Source: Metallumcola ferriviriculae
GTDB lineage: Bacteria > Bacillota > JADQBR01
Assembly (NCBI RefSeq): GCF_035573695.1
Contig: NZ_CP121694.1
Coordinates: 782,501-846,500 of the forward strand
Reading direction: 5' to 3'
Length of the DNA stretch: 64,000 nt
The position numbers and the translations under genes were made by a program. This document shows, piece by piece, positions 1-64,000 of this stretch (positions are counted from its first letter, which is position 1; the number at the start of each line of letters is the position of its first letter). The notes under the pieces were generated by a model. It searched no databases. It was not told the DNA's origin and saw only the letters and a list, made by a program, of their open reading frames with translations.

Positions 1-1
1 G

Positions 2-529
2 GGAAGTGCTAATGCGCACCGCATTGCAGTCCTAGAAGAAGGGATGAAATTTCAAAGCATTGGCATTCCGCCTGAGCAAGCGCAGTTTTTGGAGACGAGG
101 AAATTTCAGACGGAGGAAATCTGCAGAATCTTTAGAGTTCCTCCCCATCTTGTGGCTAGCCTTGACAAGGCGACTTTCAGCAACATCGAACATCAGTCTA
201 TTAGCTTTGTAGTGCATACCATAAGACCTTGGTTGGTAAGGATCGAGCAATCCATAAATAAAGCACTGTTTAGCAAAGCGGAAAAAGGTAAATATTTTGC
301 TGCCTTTTTAGTGGAGGGCCTTTTAAGAGGAGACTACACTTCCAGGATGCAAGGCTATGCTGTGGGAATACAAAACGGTTTCTTAAGCCCAAATGACGTA
401 AGAGCTTTGGAGAATATGAATGCAATTGAGCACGGAGATGTTTATGCCATGAATGGAAATATGCTTAAGCTTGAAGATGTTGGTGCATACGCAAATAAGA
501 ATACCGGAGGATTGGAGGGAGATAAGTGA
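2..529 (+). CDS. Phage portal protein, C-terminal part
   Basis: C-terminal ~175 residues of an HK97-type portal protein, the dodecameric ring at the capsid vertex through which DNA enters and the tail is joined. The frame is open from base 2, so the true start lies before the window. The segment containing RVPPHLVAS and the following IEHQSISFV are typical of the portal clip/stem region of this family. It ends in an overlap with the protease gene (GTGA), the usual portal-protease-capsid order. Confidence is high from family sequence plus synteny. Confidence 0.88.
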   Translation, partial: GSANAHRIAVLEEGMKFQSIGIPPEQAQFLETRKFQTEEICRIFRVPPHLVASLDKATFSNIEHQSISFVVHTIRPWLVRIEQSINKALFSKAEKGKYFAAFLVEGLLRGDYTSRMQGYAVGIQNGFLSPNDVRALENMNAIEHGDVYAMNGNMLKLEDVGAYANKNTGGLEGDK

Positions 530-1236
530 ATAAAAAATTTTGGAATTGGGTCAAGGATGAGGACGGAAGAACCCTTTATCTTGACGGAGTCATTGCTGAA
601 GAGACCTGGTTTGGCGATGAGGTAACACCTAAACAGTTTAAAGCAGAACTATTAGATGGTACCGGTGATATTACCATCTGGATTAATTCACCTGGGGGTG
701 ACGTCTTCGCAGCAAGTCAAATATACAACATGCTGATGGAATATAAGGGTGAGGTTACAGTGAAGATTGACGGGATTGCAGCTAGTGCCGCGTCGGTTAT
801 TGCTATGGCTGGCGGTGAGGTGCTGATGTCCCCTGTTTCCATGATGATGATCCATAACCCCATGACCATCGCCTTTGGAGATGCAGGGGAAATGGAAAAG
901 GCCAAGGGTATGCTCAGTGAGGTGAAGGAAAGCATCGTCAACGCTTATGAACTGAAGACCGGTCTTTCAAGGGCAAAGCTTTCACACCTAATGGATGCTG
1001 AAAGCTGGTTTAATTCGAAAAAGGCAGTGGAGCTTGGCTTTTGTGACGGCGTCATGTTCGCAAAAGAAAATGATCAAGCATCACCAGAGGAAGGAATGAT
1101 TTACAGCCAAATGGCAGTCGTCAATTCATTCTTAAATAAACTGCCGCAAAAGACAAAGAAAACTGGAACAGATATCACACAACTTGATAAGAGGCTTGGC
1201 CTCTTAAAACCTAAAGGGGGAAACCATAATGAGTAA
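526..1236 (+). CDS. ClpP-like prohead (head maturation) protease
   Basis: 236-aa serine protease of the ClpP/S14 fold that processes the capsid precursor during prohead maturation. The GIAASAASV segment places the likely nucleophile Ser at about residue 87, and the MMMIHNP segment places the catalytic His at about residue 110. The INSPGGDV motif near residue 53 is the ClpP glycine-rich strand. The start is GTG at 526, overlapping the portal stop codon, which implies translational coupling. Its 3' end overlaps the capsid gene by 8 bases. The length is normal for phage ClpP-like proteases. Confidence 0.92.
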   Translation: MNKKFWNWVKDEDGRTLYLDGVIAEETWFGDEVTPKQFKAELLDGTGDITIWINSPGGDVFAASQIYNMLMEYKGEVTVKIDGIAASAASVIAMAGGEVLMSPVSMMMIHNPMTIAFGDAGEMEKAKGMLSEVKESIVNAYELKTGLSRAKLSHLMDAESWFNSKKAVELGFCDGVMFAKENDQASPEEGMIYSQMAVVNSFLNKLPQKTKKTGTDITQLDKRLGLLKPKGGNHNE

Positions 1237-2422
1237 AATTTTAGAGCTGCGTGAAAAAAGAGCAAAGGTTTGGGAGCAGGCTAAAGCCTTTCTCGATTCC
1301 AAAAGAGGAGAAGATGGTTTAATCTCTGCAGAAGACACGGCCAATTATGAAAAGATGGAAGCAGAAGTGGTAAGTCTCGGTAAGGATATTGACAGATTAG
1401 AAAGACAGCAGGCCCTTGATTTAGAGCTTGCAAAGCCAGTTAATCGCCCGATCACTTCAAAACCCGGTGGAACAGATGAACATAAAACCGGGCGAGCAAC
1501 CGATGAATACAAAGAAGCTTTCTGGAGAGCCCTAAGAAACAAGAATAGCTTTGATGTGCAAAACGCCCTGCAGATTGGAACTGATTCTGAAGGAGGCTAT
1601 CTGGTTCCAGATGAGTTTGAAAGAACCCTGATCCAAGCTCTTGAAGAAGAGAACATTTTTAGATCCCTAGCCAAGATCATCACCACATCTTCCGGGGATA
1701 GAAAAATTCCGGTTGTCGCTTCTAAAGGGACAGCATCCTGGGTGGATGAAGAAGGACCAATTCCAGAATCAGACGATGCATTCACCCAAGTATCCATAGG
1801 CGCTTACAAACTTGCCACTATGATTAAGGTGTCAGAAGAACTCCTTAATGATAGTGTTTTTAATTTACAGGCATATATTGCCAAGGAGTTTGCCCGCCGT
1901 ATTGGCGCTAAGGAAGAAGAAGCCTTCTTTATTGGCGATGGAACTGGAAAGCCGACCGGTATTTTCAATGCTACCGGCGGTGCAGAACTTGGCGTGACTG
2001 CAGCTTCTGCCACAGCCCTTACAGTGGATGAAGTGATGGATCTGTTCTATAGCCTCAAATCGCCCTACCGCAAAAGAGCTGTCTTTGTAATGAACGATGC
2101 AACGATTAAGGCCATCAGAAAGCTAAAAGACGGTAGCGGCCAGTACATTTGGCAGCCTTCAATTACAGCGGGTCAGCCGGACACCATCCTGAACCGCCCG
2201 GTGAAAACTTCTGCTTATGTGCCGACGATTGCAGCATCGGCTAAAACAATAGCCTTTGGTGACTTTGGCTACTACTGGGTGGCAGATAGACAAGGCAGGT
2301 CCTTCCAAAGACTAAATGAACTTTATGCCGCAACAGGTCAGGTTGGATTTAAGGGCAGTCAGCGAGTGGATGGAAAGCTAATCTTAGCTGAAGCCATTAA
2401 AGTGCTGCAGCAGAAAGCGTAG
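1229..2422 (+). CDS. Major capsid protein, HK97 fold
   Basis: 397-aa major capsid protein. The first ~90 residues are charged and helical, as expected for the delta (scaffolding-like) domain removed by the neighbouring protease. The rest matches the HK97 shell fold (GGYLVPDEF near residue 120, RIGAKEEEAFFIGDGTGKP near 225, and a C-terminal strand-rich region). The start is ATG with a strong AAAGGGGGA ribosome binding site inside the protease gene. Synteny with portal and protease supports the call. Confidence 0.93.
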   Translation: MSKILELREKRAKVWEQAKAFLDSKRGEDGLISAEDTANYEKMEAEVVSLGKDIDRLERQQALDLELAKPVNRPITSKPGGTDEHKTGRATDEYKEAFWRALRNKNSFDVQNALQIGTDSEGGYLVPDEFERTLIQALEEENIFRSLAKIITTSSGDRKIPVVASKGTASWVDEEGPIPESDDAFTQVSIGAYKLATMIKVSEELLNDSVFNLQAYIAKEFARRIGAKEEEAFFIGDGTGKPTGIFNATGGAELGVTAASATALTVDEVMDLFYSLKSPYRKRAVFVMNDATIKAIRKLKDGSGQYIWQPSITAGQPDTILNRPVKTSAYVPTIAASAKTIAFGDFGYYWVADRQGRSFQRLNELYAATGQVGFKGSQRVDGKLILAEAIKVLQQKA

Positions 2423-2432
2423 GTGAAATGTA

Positions 2433-2654
2433 ATGAGTAATGTTAAAAACTATACCGAGCAGGGCGGAGAGAAAACGGTTATCGGTGGAACCCTTGAAGT
2501 GGCCACTGGCGGGAAACTAGCCTTTAATGGCATAGAGCTAAAGCCTGCAGCACTGCAAGCGGACAGTGTAGCAGCAACAGTAGCGGACTTAGTTACTGAT
2601 TTTAATGCTCTGCTTGCAAAGCTAAAAGCGGCAGGACTGATGGCTTCAGAGTAA
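2433..2654 (+). CDS. Small head fibre-like / capsid decoration protein
   Basis: 73-aa protein directly after the capsid gene. An N-terminal glycine-rich, beta-prone stretch (GGEKTVIGGTLEVATGGKL) is followed by a helical end (VADLVTDFNALLAKLKAAGLM). This architecture is seen in small 'head fibre' proteins placed after HK97-type capsid genes in Firmicutes prophages. The function (decoration or adhesion on the capsid) is inferred from family resemblance and position and was not confirmed. Confidence 0.6.
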   Translation: MSNVKNYTEQGGEKTVIGGTLEVATGGKLAFNGIELKPAALQADSVAATVADLVTDFNALLAKLKAAGLMASE

Positions 2655-2672
2655 TAAACGGAGGGGAGCGTA

Positions 2673-2951
2673 TTGGTGGTTACACTTGAGGACACAAAAG
2701 CTTGGTTAAGAGTAGACTCAGCCGATGAGGATGCGCTCATCGAAAGCTTCATTGCTACAGCGGAGGATATCGTAGAAGGTATCCTCCGTTTTCCATTAAG
2801 CGACTATGCCGGTGTGGTGCCTGAACCAGTTAAACACGCCATCTATTTTGCAGTTTCCAAGCTATATGAGGAACGAAACGAGTTGAACACAACAGAGCTG
2901 ACAGATGTTTTAAGAACACTACTATTTGCCTACAGGGAGGTGGAATGGTGA
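2673..2951 (+). CDS. Head-tail connector protein (gp6-like)
   Basis: 92-aa helical protein of the phage DNA-packaging/connector family (HK97 gp6-like), which forms a ring under the portal. The typical features are VTLEDTKAWLRVD at the N-terminus, a central DEDALIESFIATAEDIVEG helix and a C-terminal helix ending in FAYREVEW. The start is TTG at 2673, chosen because GAGGGGAG lies just upstream. It overlaps the next gene by a few bases. Confidence 0.82.
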   Translation: MVVTLEDTKAWLRVDSADEDALIESFIATAEDIVEGILRFPLSDYAGVVPEPVKHAIYFAVSKLYEERNELNTTELTDVLRTLLFAYREVEW

Positions 2952-3277
2952 TGAGGATTGGCAAACTGAGGCACCGGGTCACCATTCAAGAATATGTCGC
3001 TTCAAGGGATAGCTTTGGCGCTGAGAATCCGGAATGGATTGATCTCAAAACGGTATGGGCAAATGTCTCACCTGTTTCGGGTAAGGAATATTTTGCTTCC
3101 CAGCAGCTAAGCGCAGAGATAACTACAAAAATTATGATGCGTTACCGGCCAGGGATCACGCCGAAAATGCGTGTGATTTTTGATGACAGGATATTTGAAA
3201 TCATATCGGTCATTAATCTTGAGAGTCAAAATATCGAGCTTAACCTCATGTGCAAGGAGGAGGTTCAAGGTGGCTAA
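2945..3277 (+). CDS. Head closure / head-tail adaptor protein
   Basis: About 110 aa, of the SPP1 gp16-like phage head-tail joining family. Family signatures are IGKLRHRVTIQEY at the N-terminus, VWANVSPVSGKEYF in the middle and the beta-rich RYRPGITPKMRVIFDDRIFEI stretch. Two in-frame ATGs (2945 and 2951) are possible. The second has better spacing to the GGGAGG at about 2935. It closes the capsid after packaging and receives the tail. Confidence 0.85.
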   Translation: MVMRIGKLRHRVTIQEYVASRDSFGAENPEWIDLKTVWANVSPVSGKEYFASQQLSAEITTKIMMRYRPGITPKMRVIFDDRIFEIISVINLESQNIELNLMCKEEVQGG

Positions 3278-3677
3278 AAGAGCCAGGGTAAGAAAGCTCA
3301 AGACGCATATCGAGGGTATGGACGAGGTCATAAAGCAGATGGAAGAAATGGGTGATGCGGCTACTGAAGTATTGGATAAAGCGTCTAAAGCCGGTGCGGA
3401 TATTGTGCTTTTTGAAGCCAAGCAGAGGGTTCCGGTGGATACTGGCAGGCTTAAAGAGAGTCTGATACTGAAAAAGAGTAAACTCAAAAAAGCGCACATT
3501 AAAAGCCAGTACTATGTGACAAAGAAAGGCAGAGTAAAGTATTTTGCTCCGGTGGAGCTAGGAACCTCCAAGATGAAAGCGCAGCCTTTTTTAAGACCGG
3601 CTGTTGACAAAAACATGAGAAAAGTAGCCAGAACAATTAACGAGGAAATCTTACAGGCGATTGGGAGGATAAAATGA
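3270..3677 (+). CDS. HK97 gp10-like tail component
   Basis: 135-aa protein of the HK97-gp10 family of tail completion/neck proteins. The first residues are very basic (AKRARVRKLK). KQRVPVDTGRLKESL at residue ~50 and YFAPVELGTSKMKAQPFLRPA near 90 are the family hallmarks. The frame is open further upstream, but GTG at 3270 is chosen because AAGGAGG lies at 3254-3260. It overlaps the next gene by 4 bases (ATGA). Confidence 0.87.
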   Translation: MAKRARVRKLKTHIEGMDEVIKQMEEMGDAATEVLDKASKAGADIVLFEAKQRVPVDTGRLKESLILKKSKLKKAHIKSQYYVTKKGRVKYFAPVELGTSKMKAQPFLRPAVDKNMRKVARTINEEILQAIGRIK

Positions 3678-4051
3678 TGCGGCTGGAAGAAGCGGTAAGC
3701 GCGCATTTGCAACCGAAACTGAATAACAGGCTCTATCCTTTCCTGCTGCCGCAAAACATACTACTGCCGGCCGTTGTTTATCTACCGGTATCGGTGGAAA
3801 GGCTGCGCAGTCTTGTCGAGGATTCAGGCTTCATCAAGCAAAGGCTACAGTTTTCCTGTTACGCCACAAGTTACAAAGAGGCTGTCCAAACAGCGAGAAT
3901 TATCCAAAGCGAATTACAAAACTTTAACGGACCGATGGCTGGACTTAGTATCGGTAGTGTTTTGTTAATGGAAGAAATAAGCGATTATGAACCAGATACC
4001 GAGATATATTCGGTATCTTTTGAATTTGAGTTTCAATTTGAGGAGGGATAA
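3674..4051 (+). CDS. Tail completion protein, DUF3168-like
   Basis: 125-aa protein in the position of the tail terminator/tail completion gene, between gp10-like and tail tube genes. The sequence begins with a helix (MMRLEEAVSAHL), then LPAVVYLPVS, and ends in alternating acidic/aromatic strands (YSVSFEFEFQFEEG), the pattern of DUF3168/gp17-like proteins that cap the tail tube. The call rests on size, order and this pattern. Confidence 0.65.
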   Translation: MMRLEEAVSAHLQPKLNNRLYPFLLPQNILLPAVVYLPVSVERLRSLVEDSGFIKQRLQFSCYATSYKEAVQTARIIQSELQNFNGPMAGLSIGSVLLMEEISDYEPDTEIYSVSFEFEFQFEEG

Positions 4052-4054
4052 CCC

Positions 4055-4438
4055 ATGGCCATTGCAGGCAAAAGCGGAAAACTGGGGCTGGGTGTAAGTA
4101 CCGTAGTGGATGTGAGCAGTTGGTCTCTTGATCTGGGTGTTGATACACTTGATGTGACCGCCCTGGGTGATGATTGGAAAAAGTTTATCGCAGGCTTAAA
4201 GGAGTGGTCAGCCTCGGCAGATGGGTTTTATTCGGTGCATACCGATGCCACCGGACAGAAAGCACTGCAGGATGCCTATTTAAATAGCACCGAGGTATCA
4301 CTCAAGCTGTATGTCAATGCAACTAACTACTATTCAGGAAACGCTTATATTTCAGGACTGTCGGTGGAAGACCCGGTGGACGATACGGTGAGCATTTCCT
4401 TTGAATTTCAGGGAACTGGTCCACTGACCTACAATTAA
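4055..4438 (+). CDS. Major tail (tube) protein
   Basis: 127-aa siphovirus tail-tube protein. Alternating strand segments (SSWSLDLGVDTLDVTALGD, TEVSLKLYVN, VSISFEFQGTG) fit the tail-tube beta-sandwich fold. The polymer forms the DNA channel around the tape measure. It starts 4 bases after the previous stop, with GAGGAGGG as ribosome binding site. The gene after it carries a related C-terminal domain. Confidence 0.85.
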   Translation: MAIAGKSGKLGLGVSTVVDVSSWSLDLGVDTLDVTALGDDWKKFIAGLKEWSASADGFYSVHTDATGQKALQDAYLNSTEVSLKLYVNATNYYSGNAYISGLSVEDPVDDTVSISFEFQGTGPLTYN

Positions 4439-4452
4439 GGTGGTGATGCTAG

Positions 4453-5067
4453 ATGACAATAGCAGGTAAGGTTGGTGCGGTGTTTTTGCAAACAGAAGAT
4501 GTGCATGAGACATTCATTAAAGAAGCAGCCACAGCCAATATTGAATTTACGCACTACACTATCACCGATGAGTTATGTCGGTACTTAGATAGAAACTCTC
4601 CCATAACCGTCTATATAAACGATGTCCAATATAATGGCAATTTTGAAGCCCGGCATTTGGGCGGTGTCATTATCTTTCCCGTACCCCTGCTTGGTACTGA
4701 TACTGTGACAGTCAGTGGAAAGAGCATTCGGGTAGACCAGGCAGGAGGCTTCTTTAGCTGGAGCGCAGATCTTTCATCGGACACTGTTGATGTGAGCACC
4801 TTTGAAAGCGGTGGCTGGAAAGAGAACCTCCCCACCATAAACGGCTTTACTGCTGCTGCAGAGAGCTATTGGGCTGATGAAAGACTGTCCTCAAGGCTCG
4901 GCCAGGAAGTGATCATTGCCTTGTATTTGGACACTGGTACCAATAAAAAACGATATGAGGGCTATGGGAGGATTTCGGGGGACAGCATTAAGCTTTCAGC
5001 TGATGGTGTAGTAAATGAAAGCATTGAATTTGAAGGCAGCGGTAAGCTGTATTATAGGGAGGATTAA
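4453..5067 (+). CDS. Second tail-tube-like protein with extra N-terminal domain
   Basis: 204-aa protein whose C-terminal ~115 residues (from about FSWSADLSSDTVDVSTFE) share the layout of the preceding tail-tube protein, ending SIEFEGSGKLYYRED against its SISFEFQGTGPLTYN. The first ~90 residues are different and beta-rich (VYINDVQYNGNF, TDTVTVSGKSI) and could form an added Ig-like surface domain. It may be a minor tube subunit or a decorated variant. The homology is visible; the function is inferred. Confidence 0.7.
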   Translation: MTIAGKVGAVFLQTEDVHETFIKEAATANIEFTHYTITDELCRYLDRNSPITVYINDVQYNGNFEARHLGGVIIFPVPLLGTDTVTVSGKSIRVDQAGGFFSWSADLSSDTVDVSTFESGGWKENLPTINGFTAAAESYWADERLSSRLGQEVIIALYLDTGTNKKRYEGYGRISGDSIKLSADGVVNESIEFEGSGKLYYRED

Positions 5068-5072
5068 AGAAG

Positions 5073-5393
5073 ATGAAGCAAGGAGTATCCATAGAGCTTG
5101 ATAAGCCAAGGACCTTTAGGTATGGGATGAACGCTCTCATTAGGATAGAGGAGCTTACCGGTAAAAACCTTACGAAACTTGAACTAGATAATATCTCCAT
5201 CAAAGACCTGCGGACCATCGTCTATGCGGGTCTTTTTCATGAGGATAAAAATCTGACGCCGGAAAAATGCGCAGACCTGATCGATGAATATAGTGACATC
5301 GGCACTGTGGCCGAAAAGCTCGGTGAAGCCATGACCCTGGCTTTTGGTACAAAGCCGGGAAACCCACAGGCGGTGGAGACAGTCAAAGCTTAA
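5073..5393 (+). CDS. Tail assembly chaperone, short form (gpG-like)
   Basis: 106-aa helical protein between tail tube and tape measure genes, the position of lambda gpG. It binds the tape measure protein during tail assembly (family knowledge). Segments such as GMNALIRIEELTGKNLTKL and DLRTIVYAGLFHED match Firmicutes tail chaperones. A slippery heptamer lies 28 bases before its stop codon and leads into the longer product. Confidence 0.85.
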   Translation: MKQGVSIELDKPRTFRYGMNALIRIEELTGKNLTKLELDNISIKDLRTIVYAGLFHEDKNLTPEKCADLIDEYSDIGTVAEKLGEAMTLAFGTKPGNPQAVETVKA

Positions 5394-5704
5394 ACTTTGA
5401 CGAGCTGTTTTCCATCGCAATAAAAAAGCTAAGACTGAAACCGGCTGAGTTTTGGGAGTTAACCCCTTATGAGCTTGCGCTAATGTTCGGGGGCCACGCG
5501 GAAGAGAAATCAGAACGAAGGCAGGAACTTATATATCTGGCTTGGCATGTGGAAGCATTTGCAAGGCAAAAGAGGTTACCGAGTCTGAAGAAAGTTCTAA
5601 AGGACAGCGAAATCAAGAAAAAAACGAGTAGTCGCCTGTCAATAGAGCAGCTAATAAAGGTTGCCAAGAGTAAAGGGCTGAAAGTGCCGGTGAAATGGAG
5701 GTGA
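5073..5704 (+). CDS. Tail assembly chaperone, -1 frameshift product (gpGT-like)
   Basis: After a -1 shift at 5357-5363 the frame continues without a stop to 5704, adding about 113 residues. The extension reads through LRLKPAEFWELTPYELALMF, which is the hallmark of the T-domain of GT chaperones. The downstream frame has no good start of its own before this motif; the first ATG (5483) falls inside it. Synteny (tube - G/GT - tape measure) fits exactly. Frameshift efficiency cannot be judged from sequence. Confidence 0.82.
5357..5363 (+). promoter_or_regulatory. Programmed -1 ribosomal frameshift site GGGAAAC
   Basis: The heptamer is in the canonical X_XXY_YYZ register: the first G is the third base of a CCG codon, followed by GGA and AAC codons of the chaperone frame. 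The -1 frame entered here is open past the zero-frame stop (5391-5393) and encodes the conserved T-domain. GGGAAAC/G heptamers are known in lambda-type tail chaperone genes. Confidence 0.85.
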
Positions 5705-5708
5705 TGGG

Positions 5709-7889
5709 ATGGCAGTAATTAGAAGTGTTGTGGTGAAAATCGGAGCGGATATTTCAGAGCTACAAAAAAGCTTGAACAGTGCTGCAAAAAAATTGGATAA
5801 AGCCGGTAAAAGCCTCGCTTCCATTGGTGGCACCTTAACCAAGGGGCTGACTCTTCCCATCGCCGCCGCTACCACAGGAATTTTAAAGCTGGGGATGGAC
5901 TTTGATGATACTTTCGAGAAAATTCGAGTCGGAACCGGAGCCACAGGTGCAGCACTTCAGGACCTTCAGGATGATTTCAAGGCAGTTTATGCTTCCGTTC
6001 CGGCTGGAATGGAGGATGTGAGCACTGCCATTGCCGATCTTAATACGAGAACCGGGCTTGCAGGCAAACCACTGCAGGAGTTATCCACCCAGATGCTGAA
6101 CCTCTCTCGCATTACTGGAGAGGATTTATCAGGTATGATATCAAGTTCATCGCGCCTTTTTGGAGACTGGAGTGTGGCGGCCGGTGATACTGCAGGCACC
6201 ATGGACTATTTGTTTAAGGTTGCCCAAAGCACCGGAATTGGTTTTAATGATCTGAACGCCAAGATGGTGGAGTTTGGAGCGCCACTTCGTCAAATGGGCT
6301 TTGACCTAGAGACCTCAGCTGCTATGCTCGGTAAGTTTGAAAAGGAAGGGGTCAACACCGAGCTAGTGCTTGGCGGACTTCGTATAGCACTGGGCAAGAT
6401 GGCCCAAGAAGGTATTACCGATACCAAGGCGGCTCTTGAAGAGGTTACTAAAAGAATAAAGGAGGCAGGCTCCACCGGTGAAGCCAATGCCATCGCCCTT
6501 GAAATGTTCGGTACTCGCATAGGCCCCGATATGGCTGCTGCCATTAGGGAAGGCAGGTTTGAACTGTCAGATCTAGTGAAAACCTTACAAACGAGCAGTG
6601 AAACTATCAACGGAGCCGCTTTTGAAACCATAGATTTTGCTGAGCAGCTGACCATAATGAAAAACAGGGCTGCTGTTGCATTAGAGCCACTCGGTTCATC
6701 TTTGATGCAGGCGGTCAATTCGGCCATGCCTGCCATCGAGGGCCTTATTGGAAAGCTGACTGGTTTAGTCGATTGGTTTGGAAACCTTGACAACGGCTCG
6801 CAGATACTGATTCTTTCCTTCATCGGTTTTGCCGCAGCAATAGGTCCTCTCCTTTCACTTGTGGGCAATCTCACAAGTGGTGTCGGCGCTGCAGTGAATG
6901 CTGTGAAGTGGCTTGCCGATGCGGAAAATATCGCAGCAATAAAGACAACCGTTTTGTCTGTGGCTCAAAAGGCAGCGGCAGCAGCTCAGTGGCTACTTAA
7001 TGCGGCCATGTCAGCCAATCCCATAGGTCTTGTTGTTATCGCCCTGGCCGCATTGGTGGCAGCAATCGTCTATCTATGGAATACCAATGAAGACTTTAAA
7101 AAGGCGGTTATCGCTATCTGGGATGGAATTGTTGATGGAGTTAATAAGGCTATTGATTTTATGGTCAATCTGTTTAACAACGTGGTTAGTTTCTTTAAAG
7201 ATAATTGGCAGAGCATCTTGCTCTTGATGGTTAATCCCTTTGCCGGAGCATTTAAGTATCTTTATGAGAATTGCGAGCAGTTTCGCACCTTTATCAATAA
7301 TCTATTGGCTGCTATTGGCCGGTGGTTTACCGGGATTTACAACGGCATTAAAAGCACCGCTTCAAGTATCGTCTCAAGCATTCAAACTACATTTAACCGC
7401 GTTAAATCATGGGTGGCTGATTTTATCTCTAACGGTGCCCAGTGGGGAGCAAATCTTATAAAGAATATTGCTGATGGCATCTTATCCGGTATTAAATGGG
7501 TAAGAAATGCTACTGCAAGGGTAGCAGATACCGTGAAAGGATACCTAGGCTTTTCCTCGCCAACTGAAAAAGGGCCGGGCAGTAAAGCTGATAGATGGAT
7601 GCCCAATATGATCTCTATGCTGGAAAGTGGCATCAAAAAGGGTATTCCCGATATAAGGTCTGCTGCCATGGACCTAGCAGGAAGTATTTCGAACTTAGGC
7701 AATACAAATATTTTAAAAGAGGCGGTTCCTGCGGATAGAACTACCAGCCGGACTTCTAGTTTGCAGATAGAGAACTTACTCTCGGTAGAAAGAATGGAAA
7801 TGGCTAATGACCTGGATATATATAAATTGAGCCAAAAGATAGCAGAGCTTTTAAAAGAACAAATGTATTTGACTGGGGTGAGGTTATGA
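5709..7889 (+). CDS. Tail tape measure protein
   Basis: 726-aa protein that sets tail length and fills the tube. The N-terminus contains LQKSLNSAAKKLDKAGKSL helices, then the TP901/phage tape-measure core (AAEDLSG/FNDLNAKMVEFGAPLRQ region near 180-210), and two strongly hydrophobic segments (residues ~360-385 and ~437-457) of the kind thought to insert into the host membrane. There is no obvious peptidase domain. For a tape measure it is short, predicting a tail of roughly 100 nm at most by the usual ~1.5 Angstrom per residue rule (inference). Confidence 0.9.
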   Translation: MAVIRSVVVKIGADISELQKSLNSAAKKLDKAGKSLASIGGTLTKGLTLPIAAATTGILKLGMDFDDTFEKIRVGTGATGAALQDLQDDFKAVYASVPAGMEDVSTAIADLNTRTGLAGKPLQELSTQMLNLSRITGEDLSGMISSSSRLFGDWSVAAGDTAGTMDYLFKVAQSTGIGFNDLNAKMVEFGAPLRQMGFDLETSAAMLGKFEKEGVNTELVLGGLRIALGKMAQEGITDTKAALEEVTKRIKEAGSTGEANAIALEMFGTRIGPDMAAAIREGRFELSDLVKTLQTSSETINGAAFETIDFAEQLTIMKNRAAVALEPLGSSLMQAVNSAMPAIEGLIGKLTGLVDWFGNLDNGSQILILSFIGFAAAIGPLLSLVGNLTSGVGAAVNAVKWLADAENIAAIKTTVLSVAQKAAAAAQWLLNAAMSANPIGLVVIALAALVAAIVYLWNTNEDFKKAVIAIWDGIVDGVNKAIDFMVNLFNNVVSFFKDNWQSILLLMVNPFAGAFKYLYENCEQFRTFINNLLAAIGRWFTGIYNGIKSTASSIVSSIQTTFNRVKSWVADFISNGAQWGANLIKNIADGILSGIKWVRNATARVADTVKGYLGFSSPTEKGPGSKADRWMPNMISMLESGIKKGIPDIRSAAMDLAGSISNLGNTNILKEAVPADRTTSRTSSLQIENLLSVERMEMANDLDIYKLSQKIAELLKEQMYLTGVRL

Positions 7890-9886
7890 GAAGCGCCTTT
7901 GATATACCGAATATTATTAACACTAAAAACGGTTATGTGCTTGATTTGTCCCCGGAGCGTTTGACCTCAGCCTTAGCAGCAGAGGGTTTTAGCCTTAATG
8001 ACTCAACTTTGCACAGTGATTTTGCCGGGCGGGCCGTACTAAGTGACCCTACTTCTGAAATAGCGATGGTGCTAAATGATCAGATATCCAGCGTAGATAT
8101 ACGCCCTTTCTTATCTATGCTGTTAGCTAAGTCGGGAAAAAGAGATGTCAATACGGCCATAGCGGCTAAAACCTGTGACATGGGCTACTATCCTTTGGTA
8201 GCGAACACCTGTAATTCCGAAAATACCAGTTTTGAAACTAAGTTTAAATGTAAAGATGGCTATCCTACCGGTATTGTGGAGTGGCACTATGCCAGGGACT
8301 ATAACGGCAAGGTACGTGCCTTAGATATACTATCCTTTTCGCGAAATAACGTACTGTACATAATTGCCGATGCCCAAAACATCAATGATTTAAAGATTGC
8401 CATGGAATGGGTAGGGTGGGATTCCGGCCAGCCAGATAAACATGATTTGTCTGCAGCGTACGAGATTTATAATGGCCAGGGCGTAATTTGGGTAGAAGAA
8501 CATAATAGCGGCTGGTTTGCGGCTTTAAGCTGCACCAATATGAATGAATATCAGGTGGATTCAGTTCAGTTCACACCTATCTATGCATTGGATGAGACTA
8601 AAACTACTGTTAGCCATTCAAGTTGTTTTGTTGGTATGGGTACGGATGGTCTGGGTGAACGCGGTAGTGTAGTTTTTGCTATCGCCATAGGCAGGAGTAA
8701 GGCTGAGGTAATGGAAAAAGCGGTAGCTGGCCTCTCAAATTGGGAAAGTGAATATACGGACGCAGAGAACATGTGGTGTGAATACTTTTCCGGTTTAGAA
8801 AGGCAGTGGTTTGCCCCGGAAGCAATAAAGGCCAAGGGATATTTTTCTCTCATGCAAATCCTTAATTTGTCGGTGGGCGGCTATTTGTCAGCGGGAATTC
8901 CCAATTGGCCTTATAACTGGGTGCGTGATACTGCCTGGGCGATCCATGCCCTCATCCCAATAAAACCGGCACTAGCTGCCCAGTTTCTCAGCTGGTTTGA
9001 AGGTAAGAACATGTTAACAGTAAACGACTTTGATATAGATGGTACCGGGGAATACAACTATAACAACACCGATAATGCGGCTGTATTCCTGGCGGCAGCC
9101 GGTAAATACTTTAGGCACACTAATGATAAACAATTGCTGTCAGGGTTAAAACCGCAGCTAGATCAGTTGTTTACCTACCTAGAGGACAATTTTATAGAGG
9201 CAGATAGACATATTTTAGCCCGGCATGTTCATGATTATTGGGATGACTATGCTAGTGAGATAACAACATCGTTGGTGAAATATGAAAGCATGGTGGATAT
9301 CTTATGGATTTATGCTCTTGAGAATCTTATCCCGGTATATAGAAGCTTAGGTGATAACAGCAGGGTTACCTTTGGGGTGAACGCACTTAGTCTTCTTAAG
9401 CAGGGGTTAGCTGATTACCGCCGGGAGGACGGGGGCTTTGATTATGCTATTAAACAGGATGGGACGCTGTATGACAGTGTTTTAACGGTGCCAGCTAATA
9501 TTTTCGCAGCCTGGATGCTTAATGACAAGTCATGTTTCAATTGGCTTAAGAGCAGAACTGCAGTTGCAACCCTGGGAGGGCTGGGGTTACAACTTGACCA
9601 TGGGGTAGGCTTTTCCCAAAGCAGCACAGGAACAGCAAAAAAGAAAGATATCTGGTTTCCGCATGTCTGTATTATTGCCATGTTAGCGGCTGAAGAGGGT
9701 GATTTAAAGCCGCTTAAGCTTCTAGCTAATAATTTTCCTTTCGGGTCCTTGCCTGAATATGTGCAGGCAGATTTAAAGAATGGGAATAGGCTTGGCTATT
9801 TAAGCGGAGCCTGGTCCTTTTCCTGGTCATACGCAGCCTATCTTGAAATGATGAACCGCCTGTTTTTAGCAAGCGGGGGTAAATAA
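7886..9886 (+). CDS. Six-hairpin (alpha/alpha toroid) glycosidase-like tail protein
   Basis: 666-aa protein between tape measure and Dit, overlapping the tape measure stop by 4 bases. Residues ~1-290 look beta-rich. Residues ~300-655 are helical, with IPNWPYNWVRDTAWAIHAL near 338-356, FDIDGTGEYNYNN near 382-394 and HDYWDDY near 449-455. This combination recalls GH15-like and other six-hairpin glycosidases, where the W-RD-A segment lines the active site. It could cleave host surface glycans or bind them. No catalytic residue was proven and no signal peptide is seen. It is unusual for this tail position. Confidence 0.6.
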   Translation: MRSAFDIPNIINTKNGYVLDLSPERLTSALAAEGFSLNDSTLHSDFAGRAVLSDPTSEIAMVLNDQISSVDIRPFLSMLLAKSGKRDVNTAIAAKTCDMGYYPLVANTCNSENTSFETKFKCKDGYPTGIVEWHYARDYNGKVRALDILSFSRNNVLYIIADAQNINDLKIAMEWVGWDSGQPDKHDLSAAYEIYNGQGVIWVEEHNSGWFAALSCTNMNEYQVDSVQFTPIYALDETKTTVSHSSCFVGMGTDGLGERGSVVFAIAIGRSKAEVMEKAVAGLSNWESEYTDAENMWCEYFSGLERQWFAPEAIKAKGYFSLMQILNLSVGGYLSAGIPNWPYNWVRDTAWAIHALIPIKPALAAQFLSWFEGKNMLTVNDFDIDGTGEYNYNNTDNAAVFLAAAGKYFRHTNDKQLLSGLKPQLDQLFTYLEDNFIEADRHILARHVHDYWDDYASEITTSLVKYESMVDILWIYALENLIPVYRSLGDNSRVTFGVNALSLLKQGLADYRREDGGFDYAIKQDGTLYDSVLTVPANIFAAWMLNDKSCFNWLKSRTAVATLGGLGLQLDHGVGFSQSSTGTAKKKDIWFPHVCIIAMLAAEEGDLKPLKLLANNFPFGSLPEYVQADLKNGNRLGYLSGAWSFSWSYAAYLEMMNRLFLASGGK

Positions 9887-9887
9887 C

Positions 9888-11840
9888 ATGCGAGAACTAT
9901 TGAATAGTAAACTGATTGTCACTGATAGCGCAGATAGTTTTTACCGTCTTTTCCCTAACCCCCCGTTGGGATTGGTATTACTTAATTATACAGAGGGTGC
10001 CGGGGAAGCAACCAGAGCGGCCACCCTAGTTCCCTCCAGCGCCTGGACGCTTATTTTCTTATGCTCCTATGGTACTAAGGACGCGATAGATAAGGCTAAG
10101 CTAATCGCAGATAATTTGATTGATAATATTATCGAGACTACTGTCAATGGCCAAACCATGTACTTTCAATCCATACATTACTTTAATACTGATAATCAGC
10201 AATGGCAAAGACGAAAAGATGATGGTTATTGCGAGGTATATACAAGGGATTTGTTCTTATCAGCTTACGGTTTAAGCCGCTTATACCTTCGTTGTGGAGA
10301 AGATACTTACAAACAGTGGTCTTTAAAGCTGATTGAGAGCATTTATAAAGTGCAGACTGCTTTTTCTTCCCTTTGCGGCACCGAACTGCCTGCATATTTG
10401 GACGGTGCTTTTCCTGAATTTTATCTCCGCACAGATGCCGGAGTAGAATTCTATCCCGTTAACGGGCGTGTGCCACTGCATCTCGGGGATATTGCCTATG
10501 ACCTGGTGCAAACTGCAATAGCTGCATTTGGAAATAGCCAGCAAACTGCTGAGGGCGGGACTTACTATATCGGGGACATTAATGATAGATTTCATAACTT
10601 TATCCGCACAAATTGCATACAAAGCCAGCGGGGAGTAATGGAAACGGTAGGTCTGCCTTATATGTATATGGCCCCCATAGAAGGCACAAGTGATTATACT
10701 GGCAAGAACCTATCGCCGGTATATAACCAGTGGGGAGATGTTAACTGGACTTCAGATACAGTTCTGTGGTCGGTGCTGGGTTTGGCTAAAAATGAAGGCA
10801 GTGGGGCCGCGATCTTTGTTGCTAGGGCTAAAGCTTTAATGATAAACGGCTTTTTCTATGATGTATATACCTATACAGGAGTAAAGGATAGCGAGTTCCC
10901 CGATCTGGCTACTCAAGCCACTATTTTTTACCTTGAGGCCCTTCGTCTTACAGGAGGGACGTATGACTATAAAACAGAACAAGCGTTGATGAAGGTGCAG
11001 GTAGATAGTCTAGACCCTAATTCCAACGGACTATATTACTGGTCACTTGAAGATAAAACGGTGGAGATGGTAGCGACAGCGCGTATATTCACCGGCTTTT
11101 TTAATCTAGAAGCCTTTGCTAGCGGTATGCCAAGAAAGCTTTATTTTGACGGAGTGGATACCTCAACCTTTGGACTTTCCATCATTGATGTTAAGGGGCG
11201 CTGGGAAATTCCTGAAGGGGAGGAAACAAGCACAAAGCTTCCTGGCATGGATGGTACCTACTATCATCACACCGAATTCAAGGAGCGAACCATTGTAGTA
11301 AAGGGCCTATTAAAGCATGATAGCCGGTCGGCCTTAGTAGCTGCCCAGAAGGAGCTAAATACTTTGCTTAATCCCAAAAAGGGAGAATGTGAGCTTCGCT
11401 TTGATGATGAGTATTTCAATGTTTATAAAGGAAGGCTTCGGGGGAAAACCGTCATGGAAACTGTCGGTTCAATGGAAATACTTAATCTTCAATTCAATTG
11501 TTCGAAACCTTTTATTTATGGTGTACCCCAGTATTACAAAACCTCAGGTAGCGTTTGGCTATTAAACCGGGGTTCACAAAAAACGCCTCTCAGGTTAACC
11601 CTTACTGGTCCGGCAGAATTTCCGGTAATTAGCATCGGTGACAGCCAGATATATATTAATACATCACTTGGCAGCACCGATATATTTATTGTGGATAGCG
11701 AAAAATTAGAAATCACCTTAAACGGTGCCCCGGCAGCACATTTGGCTGAAGGGGATTTTTTATATCTTGAACCGGGCGAAACTGAGATCAGTACCTCCGC
11801 TGGAAACTTAGAGATAGAGTTTTCGGAAATGTGGCTGTAA
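9888..11840 (+). CDS. Distal tail protein (Dit) fused to an N-terminal toroid-like domain
   Basis: 650-aa protein with two parts. Residues ~414-650 are a full-length siphovirus Dit (MPRKLYFDGVDTSTFGLSII start; RGRWEIPEGEE-type loop; LRLTLTGPAEFPVISIG galectin-like part), the hexameric hub at the tail tip. Residues 1-413 are helical with TSDTVLWSVLGLAKN and PDLATQATIFYLEALRLTGG, resembling six-hairpin toroid domains like the preceding gene. The internal ATG at 11127 marks where a normal Dit would begin, so this is a domain fusion in one uninterrupted frame. Confidence 0.75.
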   Translation: MRELLNSKLIVTDSADSFYRLFPNPPLGLVLLNYTEGAGEATRAATLVPSSAWTLIFLCSYGTKDAIDKAKLIADNLIDNIIETTVNGQTMYFQSIHYFNTDNQQWQRRKDDGYCEVYTRDLFLSAYGLSRLYLRCGEDTYKQWSLKLIESIYKVQTAFSSLCGTELPAYLDGAFPEFYLRTDAGVEFYPVNGRVPLHLGDIAYDLVQTAIAAFGNSQQTAEGGTYYIGDINDRFHNFIRTNCIQSQRGVMETVGLPYMYMAPIEGTSDYTGKNLSPVYNQWGDVNWTSDTVLWSVLGLAKNEGSGAAIFVARAKALMINGFFYDVYTYTGVKDSEFPDLATQATIFYLEALRLTGGTYDYKTEQALMKVQVDSLDPNSNGLYYWSLEDKTVEMVATARIFTGFFNLEAFASGMPRKLYFDGVDTSTFGLSIIDVKGRWEIPEGEETSTKLPGMDGTYYHHTEFKERTIVVKGLLKHDSRSALVAAQKELNTLLNPKKGECELRFDDEYFNVYKGRLRGKTVMETVGSMEILNLQFNCSKPFIYGVPQYYKTSGSVWLLNRGSQKTPLRLTLTGPAEFPVISIGDSQIYINTSLGSTDIFIVDSEKLEITLNGAPAAHLAEGDFLYLEPGETEISTSAGNLEIEFSEMWL

Positions 11841-11853
11841 AGGTGGTGATAAG

Positions 11854-14196
11854 ATGCTTGAGATATATGATGCAGCTGGTATCAAGCGATTAGGCTATTT
11901 GGGACAAAAGGAACTAAGTGATTTTTGTCGGGTAAGAAGTAGTAATGGCATGAGCACCCTAAAGTTTAATTGCCTGGTTAATGAAAAGACCCTGCGGCTT
12001 ATCGAAAGCGAAAACAGAATTTACTTTGAGGGTAGTGAGTATATCATAAAAAGCCCTTCAGCCACTTTGACAGATGAGGGGTTTATCAGTGTATCCTGTG
12101 TGTGTTCAGCAGAGGAACTGCTCTATCGCTATATTGACGGCGAGCTAGCCTTTTCTAATGCTAGTATGAGCTATGCAGTAGCCAGGGTACTTGAGAATAC
12201 GGGCTGGACTTTAAAGTATTGCGACCCCACTATCACCACTCTCCGTGATGTCCGTTTGGAAAATCTTAATCGTCTGGAAGCTTTAAACGAGCTACTTAAA
12301 CTATACGGGGCAGTGGAGGAATATTGTTACGGGCCTTTCGTGCAATTTGATACTCTGGAAAAAACAGTGAGCCTATATAACGATATTGGCCAGGATAACG
12401 GGGTGACTATTCGTTCAGGAAGAAATTTAGCCAGCTTGGATTTAAGCTACGACTCGAAGGGGCTGGTAACCAGGCTATATGTGAAAGGAAAGGATGGCGT
12501 AGATATCGCTAGTGTCAATGGTGGCTATAGCTATATTGAAAACTTCTCCTTTTTCACAGCCCTCGGCTACAACACGGCTGACAGCATCATAAGGGAGCGT
12601 TTGGTGCGAGAAGATGTGGTTACCTATGACAAGATCGCTGACCCTAGTGAATTGTTGGAGCAGGGGCGAAGAAAGCTCGCGGTCGTCGCTTGGCCCAAGC
12701 TTAGTGTGAGTGTGAAGCTGGCTGACCTTTACCGCTTGTATGCTGAGGCCCTTTATAAAATAGAGGTGGGGGATTGGGTAACGGTAGAATATACCGGGCC
12801 GCAAGATATCTCTGTACGCTTAAGGGTACGAGTAATTGAAATGGTTGAATACCCCTATGAACCGCAGAGAAACAGCATTAACGTGGGAACTCCGAAACCG
12901 CAGATAAGTGATGCTGTGAAACCGGCTGTGACTACTGCGAGAATAATTACCCGGAACCGCCATGCCAATAGCCTGTTACAAGGCTTTATCAATACCGCCA
13001 CCACCTTAATCAATGGTACAAATGGGCTGCTAACTATTACTGACAACACAATAGACTTTTGGGGCATTGATGCTGAAGGCAGGCGAAATGGCAAGGGGGT
13101 ACGCCTATCGCCAGGGGGACTTGGTATCACTGAAGACGGTGGGCAAAGCTACAAAACAGCAGTAACCGGAGAAGGTGTGCTATCAAGTACCGTAGTGATT
13201 AACGAACTTTATGCATTATCTACCGCTGATGAATATACCAAAATCATGTCTGATGGTTTACATGTATATGATGAGAATAATATTGAACGCCTCCATGCCG
13301 GTCATTGGCAGGTGGACGCTACAGAGCGTTTTGGTTTAAGGATTACAGCATCAGATGGGACGACAGTTATTTTAGATGATCGTGGTATGCTGCAAACTTG
13401 GCAGTTGCATGTAGTAGATAATGTAGATGCCACTCATCCCCTTAAGATAATTTTCTATGTTCCACCTGGAGCCAATCTATTAAATGGTAAGCAGTTTAAA
13501 CTCAGCTTTACCAAGGAATGGTTTAGAGCCTATGAAACCGGAGCAGCATCAGGAGGTGGTGTTTATGCATCCACTGAAGATGGTGGTTATACCTTTACAT
13601 CCACTGAGTCAGGTGGCGGCGACATAGATACCAGCGAGCCTGGATTGTGGATTCTCTCTCCCTCACAGTATCTATTACCCGATTTTATGGATATGGCGGG
13701 CTATCATTTTCACGATAATACCATGGAGAAAGATGGTACGCATAACCATGGAATTGAGCATGGCACTACCCTTATCACCGATACGGGTAGTGTTTCATGG
13801 GTACAAAGTGGCTATCATGACCATATTCTTCACAATACTTATGCCGGAGATCACGCTCACGCTATGCTATCAGTTTCCCATACCCACGCTGTTTCTTTGC
13901 CGTTTCATGCTCACAACATGTATTTACCGAATCATCGCCATATGGTTTCTTTAGGGGACCATACTCACAATTTGGTTTTTGGTATATATGAGGGAACTGC
14001 CCCGGCTGACATATCAATTACTCTGGACGGAACTGATATTACTGCGCAACTTGGGGGGCCATTTAACGAAAACAAGAATGAACTCCAATTATCCCCCCAT
14101 ATAACGTCGCCAGGCTGGCATAATTTAGAGCTAGGCAGCAGTATTTTAGGTAGGATAAATGCCAGTTTGTTTATTCAACTATTTATGTATATGTGA
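11854..14196 (+). CDS. Tail-associated lysin/baseplate protein (Tal-like) with histidine-rich tip
   Basis: 780-aa protein after Dit. The first ~360 residues match the N-terminal ring domain of prophage tail endopeptidase/gp27-like proteins (MLEIYDAAGIKRLGYLG start, GDWVTVEYTGPQDI near 307). A middle beta-rich stalk follows. Residues ~618-705 hold eight HxH motifs (HFH, HNH, HDH, HAH, HTH, HAH, HRH, HTH), the pattern by which some phage fibre tips bind metal ions along a trimer axis. The last ~75 residues form a distinct end domain, likely for receptor contact. No peptidase motif was recognised. Confidence 0.8.
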   Translation: MLEIYDAAGIKRLGYLGQKELSDFCRVRSSNGMSTLKFNCLVNEKTLRLIESENRIYFEGSEYIIKSPSATLTDEGFISVSCVCSAEELLYRYIDGELAFSNASMSYAVARVLENTGWTLKYCDPTITTLRDVRLENLNRLEALNELLKLYGAVEEYCYGPFVQFDTLEKTVSLYNDIGQDNGVTIRSGRNLASLDLSYDSKGLVTRLYVKGKDGVDIASVNGGYSYIENFSFFTALGYNTADSIIRERLVREDVVTYDKIADPSELLEQGRRKLAVVAWPKLSVSVKLADLYRLYAEALYKIEVGDWVTVEYTGPQDISVRLRVRVIEMVEYPYEPQRNSINVGTPKPQISDAVKPAVTTARIITRNRHANSLLQGFINTATTLINGTNGLLTITDNTIDFWGIDAEGRRNGKGVRLSPGGLGITEDGGQSYKTAVTGEGVLSSTVVINELYALSTADEYTKIMSDGLHVYDENNIERLHAGHWQVDATERFGLRITASDGTTVILDDRGMLQTWQLHVVDNVDATHPLKIIFYVPPGANLLNGKQFKLSFTKEWFRAYETGAASGGGVYASTEDGGYTFTSTESGGGDIDTSEPGLWILSPSQYLLPDFMDMAGYHFHDNTMEKDGTHNHGIEHGTTLITDTGSVSWVQSGYHDHILHNTYAGDHAHAMLSVSHTHAVSLPFHAHNMYLPNHRHMVSLGDHTHNLVFGIYEGTAPADISITLDGTDITAQLGGPFNENKNELQLSPHITSPGWHNLELGSSILGRINASLFIQLFMYM

Positions 14197-14206
14197 GGTG
14201 AAAGAG

Positions 14207-14431
14207 ATGTCAAAGCATATTAAGGTTGAGAAAGATAAGGAAGGAAACTTTAAGGTGATTCATTCACTAGAGCTGGACGAGCAAGGGCTATTAGGAAGGA
14301 AAAAGCAGCTTGAAAAATCTATCAAAGCTTATGACTTTCAGCTTAAGGGAATGACGGAGGCAAAGGCTCAGCTTCAGGCAGAACTGGATTCTATTAATCA
14401 AAGTTTAGTTAAAGAGAATGGGGGGACTTAA
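14207..14431 (+). CDS. Small coiled-coil phage protein
   Basis: 74-aa, highly charged protein; residues ~28-70 form a clear heptad-like coiled coil (LGRKKQLEKSIKAYDFQLKG and onwards). It lies between Tal and holin genes, where many Firmicutes phages encode a small helper protein. ATG at 14207 is chosen over an upstream in-frame ATG because GAGGTGAAAGAG precedes it. The function is unknown. Confidence 0.7.
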   Translation: MSKHIKVEKDKEGNFKVIHSLELDEQGLLGRKKQLEKSIKAYDFQLKGMTEAKAQLQAELDSINQSLVKENGGT

Positions 14432-14840
14432 TTTGAAAGATACAAGCACCTTTCAATTAACTTTTGCAGCCGTTGGGGGCTGGCTGGGATATCTTCTTGG
14501 CGGCCTTGACGGTTTTCTTTATGCTCTGATAGCTTTCGTGGGCATAGACTACTTGACCGGTGTGATGGTGGCTATCATCGAGAAACGGCTCTCGAGTGAA
14601 GTTGGTGCTCGAGGGATATTTAAAAAGGTACTGATTTTTACCTTGGTTGGTATTGGAAACATAGTAGATGTTCATCTAATAAAGAACGGTAGTGCAATTC
14701 GCACCGCCGTTATTTTTTTCTACTTGTCTAACGAGGGTATCAGTATTTTGGAGAATGCCGCCATCATCGGCCTGCCTATACCGGAAAAGCTTCAAGATGT
14801 TCTGTCCCAACTGAACGGTAAAGCCAGGGAGGAAGATTGA
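14418..14840 (+). CDS. Phage holin (PF05105 / toxin-secretion holin family)
   Basis: About 140-aa membrane protein with three or four hydrophobic segments (GGWLGYLLGGLDGFLYALIAF; VLIFTLVGIGNIVDV; AVIFFYLSNEGISILENAA). The DYLTGVMVAI motif and SNEGISILENA are diagnostic of this holin family. It makes the membrane lesion that releases or activates the amidase encoded next. ATG at 14418 overlaps the previous gene; TTG at 14433 with the GGGGGG just upstream is an alternative start. Confidence 0.9.
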   Translation: MGGLNLKDTSTFQLTFAAVGGWLGYLLGGLDGFLYALIAFVGIDYLTGVMVAIIEKRLSSEVGARGIFKKVLIFTLVGIGNIVDVHLIKNGSAIRTAVIFFYLSNEGISILENAAIIGLPIPEKLQDVLSQLNGKAREED

Positions 14841-14841
14841 A

Positions 14842-15552
14842 ATGGAGTTAATAACAAAATATATGACTCGTAATGATTGCTACAAGGCAGGACGAAAAAT
14901 TAACCCCACGGGCATTATGGTACATTCAACCGCTACTCCCGGTATGATGGCGGTAGACTGGTTTAGTCGTTGGAATAAATCATACCAGGCGGGGGAGATA
15001 AACCGGCAGGTATGTGTCCATGCTTTTTTGGATGACAAGGAAGTCCACCAATACCTCCCCTGGGAGCATCGGGGGTGGCATGCTGGTGGGAAGGCGAATA
15101 ATACCCACATTGGCTTTGAAATCTGTGAGCCAGGTGGGTTTTCTTATGCTGGTGGGGCTAACATGGTGGGCTATGATGTTTTAAAGCAGGAAGCTTATTT
15201 TAGGAAAGCTTGGCAGAATGCGGTGGAACTTTGTGTGATGCTCTGTAAGAAATATGGGCTGAGTGAACAGGACATTGTGGATCACTCTGAAGGTCATAAG
15301 CTTGCCATAGCTAGTAATCACGCAGATGTGAAGCATTGGTTTCCTAAACATGGTGAGAGTATGGATACTTTTCGGAAGGCTGTGAAAGTCGCTCTTAAGG
15401 CAGAACAATCCGCTAATAGTAATGATCCAATCGCTAAAGCCAAAAAGTTATATCGTGTTCAAGTAGGTGCTTTTGCCAATAAACAAAACGCAGATGCCAT
15501 GTTAGAGAAGATTAAAGCGGCAGGTTTTGATGGCTATGTGAAATACGAATAA
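14842..15552 (+). CDS. N-acetylmuramoyl-L-alanine amidase (endolysin) with SPOR domain
   Basis: 236-aa lysis enzyme. Residues ~15-170 form an amidase_2/PGRP zinc amidase (MVHSTATPG supplies the first His ligand; THIGFEICEP; DHSEGHKLAIASNHADVKHW supplies later ligands). Residues ~198-236 (LYRVQVGAFANKQNADAMLE) form a SPOR-like peptidoglycan-binding repeat. It has no signal peptide, consistent with holin-dependent export. It is the last gene of the late operon. Confidence 0.92.
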   Translation: MELITKYMTRNDCYKAGRKINPTGIMVHSTATPGMMAVDWFSRWNKSYQAGEINRQVCVHAFLDDKEVHQYLPWEHRGWHAGGKANNTHIGFEICEPGGFSYAGGANMVGYDVLKQEAYFRKAWQNAVELCVMLCKKYGLSEQDIVDHSEGHKLAIASNHADVKHWFPKHGESMDTFRKAVKVALKAEQSANSNDPIAKAKKLYRVQVGAFANKQNADAMLEKIKAAGFDGYVKYE

Positions 15553-15569
15553 CACTAATCAATCATTAT

Positions 15570-15601
15570 GGGGAGCGACTCAAACGGGTCGCCCCTTTTT
15601 T
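15570..15601 (+). terminator. Rho-independent terminator of phage late operon
   Basis: A GGGG/CCCC plus GCGAC/GTCGC stem (one bulged A) with a short loop is followed by six T residues. It lies 17 bases after the amidase stop codon. Confidence 0.85.
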
Positions 15602-15616
15602 CATGGAGGTAGAACC

Positions 15617-16054
15617 ATGACGACTAAGCAAAAGCTAAAAATTCAGCAGCTGCGCAAGCTTGGACAGAGCTACGGGAAAATAGCTGCAGCCCTTTCAATC
15701 TCAGAAAACACAGTGAAATCCTATTGTAGGCGCAACAACATCGGTAATAGTAAAAAGCCCGTTGAACATGAAGACAAAGAATCAAATATCAACTGCAAGC
15801 ACTGCGGGGAACCCTTGACACAAGGAACAAAGGGACACCCTAAGAAATTTTGCTCTGAACAATGTCGTCGAGCATGGTGGAAAGAAAATGACAGCCAATA
15901 TAAAAAGAAAGCCTATTACACACTGGTTTGCAAAGAGTGTGGGAAAACATTCGAAAGTTATGGCAATAAAACCCGCAAGTTTTGTGGGCATGCCTGTTAT
16001 ATAAAGCACCGTTTTGAAAAAGCGAGGGATGATTGTGACGCATGCTCAGTTTGA
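15617..16054 (+). CDS. HTH protein with two zinc ribbons
   Basis: 145-aa protein. Residues 1-38 form a sigma-70 region 4/LuxR-like helix-turn-helix (QSYGKIAAALSISENTVKSY). Two C-x2-C...C-x3-C zinc fingers follow (CKHCGE...CSEQC at ~57-83 and CKECGK...CGHAC at ~102-126). Such proteins commonly sit just upstream of large serine recombinases in Clostridia mobile elements, so a role in regulating integration/excision is plausible. A good ribosome binding site (ATGGAGG) precedes the ATG. Confidence 0.8.
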   Translation: MTTKQKLKIQQLRKLGQSYGKIAAALSISENTVKSYCRRNNIGNSKKPVEHEDKESNINCKHCGEPLTQGTKGHPKKFCSEQCRRAWWKENDSQYKKKAYYTLVCKECGKTFESYGNKTRKFCGHACYIKHRFEKARDDCDACSV

Positions 16055-16190
16055 ACGTGAAAAGAACTATCAGGTATCATTTGCCATAGCAAAAACCATG
16101 CTCTCAAAAGGGTTAATTAATAGGAAGGAATTCGCCAAGATTAATTCACTTCTCGTTGCCAAATATCAGCCTTTAATAGGTAGTTTGTGA
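16029..16190 (+). CDS. Small SHOCT-like protein upstream of recombinases
   Basis: 53-aa protein overlapping the previous gene by 26 bases in another frame. The core (KNYQVSFAIAKTMLSKGLI, NRKEFAKINSLL) has the short bihelical SHOCT-like layout found in small proteins preceding serine recombinases. GTG at 16035, with GCGAGGG upstream, is an alternative start. The call is from pattern and position only. Confidence 0.6.
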   Translation: MIVTHAQFEREKNYQVSFAIAKTMLSKGLINRKEFAKINSLLVAKYQPLIGSL

Positions 16191-16254
16191 TATGTTAATT
16201 AGCTTGCTATGTATCAAAATCAGAGTTAACATGTCACACTAGGGAGGTGATTAT

Positions 16255-17682
16255 ATGGCGCGAACCATCCGAAAAATCGAGCCAATAAAGGCAACAATAC
16301 CAGTTAAGAAGCGCGTTGCCGCCTATGCCAGAGTATCCAGTGGCAAAGATGCAATGCTTCACTCTATATCAGCTCAAATCAGTTATTACAGCGACTATAT
16401 TCAAAAGCAACGCGGATGGGAGTATGCCGGTGTTTATGCAGATGAAGCAATGACCGGCACCAAAGATAACAGAGCAGAGTTCCAGAGGCTCTTGAGCGAC
16501 TGCAGAAACGGTAAAATAGACTTAGTTCTAACCAAGTCCATTTCCAGGTTCGCAAGGAATACGGTTACTATGTTAGAAACGGTACGAGAGTTAAAGAGCA
16601 TCAATGTTGATGTCTATTTTGAAAAAGAAAATATCCACTCAATGAGCGGGGATGGTGAGTTAATGCTTACCATCCTCGCTTCTTTTGCGCAAGAAGAGAG
16701 CCGTTCGGTCAGTGAAAACTGCAAGTGGCGTATTCGAAAAGCTTTTGCTGACGGAGAGCTTGTAAACTTAAGGTTTTTGTATGGGTATCGCATTGAAAAT
16801 GGTGAAATTGAAATTGACGCCAAACAGGCAGAAATAGTTCGCATGATTTTTGCAGATTATATCGGCGGTATGGGCTGCACCTTGATTGCAAAAAAGTTGT
16901 CTGGTATGGGTGTTGCACGACCTCGAGGGGGTACTTGGAACTCGGAGAGAGTTGCGGAGATCATCAAAAATGAAAAATACGCAGGGAATGCGTTGCTTCA
17001 GAAAAAGTATGTTAAAGACCATTTGACAAAGACATTGGTGCGCAACAAAGGTATGCTTCCAAAATATTATGCTGAAAACACCCATCCACCAATAATTGAT
17101 GAGATTACTTTCCAAAAAGCTCAGGGGATTATGGCTAAAAACAGAGATAGTAATGCTGGAAAAAATGACCCCAAGCAATACCCTTTCACCAGTAAAATTG
17201 TCTGCAGCAAATGCGGGAAAAATTATAACCGAAAAGCTGCATGCGGGCGGGCTTCATGGAAATGCTCTACCTACCTGCGATATGGCAAGGATAGCTGCCA
17301 TACCAAGCAAATCCCCGAGGACATCCTGCTTTCGATAGCTGTAGAGGTATTAGGACTTAAAGAGTTTGATGAAACGGTATTTGAGCAAAAGATAAAGGAA
17401 ATACAGGCTATTGATTCTAACCTGCTGGTATTTGTTTTCCGTGACGGCCGCACTGTCCAAAAGGAATGGCAGAACAAATCACGCAGTGAAAGCTGGAGTG
17501 AAGAAGCCCGTCAGCAGGCCCGGGAACGCCAGCTAAAATACTGGAAAGGAGGAAAGCTACATGTGTTCAGCAAGAGCAGTAAAAGTTATTCCGGCAACAG
17601 CAGAACGCTTTGCACCGATAACTGCCGGAACTCCAGCCACAAGACGGGTTGCCGCCTACGCAAGGGTTTCAACGGACAATGA
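16255..17682 (+). CDS. Large serine recombinase 1
   Basis: 475-aa large serine recombinase. The resolvase domain (residues ~18-155) begins with RVAAYARVSS, whose Ser is the expected nucleophile, and includes SISRFARNTVTMLE. The recombinase domain (~185-280) and a C-x2-C zinc ribbon (CSKCGKNYNRKAACGRASWKC near 318) follow. The homologous copy at 27.3 kb ends right at the next gene, but here the frame runs on, giving a 122-base overlap with recombinase 2; the last ~40 residues are probably not conserved. AGGGAGGTGA is the ribosome binding site. Confidence 0.88.
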   Translation: MARTIRKIEPIKATIPVKKRVAAYARVSSGKDAMLHSISAQISYYSDYIQKQRGWEYAGVYADEAMTGTKDNRAEFQRLLSDCRNGKIDLVLTKSISRFARNTVTMLETVRELKSINVDVYFEKENIHSMSGDGELMLTILASFAQEESRSVSENCKWRIRKAFADGELVNLRFLYGYRIENGEIEIDAKQAEIVRMIFADYIGGMGCTLIAKKLSGMGVARPRGGTWNSERVAEIIKNEKYAGNALLQKKYVKDHLTKTLVRNKGMLPKYYAENTHPPIIDEITFQKAQGIMAKNRDSNAGKNDPKQYPFTSKIVCSKCGKNYNRKAACGRASWKCSTYLRYGKDSCHTKQIPEDILLSIAVEVLGLKEFDETVFEQKIKEIQAIDSNLLVFVFRDGRTVQKEWQNKSRSESWSEEARQQARERQLKYWKGGKLHVFSKSSKSYSGNSRTLCTDNCRNSSHKTGCRLRKGFNGQ

Positions 17683-19150
17683 CGAACAGCTTTCAAGCTA
17701 CGAGGCGCAGGTAGATTATTACACGAGGCACATCAAATCAAATCCGGCTTGGGAATTCGTAGAAGTCTATGCCGATGAAGGTATATCAGCTACAAGCACA
17801 AAAAAGCGTGAAGGTTTCAACAGGATGATAGCCGACGCTCTGATCGGTAAAATCGACCTTATTATTACAAAATCAGTATCCCGATTTGCCAGAAATACTG
17901 TTGATACTCTTAGCACCGTCCGACAGCTTAAAGAAAAAGGCGTGGAAGTCTACTTCGAGAAGGAAAACATCCACACCATGGACAGCAAGGGTGAACTGCT
18001 TATAACCATCATGTCCAGCTTGGCCCAGGAAGAGAGTCGGAGTATTTCAGAGAACGTTACCTGGGGTCAAAGAAAGCGGTTTGCTGATGGAAAGATTAGC
18101 CTACCCTACGGAAGATTCCTTGGTTACGAAAAGGGTGATGATGGGCTTCCTAAGATTGTTGAATCGGAAGCCAAAACAGTGCGGTTGATTTATAAATTGT
18201 TCCTTGAAGGTAAGACTCCTTCGGGTATAGCAAGGCATCTTACGAAAAGTTCCATACTGACGCCATCGGGCAAACAGAAATGGCAAACCAGTACCGTAAC
18301 GAGCATCCTTCAGAATGAAAAATATAAAGGTGACGCGATGCTTCAGAAGACTTTCACCGTTGATTTTCTTACCAAGAAAAAGAAGGTCAATGAAGGTGAG
18401 ATTCCACAGTATTACGTGGAAAACAGTCATCCTGCAATCATAACGCCGGAAGTTTTCGATCTTGTCCAGCATGAGCTTAAGAAACGGAAAAATGCCAAGG
18501 GATATAAGACGGGTGGTGGTTGTTTTTCAGGAAAAATTATCTGTGGTGAGTGTGGGGGCTTCTTCGGCAGTAAGGTGTGGCATTCTACCAGCAAATACCG
18601 CAGGACCATTTGGCAATGCAATCATAAGTTTAAAAACAATAATAAGTGCCAGACACCGCACCTTTATGAAGATAAAATCAAAGAGGCATTTTTAGATACT
18701 TTTAACAGCCTACTTGAGAATAAAGGGGAAATCCTGCAAAACTATGAAGCCATTATTAATGACCTAACCGATACGTCAGAGTTTGAAAAAGAAAGCGCCA
18801 AGTTCCAAAGTGAAAGTGAGGTTGCGGCAGAACTGCTCCGAAAGTGTGTGGAGGAAAACGCCCATTCTGCTCTTGACCAGGGGGAATACCAGCAGCATTA
18901 TACAAGCTTGGTGGAACGTTATGAAGCCGCCAAAAAAGGACTTGATGAGATTGATAATAAGCGGCTGGAACGAAATGCCAAACGTGAAAGTATAGGGGCT
19001 TTTATTCGGATGTTGGAGAAGAGTGACACGCTCTTGACTGAATTTGATGAGGAACTTTGGAATGCAACAGTGGATGCGGTGACGGTTCATCCTGAGCATG
19101 AGATTGTTTTTACTTTTAAGGACGGAATGGAACTGAATTCAAAGATATAG
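17561..19150 (+). CDS. Large serine recombinase 2
   Basis: 529-aa large serine recombinase with catalytic segment RVAAYARVSTDNDEQLSSYEAQ at ~30-52, SVSRFARNTVDTLSTVRQL, recombinase domain to ~300, zinc ribbon CGECGGFFGSK...CNHKF near 327-355 and a C-terminal coiled coil. It starts with ATG inside the end of recombinase 1, preceded by GGAAAGGAGG. It is closely related to the gene at 27680-29272. Recombinases 1 and 2 together are candidates for the prophage or island integrase. Confidence 0.92.
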   Translation: MCSARAVKVIPATAERFAPITAGTPATRRVAAYARVSTDNDEQLSSYEAQVDYYTRHIKSNPAWEFVEVYADEGISATSTKKREGFNRMIADALIGKIDLIITKSVSRFARNTVDTLSTVRQLKEKGVEVYFEKENIHTMDSKGELLITIMSSLAQEESRSISENVTWGQRKRFADGKISLPYGRFLGYEKGDDGLPKIVESEAKTVRLIYKLFLEGKTPSGIARHLTKSSILTPSGKQKWQTSTVTSILQNEKYKGDAMLQKTFTVDFLTKKKKVNEGEIPQYYVENSHPAIITPEVFDLVQHELKKRKNAKGYKTGGGCFSGKIICGECGGFFGSKVWHSTSKYRRTIWQCNHKFKNNNKCQTPHLYEDKIKEAFLDTFNSLLENKGEILQNYEAIINDLTDTSEFEKESAKFQSESEVAAELLRKCVEENAHSALDQGEYQQHYTSLVERYEAAKKGLDEIDNKRLERNAKRESIGAFIRMLEKSDTLLTEFDEELWNATVDAVTVHPEHEIVFTFKDGMELNSKI

Positions 19151-19255
19151 GAACAAAACTAAACCCGTTATATTACAGAAATGCTTATCTAATGATGCCA
19201 ATGCAGTAGTTTTTTTATTGAATATAAGCAATATGAGTGGCTATGCTTAACGCAT

Positions 19256-19283
19256 AAAAGGGGGGATATACTCCCCCTAAAAA
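19256..19283. terminator. Probable bidirectional terminator
   Basis: A GGGGG/CCCCC stem with a short AT-rich loop, flanked by A-rich sequence on one side and T6 on the other. It can serve the recombinase operon on + and the 50-aa gene on -. Confidence 0.6.
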
Positions 19284-19296
19284 ATTTTTTATGTGA

Positions 19297-19449
19297 TTAC
19301 CCAAGTAGTTTATCTAAAAGACTTTTTCCTTCCTGCTTTTTGCCCGCGTCAGATCTTTTTTTCCGCCAGGTTCCCTTTTGCGTACGAGAACGTGGCTGTT
19401 TTCCGACATGTGGAACATTCTTTTTGCCGGCTCTTCGATCTGTGCTCAT
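19297..19449 (-). CDS. Small basic protein (50 aa)
   Basis: 50-aa, strongly basic protein (MSTDRRAGKKNVPHVGKQPR start, GKSLLDKLLG end). Although short, it has a near-perfect ribosome binding site (AAAGGAGG, about 6 bases before ATG) and a hairpin just after the stop codon. It lies downstream of the RHH-TM gene on the same strand. It is not a recognised family and may be a nucleic-acid-binding or accessory plasmid-type protein. Confidence 0.6.
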   Translation of the reverse strand: MSTDRRAGKKNVPHVGKQPRSRTQKGTWRKKRSDAGKKQEGKSLLDKLLG

Positions 19450-19465
19450 TTTTCTCCTCCTTTCT

Positions 19466-19494
19466 TTGCCCGGGAGAAAAAACTATGGTATTAT
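19466..19494 (+). promoter_or_regulatory. Extended -10 promoter candidate
   Basis: TTGCCC, 17-base spacer, then TG-G-TATTAT. It faces right into a gene-free interval that ends in a terminator 90 bases later. Confidence 0.4.
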
Positions 19495-19500
19495 ATATTT

Positions 19501-19591
19501 ACAGTTTTTTAATACACAGGCTTTAATAGGCCTGCCCAAGTTAGTTTTTTCTCTTGGGGTAATACTAGGCTAAAATGCCTAGTTTTTTTTC
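19501..19591 (+). ncRNA. Candidate ~90-nt small RNA
   Basis: The interval runs from the predicted start site of the extended -10 promoter to a strong terminator (ACTAGGC/GCCTAGT stem, TAAAAT loop, T8). Between them are further stems (CAGGC/GCCTG; CCCAAG/CTTGGG). No ORF fits. It lies between two minus-strand genes, so it could also regulate them in antisense. Expression is untested. Confidence 0.35.
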
Positions 19592-19629
19592 TCCTTGCCG
19601 TACTCATATTCACCTCCCCTCCCCTATGA

Positions 19630-19989
19630 TTATTCATTTTGTTCCCCTTTGAAAAGGAAAGCAGCTAATAACGCAAGGCCGATTGCGATGAGTATTTTAT
19701 TACTCATCTTGCTTGCCTTATCCCCTAAAGAGTCCTTAGCTTTACAAACAGCTTCATCAGCATAATTAAAAGTGGGTTCTTTTAATTCTGAAGCATTTAT
19801 TTTTCCAGGATCGTTTTCCGCAATAAATTGAATTTTTTCATCATCATTTAAGGTGGCGAAATTTGCAAGGCAGATTTCTATCACGTTGCTCAGTGGGAGA
19901 CCTGTTTTTTGCGCTATTTCAGCCAGTTTGTCGTTTAACCGGATACTGTAAGTAGATCTTGCTTTAAAATTCTCTTGAATAGTTTGCAT
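19630..19989 (-). CDS. RHH-like protein with C-terminal membrane anchor
   Basis: 119-aa protein. Residues ~10-45 (RSTYSIRLNDKLAEIAQKTG, LPLSNVIEICLANF) fit a ribbon-helix-helix DNA-binding or dimerisation domain. Residues ~95-113 (KILIAIGLALLAAFLFKG) form one transmembrane helix ending in a charged tail. RHH plus a membrane anchor is an odd combination. A promoter is visible upstream on the minus strand. It may regulate itself and the 50-aa gene downstream. Confidence 0.7.
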   Translation of the reverse strand: MQTIQENFKARSTYSIRLNDKLAEIAQKTGLPLSNVIEICLANFATLNDDEKIQFIAENDPGKINASELKEPTFNYADEAVCKAKDSLGDKASKMSNKILIAIGLALLAAFLFKGEQNE

Positions 19990-20018
19990 AGGAAGATCAC
20001 ACCCCTTTTGGTAAATTT

Positions 20019-20048
20019 ATACTATCACAGACATTAATACATAGTCAA
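20019..20048 (-). promoter_or_regulatory. Promoter of RHH-TM gene
   Basis: Read on the minus strand: TTGACT, 18-base spacer, TAGTAT, located 30 bases upstream of the RHH-TM start codon. Confidence 0.45.
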
Positions 20049-20244
20049 GGGTTTATAACACAAAACCCCCAAAGTACAATATAAATATTCAAAAATAATT
20101 GCGGAAACGTATCAATAAAATAATCTTTTTACCGTTATTGAAGCTAGGGCTTTAGGCGCAGGCCTATGATGCAAATTTGAGGTAGATAATTATATGGAAT
20201 AATTATACAATATTAAAAAGCACACAAAGGGGGAGGTGAAGCAC

Positions 20245-20580
20245 ATGGGTAAATATACAGATGAAGAAATAAGGAGTTTCTCCAAAATCACATGCAAAAT
20301 AGCGGCTGATTATCTTGGAATATCACCTACGGCTGTGAGCCTCGGAATGAGAAATGACTTATTACCAATTGGATTTGCAATTCGTAATGAGGACCGGTAT
20401 ACCGACAGCTGGAGTTACCAAATTATTGATGAGCGACTTATTGCATATAAGCATGGAAAGATAACCAATGTTCAGGTTGAAAACATTGAGAAGAACCTTA
20501 ACACCATCATTTCGCAATTTGAAGAAATGAAAAAAGACCTGCTTTTTATATTAAGCGAAAGCGCGGAACAAGGGACATAA
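20245..20580 (+). CDS. Hypothetical protein with N-terminal HTH-like segment
   Basis: 111-aa protein. Residues ~8-35 (SFSKITCKIAADYLGISPTA) resemble an excisionase/MerR-like helix-turn-helix, and the C-terminal ~50 residues are helical (VENIEKNLNTIISQFEEMKK). ATG at 20245 is preferred over GTG at 20236 because GGGGAGG at 20229-20235 is correctly spaced. It lies just before the two-repeat HTH-like protein and may be co-transcribed with it. Confidence 0.65.
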   Translation: MGKYTDEEIRSFSKITCKIAADYLGISPTAVSLGMRNDLLPIGFAIRNEDRYTDSWSYQIIDERLIAYKHGKITNVQVENIEKNLNTIISQFEEMKKDLLFILSESAEQGT

Positions 20581-20689
20581 AACTATTTGAATACGCGTTT
20601 TCGCTGGATTCAGATTCAACAGAGGAGACCACTGATGCCGAACATATTTCCCCGAACCAGAGAAATAAGGAAAGAAAGGAGGGCTGATT

Positions 20690-22351
20690 TTGACAGAGCA
20701 AACCACAAAATTATCCAGAGAACAATTGTATAATGAGATCTGGGAGATCTCCGTGTCCGGTGTCGCCAAGAAATATAATGTGCCTTATGCCAAATTACTT
20801 AAGTTGTGCAAAGAAACAAATATCCCATACCCACCATCGGGATACTGGACTCAATTGAATTTCGGCAAAACCGTAACAAAAACTCCGTTGCCGGAATCCT
20901 CGATTACTGAAGTTACGCTGCCCGACAACTCGGCTCCGAAAAGGTCAAAACGCACTGCCGTATTTACTACTGTTACCGAAGTTAGTAAAGAGGTCAAAGT
21001 TGAGGAAAACTTAAATTCCGAAGTTAACACTACAGAAGAATCTGAGGCAACTGATAATCAGCTGGTCACTGAAGGTTCGGGTACACCTCGTGACAAGCAG
21101 CATATTTATCGTACTGTGGATGGTAAGCATAACATTTATAACCGTGAAAAATTATATGAACAGGTGTGGGCAAATCCGGTTGTTGATGTTGCTGCTCAAT
21201 ATGGAGTGTCAGACGTTGCAATACATAAAATCTGTAAATCGCTTAATGTACCTGTTCCACCCCGTGGCTACTGGTCAAAGATTCGTGCTGGGGCAAAACC
21301 CAAAAAGACCCCGCTCCCAAAAACAAAGGGGGTCACTGAAATAGTTGGGGCAAGAACCTTTGAAGGAGAAAAGGAAACTAATACAGCTTCGCAGCCGCTC
21401 GCTTTTTTATCAGAAGCCGAGAGAGAAAAAGTACTACTTGCTGCACAACAAATCAAGGTATCACCTGAAAATGTGAAACTGCACAAAAAGATAACAGCCT
21501 ACAAGTCTGTGGTCAAAGAATGGAATAAAAATAACATGAGACCTGAAGGCGCACAAAAAGGCTTCAATAATTATTACTATTCTAAACGTCCGCCCTTTCT
21601 TGCCGGAGTTATTTCAAATGAAACCCTCCCACGAGTTTATCGCATACTTGATGCTCTTTTTCGACAGGTTGAAAACCTAGGTGGTACTGTCAATGATGAT
21701 CTATCTCTCCAGATTAGAGGTGAGTATGTGCATTTTGAAGTTTCTGAGTCCCAAGATAAAATAAAGCATGAAATCACTAGGCAAGAAGCAAAGGACTTGC
21801 TTCTTTATGAAGACGCAAAACGCCATAATACATGGGCCAGTGAACCCCAAATCAGAAAGTATGACTACGTATTCAATGGGCGGCTGAGAGTTAGTATTCG
21901 GAAACGCAGACATTTCAGAGAAACCGATAAGATGTCTATTGAATCCAGGCTAGGTGATATTTTAATAGCACTTTACGAAGAATCCCAAGTTCTTAGACTT
22001 GAGCGTGAAGCCAGTGAAGAAGCCGAGCGTAAACGTATGGAAGAAGAGAGGCGGGAGGAAGAACGCCGGAACCGATATAATGAAGAAGTCGAGCGGACAA
22101 TTGCGCTGGAGAACGCGGCCTTGGACTATGAGAGAGCGTCTAGAATAAGAGCCTATGTCAAAGCTATGGAGGATTCTGCTAGCCAAGATGGAATGGATGA
22201 AGAAACGGTGAACTGGATAGATTGGGCAAAGAAAAAAGCTGATTGGTTGGATCCAATTGTGGCTAGAGAAGATGAGTTGTTTGGTAAGCGGGAGCACGAA
22301 AAAAACGAGGATCAGAAAGCGTTAAAAAAGTTTGGCCAGCATTGGTGGTAG
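20690..22351 (+). CDS. Two-repeat HTH-like protein with long coiled coil
   Basis: 553-aa protein of unknown function. It carries two copies of an ~45-residue HTH-like repeat (LSREQLYNEIWEISVSGVAK at ~5-50; NREKLYEQVWANPVVDVAAQ at ~150-195), each ending in a (P)YPPSGYW/VPPRGYW motif. A middle domain follows (~230-430), then a charged coiled coil (EAERKRMEEERREEERRNR near 450-470) and a conserved-looking tail ending KKFGQHWW. TTG at 20690 has a perfect AAAGGAGGG. A degenerate copy of its C-terminus lies after the next gene. A DNA-binding regulatory or accessory-island role is inferred. Confidence 0.75.
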   Translation: MTEQTTKLSREQLYNEIWEISVSGVAKKYNVPYAKLLKLCKETNIPYPPSGYWTQLNFGKTVTKTPLPESSITEVTLPDNSAPKRSKRTAVFTTVTEVSKEVKVEENLNSEVNTTEESEATDNQLVTEGSGTPRDKQHIYRTVDGKHNIYNREKLYEQVWANPVVDVAAQYGVSDVAIHKICKSLNVPVPPRGYWSKIRAGAKPKKTPLPKTKGVTEIVGARTFEGEKETNTASQPLAFLSEAEREKVLLAAQQIKVSPENVKLHKKITAYKSVVKEWNKNNMRPEGAQKGFNNYYYSKRPPFLAGVISNETLPRVYRILDALFRQVENLGGTVNDDLSLQIRGEYVHFEVSESQDKIKHEITRQEAKDLLLYEDAKRHNTWASEPQIRKYDYVFNGRLRVSIRKRRHFRETDKMSIESRLGDILIALYEESQVLRLEREASEEAERKRMEEERREEERRNRYNEEVERTIALENAALDYERASRIRAYVKAMEDSASQDGMDEETVNWIDWAKKKADWLDPIVAREDELFGKREHEKNEDQKALKKFGQHWW

Positions 22352-22387
22352 TAAAGTTAAATCTTTTAAGAATTTGGTGATGATCAA

Positions 22388-23203
22388 TTGATTTTTGATA
22401 TTAGCACACCGGACGCAGCTTTCAAGTTCATTCAAGATTTTTTTAATATTACAGGTAGCGGTTTTATAGATGAGTATATAATCGAATGCAATAATGATTT
22501 TGATTCATTTTGGAATAAACGATTGGACTACATCGACTCGACTAACATTGATCACTTAAAATATAAGGCTCTTCACGTAACATCTAACTGGGATGATTGT
22601 TTGGAAATTAAAATGCAAGGGATAAAAAATTTACAGGCGGTTTTGTCGGAGCAGACAACATTAAGGAATTTATTATTAGAATATGGTGTTAAATTTGATA
22701 TCGAGAATAAAGCCCTCGTTATAGGCGAGAAAGTAATTGATATTGACTATGATAAATTTAGGGGTCGATTTAGGCTTACATCTGAAGAAGAACGCATTAG
22801 AGAAGTTGCTAGAAAAATATATTTCGATCCGCAAGTGAATGCCTTTTTTTCAATAGATGATATTGCCCGTTATGGAACAGATATTCATTGCAGACCGGAA
22901 TTTTTAATGAACTTATCAAGTCTTATTCCACGCATAAAAGAGGTTGAAAAAATTTGGTGCACAAAGAGCAAAGGGTATATTGTTACCTTTCTTGCTGATT
23001 TCGATCAATTTGCTTGGTATTCTTTTTATGATTATGAAGACAATTATTGGGAAGATATGGAGAGTAGGTTAATACTTAAGAAATGGCTGATTTCAAATGC
23101 CGTTAGCAGAAGTTTCGAACGTGGCGGTTCGGAAATTATTGCTTATATGGGGAGTGGGGTTACTATTACACCTGAACAGATTATCGATTATACTGCGTTA
23201 TGA
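22388..23203 (+). CDS. Hypothetical protein, cargo gene
   Basis: 271-aa, acidic/aromatic-rich protein from an AT-rich gene; start TTG at 22388 after GGTGATG. No family was recognised. It contains a mixed alpha/beta region (VIDIDYDKFRGRFRLTSEEE near 117-136) and several Trp/Tyr-rich strands (FAWYSFYDYEDNYWED near 215-230). It sits between the two-repeat HTH-like gene and a vestigial copy of that gene's 3' end, so it looks like inserted cargo. Confidence 0.6.
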   Translation: MIFDISTPDAAFKFIQDFFNITGSGFIDEYIIECNNDFDSFWNKRLDYIDSTNIDHLKYKALHVTSNWDDCLEIKMQGIKNLQAVLSEQTTLRNLLLEYGVKFDIENKALVIGEKVIDIDYDKFRGRFRLTSEEERIREVARKIYFDPQVNAFFSIDDIARYGTDIHCRPEFLMNLSSLIPRIKEVEKIWCTKSKGYIVTFLADFDQFAWYSFYDYEDNYWEDMESRLILKKWLISNAVSRSFERGGSEIIAYMGSGVTITPEQIIDYTAL

Positions 23204-23236
23204 GGTAAAAATACCACTTGAATTTATTGGGGAATA

Positions 23237-23326
23237 AAAAAGGCTGGCAGGTTTGATCCAACTGTAGATCGGACTAATGAGTTGTTGGACAAATAGGCTC
23301 TTAAAAAATATGGGAAAAGGTGGTAA
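23237..23326 (+). pseudogene. Vestigial C-terminus of the two-repeat HTH-like protein
   Basis: Translating from 23237 gives KKAGRFDPTVDRTNELLDK, a stop, then ALKKYGKRW and a second stop. This aligns with the last ~37 residues of the 20690-22351 product (KKADWLDPIVAREDELFGK ... ALKKFGQHWW). It is a decayed duplicate of the gene end, separated from the intact one by one cargo gene. Confidence 0.65.
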
Positions 23327-23382
23327 GATAAAAATGTATATGGTGAAATTTGCTCAACAAAATTTATTAATGGAGAATTGAG

Positions 23383-23838
23383 ATGCCTAATACAATTTGG
23401 TCGCGGTTAAATAAACTGCAGCTTGGTAGATATGCGGAGTATTATGCGAAGATGGAATTTGCTTCTTACGGATTTGAGGTATATACATCAGAGGTTGATG
23501 ATCATGGAATAGATTTTATAGCAAAAACGAAGGAAGGACGATTTTTCGAGATTCAAGTAAAGTCAGTACGTCAAACCAATTATGTTTTTATGTAAAAGGA
23601 AAAGTGGAACATAACTAACCAGGATAATTATCTTGTACTATTTATATTTGAAGATGGCAGGCTGCCGGACGCTTATCTTATTCCTGCAGTTACTTGGAAA
23701 GCCCCCAATGACCTCTTTTGCGATAAGGACTATGAAGAGTTAAAAAGCAAACCAGAGTATGGGCTTAATTTGTCCAAGAAAAACATGCCGAGGCTTCGTC
23801 CATACTTATTTGAAAAGATGATAACATCTCTTTTATGA
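23383..23838 (+). pseudogene. Nuclease-fold (DUF4365-like) protein broken by one stop codon
   Basis: The frame opens with MPNTIWSRLNKLQLGRYAEY and contains the PD-(D/E)xK-type core (DDHGIDFIAKTKEGRFFEIQ, then VKS) before a TAA at 23593-23595. The same frame then continues without a stop for 80 more codons (NYLVLFIFEDGRLPDAYLIP, NLSKKNMPRL), matching the second half of such proteins. One base change (for example AAA to TAA) explains the break. As read, the N-terminal part would be 70 aa. Confidence 0.7.
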
Positions 23839-23929
23839 GCCCAAAGGGGGGGCTTAGTCTAATTTTCTATGGATATCTAGATTGTACGATTGTTTCAGAA
23901 AATCAATGGGGAAGACTTTGTGATTACAG

Positions 23930-24502
23930 GTGGTGGCTTTGTTGTTAGAATTGAAAAGGTTAGTTGAAAGCTTTTTTAAGTTTGTTAGAGACAAAAACAT
24001 AGAAATTTATAATGAATTCAGCCTGGTACATGAACTGGGGATTTACTTAAGAACCATGCTGCCGCAGTATAAAGTGCAATTTGAGCGTAATGTTTCATTT
24101 TTCACACGAGATAACAAAACGATAAAAAAGGAAATTGATGTTACAATCTTTACACAAGACAAACATGAAAAGTATGCTATAGAGATGAAATGTCCAATGA
24201 ATGGTCAGTATCCTGAGCAAATGTACTCTTTTGCAAAAGACATAAAATTTATGGAAGAACTTAAGGATCGGGGATTTAATAAAACTGCCTGTGTTGTTCT
24301 AGTATCGGATAGACCCTTTTACGAAGGAAGAATAAACGATGGTATTTATAGATATTTCAGACAAGAATATGCTGTCTATGGAGACATTTACAAACCTACC
24401 GGTCGGGCAAAGAATGTCGACTTCATATCTCTATCGGGTAGACATGAATTTGTATGGGAAAATTTAAACGCCCATAGTAAATTCTATATTATTGAAATGT
24501 AA
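23930..24502 (+). CDS. Putative PD-(D/E)xK nuclease-like protein
   Basis: 190-aa protein. A helical N-terminus (FNEFSLVHELGIYLR-like segment near 27-42) is followed by strands KKEIDVTIF (~66-74) and KYAIEMKCP (~81-89); the ID...E-x-K spacing fits a restriction-endonuclease-like core. A GQYPEQMYSFAKDIKFMEEL helix follows, as in recognised families of this fold. Start GTG at 23930; the ribosome binding site is moderate. It could be a defence effector or DNA-repair nuclease. Substrate unknown. Confidence 0.6.
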   Translation: MVALLLELKRLVESFFKFVRDKNIEIYNEFSLVHELGIYLRTMLPQYKVQFERNVSFFTRDNKTIKKEIDVTIFTQDKHEKYAIEMKCPMNGQYPEQMYSFAKDIKFMEELKDRGFNKTACVVLVSDRPFYEGRINDGIYRYFRQEYAVYGDIYKPTGRAKNVDFISLSGRHEFVWENLNAHSKFYIIEM

Positions 24503-24513
24503 GGAGAATTATT

Positions 24514-24712
24514 TTGTTTTTTACTAATTTATATACGAAAGACTGAGCCCTGTCCGTGTGGTAGTGGAATAATTTATAAGGATTGTTGTTTGAATAAAGA
24601 TGACAAAATAGATAAAGATAGCAGGAAACCGGTTCCGGCCATGAGCGTAAGATCAGGGGCGTCGGGAACACCAAGACGTTACATGCCATTCCAATATTTA
24701 TTAAACCAATGA
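24514..24712 (+). pseudogene. Frameshifted SEC-C motif small protein
   Basis: After AAGGAG, a TTG start gives LFFTNLYTK, then a TGA in that frame. The adjacent frame continues TEPCPCGSGIIYKDCCLNK and runs to TGA at 24710-24712. PCPCGSGxxYKxCC is the zinc-binding SEC-C motif. Removing one G near 24541 would join the two parts into a ~65-aa protein. SEC-C tails often end larger proteins, so a longer gene could also have been lost. Confidence 0.55.
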
Positions 24713-24722
24713 GGTGAATAAT

Positions 24723-25535
24723 GTGGAATTAATAGATTTGAGAAAGAGGATTGTTGAAAACTTAGACAAACAGATTAATAAGGAGTTAAGTGAATTTGTA
24801 ATTCCTAGGGACATTATGAATAGGAAAGAAAAGTTATTAAACGGAAAAGATGAGGATGAAATATTTGCTGAAGCAAAAATAGCAGATAATGAATTTGAGA
24901 CATTCATAAATTTGTGGCTTAATAATGCGTACAGATTTAGAGAGATTGAGCGTGCTATGGGTATGTTACTTCTTTTTTATAAAACTGGAAGCATAGAACC
25001 TTATATATCTGCTATCGAAAATAAATCAGCTGACTTTAGTCAACATTTTTGGCAAAGCTATGGTGATTTTCAAGTAAGAAGCTGTAGTTTATTGGATAGT
25101 GTAGGCCTATATTTAGCTTTTGTGTTTTATGGAATAATTGATGCTCCTTTTTATTTTAACAATGTTATTGACTCAATAAAACTCAAATATGGCGATAATA
25201 AACGCCGAATTCTAGATGGAGATCCTTTTAAACTAAAAAATAGAGATGATTGGAAAGTATTACTTGAAGCTAAACGTAGATATGGGGATATTAAGAGATG
25301 GAGAGATGAAGTAACTCATGCATTCTCACCTTTAATGTATATGTTAGATGGAAATGATGAGTTTGATCTCGGCAAAAAACAGATATTAAGGAGCCCGACA
25401 TTAAATGCTGAAAAAGCGATAGAAGAATGCAAAAAGTCTTATTGTTTACTAAGTTTAGTGAATATTGCTGCAGATACTTTTGCAGTTAGTTTTATAAATA
25501 CGAATTCATATCACAGAAATCATTATCACGTTTAG
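24723..25535 (+). CDS. Hypothetical HEPN-like protein
   Basis: About 270 aa, mostly helical. Residues near 195-215 contain DIKRWRDEVTHAFSP; the R-x4-H pattern inside helical context recalls HEPN RNase/nucleotidyl-associated domains such as the Cthe_2314 type. A preceding hydrophobic helix (SVGLYLAFVFYGII) is also seen in that group. GTG at 24723 fits GAGGTG spacing; GTG at 24714 is the alternative. Placement next to nuclease-like and DUF2971 genes suggests defence, but this is inference. Confidence 0.5.
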   Translation: MELIDLRKRIVENLDKQINKELSEFVIPRDIMNRKEKLLNGKDEDEIFAEAKIADNEFETFINLWLNNAYRFREIERAMGMLLLFYKTGSIEPYISAIENKSADFSQHFWQSYGDFQVRSCSLLDSVGLYLAFVFYGIIDAPFYFNNVIDSIKLKYGDNKRRILDGDPFKLKNRDDWKVLLEAKRRYGDIKRWRDEVTHAFSPLMYMLDGNDEFDLGKKQILRSPTLNAEKAIEECKKSYCLLSLVNIAADTFAVSFINTNSYHRNHYHV

Positions 25536-25760
25536 ATATTAATTTTAGGCTGAGAACGGCATATAACACGAGCACTCCAGCCCTTTTTCACAAGACTTGC
25601 AGATTTGGGATGTGTTTAGGGATTTAGTATTACGCACCCTATTGGGGTGGACACGTCAGGAATTCCGGGGACGATATATAAATATTGTACTTCTCATTAG
25701 GGTAATAATGCGAATGACTATTAGTATAAAAAGATCAATTTGTTTTAAGGGTGGCTAGAA
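25536..25760. other. Intergenic interval, nothing recognised
   Basis: 225 bases, AT-rich at its right end. There is no convincing ORF, hairpin terminator or repeat. The promoter of the DUF2971 gene probably lies in the last ~60 bases. Confidence 0.5.
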
Positions 25761-26744
25761 ATGGACTTTTCTGATTGCAGTTGTATAGAAGATATTAAAT
25801 TGAAACAAGAACTACTCCAATCAGTCTCTGTTATTCCTAATGATAAATTACAGTATCATTATACATCGCCAAAGGGTGTAGATGGTATTTTGAAAAATGA
25901 AAACATAGAATTAAGATTTACAAGAATAGATTGTGTAAATGATACAACAGATGGAAGTTATATAATTGAATATTATAAGAATATATGTAAGCAGTTATTG
26001 GAAAACAAAAATATAGATAAAGATTATTTCAATTCAATAATTAATGTTTTACCCTTTAAGGAATTTCCTTTTATCCATAAAGCAATTCCACCCCTAATAA
26101 TAGATGGAGTAGAATATAAAGAATGTTGCATATCTGAATATGTTACATATATATTCTGTTTTTCAACGCTCTCAGACTCATTACCAATGTGGAATTATTA
26201 TCTTAAAAACGGCCAATATGAGGGTTGGAACTTAGGTTTTTCTTCTTTAAAATTGAAGGAAGCCTTTCACTATCATCCTTATAAGAGAAATTTCTTAAGC
26301 GAATTAATTGTTGTTGAATATGACGACCATGAAAAAGACGATATATTGAAAGATTTTGTACAAGCATTATATAGATACCGTCATAAAGATGATACACAAT
26401 TATCAAAAACTAAATTAGCAATTTCATGCGAACTGTTTAAATGGCGATGTGCTTTTAAATCAAAGAATTTTTCACATGAGAAAGAGGTAAGGCTTGCAAT
26501 TCACTTACCATTAAATGAAGATAAAACAGCATTAAGTCCATTTGCCAAAACTGAACTTAGATATGGTAGTAACGCTGGGATTCCAAAGTATATTTTTGTA
26601 CCTCTTTTTGATAAAATGGCAATATGTGAAATTACAGTTTCTCCGCTTTTTAATGGGAAAAAGCAAAAAAGGCTTTTAATGCAATTGACTAATAAAGGTT
26701 ACGATGTAAAAGTTAATCATTCAAAAATACCGATTAGATTTTAA
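25761..26744 (+). CDS. DUF2971 family protein
   Basis: 327-aa protein. It shows the DUF2971 layout: HYTSPKGVDGILKNENIELR near 33-52, FTRIDCVNDTTDG near 54-66, then IFCFSTLSDSLPMWNYYLKN near 131-150 and a late CAFKSKNFSHEKEVRLA near 231-247. Proteins of this family are often found in defence or abortive-infection neighbourhoods, but their biochemical function is not established. The gene is monocistronic, AT-rich, with AAGGGTGG before the ATG. Confidence 0.8.
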   Translation: MDFSDCSCIEDIKLKQELLQSVSVIPNDKLQYHYTSPKGVDGILKNENIELRFTRIDCVNDTTDGSYIIEYYKNICKQLLENKNIDKDYFNSIINVLPFKEFPFIHKAIPPLIIDGVEYKECCISEYVTYIFCFSTLSDSLPMWNYYLKNGQYEGWNLGFSSLKLKEAFHYHPYKRNFLSELIVVEYDDHEKDDILKDFVQALYRYRHKDDTQLSKTKLAISCELFKWRCAFKSKNFSHEKEVRLAIHLPLNEDKTALSPFAKTELRYGSNAGIPKYIFVPLFDKMAICEITVSPLFNGKKQKRLLMQLTNKGYDVKVNHSKIPIRF

Positions 26745-26953
26745 TCTGGGTACCTACGGTTAAGGGGAAAAGGTTATTGACTAAGGGGACATGAGAATAG
26801 ATAGAAACCTGAAGAAGCACTATTCTAAAAAAAATCAGCGAAGTTATGTGGTTTTGAAAAACTTGATTTTCAGAAAAGCTCTCGGATAAGTGCATTCGGT
26901 TGCATAGATCAAGCTTATTCACATAATCCTTTCACTCGAAGAGAAAACACTTC

Positions 26954-27100
26954 TATTTTAGGAGAGTTGAGGGACGAATTTCTAAGACCTTAAGCTTATT
27001 GAATTTCGCCCGGGGGGTGTGTACTTTTTTGCGTTAATCCCGTACTTTTTAGCGTAAATCAATATCGCTAAATTGTATCAATATTTTAGTCATTAGACAA
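26954..27100 (+). repeat. 147-bp direct repeat, left copy (IS21-like end)
   Basis: It aligns end to end with 37251-37397. The right half has iterated units of the form TTTTTnGCGTTAATCC / TTTTTAGCGTAAATCAA, as in IS21-family termini with multiple transposase-binding sites. It is followed by an istB relic. The inverted pair ATTGTATCAA (near 27073) and TTGATACAAT (near 27117) lies at its right edge. Confidence 0.7.
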
Positions 27101-27163
27101 ATAAAAACTCAAACTTTGATACAATGAAAACTCCTTGATACAAGGGGTTTTCCTGTTTTAAGG

Positions 27164-27331
27164 GGTAAAATGGTCGTCTAGAAACGCTACCGTGCTTTCA
27201 GGGCAAATCGCTCACACAAAATGGTATGACCTATTCCCCGATCCTACCATCGCAGATGCTATCATGGATAGAGTCATACATAATTCATACATACTTGCTC
27301 TAGATTCAAAAAAATCCATGCGAGAAGTATG
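27164..27331 (+). pseudogene. istB: IS21 istB C-terminal relic
   Basis: Translation gives RNATVLSGQIAHTKWYDLF, DPTIADAIMDRVIHNSYILA and KKSMRE, the C-terminal end of the IS21 ATPase helper IstB. The upstream RLE codons are out of frame by one base. The rest of istB and all of istA are missing, and the 3' end is joined directly to recombinase sequence. Confidence 0.8.
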
Positions 27332-27701
27332 CGGTAAAAACTACAAACGCAAGACCACACACGGACGGATTTCGTGGAACTGCTCTACTTACCTGAAATT
27401 CGGCAAGGCATTCTGCCACACCAAGCAAATCCCCGAAGACATCCTGCTTTCGATAGTTACAGAGGTTTTAGGGCTTACGAAGTTTGATGAGACGGTCTTT
27501 GAGCAAAAGATTAAGGAAATACAGGCTATTGATTCTAACCTTCTGGTATTTGTTTTTCGTGACGGCCAGACTGTCCAAAAGGAGTGGCAGAACAAATCAC
27601 GTAGTGAAAGCTGGAATGAGAAAGCCCGACAACAGGCGCGGGAGAGACAACTAAAATATTTGGAAAGGAGGAAAGCTTCATGTATCCAGCAAGAGCAGTA
27701 A
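27332..27701 (+). pseudogene. Serine recombinase C-terminal fragment (paralogue of recombinase 1)
   Basis: It begins in the zinc ribbon (VCGKNYKRK) and continues NCSTYLKFGK...CHTKQIPEDILLS, closely matching recombinase 1 from residue ~318 on. The resolvase and recombinase domains are gone. The istB relic is in the same reading frame, so an artificial 169-aa open frame (27192-27701) exists. Its stop codon overlaps the start of the next recombinase by 22 bases, which is the native spacing. Confidence 0.8.
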
Positions 27702-29272
27702 AAGTTATTCCGGCAACAGCAGGACTTTTTGCACCCATAGCTGCCGGAACTCCAGCAACAAAACGGGTTGCTGCCTACGCAAGGGTTTCAACGGACAATG
27801 ATGAACAGCTCTCAAGCTACGAGGCGCAGGTGGATTATTACACTAGACACATCAAATCAAATCCAGCTTGGATGTTCATTGAGGTCTACGCTGATGAGGG
27901 TATTTCAGCTACAAGCACAAAAAAGCGTGATGGTTTCAACAAGATGATAGCTGACGCACTGGCCGGTGAAATCGACCTGATTATTACCAAGTCGGTGTCC
28001 AGATTTGCCAGGAACACTGTTGATACGCTGACTACTGTCCGACAGCTTAAGGAAAAAGGCGTGGAGGTTTATTTTGAAAAGGAGAACATCTACACATTAG
28101 ACAGTAAGGGTGAGCTATTGATCTCAATTATGTCAAGCTTGGCTCAAGAAGAATCAAGGTCAATAAGCGCTAATGTCACCTGGGGTCAGCGCAAACGGTT
28201 TGCCGACGGTAAAGTCAGCCTGCCATACGGACAGTTCCTTGGTTACGAAAAAGGTGAAGATGGCTTGCCGAAAATTGTCGAAAAAGAAGCTGAGTTTGTC
28301 CGGTTGATTTACAAACTCTTTCTTGAAGGTAAGACGCCTTCGGGTATAGCAAAGCATCTTACAGAGAAAGGTATCAAGACTCCTGCTGGTAAACAGAAAT
28401 GGCAACCCAGTACCGTAACGAGTATCCTTCAGAATGAAAAATATAAAGGCGATGCTGTGCTGCAGAAATCATTTACAGTGGATTTCCTTACCAAGAAAAA
28501 GAAAATTAATGAGGGTGAGATTCCCCAGTACTATGTGGAAAACAGTCATCCGGCAATCATAAGCCCCGAGACATATGAACTGGTTCAAGAAGAGTTCAGG
28601 CGGCGTAAAGCGGCAGGAAGATATACAAGCGCCATTAACTGCTTTGCCAGCCGGATTGTTTGTGGGGACTGTGGCGGATTTTACGGCAGAAAGATATGGC
28701 ACTCCACCACCAAGTACGCCAACACCGTTTGGCAGTGCAATAATAAGTTCAGAAAGAGAACCTATTGTAACACCCCTCACCTGAAAGAAGAAGTCCTGAA
28801 ACGAGCCTTTGTCGAGGCCTTCAACAGCCTTATTGAAAATAAAGATGAGATTTTATCCACCTATAATGAAATAATTGTAACGATTACAGACTTCAAAAAG
28901 CAGGAGAAGGAGAGCCAAAAAATCAATGAAGAATGCACAGTCATTGAAGCGGCAGTGGAAAAGCTGATTGCTGAAAACGCAAGGTCAGCAATAGACCAGA
29001 AGGAATACACCAAGAGGTACACCCCCCTTGCTACCAGATATAACGAGCTGCAAAACAGGAAGCAGGAGCTTAATAGCGAAATCGCAATCTTAAAAGCCAG
29101 GCGCAATCAGATGAACGCCTTCATCCGCCAACTTAAAGAGCAAAAAGAACTACTGACCGAGTTTAACGAGAGCCTTTGGTGTGCGACTGTTAACGCAGTG
29201 GTTGTAAAATCCAATGAAGAGATAACTTTTCAGTTTAAAGACGGAACTGAATTGCCATGGGGGATTGAATAA
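27680..29272 (+). CDS. Large serine recombinase 3
   Basis: 530-aa large serine recombinase, clearly paralogous to recombinase 2 along its whole length (RVAAYARVSTDNDEQLSSYE; SVSRFARNTVDTLTTVRQLK; WGQRKRFADGKVSLPYGQFL). The zinc ribbon is CGDCGGFYGRK...CNNKF near 329-357, followed by a coiled coil. The start ATG follows GGAAAGGAGG. It forms a tandem set with the next two recombinases. Confidence 0.92.
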   Translation: MYPARAVKVIPATAGLFAPIAAGTPATKRVAAYARVSTDNDEQLSSYEAQVDYYTRHIKSNPAWMFIEVYADEGISATSTKKRDGFNKMIADALAGEIDLIITKSVSRFARNTVDTLTTVRQLKEKGVEVYFEKENIYTLDSKGELLISIMSSLAQEESRSISANVTWGQRKRFADGKVSLPYGQFLGYEKGEDGLPKIVEKEAEFVRLIYKLFLEGKTPSGIAKHLTEKGIKTPAGKQKWQPSTVTSILQNEKYKGDAVLQKSFTVDFLTKKKKINEGEIPQYYVENSHPAIISPETYELVQEEFRRRKAAGRYTSAINCFASRIVCGDCGGFYGRKIWHSTTKYANTVWQCNNKFRKRTYCNTPHLKEEVLKRAFVEAFNSLIENKDEILSTYNEIIVTITDFKKQEKESQKINEECTVIEAAVEKLIAENARSAIDQKEYTKRYTPLATRYNELQNRKQELNSEIAILKARRNQMNAFIRQLKEQKELLTEFNESLWCATVNAVVVKSNEEITFQFKDGTELPWGIE

Positions 29273-29274
29273 CC

Positions 29275-30477
29275 ATGGTGAAAAGAAAGATAACTGAAAT
29301 AAAAGGAAGCCTCAATCCCTTCACCGTACCTCCAAAAATCAGAGTTTGTGCCTATGTACGTGTATCAACTGAACACTCCGGGCAGATGAATTCCCTCCAA
29401 AACCAGACCGAATACTATGAACGAAAGCTAAAGTCAAATCCTGCGTATGAATTCTGCGGCATTTTCTCAGACACGGGTATATCCGGCTTAAAAATAGACC
29501 GGCCGGGCCTAAAGGCTATGCTTGAAAAAGCAAGAGCAGGTGAAATAGATATTATCATTACAAAGTCGGTTTCCCGATTTGCAAGGAATACTCTAATGCT
29601 GCTTAAATATGTCCGCGAATTAAAAGATGCAGGTGTGGGTGTCATCTTCGAAGAGCAGAACATCAACACCATAAATGCTGAGGGAGAATTAATGCTCACT
29701 GTCCTTGCAGCCATCGCGGAAGAAGAACGAAAGTCGGTCTGTGCCAATGTTCAATGGGCCATGCAGAACAAATTCAAGCGCGGAGAGGCGATGGTAGACG
29801 TTAATCGCCTCATGGGTTACGACCGGGACGAAAATGGCAGTCTGGTCATAAATAAAAAGCAGGCAGAAATCGTCAAGCGGATTTATAATCTCTATCTAAA
29901 TGTTATTTCCGGGTATAAGATTGCGCAGATACTAAATGACGAAGGTGTCCCTACCTATACTAAGAATCCATGGCGTTCGCACCGGATTTTAAGTATCATC
30001 TCCAACGAGAAATATACCGGCGACTGTTTGATGCAAAAAGCCTTCGTTAATGAGGAGGGTAAGCAAGTTTTAAATAAAGGGCAAAAGCCCAAGTACTACG
30101 TTGAAAATGCCCATCCGGCAATTATTCCAAGAACAAAGTGGAAGGCGGCCCAAACCATCCGTGAAGGCAGAAAAAAGAAAGAATATCCCTTTACCGGCTT
30201 ATTAAAGTGTCCGTACTGTGGAGCATCGCTCATCAGAGTCATCCATCAAGGCGGCTATGTAAGCTGGATTTGTGCAACCTATCAGCAAAAAGGTAAGGCC
30301 GTATGTATAGGGATGCGCATAGCAGATGGAATATTAGAAGCGCTTTCGAAGGATTATGCAATAACTGAGCCTATGGTTCTGGAGGAGGTGAATCATGACC
30401 TCCGTAGAAAGAAGAGGTCCGAGAAGGATTTCCGTCTTATACCCGTTACCCAGTACAACGGATGGCGAGAAGAATGA
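29275..30477 (+). CDS. Large serine recombinase 4 (short)
   Basis: 400-aa serine recombinase. The catalytic segment is RVCAYVRVSTEHSGQMNS at ~24-41. IIITKSVSRFARNTL, the recombinase domain and CPYCGASLIRV...WICATYQQKGKAVC zinc ribbon (~310-345) follow, but the usual long coiled coil is missing. It begins 2 bases after the previous stop (probable coupling) and overlaps the next gene by 83 bases. Confidence 0.88.
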   Translation: MVKRKITEIKGSLNPFTVPPKIRVCAYVRVSTEHSGQMNSLQNQTEYYERKLKSNPAYEFCGIFSDTGISGLKIDRPGLKAMLEKARAGEIDIIITKSVSRFARNTLMLLKYVRELKDAGVGVIFEEQNINTINAEGELMLTVLAAIAEEERKSVCANVQWAMQNKFKRGEAMVDVNRLMGYDRDENGSLVINKKQAEIVKRIYNLYLNVISGYKIAQILNDEGVPTYTKNPWRSHRILSIISNEKYTGDCLMQKAFVNEEGKQVLNKGQKPKYYVENAHPAIIPRTKWKAAQTIREGRKKKEYPFTGLLKCPYCGASLIRVIHQGGYVSWICATYQQKGKAVCIGMRIADGILEALSKDYAITEPMVLEEVNHDLRRKKRSEKDFRLIPVTQYNGWREE

Positions 30478-31825
30478 AACGAATAAACAGAGAGTTGCGG
30501 CTTACTGCCGGGTCTCAACAGGCAGTGACGAGCAACTTTCAAGCTATCATGCACAAATAACCTATTACGAAAATTATATAAGATCACATCCTGATTACTC
30601 TTTTGCCGGAATTTACGCTGATGAAGGCATCTCCGGAACTGACCTTAAAAAGCGCGATGCTTTTAACCGTCTGATGCAGGACGCCAGAGATGGCCATATA
30701 GATATGATCATTACTAAGAGCCTCTCCCGCTTCGGTCGCAATACTCTTGATTGTCTTAACTGTATTAGGGAATTGAAAGCCCTCGGGGTGGATGTCTATT
30801 TTGAAAAGGAGAATATCCACACCATGAGAAGCGAAGGAGAGATGCTTTTGACGCTGATCTCAGCAGTAGCGCAAACCGAAAGCCTTGCTATTTCAGAAAA
30901 CGTTAAATGGGGCATCCGCAGAAAGTATGAGAGAGGTAATATCAAAAGCATTCCAAGCGGTAAATTCCTGGGTTATGACAAGGACGAAGACGGTAATCTC
31001 ATCATTAATGAAGAACAAGCCAAAGTAGTGCGCCGGATCTACCAGGAGTTCCTTGACGGGTTCGGTACCTTCCAGATTGCCAAGCGCCTGACCACAGAGA
31101 AAGTACTGATGGCTTATGGCGGGAAGGAGTGGTGTGCAAGCCATATCACAAAAGTTCTTACTAATGAAAAGATGAAGGGCGATACAAGGTTTCAAAAGAC
31201 TTATAACGCAGATTATTTAACAAAGCGGCGTGTGAAGAATGAAGGGGAATTGCCACAATATTATTTTGAGAACACCCATCCCGCAATTATCGATAAAGAC
31301 ACATGGAAATGCGCGCAGCTTGAAATGAAGCGGCAGGAACAGTTTGCTAAAGACCACTACATGAATAAGTTTCACCGGCATAGTGAGGAGTATCCCCTCA
31401 GCGGGAAAATCATCTGCAAAGAATGCGGACATACATTTTTGCTTCGAAAATCAAAGCGAAAAGAGGATTATGGAAAGAAGTACTGGATTTGCAGTAACTT
31501 CAAGGCTGGACGCTATAAACCGGTTGGGGAGGATACCTCCCGGAATGGTCAAAGGATTTATGCAGAGATTGCAGAAAAGGAATTCATCAAAGCATGGAAC
31601 CAACTGGTTGATGATAAAGAGAGCTTTTTGCCAAAGCGGCAGCAAACCATAAACGGCGACGATACTTTGGCTGCATATAGGGCTAAGGAACTGGTGTGCA
31701 TGATAGAAGAAGTCGGGTGCATTGAAACGATGCCATATGAATTGATGCTTAAGACACTTGACCATATTGAAATCGGGCTTAATGGCAAACCGGTGGTTGT
31801 TTTTCTTGCCGGAACAAGAATTTGA
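30395..31825 (+). CDS. Large serine recombinase 5
   Basis: 476-aa serine recombinase. QRVAAYCRVSTGSDEQLSSY near 32-51 is the catalytic segment, SLSRFGRNTLDCLNCIREL follows, and the zinc ribbon CKECGHTFLLRKSKR...CSNF is near 350-375. It starts with ATG inside recombinase 4, preceded by GGAGGAGG. It is the last gene of the trio and is followed by a terminator. Three tandem recombinases with overlaps suggest that they act as a set. Confidence 0.9.
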   Translation: MTSVERRGPRRISVLYPLPSTTDGEKNETNKQRVAAYCRVSTGSDEQLSSYHAQITYYENYIRSHPDYSFAGIYADEGISGTDLKKRDAFNRLMQDARDGHIDMIITKSLSRFGRNTLDCLNCIRELKALGVDVYFEKENIHTMRSEGEMLLTLISAVAQTESLAISENVKWGIRRKYERGNIKSIPSGKFLGYDKDEDGNLIINEEQAKVVRRIYQEFLDGFGTFQIAKRLTTEKVLMAYGGKEWCASHITKVLTNEKMKGDTRFQKTYNADYLTKRRVKNEGELPQYYFENTHPAIIDKDTWKCAQLEMKRQEQFAKDHYMNKFHRHSEEYPLSGKIICKECGHTFLLRKSKRKEDYGKKYWICSNFKAGRYKPVGEDTSRNGQRIYAEIAEKEFIKAWNQLVDDKESFLPKRQQTINGDDTLAAYRAKELVCMIEEVGCIETMPYELMLKTLDHIEIGLNGKPVVVFLAGTRI

Positions 31826-31841
31826 ATACGAAAATTAGAAT

Positions 31842-31882
31842 CCCGCAGGGTTGGCTTGGTGCTGAACTTGCGGGTTTTTTTT
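31842..31882 (+). terminator. Terminator of recombinase operon
   Basis: CCCGCA/TGCGGG stem with a ~21-base loop followed by eight T residues, 17 bases after the recombinase 5 stop. Confidence 0.7.
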
Positions 31883-32032
31883 GTTTTTATAGGGGTTTTT
31901 TGGGGAAGGTTGCTTTCATAGGAAATGTTTGTATACCGTGTATTAAAAAAGAAAGGAGCTTTAATTTCTTTGGAATTTTTATGATTAACAGGAAACTTTT
32001 AAGAAAATATAGAATAGCTTAACGATGTTTCA

Positions 32033-32057
32033 TTGCAAAATTGCACAAGTTTTGCAA
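32033..32057. promoter_or_regulatory. Inverted repeat upstream of defence-like operon
   Basis: TTGCAAAA and TTTTGCAA are separated by 9 bases, forming a perfect 8-bp dyad 58 bases upstream of the 32116 start. It could be an operator. Confidence 0.35.
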
Positions 32058-32115
32058 GTGAGAAGCCGATAAATGTTTAAAGAACCGGTTCCATCAATTA
32101 CGAGGGAGATAATTA

Positions 32116-33327
32116 ATGATTCCTTTAGATTTCTTAGATTATGGCGAAAACAATAGTATTGATATGAAAGTCACAGAAAATGTAAATGGAAACCTAGCAG
32201 TAATTGTAAGAGTACTATTAGATTATCTGAATAATGATCCAGATTTCGGGATGGATGGTTTTCTACCTAGAGATTATTTAATGCGTAGACCACAAGAATG
32301 TAGATGTCTTGTAGATGAATTATATGAACTAATCTTATCCCCTGAACTTAGATATTATATAAATCCAAAATACGAGTATCTTTTATATACTATTTTACAA
32401 TGGTGGGAAGATTGTAATGATAATCCCTCTGAGCTTATACCTAATCCAATAAACAAAGACCTTTTTTCTCTAATATCAACTAATCCAAATTATTTAACTA
32501 ACGATGGTACAAATTATGTTTTAAAAGAAATACAAAATTATGAATCGTATTATTATTTCTGTTTCTGCGATCATGATTTTCTCCCCTCGCAATTAAGTAA
32601 GATGTTAACGATGTTTTTACGTAATGAAGAATTGTTTTCAATGTTTTTTCCAGATGTAAATTTATATGATTATATAGATCTCATGCCAGTAGATTTGAGA
32701 AAACAATACTTAGGAAAATTACAGCTACCCCAGAGTCCAAAAACAAAATTAGAAGCTATTAACATTGAAAAGGGAGTGATTACTGAATTATATAAAGTAC
32801 TTCGTAAATTCCAAAAGCGTGTAGTTGAATTTCGTAATCGTGGTGAAACCGAGATAAGCAACGATATACATGATAGTATCGAAGAAGTTCTAAAATCTAA
32901 GTATGATTTACAAATTACAAGAGAATTTCCGATGGGAAGAGCTATTAAAACATTAGGGGAAACTGACTTATATATTTATGGGGATGAAGACTATGCCATT
33001 ATTGAAAGTAAACACATTGAAAATTTTTTAGATCAATTTAAACAATTGTTGGGTTATTTAAATCATTATTTTCATTTCGGCATTACTATTTCTATAAACA
33101 AAAAATATAATTTGCAAGATGCTATAGATAAAATCAAGGAGAACCTAAACAATTTTGTAGACGATAATTTTAAATTAGTTTCAGTAAAGGATTTAGAACA
33201 GCAATATGTTTTTAAGAGTGTTCATATAATTCCTGAAGATAAAGCTAAGCATATGACTGTCTATCATTTTATTCTTCATTTGAATGATTATGACCGTGAA
33301 AGAATTGCTAAAGAAGCGAGAACTTAG
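32116..33327 (+). CDS. Hypothetical protein with C-terminal nuclease-like fold
   Basis: 403-aa AT-rich gene. The N-terminal ~220 residues are helical and unrecognised. Near residues 265-320 the pattern ISNDIHDSIEEVLKSKYDL, GETDLYIYG, DYAIIESKH resembles a PD-(D/E)xK core (acidic helix, D, then E-x-K). The ribosome binding site is GAGGGAG. It lies 75 bases before the OLD-type ATPase gene and may be an accessory component of that system or an independent gene. Confidence 0.55.
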   Translation: MIPLDFLDYGENNSIDMKVTENVNGNLAVIVRVLLDYLNNDPDFGMDGFLPRDYLMRRPQECRCLVDELYELILSPELRYYINPKYEYLLYTILQWWEDCNDNPSELIPNPINKDLFSLISTNPNYLTNDGTNYVLKEIQNYESYYYFCFCDHDFLPSQLSKMLTMFLRNEELFSMFFPDVNLYDYIDLMPVDLRKQYLGKLQLPQSPKTKLEAINIEKGVITELYKVLRKFQKRVVEFRNRGETEISNDIHDSIEEVLKSKYDLQITREFPMGRAIKTLGETDLYIYGDEDYAIIESKHIENFLDQFKQLLGYLNHYFHFGITISINKKYNLQDAIDKIKENLNNFVDDNFKLVSVKDLEQQYVFKSVHIIPEDKAKHMTVYHFILHLNDYDRERIAKEART

Positions 33328-33402
33328 AATTAGACCCATCTTAAACATTATGTTTTGTGCTATAAAAAGCTTCACCTTCAATAAATTGTAATGGAGGATT
33401 CT

Positions 33403-35247
33403 ATGTATATTTCTAAATTACGGATTGAAGGTTACAAAAACACAAATCGGGAATCAAGCGTCATCCTTAATAAAGGGTTAAATATTCTCGTTGGCGAAAA
33501 CGGCTCTGGAAAGACTGCAATAATTAATGCACTTAGGCTACTATTGAGAGAAAAAGAATCAAATACTGCTTTTTCGGAAGGAGACTTATATTGTTAATTA
33601 GATAAAAAGAACCGTGCTGATGAGGTGAAAATTACCGCCGAATTTTCTCGTTTGACCGAAGATGAAAAAATCACTTTTTTGACATGGTGTGGTGCGGATT
33701 TTAATGCACATTTACATTTATTGATATCGAAAAAATCCTCTCGATTTGGCTATTTCAAACGTAAACATTGGGGTGGCAACTCATCTGCCAGTATTTTTGA
33801 AGAAGATACGTTTGACTGTATTGAGTGTATATATTTGCCGCCATTGCGTGATGCGGAAAATAAACTAGCAAATGCCAGAAAGTCGAGATTAGCCATGCTT
33901 TTAAAGAAAAAGTATGGCGATAATACTAATTCGCTTGTCGAGAGTGTAAAAAAATTCAATGATGCCATTACTGAAAATACCGATGGGAAATATGCTGAGA
34001 TTGATTCGGTAAAAAAGAGTATTAACACAAAAATCAAAGAATCCCTTGGAAATGAACTTGGTCAAAGTGTCAATTTACAGTTTACTGAAACAACATTCAA
34101 TAAAATAGTCGAAAATATAAAAATGGTATTCTTTCCGAAAATCGGCGAAATAGATATAATGAAATTCAGAGATTTGGCCACCAATAGTTTGGGGTATAAT
34201 AATCTCCTTTATATTGCTACTGTGTTTGCTGAATTGGAATTAATCAAAGATTCAGACATATTTACAGCGTTGTTAATCGAAGAACCAGAAGCTCATTTGC
34301 ATCCGCAATTACAAGTGAAATTTATCAAATATCTCGAAACATTGTCTGATACTTTGCACAACGCACAGATTATTGTTTCTACGCACTCACCTGTGTTAGC
34401 TTCATCAGTTAGCGTTAATAAAATTATTCATGTTTCAGAACAGGATGAATGTATTAATGCGATAACTCTGAAGCAAAAGGTTTTTGGCGACACTGTTTCT
34501 GAAAAATATATTAACAGGTGGCTGGATGTAACAAAATCAACCATGCTTTTTTCGCGAGGAATTATCATGGTTGAGGGCATAGCTGAAGCACTAATACTTC
34601 CAAAATTAGCTGTAAATGTATTGAAAAAATATAATCGAAAAGCTGTTGCTGAAGGGAAGCGAGTATTAGCAAATAGTATTGAAGAAATGGGCATATCGGT
34701 TATCAATATCAACGGTATAAATTTCAAGTATTTCATGAAATTATTTTGTAATTTTGATAATTCTTCAGGACCGAATATACCAATCTTCTGTGCAGGCTTG
34801 AGCGATCGTGATCCTGATAAAGAAACTTATCCATTAAAAGGAGAAATGGTCACAGGAAATAATTCTGTATGCGATTATATTAATGATATCAATAGTAATA
34901 AATATTCCAGACTCTTTATATCGCCACTCAAAACGTTTGAATACGATATGGCTATGCTAAATCCAGCAGTTATGGCAAAGACATTGAAATCTCTATGGCC
35001 TACTGCAGATGGAACAGTATCTCCTGATCTTCAAAAGATTGTTGACAAACATAATAATTACCATACAGATTTATGTTCGTTACGTGATGATGCTAAATTC
35101 ATTTATAAGCATGTTGATAATTCACAAGTAGGAAAAGGCTTGTTTGCATATGCACTAGCCGAAGCTATAGACGAAGAGTATATTGTACCTGAATATATTG
35201 CGAGAGCAATATTATGGGCTTGTGGAGGCATCGAAGAGAATGTCTAA
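33403..35247 (+). pseudogene. OLD-family ATPase/TOPRIM nuclease (Gabija GajA-like) with in-frame stop
   Basis: Read through, this is a 614-codon OLD-family protein. The Walker A is GENGSGKT at residues 31-38, signature and Walker B LLIEEPEAHLHPQ near 295, and STHSPVLASS follows. The TOPRIM segment begins SRGIIMVEGIAEALILPKLA near 385. A TAA at 33595-33597 (codon 65) interrupts the frame, which then continues in the same frame from 33598. The gene overlaps the UvrD helicase start by 8 bases, the gajA-gajB arrangement. ATG at 33403 follows TGGAGG. Re-initiation downstream would lack the Walker A. Confidence 0.8.
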
Positions 35248-37204
35248 AAGAGAAAAGGAAAATATTCTTTCTGCGACACTATGTTTAGCTGATGATGCAC
35301 ACACATGTACATTTTTAAACGATAGTAAATGCAATAAACATGATAAATGCAGAATTTGTGAAAAGACAGAAAAGCAAATAGACTATATTCTTTCGCCTGT
35401 AAGTAAATGCACATACTTGTCGGCTTGTGCCGGAAGTGGTAAAACAGAAGTCCTTGGGATGAAAACTGCCTTTGAAATATGTCGTTGGAGTCAGAAGTCT
35501 TCTGGAATCGCAGTTTTAACTTTCACGAATGAAGCCGCAAACACAATCAAGGAAAGAGTTAGGCTGTTTTATCCTCGTGATATTCCGACAGTGCATTACA
35601 TAGGTACTCTTGCAAGTTTTATTCACGGATATATAGCTCAAAAGTTCGGATATGCTTTTTTTCAAAGGAATAGGGAAATATCAGATAAATCTTTTTCCGT
35701 AATAGATAAGAGTACGAAAATTTATGATAATACTTGGCTCAACAATTACACACTTAATTTTCCTATTCCGCCCAGAATGAGTTCTATTTATGCCAATCAA
35801 ATATCATTTCAACATAGCGATAATAAGTGGTACATTTACTTTGGCGAAAGTAATAGTATAGAAATTTCAGAGTATTATAAACAACCTACAATGCAAGAAA
35901 ATATCAATAAAATACGTAAGCGAAAGAAAAAAGATTATCTATTCAAATACAATTTCTTTAAAGACAAGATATTGGAATGTAAAAAGAAATTCTGGAGCGA
36001 TGGCTTTGCAAGTTTTGAAGATATGAACTTAATTGCTAAAAGTTGCTTAAAAGATGGTGGTATCGTAAAATTGCTAGCAAAAAAATTCCCGTTGATTATG
36101 GTAGATGAATGTCAAGATTTATCTTTTATTGAACTAGAAATGTTGGGCTTACTTAAAAATGCAGGAAGTAGCATTCACTATATTGGTGATTTAAACCAAG
36201 CCATTTATTCTTTTAAAGATGCAAAGCCACAATACCTGATAAAGCAAATATCCGAAAAAGGGTTCGAAACAATGTATCTAAGGGACAACTTTAGAAGTTG
36301 CCAGAAAATTGTTAACGTAGCTTGCGCATTGCAAAGTATTAACCGAGATATCATCGGACATGCGCAAGACTTGTGTTGTGGCAACGCGGCGGTATATTAT
36401 GAATATGAGAATGAAGAAGAGGCAGTTGATTTCTTCATAGAACTTTTACGTCGCTACCAAATAGCACCACAAGATGCTATTGCATTGACACGGAATTCAA
36501 GTTTAAAAAATAAACTTAATACTGGCACAACGTTAGACCATAAACAGCATGCTATTATTTACGCAGTTCAGTTGTGGAAAATTGACACACAGGAGAGCAA
36601 AAAGGAAGCCCTATTACTTATAGGATTGCAAATTCAAAAGTGGTTAAAAAGCAGGGGGAGAAAGGATAATTATTTTTGTCCGGATACTTTCGATGACGTA
36701 TTTAAGTGGCGATTGATGTTAAGGGATGTTTTAAATGGTTTTGTTGCTTCAGATGTTGTGAATGCGTTTAATGATAAAACTTATGCTGATTGGTATCATT
36801 CCGCTAAAGAAGAAGTAATAAAGATTGTAGACCAATATATACAGCAAGTATTGGGGCCTGACAAATCAATATATGGTAGTGCTACTTTAAGGACACCTTC
36901 TGGAACATCGTCAATATCAATACAAGTAATATCAGGTGACGAGTTTACCAAGCTTCGAATTGATACAATTCATTCCGTCAAGGGATGCTCTTATGACGCC
37001 GTCTTATTAGTTTCATCACCTGATGGACGCGGAAAAACGGGATATTGGGAAAACTGGATAGATGATAAGGATGAGACGACAAGATTTGGATATGTTGCAA
37101 GCACTCGGCCAAAATATTTATTAGCTTGGGCGGTTCCAAAACTGACTAATGAGCAACGTATTAAAATTGAAACTATAGGTTTACAGAATTGTATTGTAAA
37201 ATGA
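35240..37204 (+). CDS. UvrD-like SF1 helicase (Gabija GajB-like)
   Basis: 654-aa SF1A helicase. An N-terminal Cys cluster (CTFLNDSKCNKHDKCRICEK, ~20-39) precedes Walker A ACAGSGKTEV. Further motifs are LTFTNEAA (Ia), LIMVDECQDLS (II), IGDLNQAIYSF (III), RDNFRS (IV), IDTIHSVKGCSYDAVLLVS (V) and FGYVASTRPKYLL (VI). ATG at 35240 overlaps the end of the OLD-like gene. It is longer than typical GajB, mostly through the N-terminus and mid-region inserts. It is intact, unlike its partner. Confidence 0.88.
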   Translation: MSKREKENILSATLCLADDAHTCTFLNDSKCNKHDKCRICEKTEKQIDYILSPVSKCTYLSACAGSGKTEVLGMKTAFEICRWSQKSSGIAVLTFTNEAANTIKERVRLFYPRDIPTVHYIGTLASFIHGYIAQKFGYAFFQRNREISDKSFSVIDKSTKIYDNTWLNNYTLNFPIPPRMSSIYANQISFQHSDNKWYIYFGESNSIEISEYYKQPTMQENINKIRKRKKKDYLFKYNFFKDKILECKKKFWSDGFASFEDMNLIAKSCLKDGGIVKLLAKKFPLIMVDECQDLSFIELEMLGLLKNAGSSIHYIGDLNQAIYSFKDAKPQYLIKQISEKGFETMYLRDNFRSCQKIVNVACALQSINRDIIGHAQDLCCGNAAVYYEYENEEEAVDFFIELLRRYQIAPQDAIALTRNSSLKNKLNTGTTLDHKQHAIIYAVQLWKIDTQESKKEALLLIGLQIQKWLKSRGRKDNYFCPDTFDDVFKWRLMLRDVLNGFVASDVVNAFNDKTYADWYHSAKEEVIKIVDQYIQQVLGPDKSIYGSATLRTPSGTSSISIQVISGDEFTKLRIDTIHSVKGCSYDAVLLVSSPDGRGKTGYWENWIDDKDETTRFGYVASTRPKYLLAWAVPKLTNEQRIKIETIGLQNCIVK

Positions 37205-37250
37205 ATAAACTAACTTCACCTGATCCATATCACTTAAGAAAAAAATCTCT

Positions 37251-37397
37251 ATTATAGGAGAGTTGAGGGCAGAAGTCTTAAACTTTAAGCTTATTGAATT
37301 TCCCTTGATAGGGGTGTGCACCTTTTAGCGTTAATCCTAAACTTTTTAGCGTAAATCAATAACGCTAAATTGTATCAATATTTAAGTCATTAGACAA
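37251..37397 (+). repeat. 147-bp direct repeat, right copy (IS21-like end)
   Basis: Near-identical in layout to 26954-27100, including GGAGAGTTGAGGG at its left, TTAAGCTTATTGAATTTC in the middle, the iterated TTTTTAGCG units and CATTAGACAA at the right edge. Beyond the shared edge the two loci differ at once. Here the next codons are recombinase sequence. Confidence 0.7.
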
Positions 37398-38354
37398 GAT
37401 GAAAGCCGGTCCATTTCAGAAAATTCCACATGGGGCATCAGAAGACGCTTTGAACAGGGCAGGCTTCATATAAACCATACAAAGTTTTTAGGATACGATA
37501 AAGATGAAAACGGTAACCTTGTCATTAATAAAAAACAGGCCAAGATTGTTAGGAGAATTTATAAGGATTACCTCGATGGAAAGGGGCCAAACCGGATAGC
37601 TAGAGAGCTTGAAGATGAGGGAGTCCTTAACTGGAACGGAAAAGCTAAATGGTATGAAAGCAGCATTAGGAAGATGCTTAGTAATGAAAAATATAAGGGG
37701 GATGCCCTGCTTCAAAAGACCTATACGGTAGATTTTCTGACAAAGAAAAGAACGGAGAACAACGGCCAAGTACCAAAGTACTATGTAGAAGAAAGCCACC
37801 CAGCCATTATCGATAAGGATATGTGGGAAGCAGTGCAGCTTGAGATGCAAAGAAGAAAAGCCTTTGCAGAGAAACATGGTATTAAAAAGATAGACTACGC
37901 CACCATAGATAATCCCTTTGCAGGCAGGGTAATCTGCGGCCATTGCGGGAGCCCCTTTGGGAGAAAGGTGTGGAACTCTACCAATGATAGCCTGAGAAGG
38001 ATAGTCTGGCGGTGCAATAATAAGTACGCTACTAAAGGAGAAAAAGGCTGCGAGAACAAGCATGTGGATGATGGGGTTTTATACCAGGCATTTATAAATA
38101 CCTTTAATGCCATGCTGGAGAATAAAGATTACTTCATGGAGAAATGGTGGCAGAAGCAAGACAGCGGGGATTTACTTGAGAGATACAAGGCGCAGCAGTT
38201 TATGAGGATTATTAAAGAAGCTAAACCTAAGCAAGAGTTTGATATGGATTTATACTTTAAACTGGTTGAGAAGCTGACGGTGATTGAAGGAGATAAAATA
38301 ATTATAACCCTGCTTGATGGGACGGAAGTTGAATGTGAATTTTTACCCAGGTGA
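37395..38354 (+). pseudogene. Serine recombinase, 5'-truncated
   Basis: The frame opens at the repeat edge with QDESRSISENSTWGIRRRF, which is mid-resolvase domain in related proteins, so the catalytic N-terminus (~150 residues) is missing. The recombinase domain, zinc ribbon (CGHCGSPFGRKVW...CNNKY) and C-terminus ending TVIEGDKIIITLLDGTEVEC are intact. No ribosome binding site is visible. The truncation coincides exactly with the 147-bp repeat. Confidence 0.85.
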
Positions 38355-38773
38355 ATGCGACAACCCTCCAATCGTGCAAGTCTAATAATCGGTTAGCTGC
38401 CTTCGGTTGGTTTTAAATACCAATATTTTTAAAAAAAAGGAAGTATTGCAGGGGAATTAGGACGGGCGAAAAAAGAGATAGAGAGGTAATGGGAAAATAT
38501 GCCTAATAAGGATGGTGAAATATGTACTCACACGGGCTTTATAAAATAAATGGTTTCTTTTCCTATTATCATTTTACTTGTTTGAAAAGGATGGTACATA
38601 TCATTTTCGGGTGAGGTGCAATGGCGGTGTCTCCTTGTATATTGAAAGATTAGGCAGCAGTTTTGTCTTTTAGTTGAAGCTAGTTATGGTCAAAAAACTT
38701 TTGTATTGACAATTTTTGAGTCGTTTCTAGTGAAAAGGGTTTGGCTTATTATTCATTTGGAAGGTGGTCTAAC
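38355..38773. other. Intergenic region before surface-protein gene
   Basis: 419 bases without a supported gene. A TTGACA at about 38707 could be the -35 of the downstream gene, although no good -10 is seen. GGTTAGC...GGTTTT weak hairpins occur near 38390. No repeat shared with other loci was noticed. Confidence 0.4.
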
Positions 38774-41407
38774 ATGGGAATAAAGAAAAAATTGTTAGGA
38801 TTGGCGGTTATTATAATACTTTCTATTTGGACAAGTGTAGGGGTGGAAGCAGCAGATGGACTGTTGCCTGTTGAGCACAGGTCAATTTATGCGGGTTCTG
38901 CAGTATCTTACTATATAACTGCTGGAGGTAAACTTTATGGTGCTGGTAGAAATACGCAAAATCAGTTGGGAAATGGTACCAAAATAGATAGCGCTACGCC
39001 TATCTTAATACTCGAGGATGCCGTTTTTGTTGAAGGTGGCCTCAAAAACTATGCTATAACTTCTAATGGTGACCTATACACTTGGGGAGTTGATCGTGAC
39101 GGTCCATTGGAACCAGCAATTAAGCCCCATAAGATACTCAGTAATGTTTCCTCAGTTTCTGAATGTGGGGGCAGAGCTGTTGCTGTTTCTAGAAAAGGAG
39201 AATTATACGAAATTGATTATTATGATAATACAAGGAAACTTATGGATAATGTTAAGTCAGCGTCCGTGGGATATAGTTTTACAGTTGTAGTAAAAAGGGA
39301 TGGAACAGTGTTGTTTTGGGAGGGTAGTCTAGAAAAGGGGACTGCTCAACCAAAGGAGGTTCTTGATAATGTCGTACACGTTGTTTCTGGGTCGGGCCAT
39401 ACTTTGGCATTGAAGAATGATGGGACATTATGGGCTTGGGGAAATAACTATGATGGGCAGGTAGGTGTCGATTCTCGATATGCTAGAAACGGGAAAACTC
39501 CAACAAAAATTATGGAGAACGTCAGATATATAGATGCAGTTAATGGTCCTTCGGATTCGGAAAAAAATGGCGAAAGTTCGTTAGCAATAAAGAATGATGG
39601 CAGCCTATGGATATGGGGGAAGCGTGCTGGAGGAGGCCCATTTGGTGATGATATGCGTATGGATGTGCCATACAAAGTAATGGATGGTGTACTGACAGCT
39701 TCAATTGGGTCACATCTGTTAGCTGTAAAAATTGATGGGTCGCTGTGGGCAATGGGTTATAATAATACCGGACAGTTTGGAAACGGACAAACGTATTGGG
39801 TTGATCAGCCGGTTAAGATAATGAGTGACGTTAAGGATATTGCTGCTTCTGAAACATACGGGATGGCTATAAAGAATGACGGTACGGTCTGGGCATGGGG
39901 AAAAATAAAGAATGCTTCGGATGGAGATCGGTGGAGAGTGTATCGTGGCTGGGATGATATACAAAATGAAAAGGATTTGATTTCGAATACTCCGGTTAGA
40001 GTCTTTGATTTTGACAATGCGATTGAAATTGCAGCTGCGCCTGAACACAGACTTGTTTTGTTGGAGGATGGTTCTCTTTGGGCGTGGGGAGATAATTACG
40101 CTAGTAAATTGGGAGACAATACGACTAAGGATAGTGCTAACCCCATCAAAGTTATGGATGAGGTTAAAAGCATTGAAGTAAATCGAAATAACTCTCTTGC
40201 ATTAAAGTATGACGGGACATTGTACTCTTGGGGTGAGATTGAAACCCTATCTGAGTATGCTTCGAAACCGCCTCAAAAAAAAGCTGATAATGTAGTAGCA
40301 TTTGACTCTATGTGGGATGGAATTATTTACGTTTCAGAGGATGGGGAAATTTACAGCAGTGTTCATGCTGGCGAAGCTAATCCTAAGGTTGAAAAGGATC
40401 TATATAATGGTGATAACATCTGGGTGGTGCCGACAAACAATACTGGTCAGCCCTATGTACTACCGACAAACGTTACTAAACTTTTGGGTAACAGATTAAC
40501 AGGGTTACATTATACCTACGCCTTAACTTCAGATGGAACGTTCTATGGTGCTAATGCAGTTTCGGATAAGTTTGATTCAGAGCAGCAACCAATAAAAATT
40601 ATGGATGACGTAAAGGATATATCCGGAATGAATCCATACATTGTAAAGAGTGATGGTACTTTATTTAGATACGAATATGGTGACCCCAATAAACCTATAC
40701 TCAGTAACATACATAAAATCGATACGGCATGGGAATCTGGATTAAAATTAGCACTAGACAATGATGGAAACGTATATGCTTGGGGAGGTAACACTTATGG
40801 ACAAGTAGGAAATGGTACTCAATCATTTTATGCGGAACCAGTGCAGCTTCGAAACGGAATAATGGTCCCGAAAGATGAATACTCCCCTTCCCCCTGGGCT
40901 GTAGGTGAGATAGAGAAAGGGAAACAGTACAATCTTGTGACAGAAAAGGTACTGTCTTCATACCAGCGAGACATTACCAGAGAAGAATTCTGTGAAATTG
41001 TCGTTAAACTCTATGAAGCCTTGGCAGGAAAAACAGTCGCAGAGTCTTTAGATAGTAATTTTAGTGACACTAATAATCAGGAGATTTTAAAAGCTAACTC
41101 CCTGGGTATTGTCAAAGGTATCAGTGAAACTGAGTTTGCCCCATACGCTATCATTACAAGAGAGCAGATTGCAGTAATGTTTTACCGAACATTAATAGCA
41201 TTAGACCCTTCTCTGGCTAAAGAAAAATGGGAAGTAAATTTTGCCGACAAAAGTGAAATATCCAGTTGGGCACTTGATGCGATAGGTTTTATGAACGCCA
41301 ATGGGATTTTGGGCGGAATGGGAAACAACAAGGTTATTCCTAAAGGCAATGCCACCAGAGAGCAAGCTATCGCCCTTATTGTTCGTATTTTTGAGAAATT
41401 TAATTAG
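38774..41407 (+). CDS. Secreted RCC1-repeat surface protein with SLH domains
   Basis: 877-aa protein. ATG at 38774 (AAGGTGG upstream) opens a signal peptide (KKKLLGLAVIIILSIWTS ... VEAA). Residues ~40-710 carry many RCC1/BNR-like blade repeats of the LKNDGTLWAWGNNYDGQVG type. The C-terminal ~150 residues contain SLH modules (DITREEFCEIVVKLYEAL; ANSLGIVKGISETEFAPYA; WALDAIGFMNANGILGGMG) that anchor proteins to secondary cell-wall polymers. It is likely exported and displayed on the surface, with the propeller acting in binding. Confidence 0.9.
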   Translation: MGIKKKLLGLAVIIILSIWTSVGVEAADGLLPVEHRSIYAGSAVSYYITAGGKLYGAGRNTQNQLGNGTKIDSATPILILEDAVFVEGGLKNYAITSNGDLYTWGVDRDGPLEPAIKPHKILSNVSSVSECGGRAVAVSRKGELYEIDYYDNTRKLMDNVKSASVGYSFTVVVKRDGTVLFWEGSLEKGTAQPKEVLDNVVHVVSGSGHTLALKNDGTLWAWGNNYDGQVGVDSRYARNGKTPTKIMENVRYIDAVNGPSDSEKNGESSLAIKNDGSLWIWGKRAGGGPFGDDMRMDVPYKVMDGVLTASIGSHLLAVKIDGSLWAMGYNNTGQFGNGQTYWVDQPVKIMSDVKDIAASETYGMAIKNDGTVWAWGKIKNASDGDRWRVYRGWDDIQNEKDLISNTPVRVFDFDNAIEIAAAPEHRLVLLEDGSLWAWGDNYASKLGDNTTKDSANPIKVMDEVKSIEVNRNNSLALKYDGTLYSWGEIETLSEYASKPPQKKADNVVAFDSMWDGIIYVSEDGEIYSSVHAGEANPKVEKDLYNGDNIWVVPTNNTGQPYVLPTNVTKLLGNRLTGLHYTYALTSDGTFYGANAVSDKFDSEQQPIKIMDDVKDISGMNPYIVKSDGTLFRYEYGDPNKPILSNIHKIDTAWESGLKLALDNDGNVYAWGGNTYGQVGNGTQSFYAEPVQLRNGIMVPKDEYSPSPWAVGEIEKGKQYNLVTEKVLSSYQRDITREEFCEIVVKLYEALAGKTVAESLDSNFSDTNNQEILKANSLGIVKGISETEFAPYAIITREQIAVMFYRTLIALDPSLAKEKWEVNFADKSEISSWALDAIGFMNANGILGGMGNNKVIPKGNATREQAIALIVRIFEKFN

Positions 41408-41537
41408 GGTATATGGCAAATAATTAGGAGGGTGAAGTTTACCCGAGTGAATATGTCGAATAGTTATTTGATATCCCATAAGGTGAACCTGATATAATAA
41501 ACGGCAGGAAAACTGTCAGAAAGAAGGTTCATACAAA

Positions 41538-41873
41538 ATGGGAAGACGAAAATTTACAGCCGAATTCAAAACTAAAATCGTACTGGAGCTACTCAAAGAA
41601 GAAAAACAGATCGGCGAACTAGCAGCCGAACATGAGTTAAGCCCCAATCAACTGCGCAACTGGAAAAAAGATTTTTTAGAGAATGCACCACAGGTGTTCT
41701 CACAAAGCAAGCAAGAAAAAGAGCTTCGTGCCCAAGAAAAAGCTTTGGACGAAGAAAGAACCGAATTAATGGCAAAAGTCGGTCAACTCACTATTGAGAA
41801 TGACTGGCTCAAAAAAAAATCTAAAGAAGTTCTTGGGGTCGACTGGGAGAATAAGTCTGGTTTCAAAAAATAA
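41538..41873 (+). CDS. IS3 transposase OrfA
   Basis: 111-aa DNA-binding subunit: HTH KFTAEFKTKIVLELLKEEKQ and LSPNQLRNWKKDFL, then a leucine-zipper-like helix (EKALDEERTELMAKVGQLTI). AAAGAAGG precedes ATG. It ends at an A-rich stretch overlapping orfB. Confidence 0.92.
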   Translation: MGRRKFTAEFKTKIVLELLKEEKQIGELAAEHELSPNQLRNWKKDFLENAPQVFSQSKQEKELRAQEKALDEERTELMAKVGQLTIENDWLKKKSKEVLGVDWENKSGFKK

Positions 41874-42681
41874 CAAACTGCCGGTTAATCGGCAATGCCA
41901 GTTACTTGAGATCAATAGAACCAGTTTTTATTACACACCTAAAGAACCTGACAGAGAGCGCGAAAATATGATTAAAAACAGGCTTGATTACTGGCATACC
42001 AAGATGCCATATCTAGGGGTTAGGAAGCTTCGCAAAAAGCTACAGAATGAAGACCACATTAAGGTTGGCCGTAAGTTAATTAAACGCTATATGGACGAAA
42101 TGGGAATATATGCGGTCTATCCTAAACCCAACCTGTCAAAGCGTAATAAGCAGCACAAAATCTATCCTTACCTGTTAAGAAACCTAGATATTAATCGGGC
42201 AAACCAGGTTTGGGCCATTGACATTACCTACATTAAGATGGGCAGAAGTCATATGTATCTAACAGCCGTCATCGACTGGTATAGTCGTTACATAGTAGGC
42301 TGGGAACTATCAGATACTTTGGACACCGCACCGGTGTTAGCAGCAGTTAAAGAAGCTATCAACAGATACGGCACGCCGGAAATTATCAACAGCGATCAGG
42401 GGTCTCAGTTCACAAGCGCTGATTACACAGAATATTTAAAGAGCGTGAACATCAGACAAAGCATGGACGGCAAGGCCCGTTGGATTGATAATGTTATCAT
42501 AGAGCGATGGTTTAGAAGTCTAAAAACCGAACAAATCTACACACATGAATATCTAACACCTAGAGACCTAAGGATCGGTATTAGAGAATATATCCAAGAA
42601 TATAATATAGAACGACCACATCAAACCCATGACTACCTAACTCCTCAAGAAGTCTATCTGGGGATAAGCAAGGCAGCTTAA
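41794..42681 (+). CDS. IS3 transposase OrfB (DDE integrase)
   Basis: 295-aa open frame with an N-terminal HTH_21 region (RENMIKNRLDYWHTKMPYLG) and rve catalytic core: WAIDITYIKMG (first D), INSDQGSQFTSADY (second D) and NVIIERWFRSLKTE (E). TTG at 41794 opens the frame; conserved sequence starts around residue 25. It lies in the +1 frame relative to orfA, which contains a run of nine A bases, rather than in the usual -1 frame. Confidence 0.92.
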   Translation: MRMTGSKKNLKKFLGSTGRISLVSKNNKLPVNRQCQLLEINRTSFYYTPKEPDRERENMIKNRLDYWHTKMPYLGVRKLRKKLQNEDHIKVGRKLIKRYMDEMGIYAVYPKPNLSKRNKQHKIYPYLLRNLDINRANQVWAIDITYIKMGRSHMYLTAVIDWYSRYIVGWELSDTLDTAPVLAAVKEAINRYGTPEIINSDQGSQFTSADYTEYLKSVNIRQSMDGKARWIDNVIIERWFRSLKTEQIYTHEYLTPRDLRIGIREYIQEYNIERPHQTHDYLTPQEVYLGISKAA

Positions 42682-42772
42682 TAATAGCAAGACATATCGT
42701 ATATCAAAGTCAAGTAGGCTGATGGATAGTGCCGCCATGTGGACAACCCTCCGCTACGCTCCAGGTTGACGC

Positions 42773-42822
42773 ACAAGGCTTGGACAACAAAAACCGTGTT
42801 GTCCACACTCTCCACAGCCTCG
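42773..42822 (+). repeat. 50-bp repeat, copy 1
   Basis: Identical to 58179-58228 and 63022-63071. It contains a TGGACAAC/GTTGTCCA 8-bp stem with a 9-base loop. This copy lies in the 3' non-coding part of IS3 copy A. Confidence 0.8.
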
Positions 42823-42965
42823 GCGACTGGTCTAAAGTTTACGACGACGATAAAATCATTTCAAAAGAGGCAACTAATGTAAGCGTCAAACCATACCCAC
42901 GTTGTTTCCTTAGTCCGGCTGTGTCATAATCTTCCTCAAAGATCCTAAGAGAGGAAGATTTTACT

Positions 42966-43280
42966 GTGACAAGAGCAGAACTAAGAAAACTATGGGAAGA
43001 ACGGGTATCCGCCTTTAAAGCCAGCGGTCAGAGTGCCAATGCCTGGTGCAGAGATCATGACTTAAAGCCCAACCAGTTACATTACTGGCGTAAAAAACTT
43101 GAACCCAAAGAAGCTGCCGAAACACTATCGTCTAAATGGCTACCGCTAGAAATAAGCGATAAGTCCTATGAAGAAAACAACCTTTTCATAACGGTAGGGC
43201 AAGCTACTGTAGAAGTAAAGCCAGGGTTTGACCCGGCACTTCTTTTAGAAGTGGTGAGGACCTTAAAAGCATTATGCTAA
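42966..43280 (+). CDS. tnpA: IS66 TnpA
   Basis: 104-aa IS66 accessory protein; TRAELRKLWEERVSAFKASG and DHDLKPNQLHYWRKKLEP are typical of the IS66 OrfA DNA-binding HTH. GTG start after GAGGAAG. It overlaps tnpB by 7 bases. Confidence 0.9.
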   Translation: MTRAELRKLWEERVSAFKASGQSANAWCRDHDLKPNQLHYWRKKLEPKEAAETLSSKWLPLEISDKSYEENNLFITVGQATVEVKPGFDPALLLEVVRTLKALC

Positions 43281-43630
43281 ACGATGCCAGTGTAGAGAGA
43301 GTATATCTCGCCTGTGGCAGCACAGATTTACGTAAATCCATTGACGGGTTAGCTGTCCTGGTCAAAGAAGGATTTGAACTAGATCCCTTCTCTCCGTATC
43401 TCTTTGTTTTCTGCAATCGCAAACGCGACAAGCTTAAGATTTTGCAGTGGGAGCACAATGGTTTCTGGCTTCATTACCGCCGCCTGGAAAAAGGCAAATT
43501 TCAATGGCCGGCAGACAGAGAATTTACACCTTTAAAGATTAGCCGACGTGAGTTACGGTGGCTTTTAGATGGACTGCCTATTCAGCAGCGTCAGGCTCAC
43601 CCCAAAGTTACAGCACGAACGGTGTTATGA
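43274..43630 (+). CDS. tnpB: IS66 TnpB (Orf2)
   Basis: 118-aa IS66 Orf2: VYLACGSTDLRKSIDGLAVL, FVFCNRKRDKLKILQWEHNG and FWLHYRRLEKGKFQWP are diagnostic. Its role in transposition is required but biochemically undefined. It lies between tnpA and tnpC in the usual order. Confidence 0.93.
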   Translation: MLNDASVERVYLACGSTDLRKSIDGLAVLVKEGFELDPFSPYLFVFCNRKRDKLKILQWEHNGFWLHYRRLEKGKFQWPADREFTPLKISRRELRWLLDGLPIQQRQAHPKVTARTVL

Positions 43631-43700
43631 CCTAAAATAAATCATGCTTTAAGCCTTGATTTTAAAGGGTTTTAAAGGGTTTTTGTCGAATCTATATACT

Positions 43701-44675
43701 ATGGATAATATAGCTAAAACTAACGAAGAACTTCAAAATAAATGCAGTCAATTAGAGCAGCAAAACGCTGAACTTACTGCCAAACTTAAATGGTATGAAG
43801 AGCAGTATCGCTTAAGCCAAAAAAAGCAGTTCGGAGCTTCCAGCGAAAAGTCTGATCCCAATCAGTTGAATCTTTTTAATGAGGCCGAGGTAGAGAGTAA
43901 ACCTCCTAAACCTGAACCAACCATGGAGGAAATCACCTACCGTCGCCAAAAGAAACAGGGACAGCGTGAAGAACTTTTAAAAGAGCTGCCGGTGGAAACA
44001 ATTGAGTATCGCTTGCCTGCCGAAGAACAGATATGCTCGTGCTGTGGCGAAAACTTGCATGAAATGAGCACAGAAGTTAGAAAAGAGCTTAAAGTCATTC
44101 CGGCTCAAGTCAGTGTCGTTGAACACGTGCGTCATGTCTATGCTTGTCGCCGCTGTGAAGAAGAGGAGATTAAGACACCTGTTGTAACAGCACCTATGCC
44201 TCAACCGGTGCTTGCGAAAAGCTTAGTATCCCCTTCAGTAATGGCCCACATCATGACACAAAAATATGTAGAGGGTATGCCCCTCTATCGGCAAGAGCAG
44301 CAACTGACCCGTCTTGGAGTAGGCCTGTCCCGGCAGACCTTGGCCAATTGGATGCTCCATGGTGCCGAGAGGTGGCTTTACCCACTTCATAAGAGAATGC
44401 ATGAAATTCTCATAAAGCAGGACATCCTGCACGCCGATGAGACCACACTGCAGGTACTGCGTGAACCAAACAGACCGGCAGAAAGTACTTCCTACATGTG
44501 GCTTTACCGCACCGGGCGGGAAGGCCCGCCGATAGTACTTTACGATTATCAGACCACCCGGGCAAGTAAACATCCCCGTAAGTTTTTGTCCGATTTTAAA
44601 GGCTATCTGCATGTAGATGGCTATGCCGGTTACAATGGACTATCGGATATCACTTTGGTCGGGTGTTGGGCTCAT
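43701..44675 (+). pseudogene. tnpC: IS66 TnpC transposase, 5' part (interrupted)
   Basis: N-terminal ~325 residues of the IS66 DDE transposase: coiled coil ([20 protein letters not shown]), zinc-ribbon [11 protein letters not shown]...CRRCEEEE, and the catalytic [13 protein letters not shown] (first D) and [12 protein letters not shown] (second D). Translation is diverted at CWAH by the RIT element and stops at 44723. ATG at 43701 is preferred; a TTG at 43656 extends the frame by 15 residues. Joining 44675 to 48167 restores one open frame. Confidence 0.9.
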
Positions 44676-44705
44676 TATCCAAGAAATATGATTATCCGAG
44701 AAGAA
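44669..44705 (+). repeat. RIT left terminal inverted repeat, 37 bp
   Basis: Perfect reverse complement of 48103-48139. Its inner GATTATCCGAGAA (44690-44702) is repeated in inverted form as TTCTCGGATAATC at 44745-44757, giving an extra putative recombinase-binding site. Confidence 0.92.
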
Positions 44706-44771
44706 ACACTAAAAACCGCATAAGCCTAGGAGATTCTTTTCTTTTTCTCGGATAATCTAAATCTAACTTGA

Positions 44772-45797
44772 CTAAACGTTTAAGAAATCTGGCATTTCAT
44801 TTTTCTTTCTGGATTCTTTCATTGCCTCAGAATCCGGGGAGAACCATTTCTCATTCCATTCTTTCAAGTGCTTGTCCACTGTGTTCTGTGACAATTCCGC
44901 ATATATCTGCGTTGTTTGGAGTGATGCATGCCCAAGGAAATTTTTTATGACTACAATTGGAACACCCGCCTCCAACATATGGCTTGCAGTTGAGTGCCTC
45001 ATGGAATGCGGCGGATAACTGTCTTCTCTAAATAAAGCCAGATTCTCTGCCTTAGCCTGTCGTACGTATTTCTTAAAGATACCTTCAACGCAAGAAACAG
45101 CCATTTGTTCATGGGTTTGACTTGAAAAAACATGCTTGTCAGGTTTTGAACTCAGTCGCCGGTGATATATATATTTCTGCAGCATCTTCGCACAGTTGTC
45201 CGGAATGCCAATGCGCCTTGATTTTCCACCTTTCCCTTTAATGTTCAGGGTGGCTCCTTTCATATTGAATTGTATGCTTCCTACCGTCAGGTCGCAGATT
45301 TCTTGGGCCCTTGCCCCACTTGCATACATTAAGCTAAGTAGCACTTTATCCCTGAGGCCGATATCCTTACTGTCGTTAGGTAAACGAAGAAGTATCGAAA
45401 CTTCCTGCACTGATAACACCGCACGTTGCTTCTTTTGGACTTTTTTCATAGGGATTTTAATAACACCGCTCCGAAATACGGATGCAGCAGCAAAATCCCG
45501 GTTCTGAGCATACTCAGAAAAAGAAATGATTGCTGACAGTCTCTGGTTTTTCGTTGATGCGCTACAGCCCCGGTCTTTCTCAATCCAGTCAAGAAATTCT
45601 GTCAGGGTGCTGAAGTCTAGCTGCTCAAAGGCTATCTTATCGGCGGAAATCCCTTTCTTGGAATACATGAACTCCAGCAGCAGCCGGAAAGCATATTTAT
45701 ATGAAGTAACCGTATTAGGGCTGGCCCCGACTGAACGGGGCATGTAGTTTGTAATATAACTGTTCAGTAACTCCAGAAATTTCGAAGGTTTATTCAT
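44772..45797 (-). CDS. RIT tyrosine recombinase C (third of trio)
   Basis: 341-aa phage-integrase-family recombinase with an N-terminal SAM-like core-binding domain. The catalytic residues are visible: R in YASGARAQEICDL, H-x-x-R in PPHSMRHSTASH, H in FLGHASLQTT, and the nucleophile Tyr in QIYAEL. It overlaps the middle gene by 8 bases and is the last cistron of the minus-strand trio. Confidence 0.93.
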   Translation of the reverse strand: MNKPSKFLELLNSYITNYMPRSVGASPNTVTSYKYAFRLLLEFMYSKKGISADKIAFEQLDFSTLTEFLDWIEKDRGCSASTKNQRLSAIISFSEYAQNRDFAAASVFRSGVIKIPMKKVQKKQRAVLSVQEVSILLRLPNDSKDIGLRDKVLLSLMYASGARAQEICDLTVGSIQFNMKGATLNIKGKGGKSRRIGIPDNCAKMLQKYIYHRRLSSKPDKHVFSSQTHEQMAVSCVEGIFKKYVRQAKAENLALFREDSYPPHSMRHSTASHMLEAGVPIVVIKNFLGHASLQTTQIYAELSQNTVDKHLKEWNEKWFSPDSEAMKESRKKNEMPDFLNV

Positions 45798-46773
45798 CGA
45801 AATTCACCTCCGGAAATATCTGGGCAGTGTATCCATCAAACAGTTCCATTGCATCCGGAAACATCTCACTGCTGAATTTCAGGTATTTTTCTGTTTCTTT
45901 CAGACTGTCATGTCCCAGATAGATGGAAAGGTACGGAACAATGTCATCAATCCTGCGGCCAGCTTTCTCTGCATTGGCAAAAGACTTAAATACAAACACA
46001 TGCCTAAGGCAATGAAGGCAGGGACCCCTTTGATGTTTCTTTCTTCCAGGAAGGAATATATTACCTTGTTCCAGTATGAAATTGAACTTATGCTGAGCAT
46101 TATGTACTGTCACTGGTTCCATCGGATCAAATGTGGGAAAAAGATATGCTTCCGGATATCCGATCATCCCCATAGCCATGCAGTATTGCCCAAGGATCTT
46201 TGTCAACGTGGGATGCATAGGAACAAGCCTTTGCTTGTCACCTTTAGTATATTTCAGTGTCAGCACACCGATATCAAAATCTACATCTTTCATTTTTAAT
46301 AAAAGTGTCTCACCGATGCGAAGCCCGCATCCACACATGAGGCGCAGAATCATTGGAAACTCCACATGAATGAGAGTATTCTTACGCGGTTTCCCCATCT
46401 GTAGGGTATCTGCAATGGAAAATATAAGCTTCATCTCGTCGTCCAAAAATATATACGGAACGTAATCGTCACTGACCCTTGGAATCGGTGGAATATAAGC
46501 ATTAACACCATAACCCTTAAGCTGTGTTAGAAAGATTCTGACAACAATCACCATGTTGGCAATGGAACTGCTCTTTCCTGTAAGGGTACCGCTCCAGCCG
46601 GTTACCTGCTCTTCTGTAAGATCTTTGTCGTCACATTTTATAGAGCAGAGGTATTCGTCGAATAACTTAAGTGTGTGCCGGTCGTGGTCATAGGCACTTT
46701 TGCTTTTTGATGATTTCCGAAGTGCCAAGAACCCAGCAATCTCATCTTGCAGTACACTCTTGAAGTGGATCAT
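45790..46773 (-). CDS. RIT tyrosine recombinase B (second of trio)
   Basis: 327-aa tyrosine recombinase. Catalytic positions: R in CGCGLRIGETLLL, H-x-x-R in CLHCLRHVFVF, H in LGHDSLKET and Tyr in EKYLKFS. It overlaps ritA by 4 bases (ATGA) and ritC by 8 bases, so the three proteins are probably made in fixed ratio. Confidence 0.92.
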   Translation of the reverse strand: MIHFKSVLQDEIAGFLALRKSSKSKSAYDHDRHTLKLFDEYLCSIKCDDKDLTEEQVTGWSGTLTGKSSSIANMVIVVRIFLTQLKGYGVNAYIPPIPRVSDDYVPYIFLDDEMKLIFSIADTLQMGKPRKNTLIHVEFPMILRLMCGCGLRIGETLLLKMKDVDFDIGVLTLKYTKGDKQRLVPMHPTLTKILGQYCMAMGMIGYPEAYLFPTFDPMEPVTVHNAQHKFNFILEQGNIFLPGRKKHQRGPCLHCLRHVFVFKSFANAEKAGRRIDDIVPYLSIYLGHDSLKETEKYLKFSSEMFPDAMELFDGYTAQIFPEVNFDE

Positions 46774-48005
46774 GACTGTCCACCTCCATCAAGAAATGCT
46801 TTAAATGAGCCCGCCGGTTCTGGGACTTCTATTGCACATTCACGGAGCTTTTCTATGTTAAGCTTTGCATAATGCTTTATTGCGTCAGGATCAGAATGCC
46901 CGAGGATGGTCCTGACAGCTTCATATGGAACATTATCATTAACCATTGAACTGGCCAATGATGACCTAAATGCATGGGGGCCGTGTTTCTTTCCTGACAT
47001 ATCAATACTGGCCAAACAAAAGTACTTTGATGTCGCAAAACGAAGGACAGAAGTGGTGATTCCCTGATAGGGCGCTTTATGGCGCAGGAATACCGTCTTG
47101 CTTGCCACTCTGGGACGTACATTGTTAATGTAATCAGCCAGCGCTTTTCCGACTTCCGGCAGCATGGGGAGATGTAACATTTCTCCGTTTTTTTGCTGTT
47201 TAAAGCAGATCTCTTCATGCTCGAAATCCAGCTCGTATAGAGACAGTTTTGCGATATCCCCGGATCTCATACCAAGTCTTGTCGCCAAGAGCAGCATTGC
47301 ATAATCCCTCTTGCCAACATCGCTCATGCGATTGATGGCTGCTTCGAATCTAAGGATATCTTCTTCACTATAGGTTACTGGTATATCCATCGACCGCCTG
47401 TAGCGTGGAACAAGTGTAGAAAGGTCTGACTTGGTGGTTCCCCTGATACTTAAAAATTTCAAGAAGACCATGACCACGGCCAAACCATCCTTGTTTTCGA
47501 CTGCCAGGCATGCTCTAGTAACATAAGACGCGTTCAAAGATTGAATGTCCGGGCATCCAAATGTAATGCATTCTCTTAGGAAACTGCGAATAAATCGCTT
47601 CTTTGACTCAATAGTGATATCTTTGTTGCCAGCTCCGGCACACTCCGTTGCATACATTCCCAACGCATGTTCGTAATTACTGGGCAATAGAGTAATTTTA
47701 TGTTTCTGCTGAATCCGATATTCCATGCCGGAATAAAAGTCATTGAGCCTCCGGATTGCCGTAAACATAGCCTTTTGCCGTGCATCCTCTAATTCATTCT
47801 CTACAAGATAGGTTTCATAGTACTGCATGCCGATTTCAGGAGTATAAGCATCGATACCATGCTCAATCATAAATGGTTCAATTTTCCTAAGTGTCCGGCG
47901 ATAGTTGACTAGCGTCAACTCAGTATAAGACTTGTCCTCAAGATCGTGAAGCAATTCGTCAAGCAAGTCTCCAAATGATAGATTTCTAATTTCTTCTTGA
48001 TTCAT
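46770..48005 (-). CDS. RIT tyrosine recombinase A (first of trio)
   Basis: 411-aa tyrosine recombinase. Catalytic positions: R in ATRLGMRSGDIAKL, H-x-x-R in GPHAFRSSLASS, H in LGHSDPDA and Tyr in KHYAKLN. AGGGAGGTG precedes the ATG. It is first in the minus-strand operon; the promoter probably lies in the ~100 bases between its start and the right inverted repeat. Confidence 0.93.
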   Translation of the reverse strand: MNQEEIRNLSFGDLLDELLHDLEDKSYTELTLVNYRRTLRKIEPFMIEHGIDAYTPEIGMQYYETYLVENELEDARQKAMFTAIRRLNDFYSGMEYRIQQKHKITLLPSNYEHALGMYATECAGAGNKDITIESKKRFIRSFLRECITFGCPDIQSLNASYVTRACLAVENKDGLAVVMVFLKFLSIRGTTKSDLSTLVPRYRRSMDIPVTYSEEDILRFEAAINRMSDVGKRDYAMLLLATRLGMRSGDIAKLSLYELDFEHEEICFKQQKNGEMLHLPMLPEVGKALADYINNVRPRVASKTVFLRHKAPYQGITTSVLRFATSKYFCLASIDMSGKKHGPHAFRSSLASSMVNDNVPYEAVRTILGHSDPDAIKHYAKLNIEKLRECAIEVPEPAGSFKAFLDGGGQS

Positions 48006-48102
48006 AACAACACCTCCCTAGATTTATAATTCCATTCTAAAGGAGATGATCATTATCAGAGAAGATGTCAGATGAAGAGTGTATTTATGCTGCTTTCAGA
48101 TA

Positions 48103-48139
48103 TTCTTCTCGGATAATCATATTTCTTGGATAATGAGCC
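48103..48139 (-). repeat. RIT right terminal inverted repeat, 37 bp
   Basis: Perfect reverse complement of 44669-44705. It is followed by a further 27 bases to the GGCTCAT at the restored tnpC junction; these can fold into the ATGAGCCTTAT hairpin. Confidence 0.92.
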
Positions 48140-48166
48140 TTATTCGAGAAGTAAGATAAGGCTCAT

Positions 48167-48748
48167 GCTAGACGTAAATTTGATGCGGCATTAAACGCCC
48201 TGCCGGCTGATAAACGGGATAAAGATGTAGTCGCCAAAGAGGGCTTAGATTTTTGCAACCAACTCTTTGCCATTGAACGCGAACTACAAGATTCTACATT
48301 CAAAGAACGATACGAAATCCGGTTACAGCGCAGCCAGCCGGTGTTGGATGCTTTTTTGGCATGGCTAAAATACCATAAGCCACGAGTTCTTCCCAAAAGT
48401 GCCTTTGGCCAGGCTATTAACTACTGCCTGAACCAATGGGATCGGTTAAAAGTCTTTTTACAAGATGGCCGCTTAGAAATTGATAATAACCGCAGCGAAC
48501 GCTCCATCAAGCCTTTTGTTATAGGCAGAAAAAATTGGCTATTCAGTAATACTCCAAAGGGAGCTAATGCTAGTGCAACGATCTATAGCATCGTGGAAAC
48601 TGCTAAAGAAAATGGATTAAATCCATTCGTTTATCTCCAGTATCTCTTTGAAAAACTTCCTAATATGGATATCGAAGATGAGAGTGCTATTGATGAGCTG
48701 CTTCCCTGGTCTGATGCTTTGCCTTCAGAGTGTCAGGTTAAAAAATAA
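48167..48748 (+). pseudogene. tnpC: IS66 TnpC transposase, 3' part (interrupted)
   Basis: From ARRKFDAALNALPADKRDK through NRSERSIKPFVIGRKNWLFS (the catalytic Glu region of IS66) to the C-terminal IS66_C domain (PFVYLQYLFEKLPN). It continues in frame from the 5' part when the RIT element is removed; the joined length is about 518 residues, normal for TnpC. An in-frame ATG at 48341 exists, but there is no evidence it is used. Confidence 0.9.
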
Positions 48749-48804
48749 TTTTTACATTCTTGCCCCGCCTGTTGTTGTCAAGGTGGGGTTTATTTGACGC
48801 TTAC

Positions 48805-49260
48805 TTAGATACAAATACCGGTATTTTACAAGTAACAGGAACTATAACTGTAAATTACCTATTTAACGGGGGACAATGGGAAATGGTTTCTTGTAAAAGA
48901 AATGATGACTTTGAAGTAACCTGGGACCTTGTTGGGTTATGGGAAGGCAAAGACCTTGATTGGAACTTTTATTTTTCTCTTAATATTACTGATTTAACCG
49001 AAGATGGCAAAATTACTTTTGGGGGCACCAGAGGAGGATTTCAGATTTATAAATTTTATGATAAACAAGGTCAAATAAAGAATATGAGTTTTAATACTGA
49101 CAGTTCTATTAGTGGAACCATTTTTCCATTAGAAAATACAATAAAAGGTGTGTTCGGGGGCGCTGATTTTATAGTTAAAGCAGTTAATCCTCCCAGTAGG
49201 CCTCAAAAAACTTCTTCTATGTATGAGATGAAAACACTTTATACCAATAATGGCCAATAG
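48805..49260 (+). pseudogene. Surface/secreted protein gene, 5' end lost at IS66
   Basis: The reading frame crosses the IS66 end. Native sequence starts at LDTNTGILQVTGTITVNYLF and GGQWEMVSCKRNDDFEV, which parallels ATNTDTLKVSGSVTLNYTF and GAWELISCDKNEDFQL of the 53.5-kb gene. The remaining ~150 residues are beta-rich and end KTLYTNNGQ. The signal peptide and N-terminal domain are missing, so it is probably not functional. Confidence 0.7.
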
Positions 49261-49485
49261 TACGGTACTATATGCTGGTGGTAACAGATGGGTAGTGCCG
49301 ACAAATTTTACTTTTTGGGTTAGCCTAAAAATAGGGGAATAATTCTGTGACAATATATTCTCCCCAATAATATTGCTCTACGTTGCATCAAGAAAGTCCT
49401 TCTCCGGTATTTTAAGATGACTTTAATATCCTGAAATAATTTTTCACTATTGGCTGTGAAAAAACATTTACCTAATTGCAAAAGA
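49261..49485. other. Interval with a short relic of the RCC1-SLH gene
   Basis: One frame near 49268-49312 reads LYAGGNRWVVPTNFT, close to LYNGDNIWVVPTNNT of the 38774-41407 product. It is too short to be a gene. The rest shows nothing recognisable. Confidence 0.4.
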
Positions 49486-49523
49486 AAAACAGCGGAATGT
49501 TCTTAAGCACATTCCGCTGTTTT
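49486..49523. terminator. Strong bidirectional terminator
   Basis: 15-bp perfect stem (AAAACAGCGGAATGT with its complement) and 8-base loop, with A-tract and T-tract at the outer ends. It lies 12 bases from the NPCBM gene stop (minus strand). Confidence 0.85.
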
Positions 49524-49535
49524 GAATTAATAGTT

Positions 49536-50231
49536 TCACTTTATAAGTTTAGCATCAATTAGTCCAAAACCATCAAGTTCCTCGGACTCAAGGATTACTT
49601 TTAATTTTAAAACACCGGTCAAGTCTACGTCTACTTTAATTGGGGTAGTTATATCTGAAGGTATGGGTCCGCTTTCGTAAATCTTTTTTCCATCACCATA
49701 TAATGCGAGATGTCCCAAATTATCTTCCTTTCTCGTGCTTGACCAATCTTCCTCTGGTGCAAGTAATGCTTGAAATTTTTTGTATTTTCCGTCAACAACA
49801 TACTCGCTTCTGATGTAGCCATCATAAGAATAGGTCCAAAATGCGTTATAGTATTGCTCTCCCATATTGGTTTTGAAACTTGTAACAAACTCTGCATCAT
49901 GTTTAGTTGATGTTAAAGTTCGCATATCTGACAGATAAACAATTTCCCCACCAGGCTGCTCACCAACGTAGATACTATAAGAACTTCCTTCCCAGCCTAC
50001 TTCCTTTCCTAACGCCTCACTAACAAAACGCAAAGGAACGTAAGTAGTACCATTATAGATAAATCCGCTCTGACCATCTGGAGCCTGTCTTTGCACACCG
50101 TCAAAATAATACTTCAATGGGTAGAAAGTAACCTCAATGTTTTTTGTAAACCCTGCTGAATATGCAACTCCGGTTAGTAAAACCACCGCTATAAGAATAC
50201 TGAACACTAAAACAGCTTTTTGTTTGATCAA
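49536..50231 (-). CDS. Secreted stalk-domain protein with NPCBM-like C-terminus
   Basis: 231-aa exported protein. Residues 1-26 form a signal peptide (KAVLVFSILIAVVLLTGVAYSA). Residues ~28-90 are a copper-amine-oxidase-N/stalk domain (FIYNGTTYVPLRFVSEALGK). Residues ~105-231 resemble NPCBM carbohydrate-associated domains (VDGKYKKFQALLAPEEDWSS, LALYGDGKKIYESGPI, TGVLKLKVILES). It probably acts at the cell wall or binds sugar polymers. ATG has AGGAGGCGG upstream. Confidence 0.88.
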   Translation of the reverse strand: MIKQKAVLVFSILIAVVLLTGVAYSAGFTKNIEVTFYPLKYYFDGVQRQAPDGQSGFIYNGTTYVPLRFVSEALGKEVGWEGSSYSIYVGEQPGGEIVYLSDMRTLTSTKHDAEFVTSFKTNMGEQYYNAFWTYSYDGYIRSEYVVDGKYKKFQALLAPEEDWSSTRKEDNLGHLALYGDGKKIYESGPIPSDITTPIKVDVDLTGVLKLKVILESEELDGFGLIDAKLIK

Positions 50232-50529
50232 TTAAACCGCCTCCTATAAAGGTATAATCTTTTTAGTGTAATACTTCAGATGGCCCACCAAATCCTGCAT
50301 ATTAATGTAAATAAAGTAAAAAAAGGAATTTAACTCATAGAAGCAGAATTTATGCGAAGATTGTTTCTTTTGCAAATTAATTTTGAGTCCTGCGGTAATA
50401 TGTCAAGTACCTACAAAAGAAATTTGGAAATAAATTAGCCAATATTTCTTAAAAAAGACATTACTAAATAGCCCCAGTTTCATTTTACAGAAACTGGATA
50501 TTACCAAAGGATATGAGGAGGTGTTTACC
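50232..50529. other. Intergenic, includes right side of IS110
   Basis: 298 bases. A CCAGTTTC/GAAACTGG hairpin at 50474-50497 lies 33 bases from the IS110 transposase stop and may mark its terminator or right end. The rest probably contains the promoter of the NPCBM gene. Confidence 0.4.
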
Positions 50530-51762
50530 TCATCGATTCACCTTCCTTCTAGGCGTGTAGATTTGGTCGTTACGTAGCAGCGCATCGACCAGACGCACAA
50601 GTTTTCTTGCGGTTAAGACGAGGGCTCTTTTATGCTGGTGCTTAGGCACCTCATGATACTTCTTGTAGTAGTAAGCGCGAAACTCCGGTTCATAGTTTTT
50701 AACCGAGTTGGCAGCCTCAACCAGGTAAAAACGGAGATAACGATTACCAGACCGTATCATGTTAGTTTCATCAGCCGTAAACTTTCCCGACTGATGCTTA
50801 CTCCAAGTAAGGCCCGCATATTTAGCCAAGGAAGCTTGGTCTTTGAAACGATGAATATCACCGATTTCCGCCAAGATACCGGCACAGTAAACAGGGCCAA
50901 TACCGGGAATGGACTTTAAGGTATTAGGAATACCGGATAAAAGCCTTTCAATGGCTTTATCAAGCTGTTTGATTTGAGCTTTAATACTTCTGATAGTTTC
51001 AATGGGTGTTGCCATTAAGATATCGACTGAGTCTTCAACACATTTAGAAAGTCTGTAGGAAGATCGAGCAGCCTTTTGAATACATTTAGCAACCCCTTCA
51101 GGGTCAGAAAAGCGATTCTTACTTTTTTCTTTTAGGAAATCGGCAAGAACAGCAATATCCATAGCAGCAATTTCATCAAGGCTATATTTTTCAAGGAAGA
51201 GATCTATCATGGCGTTACCAAATACAGAGGATTCAACCTCAGACCTAAAAGCATTGCATTTAAAGAATAAGTGCTGTAAGAAATGCTGTTTTTCACGGGT
51301 AAGACTTTTGACCAAGTGATAGCGTGACCTTGTTAGTCTTTGCAGGGCAACATATTGTTCCTGCATGATCATGGACAAAGGGAGCCTGCCGAAGCGTAGA
51401 CGGTCGGCAATAATCCAGGCATCAATATCATCAGTCTTATCAAGGTCGACATAAGCATCTTTAAACCTTTTGATAAGCTTAGCATTAATAGTGTAGACCT
51501 TGGCCTGGCGCTTTTTAAGCTCTTTGTCTTCATTAAGGAACATGGCAGGATGCCAACTGTAGACAGAAGTGGACTCCATGCCAATCTGGATTTCCTGGGA
51601 GGAATGCTTGTCCGCCAAGGCAACGATTTGGTCACGTAAGAATTCTGAACCAGGAAGGTTATTGTCAACAGTAAAAGACTTTAAAACATCACCGTCCTGG
51701 TTCATAACACACACTTTTAAATCAATAGAACTAACGTCAATACCGATAAAAAATTTGTACAA
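50530..51762 (-). CDS. IS110-family transposase (DEDD recombinase)
   Basis: 410-aa transposase. The N-terminal RuvC-like DEDD domain starts FFIGIDVSSIDLKVCVMN and has ESTSVYSWHPA, DLDKTDDIDAWIIADRL. The C-terminal transposase_20 domain contains SIPGIGPVYCAGILAEIGD and LAKYAGLTWSKHQSG, with the conserved Ser region S-G-N-RYLRFYL. Intact. IS110 elements lack inverted repeats and are guided by a bridge RNA, which makes the upstream non-coding segment significant. Confidence 0.95.
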   Translation of the reverse strand: MYKFFIGIDVSSIDLKVCVMNQDGDVLKSFTVDNNLPGSEFLRDQIVALADKHSSQEIQIGMESTSVYSWHPAMFLNEDKELKKRQAKVYTINAKLIKRFKDAYVDLDKTDDIDAWIIADRLRFGRLPLSMIMQEQYVALQRLTRSRYHLVKSLTREKQHFLQHLFFKCNAFRSEVESSVFGNAMIDLFLEKYSLDEIAAMDIAVLADFLKEKSKNRFSDPEGVAKCIQKAARSSYRLSKCVEDSVDILMATPIETIRSIKAQIKQLDKAIERLLSGIPNTLKSIPGIGPVYCAGILAEIGDIHRFKDQASLAKYAGLTWSKHQSGKFTADETNMIRSGNRYLRFYLVEAANSVKNYEPEFRAYYYKKYHEVPKHQHKRALVLTARKLVRLVDALLRNDQIYTPRRKVNR

Positions 51763-52040
51763 TGGGGATCACCTCCAATTCATTTAGGATAATGAGGAAA
51801 TGGACTTTTCGGGATATCCCCAGCGCACTCGTAAGATCAATCAGCCTCGCATATGAGAACTCACCCCGGTCCATGGGCTACCTGGAAACTGCTACATTCC
51901 AGCAGGGGTTGCCGGAGGGAACAGCCTGCGGGTTAGAAGTACAAACGAGAGCTGGGGATGCAGACTTCAAAAAGTAGTCAAAGCTACAGGAGTGATTAGC
52001 ATTTCCCCAAATTATCCTCTATAGATAATTATCTGGGAAC
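51763..52040 (-). ncRNA. Candidate IS110 left end encoding a bridge RNA
   Basis: About 280 bases of non-coding DNA immediately upstream of the IS110 start codon. IS110-group elements place their bridge RNA in this left end (established for IS621-type elements). The segment contains GC-rich stems (CCAGCAGGGG-like and AGCTGGGGATG near 51900-51960) unlike the AT-rich flanks. Exact ends and loops were not determined. Confidence 0.4.
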
Positions 52041-52085
52041 ATCACGAACAGTCCAACCCCAAATTTTTAGCATCTAAGACGCCCG

Positions 52086-52197
52086 CCCTTGACGGTGAGC
52101 CTCTGGCCGCATGGTTACACAGCCTGGGAGCCATCCCCTAAAGGGAAGTGGCTGTGCAGCCAACGAGCCTACCATGCGGCCCACTCACCGTCAAGGG
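52086..52197. repeat. 112-bp long interrupted palindrome
   Basis: Perfect outer arms CCCTTGACGGTGAG (52086-52099) and its complement (52184-52197), then GGCCGCATGGT with ACCATGCGGCC, then an inner CACAGCC/GGCTGTG stem. It is much more GC-rich than its surroundings. It lies just outside the presumed IS110 left end and may be its target, an RNA gene or a small non-autonomous element. 52198-52449 shows nothing clear besides the DDE element end. Confidence 0.7.
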
Positions 52198-52449
52198 TAA
52201 AGTGAACGGGCTACTGTTGAGATAAGAGTTAGTTTTGAGTTTTCAAAGAACAAAACCTTAACTGGAAATTCTGTGATTTGACTTGTTGAAACATATAGGT
52301 AATTGCGAAATTCAAAATTTAACGTAGGCAGCTAATCAGAAAGTTTAATAAAGAGGACAGAAAATTTTAAGCAGAGGTTGGACAGAAAAAATTCGGCACA
52401 AATAACCGCAAGTATTTTGCGGGTTGAAAGAGCAAGTATAAAGGATTTG

Positions 52450-53529
52450 CTAAGCCAAAAGAGGTTTAAGGCTTCTGATGAGTTCGTGTTTATGGAGTTT
52501 GTCTGCAAGAATAACGGTAAGCAGTTGAGTAATTCCTGCAAGGAGTAAGTCAGCCTTAATGGTTAAAGCATTTGTAGTTTTTCTGTTGGCGACGCCAAAA
52601 TTGGATTTAAAGTGTTGAATGGTTTGCTCAATAACGCAACGATTTTTGTAGATATCAATCCATTCAGGGGTGTCTCTAATAATGCCAGGATAAAGTCTTA
52701 AGTCTTTTTCAGGATAGGTATAAAACATTCTACCAGAAGGAGAGTCGGAGCAAGGATGTTCACATAAAGTAATGCGTTTAGAACCTTTCCACTTCATTTT
52801 TGGGCAAACCCATTTATCTCTAACAACGCCACTCCTTAAGGGCGCTTTACCTTCATATTTCATGGGTAAAGAAGAATCTAACGGACACAGAGGTTGTCCA
52901 GATTCGTTGAACCCGGGTTCAGGGAGGTTCTTAGAACCTCGTTCGTTCAGAGGAATGACTGTTTTTAAAAAGTGACAATCCTTCAATAAAAAGTTATAGG
53001 AATCGTTTGTATCAAAAGCAGCATCGCCAATAAACGTGCTGGGTTTAAAATGAGTATGTGTTTTAAAAAAGTCGCGCAGAACAGGTTTAAGTGCTTTAGA
53101 ATCGGATAAGGATTTATCTTCATCAGGGGAATCAGACTTTTTCTCTATTGGGATTTCAGGGTGTGCATTTATAAAGTCTTCATCAAAAAAGGAAATATTT
53201 CTGACTATACCAAGGCCATTTGTGAGCATACCAAATTTATAGACATAGCAAAAATGGCCATTGATGTAAAGCTGTTTGACATTTGGATTTGATGATGCGC
53301 AGGAAGGCATAATGCCGTATGCCATTTTGTATGGGTCAACAGAAGAGTTGCCTTTGTATTGAGACTTAAGCTGCTTGATTAAGCGATTGATAAACTTAGG
53401 ATTATTCTCAGTAACGTAAGCTTCAACGCCAGAGGTATCAAAGACGAGATATGAAGCAAGTTCTGAGTTAATTTGCTCACAAATAGGTTCAGTTTGATCA
53501 ACAAGGTTATCAAAAAGTGTTTGAAGATG
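52450..53529 (-). pseudogene. DDE transposase, N-terminally truncated
   Basis: The open frame runs about 360 codons from at least 53529 (HLQTLFDNLVDQTEPICEQI; LVFDTSGVEAYVTENNPKFI) to the stop at 52450. DTSG supplies a first D and FIGDAAFDTNDSYNF a second. CVIEQTIQHFKSNFGVANRK supplies the E, as in IS4/IS5/IS1182-type DDE enzymes. The N-terminal region is missing: the frame runs straight into the neighbouring surface gene near 53530. An internal ATG at 53325 would give 291 aa without the first catalytic D. Confidence 0.75.
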
Positions 53530-55068
53530 TACATTTTTTACGATAAAGGCGGGTGGATTTTAGAGGATTTAAGAACTGACCAAGAGAGTGATTGGACTAC
53601 AGTCCCAATGAAGGGTGTTAATACAGAAATATTACGGGATGAACTGCTGCAAGGTGGTCTTGAAAAATGGGAGCAATTCGGGATAGGCTCCCATTATGAA
53701 GAGGTAGCGGTTATTAATCAAGAAACAGATTTAGAGAACTTGACTGACACAATAAAGGTTGCTTTAGCGACAAACACCGATACCTTAAAAGTGTCAGGAA
53801 GTGTTACTTTAAATTACACGTTTAAAGAGGGGGCTTGGGAATTAATTTCATGTGATAAAAATGAAGACTTTCAATTAATTTATCCTCAAGGAAATTCGGT
53901 GGGCAATATCATTAACGCAGGATTAGCCGTAATGCAAGGCGATTGGATATATTATACCAACCAAAATGACGGTTACAAAATTTATAAAGTTCGTACCGAC
54001 GGTACTAATCTCACTAAAATAAGCGATAATATAGGTATATATACTGCTATAGTTGACAACTGGATATATTATGTGGCTTTGAATCAGTATGGCCAAACTC
54101 AGGGTCAATATAGGATGAGTATTGATGGTAGTGACTCTACAAAGTTGAATAACGACAAAAGTCACTATCTTAGTGTGGTTGATGGCTGGATATATTACGT
54201 AAATAAAAGTGATGGATATAAACTATACAAAACACGTACCGATGGCAGTGAACGCACCAAGCTGAACGATGATGAGAGTGTTTTTATGAATGTAGTAGGC
54301 GATTGGATATATTATTCAAATGTTAATGATAGTTATAACCTATATAAAATACGCACTGATGGCAGTGAGCGCACCAAGCTTAATGATGTCAAAAGTTATT
54401 ATGTTAATGTGATAGATAATTGGGCATATTTTTCGAATGGAAATGACGGTAATAAACTGTATAAAATTCGTACCAACGGAAGCGAACTTACAAAACTGAA
54501 TGAAGACGAAATTAGTTGGCTGAACGTCGCAGATGATTGGATATATTATTCTAATGAAAGTGATGAGGGTAAGCTCTATATAATTCGCACCGATGGCAGT
54601 AATCGTTCCCGACTGAATGACACTTCAAGCCGGTATATCAATGTGGTGGGCGATTGGATATTCTGTACAGAGGGAGTGTCACTTGTATCGGGCCGCTTCT
54701 ATCAAATCCGTATCGATGCCAGCGAACAACAGACTTTAAATCCACAAACAGAAAATATAGAGTATTACAAAAAACAAGTGGAGCTTACTTTGGAGAGGGT
54801 ACGGGCTAACCCCAATGATCCTAGCTGCCGAGTAGATTTGGGAATGGCATACCTGCAGCTCGGCGAATATATTAGTGCAGTTACCGCATATAAGAAAGCA
54901 ATAGAGATTGACCCTAATTACGTTCTAGCTTATATTAATCTTGGCCTTGCGTATGAAAAGCTTGGTAGAAACAAAGAGGCGCTTACCCAGTATCAGAATG
55001 CACTAACGATTGCTCCAAAGTATAAACCGGCTTTGGACGGATTGAAGCGCGTGCAGGATGAACAGTAG
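53527..55068 (+). CDS. DUF5050-repeat/TPR protein, 5'-truncated by transposase
   Basis: 513-aa frame from ATG 53527, which lies on the transposase junction. Residues ~1-130 are the remains of an N-terminal domain (GGWILEDLRTDQESDWTTV). Residues ~135-415 hold about six DUF5050 repeats of the form GDWIYYTNQNDGYKIYKVRTDG. Residues ~430-513 are two to three TPRs (CRVDLGMAYLQLGEYISAVT, AYINLGLAYEKLGRNKEALT). No signal peptide remains, so export is probably lost. It is paralogous to the fragment at 48805. Confidence 0.75.
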   Translation: MYIFYDKGGWILEDLRTDQESDWTTVPMKGVNTEILRDELLQGGLEKWEQFGIGSHYEEVAVINQETDLENLTDTIKVALATNTDTLKVSGSVTLNYTFKEGAWELISCDKNEDFQLIYPQGNSVGNIINAGLAVMQGDWIYYTNQNDGYKIYKVRTDGTNLTKISDNIGIYTAIVDNWIYYVALNQYGQTQGQYRMSIDGSDSTKLNNDKSHYLSVVDGWIYYVNKSDGYKLYKTRTDGSERTKLNDDESVFMNVVGDWIYYSNVNDSYNLYKIRTDGSERTKLNDVKSYYVNVIDNWAYFSNGNDGNKLYKIRTNGSELTKLNEDEISWLNVADDWIYYSNESDEGKLYIIRTDGSNRSRLNDTSSRYINVVGDWIFCTEGVSLVSGRFYQIRIDASEQQTLNPQTENIEYYKKQVELTLERVRANPNDPSCRVDLGMAYLQLGEYISAVTAYKKAIEIDPNYVLAYINLGLAYEKLGRNKEALTQYQNALTIAPKYKPALDGLKRVQDEQ

Positions 55069-55332
55069 ACTGAAGTAGAAGATGAAAACTAAAGGCGGAT
55101 TGGCTTGACCCCTTTGTAGAATAAAGAATATAAAATCTTAGGTAAAGGCTCTCAAATGTTTAACCTAATAGCTAATTTTGGGTGAATATATATATCCGGG
55201 CTGGCTTTTATCATTGCCGAACATATAAATCTCCAACGAAATAATTATAATAAGTAGTAATATTGATGTTTTAGAGAGGCAAAGGGTATTTAAAGAATAT
55301 TTCAATAAGCGAGTTTGAGGAGGTGCTCTAGC
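55069..55332. other. Intergenic interval, nothing recognised
   Basis: 264 AT-rich bases with no ORF, hairpin terminator or shared repeat noticed, apart from the GAGGAGGTG ribosome binding site at its end. Confidence 0.5.
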
Positions 55333-55884
55333 ATGAACAGGAAGTATGTGAAGTCTGGTATTCTTGTGCTCATTACCCTATTTATTTTAATTTTAGTTAT
55401 TTATTTAATCTCAAATGGTTGTTCACAGGAAAAAAGAATAGCCAATGTAGAGGCTGTGAATGAAGTCATTAATAGACAGGTTTTAGAATTAATGATTGAA
55501 CCCAGTATTAAGTCCTCTGAATTTATTAATATATTGAATCAAGAACTATCTATCAATGTTATAGAGATTTCTAAGATTGATGGACAAGATGTTGCTGTTG
55601 TTAACATTACTGCACCAGATGTAGCAAGTGTGTTAGAGGATTTCTATCTCAATCATAAAGATGAAGAAATGACTTATCAAGAGCTAAAAAATATTCTCAC
55701 GGAAAGCATTAGGGGAGCTTCTCCGGTGGAAAAGGAAGTTGTTGTTAATATTTACAAAGAGAATGGAGCAATAGAGGTTGAATTCACTGAAGATTTTATT
55801 AATGCCATGTATGGTGGAATATTTAGATTTTCAAATGATTTCTTCCGCGAGATAAGTCAGGAGGTTAATAATGCTGTCGATTAG
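55333..55884 (+). CDS. Membrane-anchored hypothetical protein
   Basis: 183-aa protein. ATG at 55333 follows GGAGGTGC. Residues ~7-28 are one hydrophobic segment (SGILVLITLFILILVIYLIS) followed by NGC; the Cys is not in a good lipobox, so it is more likely an N-anchored membrane protein. The remaining ~150 residues are soluble, acidic, outside the membrane. It overlaps the next gene by 14 bases, so the two are co-expressed. Confidence 0.7.
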   Translation: MNRKYVKSGILVLITLFILILVIYLISNGCSQEKRIANVEAVNEVINRQVLELMIEPSIKSSEFINILNQELSINVIEISKIDGQDVAVVNITAPDVASVLEDFYLNHKDEEMTYQELKNILTESIRGASPVEKEVVVNIYKENGAIEVEFTEDFINAMYGGIFRFSNDFFREISQEVNNAVD

Positions 55885-57910
55885 CCAAAAATCAATTGTT
55901 TTATTAATTCTCCTAGGTATCATTTTTGGAATAGTCACGCCACCTGCAAATGCCAACGAGTCTTTAAAAATGATTAGTGTTTTATATGATACGGATACCG
56001 ACAAAAAAAATATGAACGTTATCCAGGAAAATGGCGAACTGTATATGACCACGGAAGACCTGGCAGAGGTCACCGGGTATAAACTTAGTCAAATGACTGA
56101 TAATGTCGTATATTCGCGCGGATTGAAAAAGGTAAACATTGATATCCAAACCAACACAATGATAATATTAGGGAACAATTACTCATTAAAGCCTGTTATA
56201 AAAGAAAAGGGTAAAATTTGGTTGCCCATGTCAGAACTTTTGCCTTGGCTTAATGTAAGTTGTTATGTAGAAAACGGTGTTCCCAATATTGCTTCCGATC
56301 CCGTATCCTATTGGGAAATCGAACAAAATTTTAATCCTATGGATTATTATTTTCTCATCGAAGACGAATTAGGGGGGAAGAAATCAACGGTAACCGTGAT
56401 GCTTAGTATGTTTCTGTTTGATACAATCCTGGGAATCCGTACCGACAGAGCCATAGCTTACAAGGGTGAAACTCTGAGAGATTATAGCGTATATATGGAT
56501 ACTTTTAAGGAGTTTGCAACCGATGATATTATCATTTCAGATTTTGTGCTGAAAGCAATTAAGAGTGGAAATCAATTAGCCGATGTTGAAAAATTTGCAG
56601 CATTTTTGCAAAACTACGCGGAAGTTAATAAAGCTGAATCATTGTCAAAAGTATTAGAACCTTTCGATGATATTCAAAAGGAGATTAGAGAGTTAAAGGA
56701 AATAGGTGATAAGGCAAAGCTAAAAGAACTATGGGGTGCGCTGAATATTATTGAAACTTCTATGCGTGCTCAACAAGATTATTATAAATCCTTTGAATAT
56801 ATCTATAATATAAATTCTAAACTGCCGGAATCAATTGCTGAAATGGCAGCATATAAATCTTATGAAATATTCAAAAGTAAAGGTAATGCTGCCGCTATTG
56901 CAGTATTAGATTTTACCGGTAATTGTTTAAAAGAAATTGCAAAAGACAGAGCCAAAGATGCAATGAGTAAGGCATTACAAAATCACCTTGTTATGCTAAA
57001 TGCGCTGGATGCGGTTTTATCAATAGTATGGCCGGTGAATAAATCGGCAGAAGAAATAGCAAATTTACCGGTATATGTTAAAATTCAGCAGGATGCTCTT
57101 AATAGTTATAATAAGTACTCCTACCCCCCTAGTAATATGTCAAAAGACAATATCATCGCTGCAAGGTTGTCGGCCATCATGTATTTACAAGCCGGGCGAA
57201 AGGCCGTAGAATCAAAACAAAAACTGATGGACCAATTTGGCGGAAAAGGGTTATCAGATTCTAAAATTGAGCTCTATAATGAGCAAATCACCCAATTGGT
57301 ACTGTCAGCTTCTGCAACAGAAAATGATGCGATTGATGACAAATCTGCAAATACGGCAGGTTTATTAGAATTATTTAAAACGATTGAATATGCTGATGCT
57401 GAAAGCATCGCCGTTTGGCAGGAATTATACATAAGTAAGGCAAAGCCGTACATTGATGAGGGGCATCACTATTACCAATTTTGTTTGTATGATATTGATA
57501 AGAATGGTATTCCTGAGCTGATGCTAAAACCAACTGGAGCAAGGCTTCCCGGTACTGCGTACACGGTAAACCAGGGAGGAATTATCGGTCTGGAAGGTAT
57601 TATATGGGGCAATTTGTATGCTTCCCGTCGCCCTCAAAGTATTGTTTCCTCAGGTTCAGCAGGAACAGGGATGCTGTTTACCACCCTATACACACTAAAT
57701 GACAACAAATTAGTTGAGATGGGCAAATTAACATATGACGAACATTCTGAAGACTATCCTGATCACCGGTTTTTCTTTAATGGAAATAAAATATCAGAAA
57801 AAGAATATGAAAGAATATACTCAGAGTTAATCTCGGAGGCTTCAAAACTCACATGGGAACCTTTAGATGAAAAGACTTTGCATTACAGTTTAACCAATAA
57901 CTCGCGGTAA
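55871..57910 (+). CDS. Secreted protein with copper-amine-oxidase-like stalk domain
   Basis: 679-aa exported protein. Signal peptide at 1-28 (KSIVLLILLGIIFGIVTPPANA). Residues ~45-125 resemble copper amine oxidase N-terminal domains (NGELYMTTEDLAEVTGYKLS; KGKIWLPMSELLPWLNVS). A long helical middle (~200-470) follows. Near residue 540 YDIDKNGIPELMLK is the Ca-loop-like motif common in Clostridia cell-surface proteins. The two-gene operon with the membrane protein suggests a surface complex. Function unknown. Confidence 0.75.
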   Translation: MLSISQKSIVLLILLGIIFGIVTPPANANESLKMISVLYDTDTDKKNMNVIQENGELYMTTEDLAEVTGYKLSQMTDNVVYSRGLKKVNIDIQTNTMIILGNNYSLKPVIKEKGKIWLPMSELLPWLNVSCYVENGVPNIASDPVSYWEIEQNFNPMDYYFLIEDELGGKKSTVTVMLSMFLFDTILGIRTDRAIAYKGETLRDYSVYMDTFKEFATDDIIISDFVLKAIKSGNQLADVEKFAAFLQNYAEVNKAESLSKVLEPFDDIQKEIRELKEIGDKAKLKELWGALNIIETSMRAQQDYYKSFEYIYNINSKLPESIAEMAAYKSYEIFKSKGNAAAIAVLDFTGNCLKEIAKDRAKDAMSKALQNHLVMLNALDAVLSIVWPVNKSAEEIANLPVYVKIQQDALNSYNKYSYPPSNMSKDNIIAARLSAIMYLQAGRKAVESKQKLMDQFGGKGLSDSKIELYNEQITQLVLSASATENDAIDDKSANTAGLLELFKTIEYADAESIAVWQELYISKAKPYIDEGHHYYQFCLYDIDKNGIPELMLKPTGARLPGTAYTVNQGGIIGLEGIIWGNLYASRRPQSIVSSGSAGTGMLFTTLYTLNDNKLVEMGKLTYDEHSEDYPDHRFFFNGNKISEKEYERIYSELISEASKLTWEPLDEKTLHYSLTNNSR

Positions 57911-58178
57911 TTAAAAGGCTTTAATAGAAATGAGCTTACAAAAGCTACCCCCTTGTTTTTGGGGGGTCTTACTTTTACGCATAATAATAATTCCGCGCAC
58001 CAGTATCACTCTGCAGCCAAAACACACGTGGAGTGTGTTGTGTTGATAGAGCGGAAATGGCTTGGTATCAAGGGGTTTAGAGGTTTTGGGGCAAAAATTA
58101 ATGTTGTTTTATGTTCCCTCAGACTGATGGTTTGGGGGAACTTTAGGTTTAGGGGGTTGCACTTTTACGCAGAAATAT

Positions 58179-58228
58179 ACAAGGCTTGGACAACAAAAAC
58201 CGTGTTGTCCACACTCTCCACAGCCTCG
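58179..58228 (+). repeat. 50-bp repeat, copy 2 (outside IS3)
   Basis: Identical to the copies in the two IS3 elements; a few more similar bases follow (ACGACGACGA near 58248). No transposase is nearby, so this may be a relic of a third IS3 end or an independent repeat. Confidence 0.8.
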
Positions 58229-58523
58229 ACTACTACATGTTTTTTACGACGACGACAACATTTCAACCCATGCAAAACAGCGTCGCTTCGCTCCGATCCT
58301 TTTCCCTGATGGACGATTTCGCCGGAATATGCACCTGACACTTCTTCTTAAGGGTAGCAAGCTTTACTACCGCCGATATTATGTTAGATAGGGCGGGAAA
58401 AATAGGGGCATAAAGCATAGAAAATAATAGGGGTTGTTGAACAAAAATCAACAACCCTTAATTAATACTACTAGGAATTTATATTCACTTTACATTTTTG
58501 CAAAGTTGCTAAGGAATACAGTA

Positions 58524-58560
58524 TAAAAACGCGCACTTTGAGGGAACTGAAAATGCGCGT
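58524..58560 (-). terminator. Terminator of MFS/tautomerase operon
   Basis: ACGCGCA/TGCGCGT stem; on the minus strand it is followed by TTTTTA. It lies 9 bases after the tautomerase stop. Confidence 0.75.
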
Positions 58561-58568
58561 CTTATTAA

Positions 58569-58772
58569 TTATTGTCCTCTTTTACGTCTTACTGTTACCG
58601 ATTCTCCACCGATACCCCAGTTGTCGGTTTCTACCTCATCAATTACTACTACTGTTGTTTGGGGGTTTTTGCCCAGGGTTTCCTGGAGTAGCTTAGTTAC
58701 ACCGGCAATTAATACCTCCTTTTGCTCCTTAGTGGCCCCTTCCCGGGTAATTTTGATGTTGACATACGGCAT
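58569..58772 (-). CDS. 4-oxalocrotonate tautomerase family protein
   Basis: 67-aa tautomerase. After removal of Met the protein would begin with the catalytic Pro-1 (PYVNIKITREGATKEQKEVL). VVVIDEVETDNWGIGGESVT contains the expected substrate-site residues and RR at the end. It acts as a hexamer-type small tautomerase in aromatic meta-cleavage or related pathways. The start ATG shares one base with the upstream MFS stop (TAATG), implying coupling. Confidence 0.92.
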   Translation of the reverse strand: MPYVNIKITREGATKEQKEVLIAGVTKLLQETLGKNPQTTVVVIDEVETDNWGIGGESVTVRRKRGQ

Positions 58773-59920
58773 TAAAGTTCATCCTCTCGTAGTTTATTTT
58801 TAGGGCTTAAGTAGACCCTTAAATCACTGGTTCCAAAAGTTAATAAAATTATGGCTAAGAAAACAACAACCGAAGCAAAGATAATAGCCGCTCCATAACT
58901 TCCTGTTTGGGTGGTTAGAAAACCCGCTACTATAGGGCCTATCATCTGCCCAATAGCATAGACAAAGGTTAGGTAACCGATCACTTTACTGCTTTGGGTG
59001 GGATACATGTTTCTAGCGATGGAGAGGGTTATAGTGGTTATACCCATAAAAGTCCCTCCGAATAATAGAGCTCCCATGATAGCTCCAAAGCCATTTGGCA
59101 ATACCAAAGGTAAGGATATACCGATAACCTGGATAAAATAGGCCAGCTTTAACATTGCGATATGTCCCCATCTATTAGCCATTTTCACCCATAGGATACA
59201 GGAGGGGGCTGCAGCTATCCCTACAAAAGCCCAGCTTATAGAGGAAGAGAAACTACTGAAACCACGTAAAGCGTTAATGATAGCCACTAGAAAGGTGCCA
59301 CTTACAATATAACCCAAGCCTTCTAAGCCATAAGACATAATTAACCAAGGTAACGAAATGGATTTAGTAGCATTTTGTTGATTGGTAGTTTGGCTTTTTA
59401 TTTCAGTCCGTTCGTCAAAGACCCAGAGCCAGGTTAGTGTCCCTAAAATAATACTAAGTACACCCAAACCTAACCAGGCACTTTGCCATCCTCCATAGAA
59501 ATTAAAGAGGGGGACTAACAGCCCACTGATAAAAATACCCAAACCTACACCGCCATACAGTAGGCCTGCCCAAGAAGGCAACCCATTTTGGGCTATGAAA
59601 TCCATAATTATACTGGCTATCAATACAAAAACTATTCCACTGGTTAAGCCAGCAATAAATCTTAAGATAAACCAGTAGCTGTAATCTACCGTTAAGCCCA
59701 TAGCAACTATAGAAATAATATTTGCGGTAAGAAATAAGCGTAAAGATTTAGTTCTATCCTGAGGCCACTTGATAGCCCCTCCGGCCAAGGCTCCTAATAA
59801 ATAGCCAAAATAATTAATAGAGGCCAGATATCCTGCAAACTTATCGGTAAAAGAAAATTCCAGCTTCATTAGAGGAAAGATAGGGGTGTAAGCAAATCTG
59901 CTAATGCCCATAGCTATCAA
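58772..59920 (-). CDS. YbfB/YjiJ-type MFS transporter
   Basis: 382-aa (as started at TTG 59920) 12-helix major facilitator. MGISRFAYTPIFPLMKLEF near the N-terminus and LLYGGVGLGIFISGLL are typical of the YbfB/YjiJ branch. The frame continues upstream to about 59995 with RNLLGGIFALLIAMGISRFA, so the true N-terminus is likely ~20 residues longer, but only CTG, ATC or ATA codons are available in good position after GGGGGA. It probably carries a substrate related to the tautomerase step. Confidence 0.85.
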   Translation of the reverse strand: MIAMGISRFAYTPIFPLMKLEFSFTDKFAGYLASINYFGYLLGALAGGAIKWPQDRTKSLRLFLTANIISIVAMGLTVDYSYWFILRFIAGLTSGIVFVLIASIIMDFIAQNGLPSWAGLLYGGVGLGIFISGLLVPLFNFYGGWQSAWLGLGVLSIILGTLTWLWVFDERTEIKSQTTNQQNATKSISLPWLIMSYGLEGLGYIVSGTFLVAIINALRGFSSFSSSISWAFVGIAAAPSCILWVKMANRWGHIAMLKLAYFIQVIGISLPLVLPNGFGAIMGALLFGGTFMGITTITLSIARNMYPTQSSKVIGYLTFVYAIGQMIGPIVAGFLTTQTGSYGAAIIFASVVVFLAIILLTFGTSDLRVYLSPKNKLREDEL

Positions 59921-60118
59921 TAAGGCAAATATTCCCCCCAGTAAATTCCTATGGTTTCTTGTTATGGTGATATTAAGTCCCCCAATTCATATAATTTTTA
60001 AGATTCTGCGTATAGTTCCCTTGATAGTTCTTATTAAGTATAATACAGTTATAAGCGTATCTTGTAAAATGATGAATATTGAGGTTTGCTATCAAAATTA
60101 TTAATAGGGGTGGGGGTA

Positions 60119-60979
60119 GTGGACTTAAATGATTTAAAAGCCTTTGTTGTAGTGGCTAGGGAAGGCAATATCTCTAGAGCTGCAGAGCGATTAAGTTTTG
60201 TTCAATCTAATATAACCAATAAAATAAAGAAGCTGGAAAATCATTTTGATACTAAACTCTTTCACAGGCATCAAAAGGGGGTAACCCTGACTTCCACAGG
60301 CAAACAGTTGTTGGACTATTCCGAGAGTATCTTGCAATTATTTAACCAGGCGGAAAAAGCAATTAAATACTCTACTGTTCCTTCGGGGGTTATCTCTTTA
60401 GGCTCTATGGAGACTACTGCTGCTATCAGGCTTCCTAAGATATTAGCCCAGTACAGTGCTAATTTTCCTCAGGTGGAGATATTACTGGAAACAGGACCAT
60501 CAGAATTATTACTAAATAAAATAAAAAACTATGAAATTGAAGGGGCTTTTGTAGCCGAAGGTTGTTTAGATGCTGAGTTGGAGGGGGAACTATTTGTCGA
60601 GGAAGAGTTAAGACTAGTTACATCCGGAAAACTCGCCATTAGTAATTTAGAACGTTTAAATTTGCTGGTTTTTAAAAAGGGCTGTAGTTATCGGAAGACC
60701 TTGGAAGAATGGTTGAAGTTTGAAGGAATAACTCCCGGTAGAACTATGGAGTTTGGGTCTTTAGAAGCAATTTTAGGTTGTATTAAAGCGGGCTTAGGTG
60801 CGTCCTTGCTTCCAATATCGGTTATTGAAAGATTAGATATGTTTAACACACTAAATATCGTAACAATTCCTGAAAAGTACTCTAAAATAAAGACATTATT
60901 TGTCTGCCGAAAAAATGTAGTATATAGTAAAGCTTTGCAAGAATTTATCAACCTAATGAAGGAAAAAAACTTAGAATAG
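60119..60979 (+). CDS. LysR-type transcriptional regulator
   Basis: 286-aa regulator: N-terminal wHTH (DLNDLKAFVVVAREGNISRA, VQSNITNKIKKLENHF) and periplasmic-binding-like effector domain (GVISLGSMETTAAIRLPKIL; LGCIKAGLGASLLPISVIE). GTG at 60119 after AGGGGTGGGGG is chosen; an upstream in-frame ATG gives 11 extra residues. It is divergent from the MFS/tautomerase operon, the usual arrangement for direct LysR control. Confidence 0.92.
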   Translation: MDLNDLKAFVVVAREGNISRAAERLSFVQSNITNKIKKLENHFDTKLFHRHQKGVTLTSTGKQLLDYSESILQLFNQAEKAIKYSTVPSGVISLGSMETTAAIRLPKILAQYSANFPQVEILLETGPSELLLNKIKNYEIEGAFVAEGCLDAELEGELFVEEELRLVTSGKLAISNLERLNLLVFKKGCSYRKTLEEWLKFEGITPGRTMEFGSLEAILGCIKAGLGASLLPISVIERLDMFNTLNIVTIPEKYSKIKTLFVCRKNVVYSKALQEFINLMKEKNLE

Positions 60980-61067
60980 ATTTAAATGGAAAGCAACCAC
61001 TAATAGCAAACACAGTTTACCTGTAGCCCCAAATTTACTAGAACAAAACTTTAATGTCGCAGACACC

Positions 61068-61098
61068 ACAAGACACGGGGACGTTTCTATTGTCTTAC
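61068..61098 (-). repeat. REP-like sequence, left of RAYT
   Basis: Contains GGGGACGTTTCTATTGTCTT; reverse-complemented it matches the GACAAGACAGATGAAACGTC repeats on the other side of the RAYT gene. Confidence 0.65.
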
Positions 61099-61135
61099 TT
61101 GGTAATATCTGTTATTCTCTAATAGGGTGATGTAA

Positions 61136-61693
61136 ATGGGAAGGGAAGCAAGGAAAAGAAGTTCAACTGGGATATATCATATTATGTTAAGAGGAATCGA
61201 CAAGAGGGACATCTTCTTAGATGATGAAGATAAAATAAGGTTTATGGAAAAACTGATGAAAGCAAAGGAGACCGGAAAGTTTGAATTGTATGGTTATTGT
61301 CTGATGGATAATCATGTGCATTTATTAATTAAAGAAAATGAGGATATAGGGGCAAGCATCAAACGTATTACAGTAGGATATGTTTGGTGGCATAACAACA
61401 AGTATGGAAGAACAGGTCATTTATTCCAAAACAGATATAAAAGTGAACCGGTTGAGACAGAAAGCTATTTATTAACAGTATTAAGGTATATTCATCAGAA
61501 TCCTGTTAAAGCAAAAATAGTTCTTCAGGCAAAAGATTATTCATGGAGTAGCTATAAACAATATTTATTATCTTATCAACAACAAAATGGATGTATAGAT
61601 GATCACTTAATCAAAGCATATTTTAAAACAATAGCAGATTTTTGCCAATATATGAATGACCAAAACAATGACGAGTGTTTAGATTATATATAA
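61136..61693 (+). pseudogene. REP-associated tyrosine transposase (RAYT), 5' part
   Basis: 185-codon frame of a Y1-transposase/TnpA_REP protein. GIYHIMLRGIDKRDIFLDDE at the N-terminus; YCLMDNHVHLLIKE carries the HUH (HVH) metal-binding motif; LRYIHQNPVKAKIV near 120; the nucleophile Tyr is expected in the YSWSSYKQYL region. The gene is cut by IS3 copy B after about 185 codons, where the frame stops inside the IS3 end. The HUH core is intact, so partial activity cannot be excluded. Confidence 0.88.
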
Positions 61694-61786
61694 TGTACCC
61701 ATGAATTCAGACAAAATTTTCGACAAACTAAGTGAACCTGATATAATAAACGGCAGGAAAACTGTCAGAAAGAAGGTTCATACAAA

Positions 61787-62122
61787 ATGGGAAGACGAAA
61801 ATTTACAGCCGAATTCAAAACTAAAATCGTACTGGAGCTACTCAAAGAAGAAAAACAGATCGGCGAACTAGCAGCCGAACATGAGTTAAGCCCCAATCAA
61901 CTGCGCAACTGGAAAAAAGATTTTTTAGAGAATGCACCACAGGTGTTCTCACAAAGCAAGCAAGAAAAAGAGCTTCGTGCCCAAGAAAAAGCTTTGGACG
62001 AAGAAAGAACCGAATTAATGGCAAAAGTCGGTCAACTCACTATTGAGAATGACTGGCTCAAAAAAAAATCTAAAGAAGTTCTTGGGGTCGACTGGGAGAA
62101 TAAGTCTGGTTTCAAAAAATAA
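61787..62122 (+). CDS. IS3 transposase OrfA (copy B)
   Basis: 111 aa, identical to the product of 41538-41873. HTH N-terminus and leucine-zipper-like helix intact. Confidence 0.92.
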   Translation: MGRRKFTAEFKTKIVLELLKEEKQIGELAAEHELSPNQLRNWKKDFLENAPQVFSQSKQEKELRAQEKALDEERTELMAKVGQLTIENDWLKKKSKEVLGVDWENKSGFKK

Positions 62123-62930
62123 CAAACTGCCGGTTAATCGGCAATGCCAGTTACTTGAGATCAATAGAACCAGTTTTTATTACACACCTAAAGAACCTGA
62201 CAGAGAGCGCGAAAATATGATTAAAAACAGGCTTGATTACTGGCATACCAAGATGCCATATCTAGGGGTTAGGAAGCTTCGCAAAAAGCTACAGAATGAA
62301 GACCACATTAAGGTTGGCCGTAAGTTAATTAAACGCTATATGGACGAAATGGGAATATATGCGGTCTATCCTAAACCCAACCTGTCAAAGCGTAATAAGC
62401 AGCACAAAATCTATCCTTACCTGTTAAGAAACCTAGATATTAATCGGGCAAACCAGGTTTGGGCCATTGACATTACCTACATTAAGATGGGCAGAAGTCA
62501 TATGTATCTAACAGCCGTCATCGACTGGTATAGTCGTTACATAGTAGGCTGGGAACTATCAGATACTTTGGACACCGCACCGGTGTTAGCAGCAGTTAAA
62601 GAAGCTATCAACAGATACGGCACGCCGGAAATTATCAACAGCGATCAGGGGTCTCAGTTCACAAGCGCTGATTACACAGAATATTTAAAGAGCGTGAACA
62701 TCAGACAAAGCATGGACGGCAAGGCCCGTTGGATTGATAATGTTATCATAGAGCGATGGTTTAGAAGTCTAAAAACCGAACAAATCTACACACATGAATA
62801 TCTAACACCTAGAGACCTAAGGATCGGTATTAGAGAATATATCCAAGAATATAATATAGAACGGCCACATCAAACCCATGACTACCTAACTCCTCAAGAA
62901 GTCTATCTGGGGATAAGCAAGGCAGCTTAA
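62043..62930 (+). CDS. IS3 transposase OrfB (copy B)
   Basis: 295 aa, identical to the product of 41794-42681; the single base difference at 62864 is silent. DDE motif intact, so this copy can supply transposase for both elements. Confidence 0.92.
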   Translation: MRMTGSKKNLKKFLGSTGRISLVSKNNKLPVNRQCQLLEINRTSFYYTPKEPDRERENMIKNRLDYWHTKMPYLGVRKLRKKLQNEDHIKVGRKLIKRYMDEMGIYAVYPKPNLSKRNKQHKIYPYLLRNLDINRANQVWAIDITYIKMGRSHMYLTAVIDWYSRYIVGWELSDTLDTAPVLAAVKEAINRYGTPEIINSDQGSQFTSADYTEYLKSVNIRQSMDGKARWIDNVIIERWFRSLKTEQIYTHEYLTPRDLRIGIREYIQEYNIERPHQTHDYLTPQEVYLGISKAA

Positions 62931-63021
62931 TAATAGCAAGACATATCGTATATCAAAGTCAAGTAGGCTGATGGATAGTGCCGCCATGTGGACAACCCTC
63001 CGCTACGCTCCAGGTTGACGC

Positions 63022-63071
63022 ACAAGGCTTGGACAACAAAAACCGTGTTGTCCACACTCTCCACAGCCTCG
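63022..63071 (+). repeat. 50-bp repeat, copy 3
   Basis: Copy inside the 3' non-coding part of IS3 copy B, identical to copies at 42773 and 58179. Confidence 0.8.
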
Positions 63072-63207
63072 GCGACTGGTCTAAAGTTTACGACGACGAT
63101 AAAATCATTTCAAAAGAGGCAACTAATAGCATCGTTATTGCTGCTACTAAATGGGAATATCTGGTTCACTTAGAAAATTAAAATTTCTGTCTTGACAAGG
63201 GGGACAC

Positions 63208-63423
63208 TTTAATAAGCCAGTAAAAAAAATTACGGATCTTGCTTTAGAAAAGGCAATTCGTAAAGAATATAATATTGACCATTTAACGGAACTACCGTTA
63301 GAAGAGAGAAATAAAATAATCAGGGATATGTACCATAACACAGGAGTTAGCATACGGCAATTAGGAAGAGTAATAGGGATAGGAAAGACAATTATAGAGA
63401 AAGCAATTAGACAAGACAGATGA
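63208..63423 (+). pseudogene. RAYT gene, 3' part
   Basis: Reads FNKPVKKITDLALEKAIRKE, ... IRDMYHNTGVSIRQLGRVIG and ends with TGA inside the first REP-like repeat. This C-terminal HTH-type extension (GVSIRQLGRVIGIGKTIIE) is normal for Firmicutes RAYTs. Together with 61136-61690 it makes a ~255-residue protein. Confidence 0.8.
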
Positions 63424-63470
63424 AACGTCCCTGCGTCTTCGACAAGACAGATGAAACGTCCCTGTGTCTT
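63410..63470 (+). repeat. Two tandem REP-like repeats, right of RAYT
   Basis: Two ~30-bp units, each GACAAGACAGATGAAACGTC followed by CCTGYGTCTT, differing at one or two bases. The first overlaps the RAYT stop codon. They are in inverted orientation to the unit at 61068. Confidence 0.75.
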
Positions 63471-63524
63471 TCCAAAAATTCACAATAAACCTGGTGGAGA
63501 AAGTTTTTAGTTAGGGGGGGAACC

Positions 63525-64000
63525 GTGCATTACCAATATAATCCCTACATATGGCCATTAATGGGCTCTGCATTAATTTCGCTATCACTCGGAATATATG
63601 CACTATTGAGAAGCAGAAATGTGAAAGGTTCCTCGCATTTTATCGTGCTAATGTTTCTGGTTGTAACATGGACTTCCGGCAATGCCCTAGAGATGTCCGG
63701 TGCAGATCTTTCTACTAAACTTTTTTGGGCGAACATACAGTATATCGCATATGGTTATTCTCCTGTAATCTTACTTGCAATGTGCATGGAATTCACTGGA
63801 TATGACCGGTGGATTCGGAATAGAAAATTTTTATTATGGCTGGCGGTTATACCTACGATCATCATTCTACTTGTCTGGACTGATAGAATATATGGCTTGG
63901 TAAGGTATGACATACATATGGATTACAGTGGTTTTTTCCCAGTCATCGTAAAAAAATATGGACCTGCCTTTTTTATACATGTGCTGTACGTAAATATTCT
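63525..64000 (+). CDS. 7TM sensor protein (histidine kinase N-terminal 7TM), partial
   Basis: 158 residues of an N-terminal multi-helix sensor region, open to the window end. It starts at GTG 63525 after GGGGGGG (MHYQYNPYIWPLMGSALISL). Successive hydrophobic segments and FWANIQYIAYGYSPVILLAM, CMEFTGYDRW match the HisKA_7TM family placed before histidine kinase, PAS or GGDEF domains. The output domain lies beyond the window. Confidence 0.8.
   Translation, partial: MHYQYNPYIWPLMGSALISLSLGIYALLRSRNVKGSSHFIVLMFLVVTWTSGNALEMSGADLSTKLFWANIQYIAYGYSPVILLAMCMEFTGYDRWIRNRKFLLWLAVIPTIIILLVWTDRIYGLVRYDIHMDYSGFFPVIVKKYGPAFFIHVLYVNI

Follow-up and report, generated by a model that had tools for sequence, protein, structure and literature searches.

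A GH15/GH133-like protein encoded between the tape measure and Dit genes of a siphophage-type prophage as a candidate tail-tip glycosidase

Most of the sugar-degrading enzymes described so far from phage tails are either tailspikes with a beta-helix fold or small hydrolase domains carried by Tal. Carbohydrate-binding modules are carried by the evolved Dits of lactococcal, streptococcal and Lactobacillus phages, and glycosidase-bearing Tal proteins have been described as well, for example in Listeria phage PSA (PMC7291167). Here we describe a 666-aa protein, P0001, encoded next to Dit in a prophage tail operon, which would be a new variant within the already known class of tail-borne glycan-active proteins. 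A comparable phage tail enzyme was not found in the part of the literature that was covered, and an unlisted description may exist; the term "GH15" in an Eggerthella phage paper turned out to be the name of a phage.

The tail operon of the prophage

The window, which is the whole stretch of 64,000 nucleotides that was analysed, lies in a genome consisting of a 3.72-Mb single contig, and its left end was occupied by the head and tail genes of a prophage of the siphophage type. The genes were arranged in the order of head maturation protease, HK97-type major head protein, tail terminator, two major tail proteins and tape measure protein. The major tail genes were followed by a tight operon encoding the tape measure protein (TMP), P0001, a Dit fusion, Tal, a holin and an amidase endolysin, with the following features.

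5709..7889, + strand: tape measure protein, 726 aa, upstream partner of P0001 (phrog_991/1272/58, E down to 2e-66; Pfam PhageMin_Tail)
7875..7889, + strand: G-rich Shine-Dalgarno-like stretch (7875-7883) and ATGA start/stop overlap (7886-7889), coupling TMP to P0001 (from the sequence)
7886..9886, + strand: P0001, 666-aa GH15/GH133-like protein of the tail module, ATG start
9888..11123, + strand: 412-aa N-terminal domain fused to Dit (tblastn, hhalign and alignment with Thermus phage proteins)
11139..11840, + strand: Dit (distal tail protein) proper, residues about 418-650 (Pfam Sipho_tail 1.6e-13, SPP1_Dit 2.1e-10; phrog_33 1.5e-32)
11854..14196, + strand: Tal / prophage endopeptidase tail protein, downstream partner (Pfam Prophage_tail 1.3e-33)

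The 666-aa open reading frame that the preliminary description had placed behind the tape measure gene was indeed present as described. The next gene had been called Dit, and this applied to residues ~414-650 of its 650-aa product, but the gene (9888-11840) was not that of a plain Dit: the first 412 residues formed an extra domain, which had been overlooked. The Dit part also matched the hypothetical protein 19.1 in PDB 2x8k (9.9e-6). The start of the Dit fusion was located one base past the end of P0001, and by its position the P0001 gene was a member of the siphophage TMP-Dit-Tal module. Its base composition was similar to that of the neighbouring genes (GC3 of 0.445 versus 0.41-0.45). No separate gene for a receptor-binding protein or fibre was present between the end of Tal (14196) and the holin (14418), so that host recognition would be carried out by the N-terminal domain of the Dit fusion, P0001 or the C-terminus of Tal, unless it is encoded elsewhere.

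Relationship of P0001 to GH15 and GH133 enzymes

The best Pfam match of P0001 was GDE_C (amylo-alpha-1,6-glucosidase), with E=0.023 for the full length and 0.0086 for the C-terminal part, but the scores of 14.1-15.5 bits missed the curated cut-off of 21 bits, and hmmscan detected no match to the curated Pfam model of GH15 (PF00723). Residues 392-430 matched a GH133-type debranching enzyme (PDB 7vma) with an E value of 0.92, and a phmmer search with P0001 against a small sequence set gave 1.1e-5 to GH133 members.

The resemblance became clear when profiles of GH15 and GH133 proteins from the phylum of the host were compared with P0001 by hhalign, using 20 shuffled sequences, the reversed P0001 and approximately 28 other ORFs of the window as controls. 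The GH15 profile aligned with residues 256-654 at a score of 57.7 (P=90%, E 1.7e-6), and a larger GH15 set gave 53.7. Among the GH133-like profiles, the bacterial GDE-like set scored 51.2 and the canonical GH133 set 35.3. The best control scores were 25.6, 30.3 and 23.3 for GH15, bacterial GDE-like and canonical GH133, respectively, and the GH15-like resemblance proposed in the preliminary description was therefore well above chance. That description had also suggested comparison with GH65, GH94 and GH63, none of which gave a convincing match: the scores were only 28.8 (over 90 columns) for GH94, 23.5 for GH65 and 19.1 for GH63-like proteins. These low scores confined the relationship to the GH15/GH133 group, and the profile results supported assigning P0001 to the six-hairpin clan, within its GH15/GH133 part. 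It could be filed in neither family, because both curated models fail and the general-acid residue of GH15 is different in P0001.

The alignments and the structural model described below suggested the following layout of P0001.

7886..8812, + strand: N-terminal part, residues 1-309, presumed beta-supersandwich and linker (hhalign from residue 256; strands of the low-confidence model)
8813..9865, + strand: predicted alpha/alpha toroid, residues 310-660 (hhalign with GH15/GH133; core helices of the model; Foldseek)
8918..8929, + strand: W345-V-R347-D348, RD substrate-binding motif (W345, R347 and D348 identical in 33/33 GH15 proteins)
9239..9247, + strand: W452-D453-D454, putative general-acid segment, WEE in GH15 and W-M-D in GH133 (alignments)
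9749..9760, + strand: L622-P-E624-Y, putative general-base segment, LPEQ in GH15 and SEI in GH133, with E624 invariant (alignments)

Residues 256-309 aligned by hhalign with the linker and the terminal portion of the GH15 supersandwich, while residues 1-255 were without a detectable match. By eye, the N-terminus had no apparent signal peptide, which counts against a secreted housekeeping enzyme. Three segments pointed out beforehand as toroid-like were all found in the protein, namely W345-V-R347-D348-T-A-W (W-x-RD-x-AW), D385-G-T-G-E-Y-N-Y-N-N and H449-D450-Y-W452-D453-D454-Y. In GH15 and GH133 enzymes, the Glu of PEQ or SEI is the catalytic base, and WEE or WMD holds the acid. Y343, W345, R347, D348, D396, W452, W590, E624 and S648 of P0001 were identical to the corresponding residues in all 33 aligned GH15 proteins. 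The general-acid Glu, invariant in these 33 proteins, corresponded to Asp453 and the next Glu to Asp454; the other departures from GH15 were N397 in place of the Glu beside D396 and Y625 in place of Gln. In the alignment with GH133, D454 was located in the acid column of TWMD and E624 in the base column of SEI. E624 was thus matched to the base, and W452-D453-D454 to the acid segment, by both alignments independently, and both positions of the expected catalytic pair were occupied by acidic residues. Judged from these alignments, an acid/base pair with Asp as the acid plausibly fits an inverting mechanism.

An AlphaFold model was built from an alignment of GH15 proteins headed by P0001. The mean pLDDT was 51.5 and the pTM 0.53, with the N-terminal part poorly modelled, and the core toroid helices (about 395-430 and 470-510) reached pLDDT values of 84-91. 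All the top matches of this model in the PDB by Foldseek were toroid glycosidases, led by GH94 (1.7e-8) and followed by a GH15 dextran dextrinase (2.5e-8), GH116 and GH52. The search therefore returned the toroid class rather than a different fold, for a GH15-guided model of modest confidence; as the input alignment was made of GH15 proteins, the fold match represents consistency and not independent proof. Against a viral structure library, the clear named matches were glucan enzymes of giant viruses, with none from phage tails, and one further match, A0A1P8VV88, was unnamed in the tables.

Direct homologues of P0001 were found neither in 50,697 phage records and 72,556 plasmids nor in GTDB genome contigs and 399 genomes of the phylum. 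The only other copy was on one IMG/VR contig, which was 100% identical over 17.9 kb and thus added no independent variation. The host carried two GH15 genes of its own; P0001 was not close to these enzymes and had no second match in the genome. A pattern search for GH15 in viral contigs gave no hit, the GH133-like matches in the phage set were short unannotated fecal scaffolds of possibly bacterial origin, and none of the GH15/GH133 enzymes tried matched a family in PHROGs.

The N-terminal domain of the Dit fusion

A tblastn search of all phages with the first 412 residues of the Dit fusion detected P74-26 gp100 and P23-45 gp101 of Thermus phages (E 0.01-0.03, 79% coverage); phiLo gp80 and a protein of TSP4 were further relatives. 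In P74-26, P23-45 and TSP4, the gene for the relative was located in the tail region, on the downstream side of the tape measure gene, which is giant in P74-26 and P23-45. The Thermus family corresponded to phrog_36175, which is without function annotation, and had no Pfam match. Its profile aligned with the Dit N-terminal domain at hhalign scores of 65.6-67.0 (P=95-96%; E 2e-8 at 67.0), compared with at most 22.5 for shuffled sequences (4-sequence profile) and 20.3 for other ORFs of the window. The conserved features included a W...D...R segment, [ED]-G, L-P-Y and [FW]-G-D-x-x-W-x-x-D-x-x-L-W. A profile combining the Thermus family and the Dit domain detected no further relative in the 399 phylum genomes.

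The last segment of the domain (357-412) matched the segment with which the Thermus proteins begin. When the former was moved to the front, the score increased from 67.0 to 74.8, and a smaller profile gave an increase from 65.6 to 81.4. None of 200 control segments reached 74.8, and the best of them gave 71.1. These results suggested that the domain may be circularly permuted relative to the Thermus proteins, a rearrangement that would be natural for a closed toroid. We would guess such a fold from the permutation and from the helical pattern as judged by eye; AlphaFold without an alignment gave a pLDDT of 32.5. At the level of sequence, the domain was rejected as a GH15/GH133 relative, with profile scores of 11-18, and the GH94 and GH65 profiles did not match it.

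Proposed role and comparison with known systems

We consider P0001 to be probably a divergent inverting glycosidase of the GH15/GH133 clan, which is assembled with the tail tip and acts on a surface glycan of the host. The protein, for which a beta-supersandwich-like N-terminal part is predicted, followed by linker helices and an alpha/alpha toroid, would be made together with the tail proteins and assemble beside Dit at the tail tip, and thus be present in the virion. Hydrolysis would employ E624 as the general base and D453 or D454 as the general acid. As a guess, the surface glycan serving as the substrate would be gluco-configured and alpha-linked. Once it is trimmed or held by P0001, the tail tip could reach the membrane. 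As no separate receptor-binding gene follows Tal, the N-terminal domain of Dit may belong to the same adhesion device as a further module that faces glycan, sharing the work with P0001 on the same or another glycan.

The departures from GH15 could also be read as signs of a catalytically dead toroid, a structural or lectin-like part of the tail tip that holds the glycan in its old active-site cleft. The replacement of the general-acid Glu by Asp, the second Asp next to it, N397 and Y625 would all fit, and Dit-attached glycan-binding modules are well known in siphophages as evolved Dits (PMC7291167). However, the base E624, the RD motif, D396 and W452 were all retained, and the acid site was still acidic, with an Asp aligned there in GH133; loss of activity thus appears rather unlikely to us. 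P0001 may alternatively be metabolic or lysogenic-conversion cargo, that is, a host-type glucan enzyme acting in the cytoplasm rather than in the virion. GH15/GH133 enzymes are mostly cellular, the host owns two such GH15 genes, the homologues in other viruses are glucan enzymes of giant viruses, and cargo genes may also be located in a tail operon. The ATGA coupling within the TMP-Dit-Tal row, which leaves the gene without promoter space of its own, the neighbour-like GC3 and the distance from the host GH15 enzymes make this explanation improbable.

A resemblance shared by helical toroids in general, with no common ancestry between P0001 and glycosidases, would agree with single-sequence searches that remained under the curated cut-offs and with the guidance given to AlphaFold. 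This seems very improbable in view of the long colinear profile alignment far above both shuffled and natural controls and the agreement of two related families, when neither the GH94, GH65 and GH63-like profiles nor the neighbouring domain produced such a score.

Beyond the glycosidase reading of P0001, it is conceivable, though doubtful, that glycan is processed by two different alpha/alpha-toroid modules in series, an active GH15/GH133-like glycosidase and a circularly permuted gp100/gp101 relative on Dit. This would be a novel kind of siphophage adhesion device and would found an as yet unrecognised class of tail-borne toroids common to phages of Bacillota-type hosts and of Thermus. If P0001 is a glucoamylase/debranching-type toroid, its presence among the core genes for TMP, Dit and Tal would represent a solution different from the known tail enzymes and would point to an alpha-glucan-like polymer on the host surface. 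Together, P0001 and the Dit domain suggested a route of glycan binding or trimming unlike that of the usual beta-helix tailspikes. The relationship between the Dit domain and gp100/gp101 also offers an entry point, at the sequence level, to a tail-region protein that is still unexplained in the phages with the longest known tails.

Compared with GH15 (glucoamylase, glucodextranase and isomaltose glucohydrolase; PDB 1lf6, 1ug9 and 5z3d), P0001 matched the profile over 256-654 and kept the RD motif, D396, W452, E624 (LPE) and the C-terminal W-S segment, but differed in its identity of only ~20%, the Asp at the general-acid position, the absence of an apparent signal peptide and the location in a phage tail operon. 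With GH133 (amylo-alpha-1,6-glucosidase, GDE_C; PDB 7vma), the W-x-Asp acid and E-I base segments could be aligned, whereas P0001 stayed under the Pfam cut-off and the canonical-set profile scored lower than that of GH15. The stand-alone Thermus proteins P74-26 gp100, P23-45 gp101 and phiLo gp80 differ from the domain found here, which is fused to the N-terminal side of Dit and in which the last helical segment seems to have a permuted position. The evolved Dits would share with this locus the presence of extra glycan-facing modules on or near Dit in siphophages of Gram-positive hosts (PMC7291167); these are small carbohydrate-binding modules in loops, in contrast to the 412-aa N-terminal Dit domain and separate putative toroid-enzyme gene of the prophage, and they employ other folds in a logic comparable to that of the proposed device. 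P0001 would likewise share tail-borne glycan degradation with beta-helix tailspike depolymerases and glycosidase-bearing Tal proteins, while having another predicted fold and being positioned between TMP and Dit.

Prophage copy in IMG/VR

The prophage showed 100% identity to the 60.6-kb IMG/VR contig IMGVR_UViG_3300032096_000019 across at least 17.9 kb, indicating that the element is also recorded in this database.

Other mobile elements and a protein with possible S-layer homology segments

Large serine recombinases were clustered at 16255-19150 and 27680-31825 of the window, two of them adjoining the prophage end and three located further along. The regions around 17561 and 27680 in these clusters shared approximately 79-86% DNA identity. 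A recombinase fragment was also present at 37674-38354.

The IS3-type transposase gene was present in two copies (41794-42681 and 62043-62930), both encoding the same protein. Judging by eye, an 888-aa protein (38741-41407) seems to carry RCC1-type repeats and, after them, S-layer homology segments.

Tail proteins of the prophage

Two neighbouring genes, at 4055-4438 and 4453-5067, both matched phrog_1407, a major tail protein family. The presence of two tube-like proteins in one siphophage is unusual.

The C-terminal part of the endopeptidase tail protein Tal contained eight H-x-H motifs (13705-13966), and its C-terminal end was matched by phrog_4311. The H-x-H pattern is a feature of phage tail fibres that bind metal, T4 gp37 being an example.

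The 412-aa N-terminal domain of the distal tail protein Dit (9888-11123) was a homologue of the Thermus phage tail-region proteins gp100/gp101, whose function is unknown, and showed signs of circular permutation relative to them.

Follow-up and report, generated by a model that had tools for sequence, protein, structure and literature searches.

RIT (recombinase-in-trio) elements first became known in 2009 and are the subject of several papers (Van Houdt 2009/2012; Ricker 2013). Those on record consist of three overlapping tyrosine-recombinase genes on the same strand, about 3.5 kb in all, bounded by terminal inverted repeats, with an overlapping palindrome. Isolated examples are recorded from an IS66 tnpA, from radC and from the gene of a Tn6049-type transposase, and the same papers leave the ends, the target and the mobility of these elements open (PMC2864759, PMC3414803). 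Their target specificity and empty site are also listed as not tested (PMC10214605). In the literature searched, with Ricker 2013 outside that search, scattered cases of RITs in transposase genes are already known and no general target rule was found. A double-core symmetric joint, a 6-bp core, 17-bp/20-bp spacing, an orientation rule and clade-by-motif targeting are likewise absent from it.

The window analysed here, 64,000 nucleotides of contig NZ_CP121694.1 of Metallumcola ferriviriculae, contains an element like those on record. Its three genes, all on the minus strand, are ritC (44772..45797, 341 aa, Phage_integrase 1.1e-35), ritB (45790..46773, 327 aa, Phage_integrase 7e-13, overlapping ritC by 8 bp) and ritA (46770..48005, 411 aa, Phage_integrase 1.8e-21, overlapping ritB by the 4 bp ATGA). 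Three adjacent same-strand genes of RitA/B/C type, with overlaps of 4-8 bp and a Phage_integrase domain in each, are what characterizes a RIT; the HxxR boxes and the C-terminal tyrosine are legible in all three translations, from reading the translations alone. These are the only genes between the RIT ends, and no gene of Tfp/Srap or GinB/GinD type was found there. The element measures 3,491 bp counting one core, has terminal inverted repeats of 55 nt (89% identical), is the single copy of its type in its own genome and, judging from its sequence, is probably functional. The body (44675..48133, minus strand) carries at both ends the arms TTATCCAAGAA / TTATCCGAGAA, 17 bp apart. On the ritC side lies the far core GGCTCA (44669..44674, plus strand), a target copy recognized from the sequence and from alignment to relatives. 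On the ritA side, an inverted inner core GGCTCA (48134..48139, minus strand) is followed by a 20-bp segment made of two back-to-back arms (TTATTCGAGAAGTAAGATAA, 48140..48159) and by the outer core GGCTCA (48160..48165, plus strand), the other target copy. The inverted third copy, which stands 20 bp from the outer one and was overlooked in the original prediction, is key to the mechanism considered below. That prediction gave the shared core as the 7-bp GGCTCAT. The actual core is the 6-bp GGCTCA, the seventh base T being shared by chance: a 7-bp core is ruled out by a related element (L019), in which the seventh base differs on the two sides (GGCACA|T versus GGCACA|C).

The RIT is one of three stacked elements, IS3, IS66 and RIT, all of which had been predicted at or near the positions where they are found. 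The IS3-family unit, whose predicted start at 41483 is borne out by the sequence, lies within a genomic repeat of 1,396 bp (41483..42878, plus strand), 98-100% identical at seven further places in the same genome. According to Pfam, its HTH_Tnp_1 orfA (41538-41873, plus strand, PF01527) and its rve orfB (41794-42681, plus strand, PF00665) have overlapping frames; a search for IS3 terminal inverted repeats at the locus found no convincing pair. Genome repeat comparison places the end of this repeat at 42878, directly abutting the IS66-family element that the RIT splits (42879..48804, plus strand; TnpB_IS66 and DDE_Tnp_IS66). Without the RIT, the latter is 2,435 bp long, with inverted repeats of 26 nt (42879-42904 / 48779-48804, 81% identical). 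It contains tnpA (42966-43280, plus strand), tnpB (43274-43630, plus strand, PF05717 1.6e-39) and the two parts of tnpC, both on the plus strand. The 5' part (43701..44674, PF03050 positions 1-161) ends with VGCWA and two bases of the H codon; the 3' part (48166..48748, PF03050/PF13817) starts at the third base of this codon and continues with ARRKF. The host shares tnpA, tnpB, tnpC and the GTAAGCG inverted repeats with the IS66 family, but differs in being interrupted and in having no 8-bp target duplication, which was looked for at both edges and not found (caactaat versus ttagatac). The IS66 edge beside the IS3 unit is probably rearranged. Because the duplication is missing, the order of the older insertion events is not readable.

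Removal of the RIT with one core kept yields a single open tnpC of 518 aa reading CWAH|ARRKF, which can be aligned over its whole length with homologues that have no interruption, so that the exact restoration of the frame anticipated in the original prediction holds. The predicted empty site is also found in nature: intact tnpC genes that match the joined reading at 67-78% identity have CWAHARR with no bases added or missing. In one genome of the comparison (G113), an empty and a RIT-occupied IS66 that are 94% identical in DNA coexist. An intact IS66 was sought in the window's own genome and none was found, TnpB being present there in one copy only.

The ends were compared in about 50 RIT relatives, with counts of end design taken from 41 RITs; six were not counted since their automatic end calls were judged unreliable (L081, L106, L112, L119, L120, L129), and many plasmid RITs (L076, L077, L079, L141-L145) were left out for lack of a clean end pair. 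Each end has two 10-bp arms, the second standing 17 bp from the first in 82/82 ends, although spacing and end calls were script-optimised under a score that in part already favoured the expected pattern. The inverted core copy lies 20 bp away at one end in 35/41 RITs, with which a free-gap scan agrees. In 19/41 elements at least one of the three cores differs from the others. Exact joins leave an open frame with a median of 118 aa on the shorter side, versus 26-29 aa when the join is shifted by one or two bases. The body lies in either orientation (20:21), whereas the palindrome side is fixed in all target classes that have two or more members. In one pair (L011/L012) the body is inverted between identical flanks, for which homologous recombination between 91-bp repeats is an alternative cause.

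Because this end design is common to 41 RITs, the RIT circle would be a symmetric double attachment site. The sequences themselves show the end architecture, the exact position of the target, repeated independent insertion, the match of clade to target, the orientation rule and near-identical copies at different sites; from them we infer the circle itself, the polarity of strand exchange, the roles of the three Rit proteins and excision. The element would enter by site-specific recombination at GGCTCA within the codons of the conserved C-W-A-H motif of IS66 TnpC, and would leave as a circle with the symmetric joint arm2-arm1-core'-[arm-arm, 20 bp]-core-arm1-arm2, predicted here as GGATAATGAGCC-TTATTCGAGAAGTAAGATAA-GGCTCATTATCC or its equivalent with a different core. 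Such a circle would bear two complete, mutually inverted core sites, each able to recombine with a matching 6-bp target core, so that the body could enter in either orientation while, for any one asymmetric target core, the side on which the 20-bp palindrome falls would be fixed. Free body orientation and a palindrome confined to one side of a given target thus follow from the symmetric joint, and both are as observed. For the arms, no obvious counterpart is seen in the target. One junction would keep the circle's 6 bp and the other those of the target, and the unused core, retained inside the element, would be a record of the donor site. The host gene would be inactivated, and precise excision could in principle restore it.

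Near-identical copies located in different genes of one genome offer a view of this record. The bodies are 100% identical over 3,460 bp in one pair (L116/L117) and 99.9% identical in another (L107/L108). The outer, inner and far cores are GCCGCC, ACCCCC and TCCACC in L107, and ACCCCC, TCCACC and GCCGCC in L108; they are TAAAGG, TAAAGG and CAAGGG in L116, and TAAAGG, CAAGGG and TAAAGG in L117. In both pairs the core sets, together with a palindrome that has changed ends, agree with what use of the alternative core predicts, and we read such differences between near-identical copies as a memory of the donor site. The polarity of core inheritance relies on these two pairs only, both of which also fit the opposite rule if the direction is reversed as well; one polarity is favoured solely by the excess of elements with inner and outer cores alike over those with inner and far cores alike (6:2).

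Beyond IS66, the conserved motifs favoured by RIT clades lie in the genes of IS21 (IstA/IstB), group II introns and tyrosine recombinases. The Pfam domains hit are DDE_Tnp_IS66, TnpB_IS66, IstB, rve, RVT_1, AAA_22 and Phage_integrase, several targets being classed by motif reading and not by Pfam. On the RitA tree, the 17 target classes require 17 label changes, versus at least 23 in 200 shuffles. Each RIT clade pairs with a single conserved DNA motif, in most cases catalytic or other strongly conserved codons in the gene for a transposase, an IS helper ATPase, a group II intron reverse transcriptase or a tyrosine recombinase. The motifs concerned include transposase catalytic sites, the IstB Walker motifs, the reverse transcriptase TPQGG and the active-site boxes of tyrosine recombinases. 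Of the elements whose ends can be read, about one quarter lie elsewhere, in genes of the amidoligase, DruA, YhcG or HD type or at unassigned sites (a second type in the window's own genome, L125, L085, L096, L098). For that second type (L009/L010), assignment of the site to an IS256 inverted repeat, a coding sequence or an RNA family gained no support, with no Rfam match.

In each of six related RITs, with RitA 49-89% identical, one or both junctions fall in IS66 tnpC at CWAH. This codon position, identical in seven elements with that of the window, could mean that an IS66::RIT composite formed once and was spread or inherited as a unit, the common site then being uninformative on targeting; the known Acidithiobacillus Tn::RIT composites are indeed near-identical and at one place (PMC3414803). 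Yet the Rit proteins are 74-94% identical to those of the window, while the host IS66 halves, wherever long stretches were measured, are only 47-64% identical to the window's host. Since the hosts diverge more than the Rit proteins, the insertions are independent and an inherited composite is rejected. Both body orientations also occur, the cores vary (GGCTCA, GGCCCA, GGCACA, GGCGCA/GTCACA), and in other clades identical RITs sit in unrelated host genes, which makes the single-composite origin extremely improbable. The site does inform RIT target choice, as originally proposed, and more broadly than could then be seen, with the same codon position used in six relatives and other clades on other mobile-element motifs. 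Wide insertion, with copies in transposase genes being merely those that can be borne, given that genes of this kind are repeated and not needed, would agree with the neutrality of mobile-element genes as landing places, with the presence of RITs in regions rich in mobile elements and with the hits in other genes of mobile-element type (amidoligase, DruA, YhcG). It appears nevertheless very unlikely, since under mere tolerance insertions should be spread over the length of the gene, whereas the same codon is used within each motif and the motif tracks the RIT clade. Targeting might also consist in a match to the 6-bp core alone, conserved motifs showing up through their invariant DNA. The core is the sole sequence clearly common to element and target; insertions of sister clades at HADE (IS66) and Walker B (IstB) have a GAYGAR core in unrelated genes; and identical RITs occupy KG codons of several different transposases. 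A given 6-mer is, however, met by chance about every 4 kb, so that many off-motif insertions with matching cores would be expected, which is not what is seen; together with the frequent non-identity of the three cores, this makes recognition of the core alone rather unlikely.

Departure as a circle cut out of the donor also has to be weighed against copy-out with the donor left in place, as in strand-biased circularizing integrative elements (SEs) and GInts. The SE 6-bp spacer is likewise both fingerprint and footprint, with strand bias (PMC10214605), and identical RITs recur, in multiple copies, within several genomes. On the other hand, RITs are devoid of the Tfp and Srap-type genes of SEs, and cut-and-paste behind a replication fork also yields multiple copies, so that copy-out looks possible but somewhat doubtful. 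Site-specific insertion at a 6-bp core in the CWAH codons, a symmetric-joint circle and clade-to-motif matching together form the best explanation of the whole, which we hold to be very probable. The data suggest that RITs, taken together, are directed at the most strongly conserved motifs in the genes of other mobile elements and carry a 6-base record of the previous site. They are likely to be hyperparasitic mobile elements whose lineages have each acquired, in evolution, recognition of a single near-invariant motif in such genes at the DNA level, and whose symmetric site of two inverted cores preserves the previous landing site as a legible 6-bp record. If so, DNA targeting would here be tied to the codons of protein active sites, which is rare, and escape of the target by mutation would be difficult; lineages tracking invariant motifs would make RITs natural suppressors of IS and intron spread. 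The site rule, the exact end architecture and the donor-memory cores make the ends, target and movement of RITs testable by PCR and plasmid assay.

Among known systems, SEs and GInts share with RITs several tyrosine recombinases per operon and a 6-bp spacer that fingerprints the previous site; in RITs, the differing seventh base and the conserved register define a 6-bp core of this kind. SEs differ in having four conserved genes, including the non-recombinase Tfp and Srap, and a single attS site with no double inverted core. Tn916-type elements are unlike RITs in their recombinase arrangement, low target specificity and lack of an internal third core, but they do resemble the RIT model in their 6-bp coupling sequences derived from the donor site, in heteroduplex resolution and in end cores that may differ.

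The IS66 element of the window, bounded by inverted repeats at 42879-42904 and 48779-48804 and carrying tnpA (42966-43280) and tnpB (43274-43630), encloses a recombinase-in-trio (RIT) element whose own inverted repeats lie at 44669-44723 and 48085-48139. Its ritA, ritB and ritC genes are all on the minus strand and overlap by 4 and 8 bp, as in the published description of RITs (PMC3414803). The original prediction, that the RIT sits in tnpC and that its removal restores the transposase frame, has been confirmed, the tnpC halves joined with a single core copy giving an open frame of 518 aa. The retention of one core copy stands as well; its proposed 7 bp (GGCTCAT) do not, the RIT core being 6 bp long (here GGCTCA). 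The window RIT belongs to a known type of element, and its site is clean and confirmed.

An IS3-like stretch is found in eight copies genome-wide, seven of them at 100%, with two in the window (41483-42878 and 61732-63127); its 1,396 bp are the extent of the repeat, the true right end of the IS being uncertain. Five other copies were read and have common outer flanks (tcgacaaactaa / agcatcgttatt), and are therefore part of a larger repeat; the left flank of the copy at 41483 differs from theirs. A shorter dispersed repeat (42702-42829), found at 84-96% in four other places, holds an inverted repeat (TGTGGACAAC...GTTGTCCACA) and resembles a small mobile repeat that is non-coding; two of these four copies are located at an edge of the RIT-bearing transposons L011 and L012 or in their vicinity. 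Just left of the stacked elements, an 888-aa protein (38741-41407) looks by eye like RCC1-type repeats with S-layer-homology domains, and an ORF on the minus strand (50530-51762) resembles, also by eye, an IS110-type transposase.

A search of the Metallumcola ferriviriculae genome for an intact IS66 found none, a single IS66 being present. Intact tnpC genes elsewhere, 67-78% identical to the joined protein, read ...VGCWAHARRKF... (CWAHARRGF in one of them) with no bases gained or lost, and have GGGCYCA or GGGCACA at the core position. Genome G113 carries both an intact IS66 (L152) and one interrupted by a RIT (L083); the two share 94.4% identity over 1,790 bp, a similarity that ends at the site. 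The CWAH-ARRK junction predicted for the empty site is thus present in the intact homologues and supported by this pair. The junction is likewise at CWAH in close RitA relatives (Dethiobacter, another Bacillota MAG, Pelosinus, Propionispira and Anoxynatronum) and in L083, a 49% RitA relative; in L018 and L083, just one side of the insertion is readable. Rit proteins are 74-94% identical to those of the window, whereas the IS66 hosts, compared over long stretches only, are 47-64% identical to the window host (47-51% for L018, L019 and L020, 64% for the 3' part of L023), and both RIT orientations occur, which argues that RITs entered different IS66 elements on several separate occasions. A single tnpC in L020 (2569-9336) holds two RITs of different clades, one between CWAH and ARR and the other between HADE and TT, 80 residues upstream.

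Target genes were counted by eye, with Pfam support for representatives, and about eight sites were one-sided or gave no clear target (including the type 2 RIT of the M. ferriviriculae genome, L085, L096, L098, L122, L124 and L125). Mobility genes account for 41 targets: IS66 TnpC (CWAH 7, HADE 2, FDNN 1, TCKLN 2), IS66 TnpB (1), IstB (Walker A 5, Walker B 3), IstA or related rve transposases (KG(E) 7, YDN or YVDN 3), IS3 WAVD (1), an AAA_22 transposon-type ATPase (1), the TPQGG motif of group II intron reverse transcriptases (3) and HxxRH or the catalytic Y of tyrosine recombinases (5). The others are amidoligase (2), DruA, YhcG, an HD-like protein and a candidate helicase-like gene (1 each). 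Exact joins preserve a long open frame, with a median of 118 aa on the shorter side versus 26-29 aa at shifts of 1 or 2 bases. On the RitA tree (36 labelled rows, 17 classes), target motifs group by clade, with 17 changes (minimum 16) versus at least 23 in 200 shuffles; IS66 HADE and IstB Walker B form sister clades, both with a GAYGAR core. Any recognition of the target beyond the core is an inference, as are all dynamic steps proposed below. Type 2 RITs (L009, L010, L131) occupy TAGGGC within a short stretch that is conserved but belongs to no clear gene; about 525 bp are lost around the ritC end of L009. In the literature searched, RIT targets appear as single cases only: ritA1B1C1 interrupts an IS66 tnpA, radC holds two further RITs (PMC2864759), and another lies in a Tn6049-type transposase, in a paper that mentions an "overlapping palindromic sequence" and leaves mobility undemonstrated (PMC3414803). 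The target and empty site are listed as "not tested" in PMC10214605. Part of the rule proposed here may have been stated earlier.

The starting clue to the end structure came from two unrelated RIT families of the M. ferriviriculae genome: at one of their ends, the core recurs in inverted form 20 bp further out. Ends were then read in about 60 rit trios, taken from a set of 399 genomes within the phylum plus some plasmids, and counted in 41 non-redundant elements. These run from the X flank through the outer core, 20 bp, the inverted inner core and an arm to the arm, far core and Y flank of the other end. The core spacing is 20 bp in 35 of the 41; an unconstrained scan gives mostly 20, otherwise 22 in a one-base-shifted register. 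A second arm is found at exactly 17 bp in all 82 ends; the two CB domains of RitA (PMC8138268) may bear on there being two arms per end. The circle joint would be symmetric, with two complete, inverted core sites and six arms. Because this double site is symmetric and the core asymmetric, the body would be free to enter either way round, and the 20-bp piece would stay on one fixed side of any given target. Body orientation is 20:21, and the side of the 20-bp piece, as read from the ends, is constant in every multi-member target class (IS66 CWAH, HADE and TCKLN; IstB Walker A and Walker B; DDE KG(E), group II intron, tyrosine recombinase HxxRH and amidoligase), which amounts to roughly 20 independent agreements.

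The three cores are not all identical in 19 of the 41 elements; inner equals outer in six and inner equals far in two. Two within-genome pairs have bodies 99.9-100% identical between flanks that cannot be aligned, with the palindrome at opposite ends in the two members. Outer, inner and far cores are GCCGCC, ACCCCC and TCCACC in L107, and ACCCCC, TCCACC and GCCGCC in its partner L108; they are TAAAGG, TAAAGG and CAAGGG in L116, and TAAAGG, CAAGGG and TAAAGG in L117. Both core sets fit a scheme in which the circle would retain the far core and recombination would run through the former inner core, leaving it on the palindrome side; the 6 bp of the target would end up at the far side, the unused core being kept inside. 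A mirror rule with the reverse direction would also match both pairs, so core inheritance may have either polarity. In L011 and L012, the body is inverted between the same, near-identical flanks of a duplicated transposon, through either RIT recombination or homologous recombination; an in-frame TAA is present in ritA of both copies. Two RIT copies of one genome, L094 and L095, match at 100% over 4,044 bp, through the RIT and its N-terminal IstB flank, and then run on into different C-terminal parts of IstB, as if flanks had been swapped through recombination between RIT copies.

The window element is of value as the starting point for a testable rule, general in scope, on RIT target choice and end structure. 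Tn916 has coupling sequences, which the RIT cores resemble. A similar likeness is seen with the fingerprint/footprint of SEs (PMC10214605).
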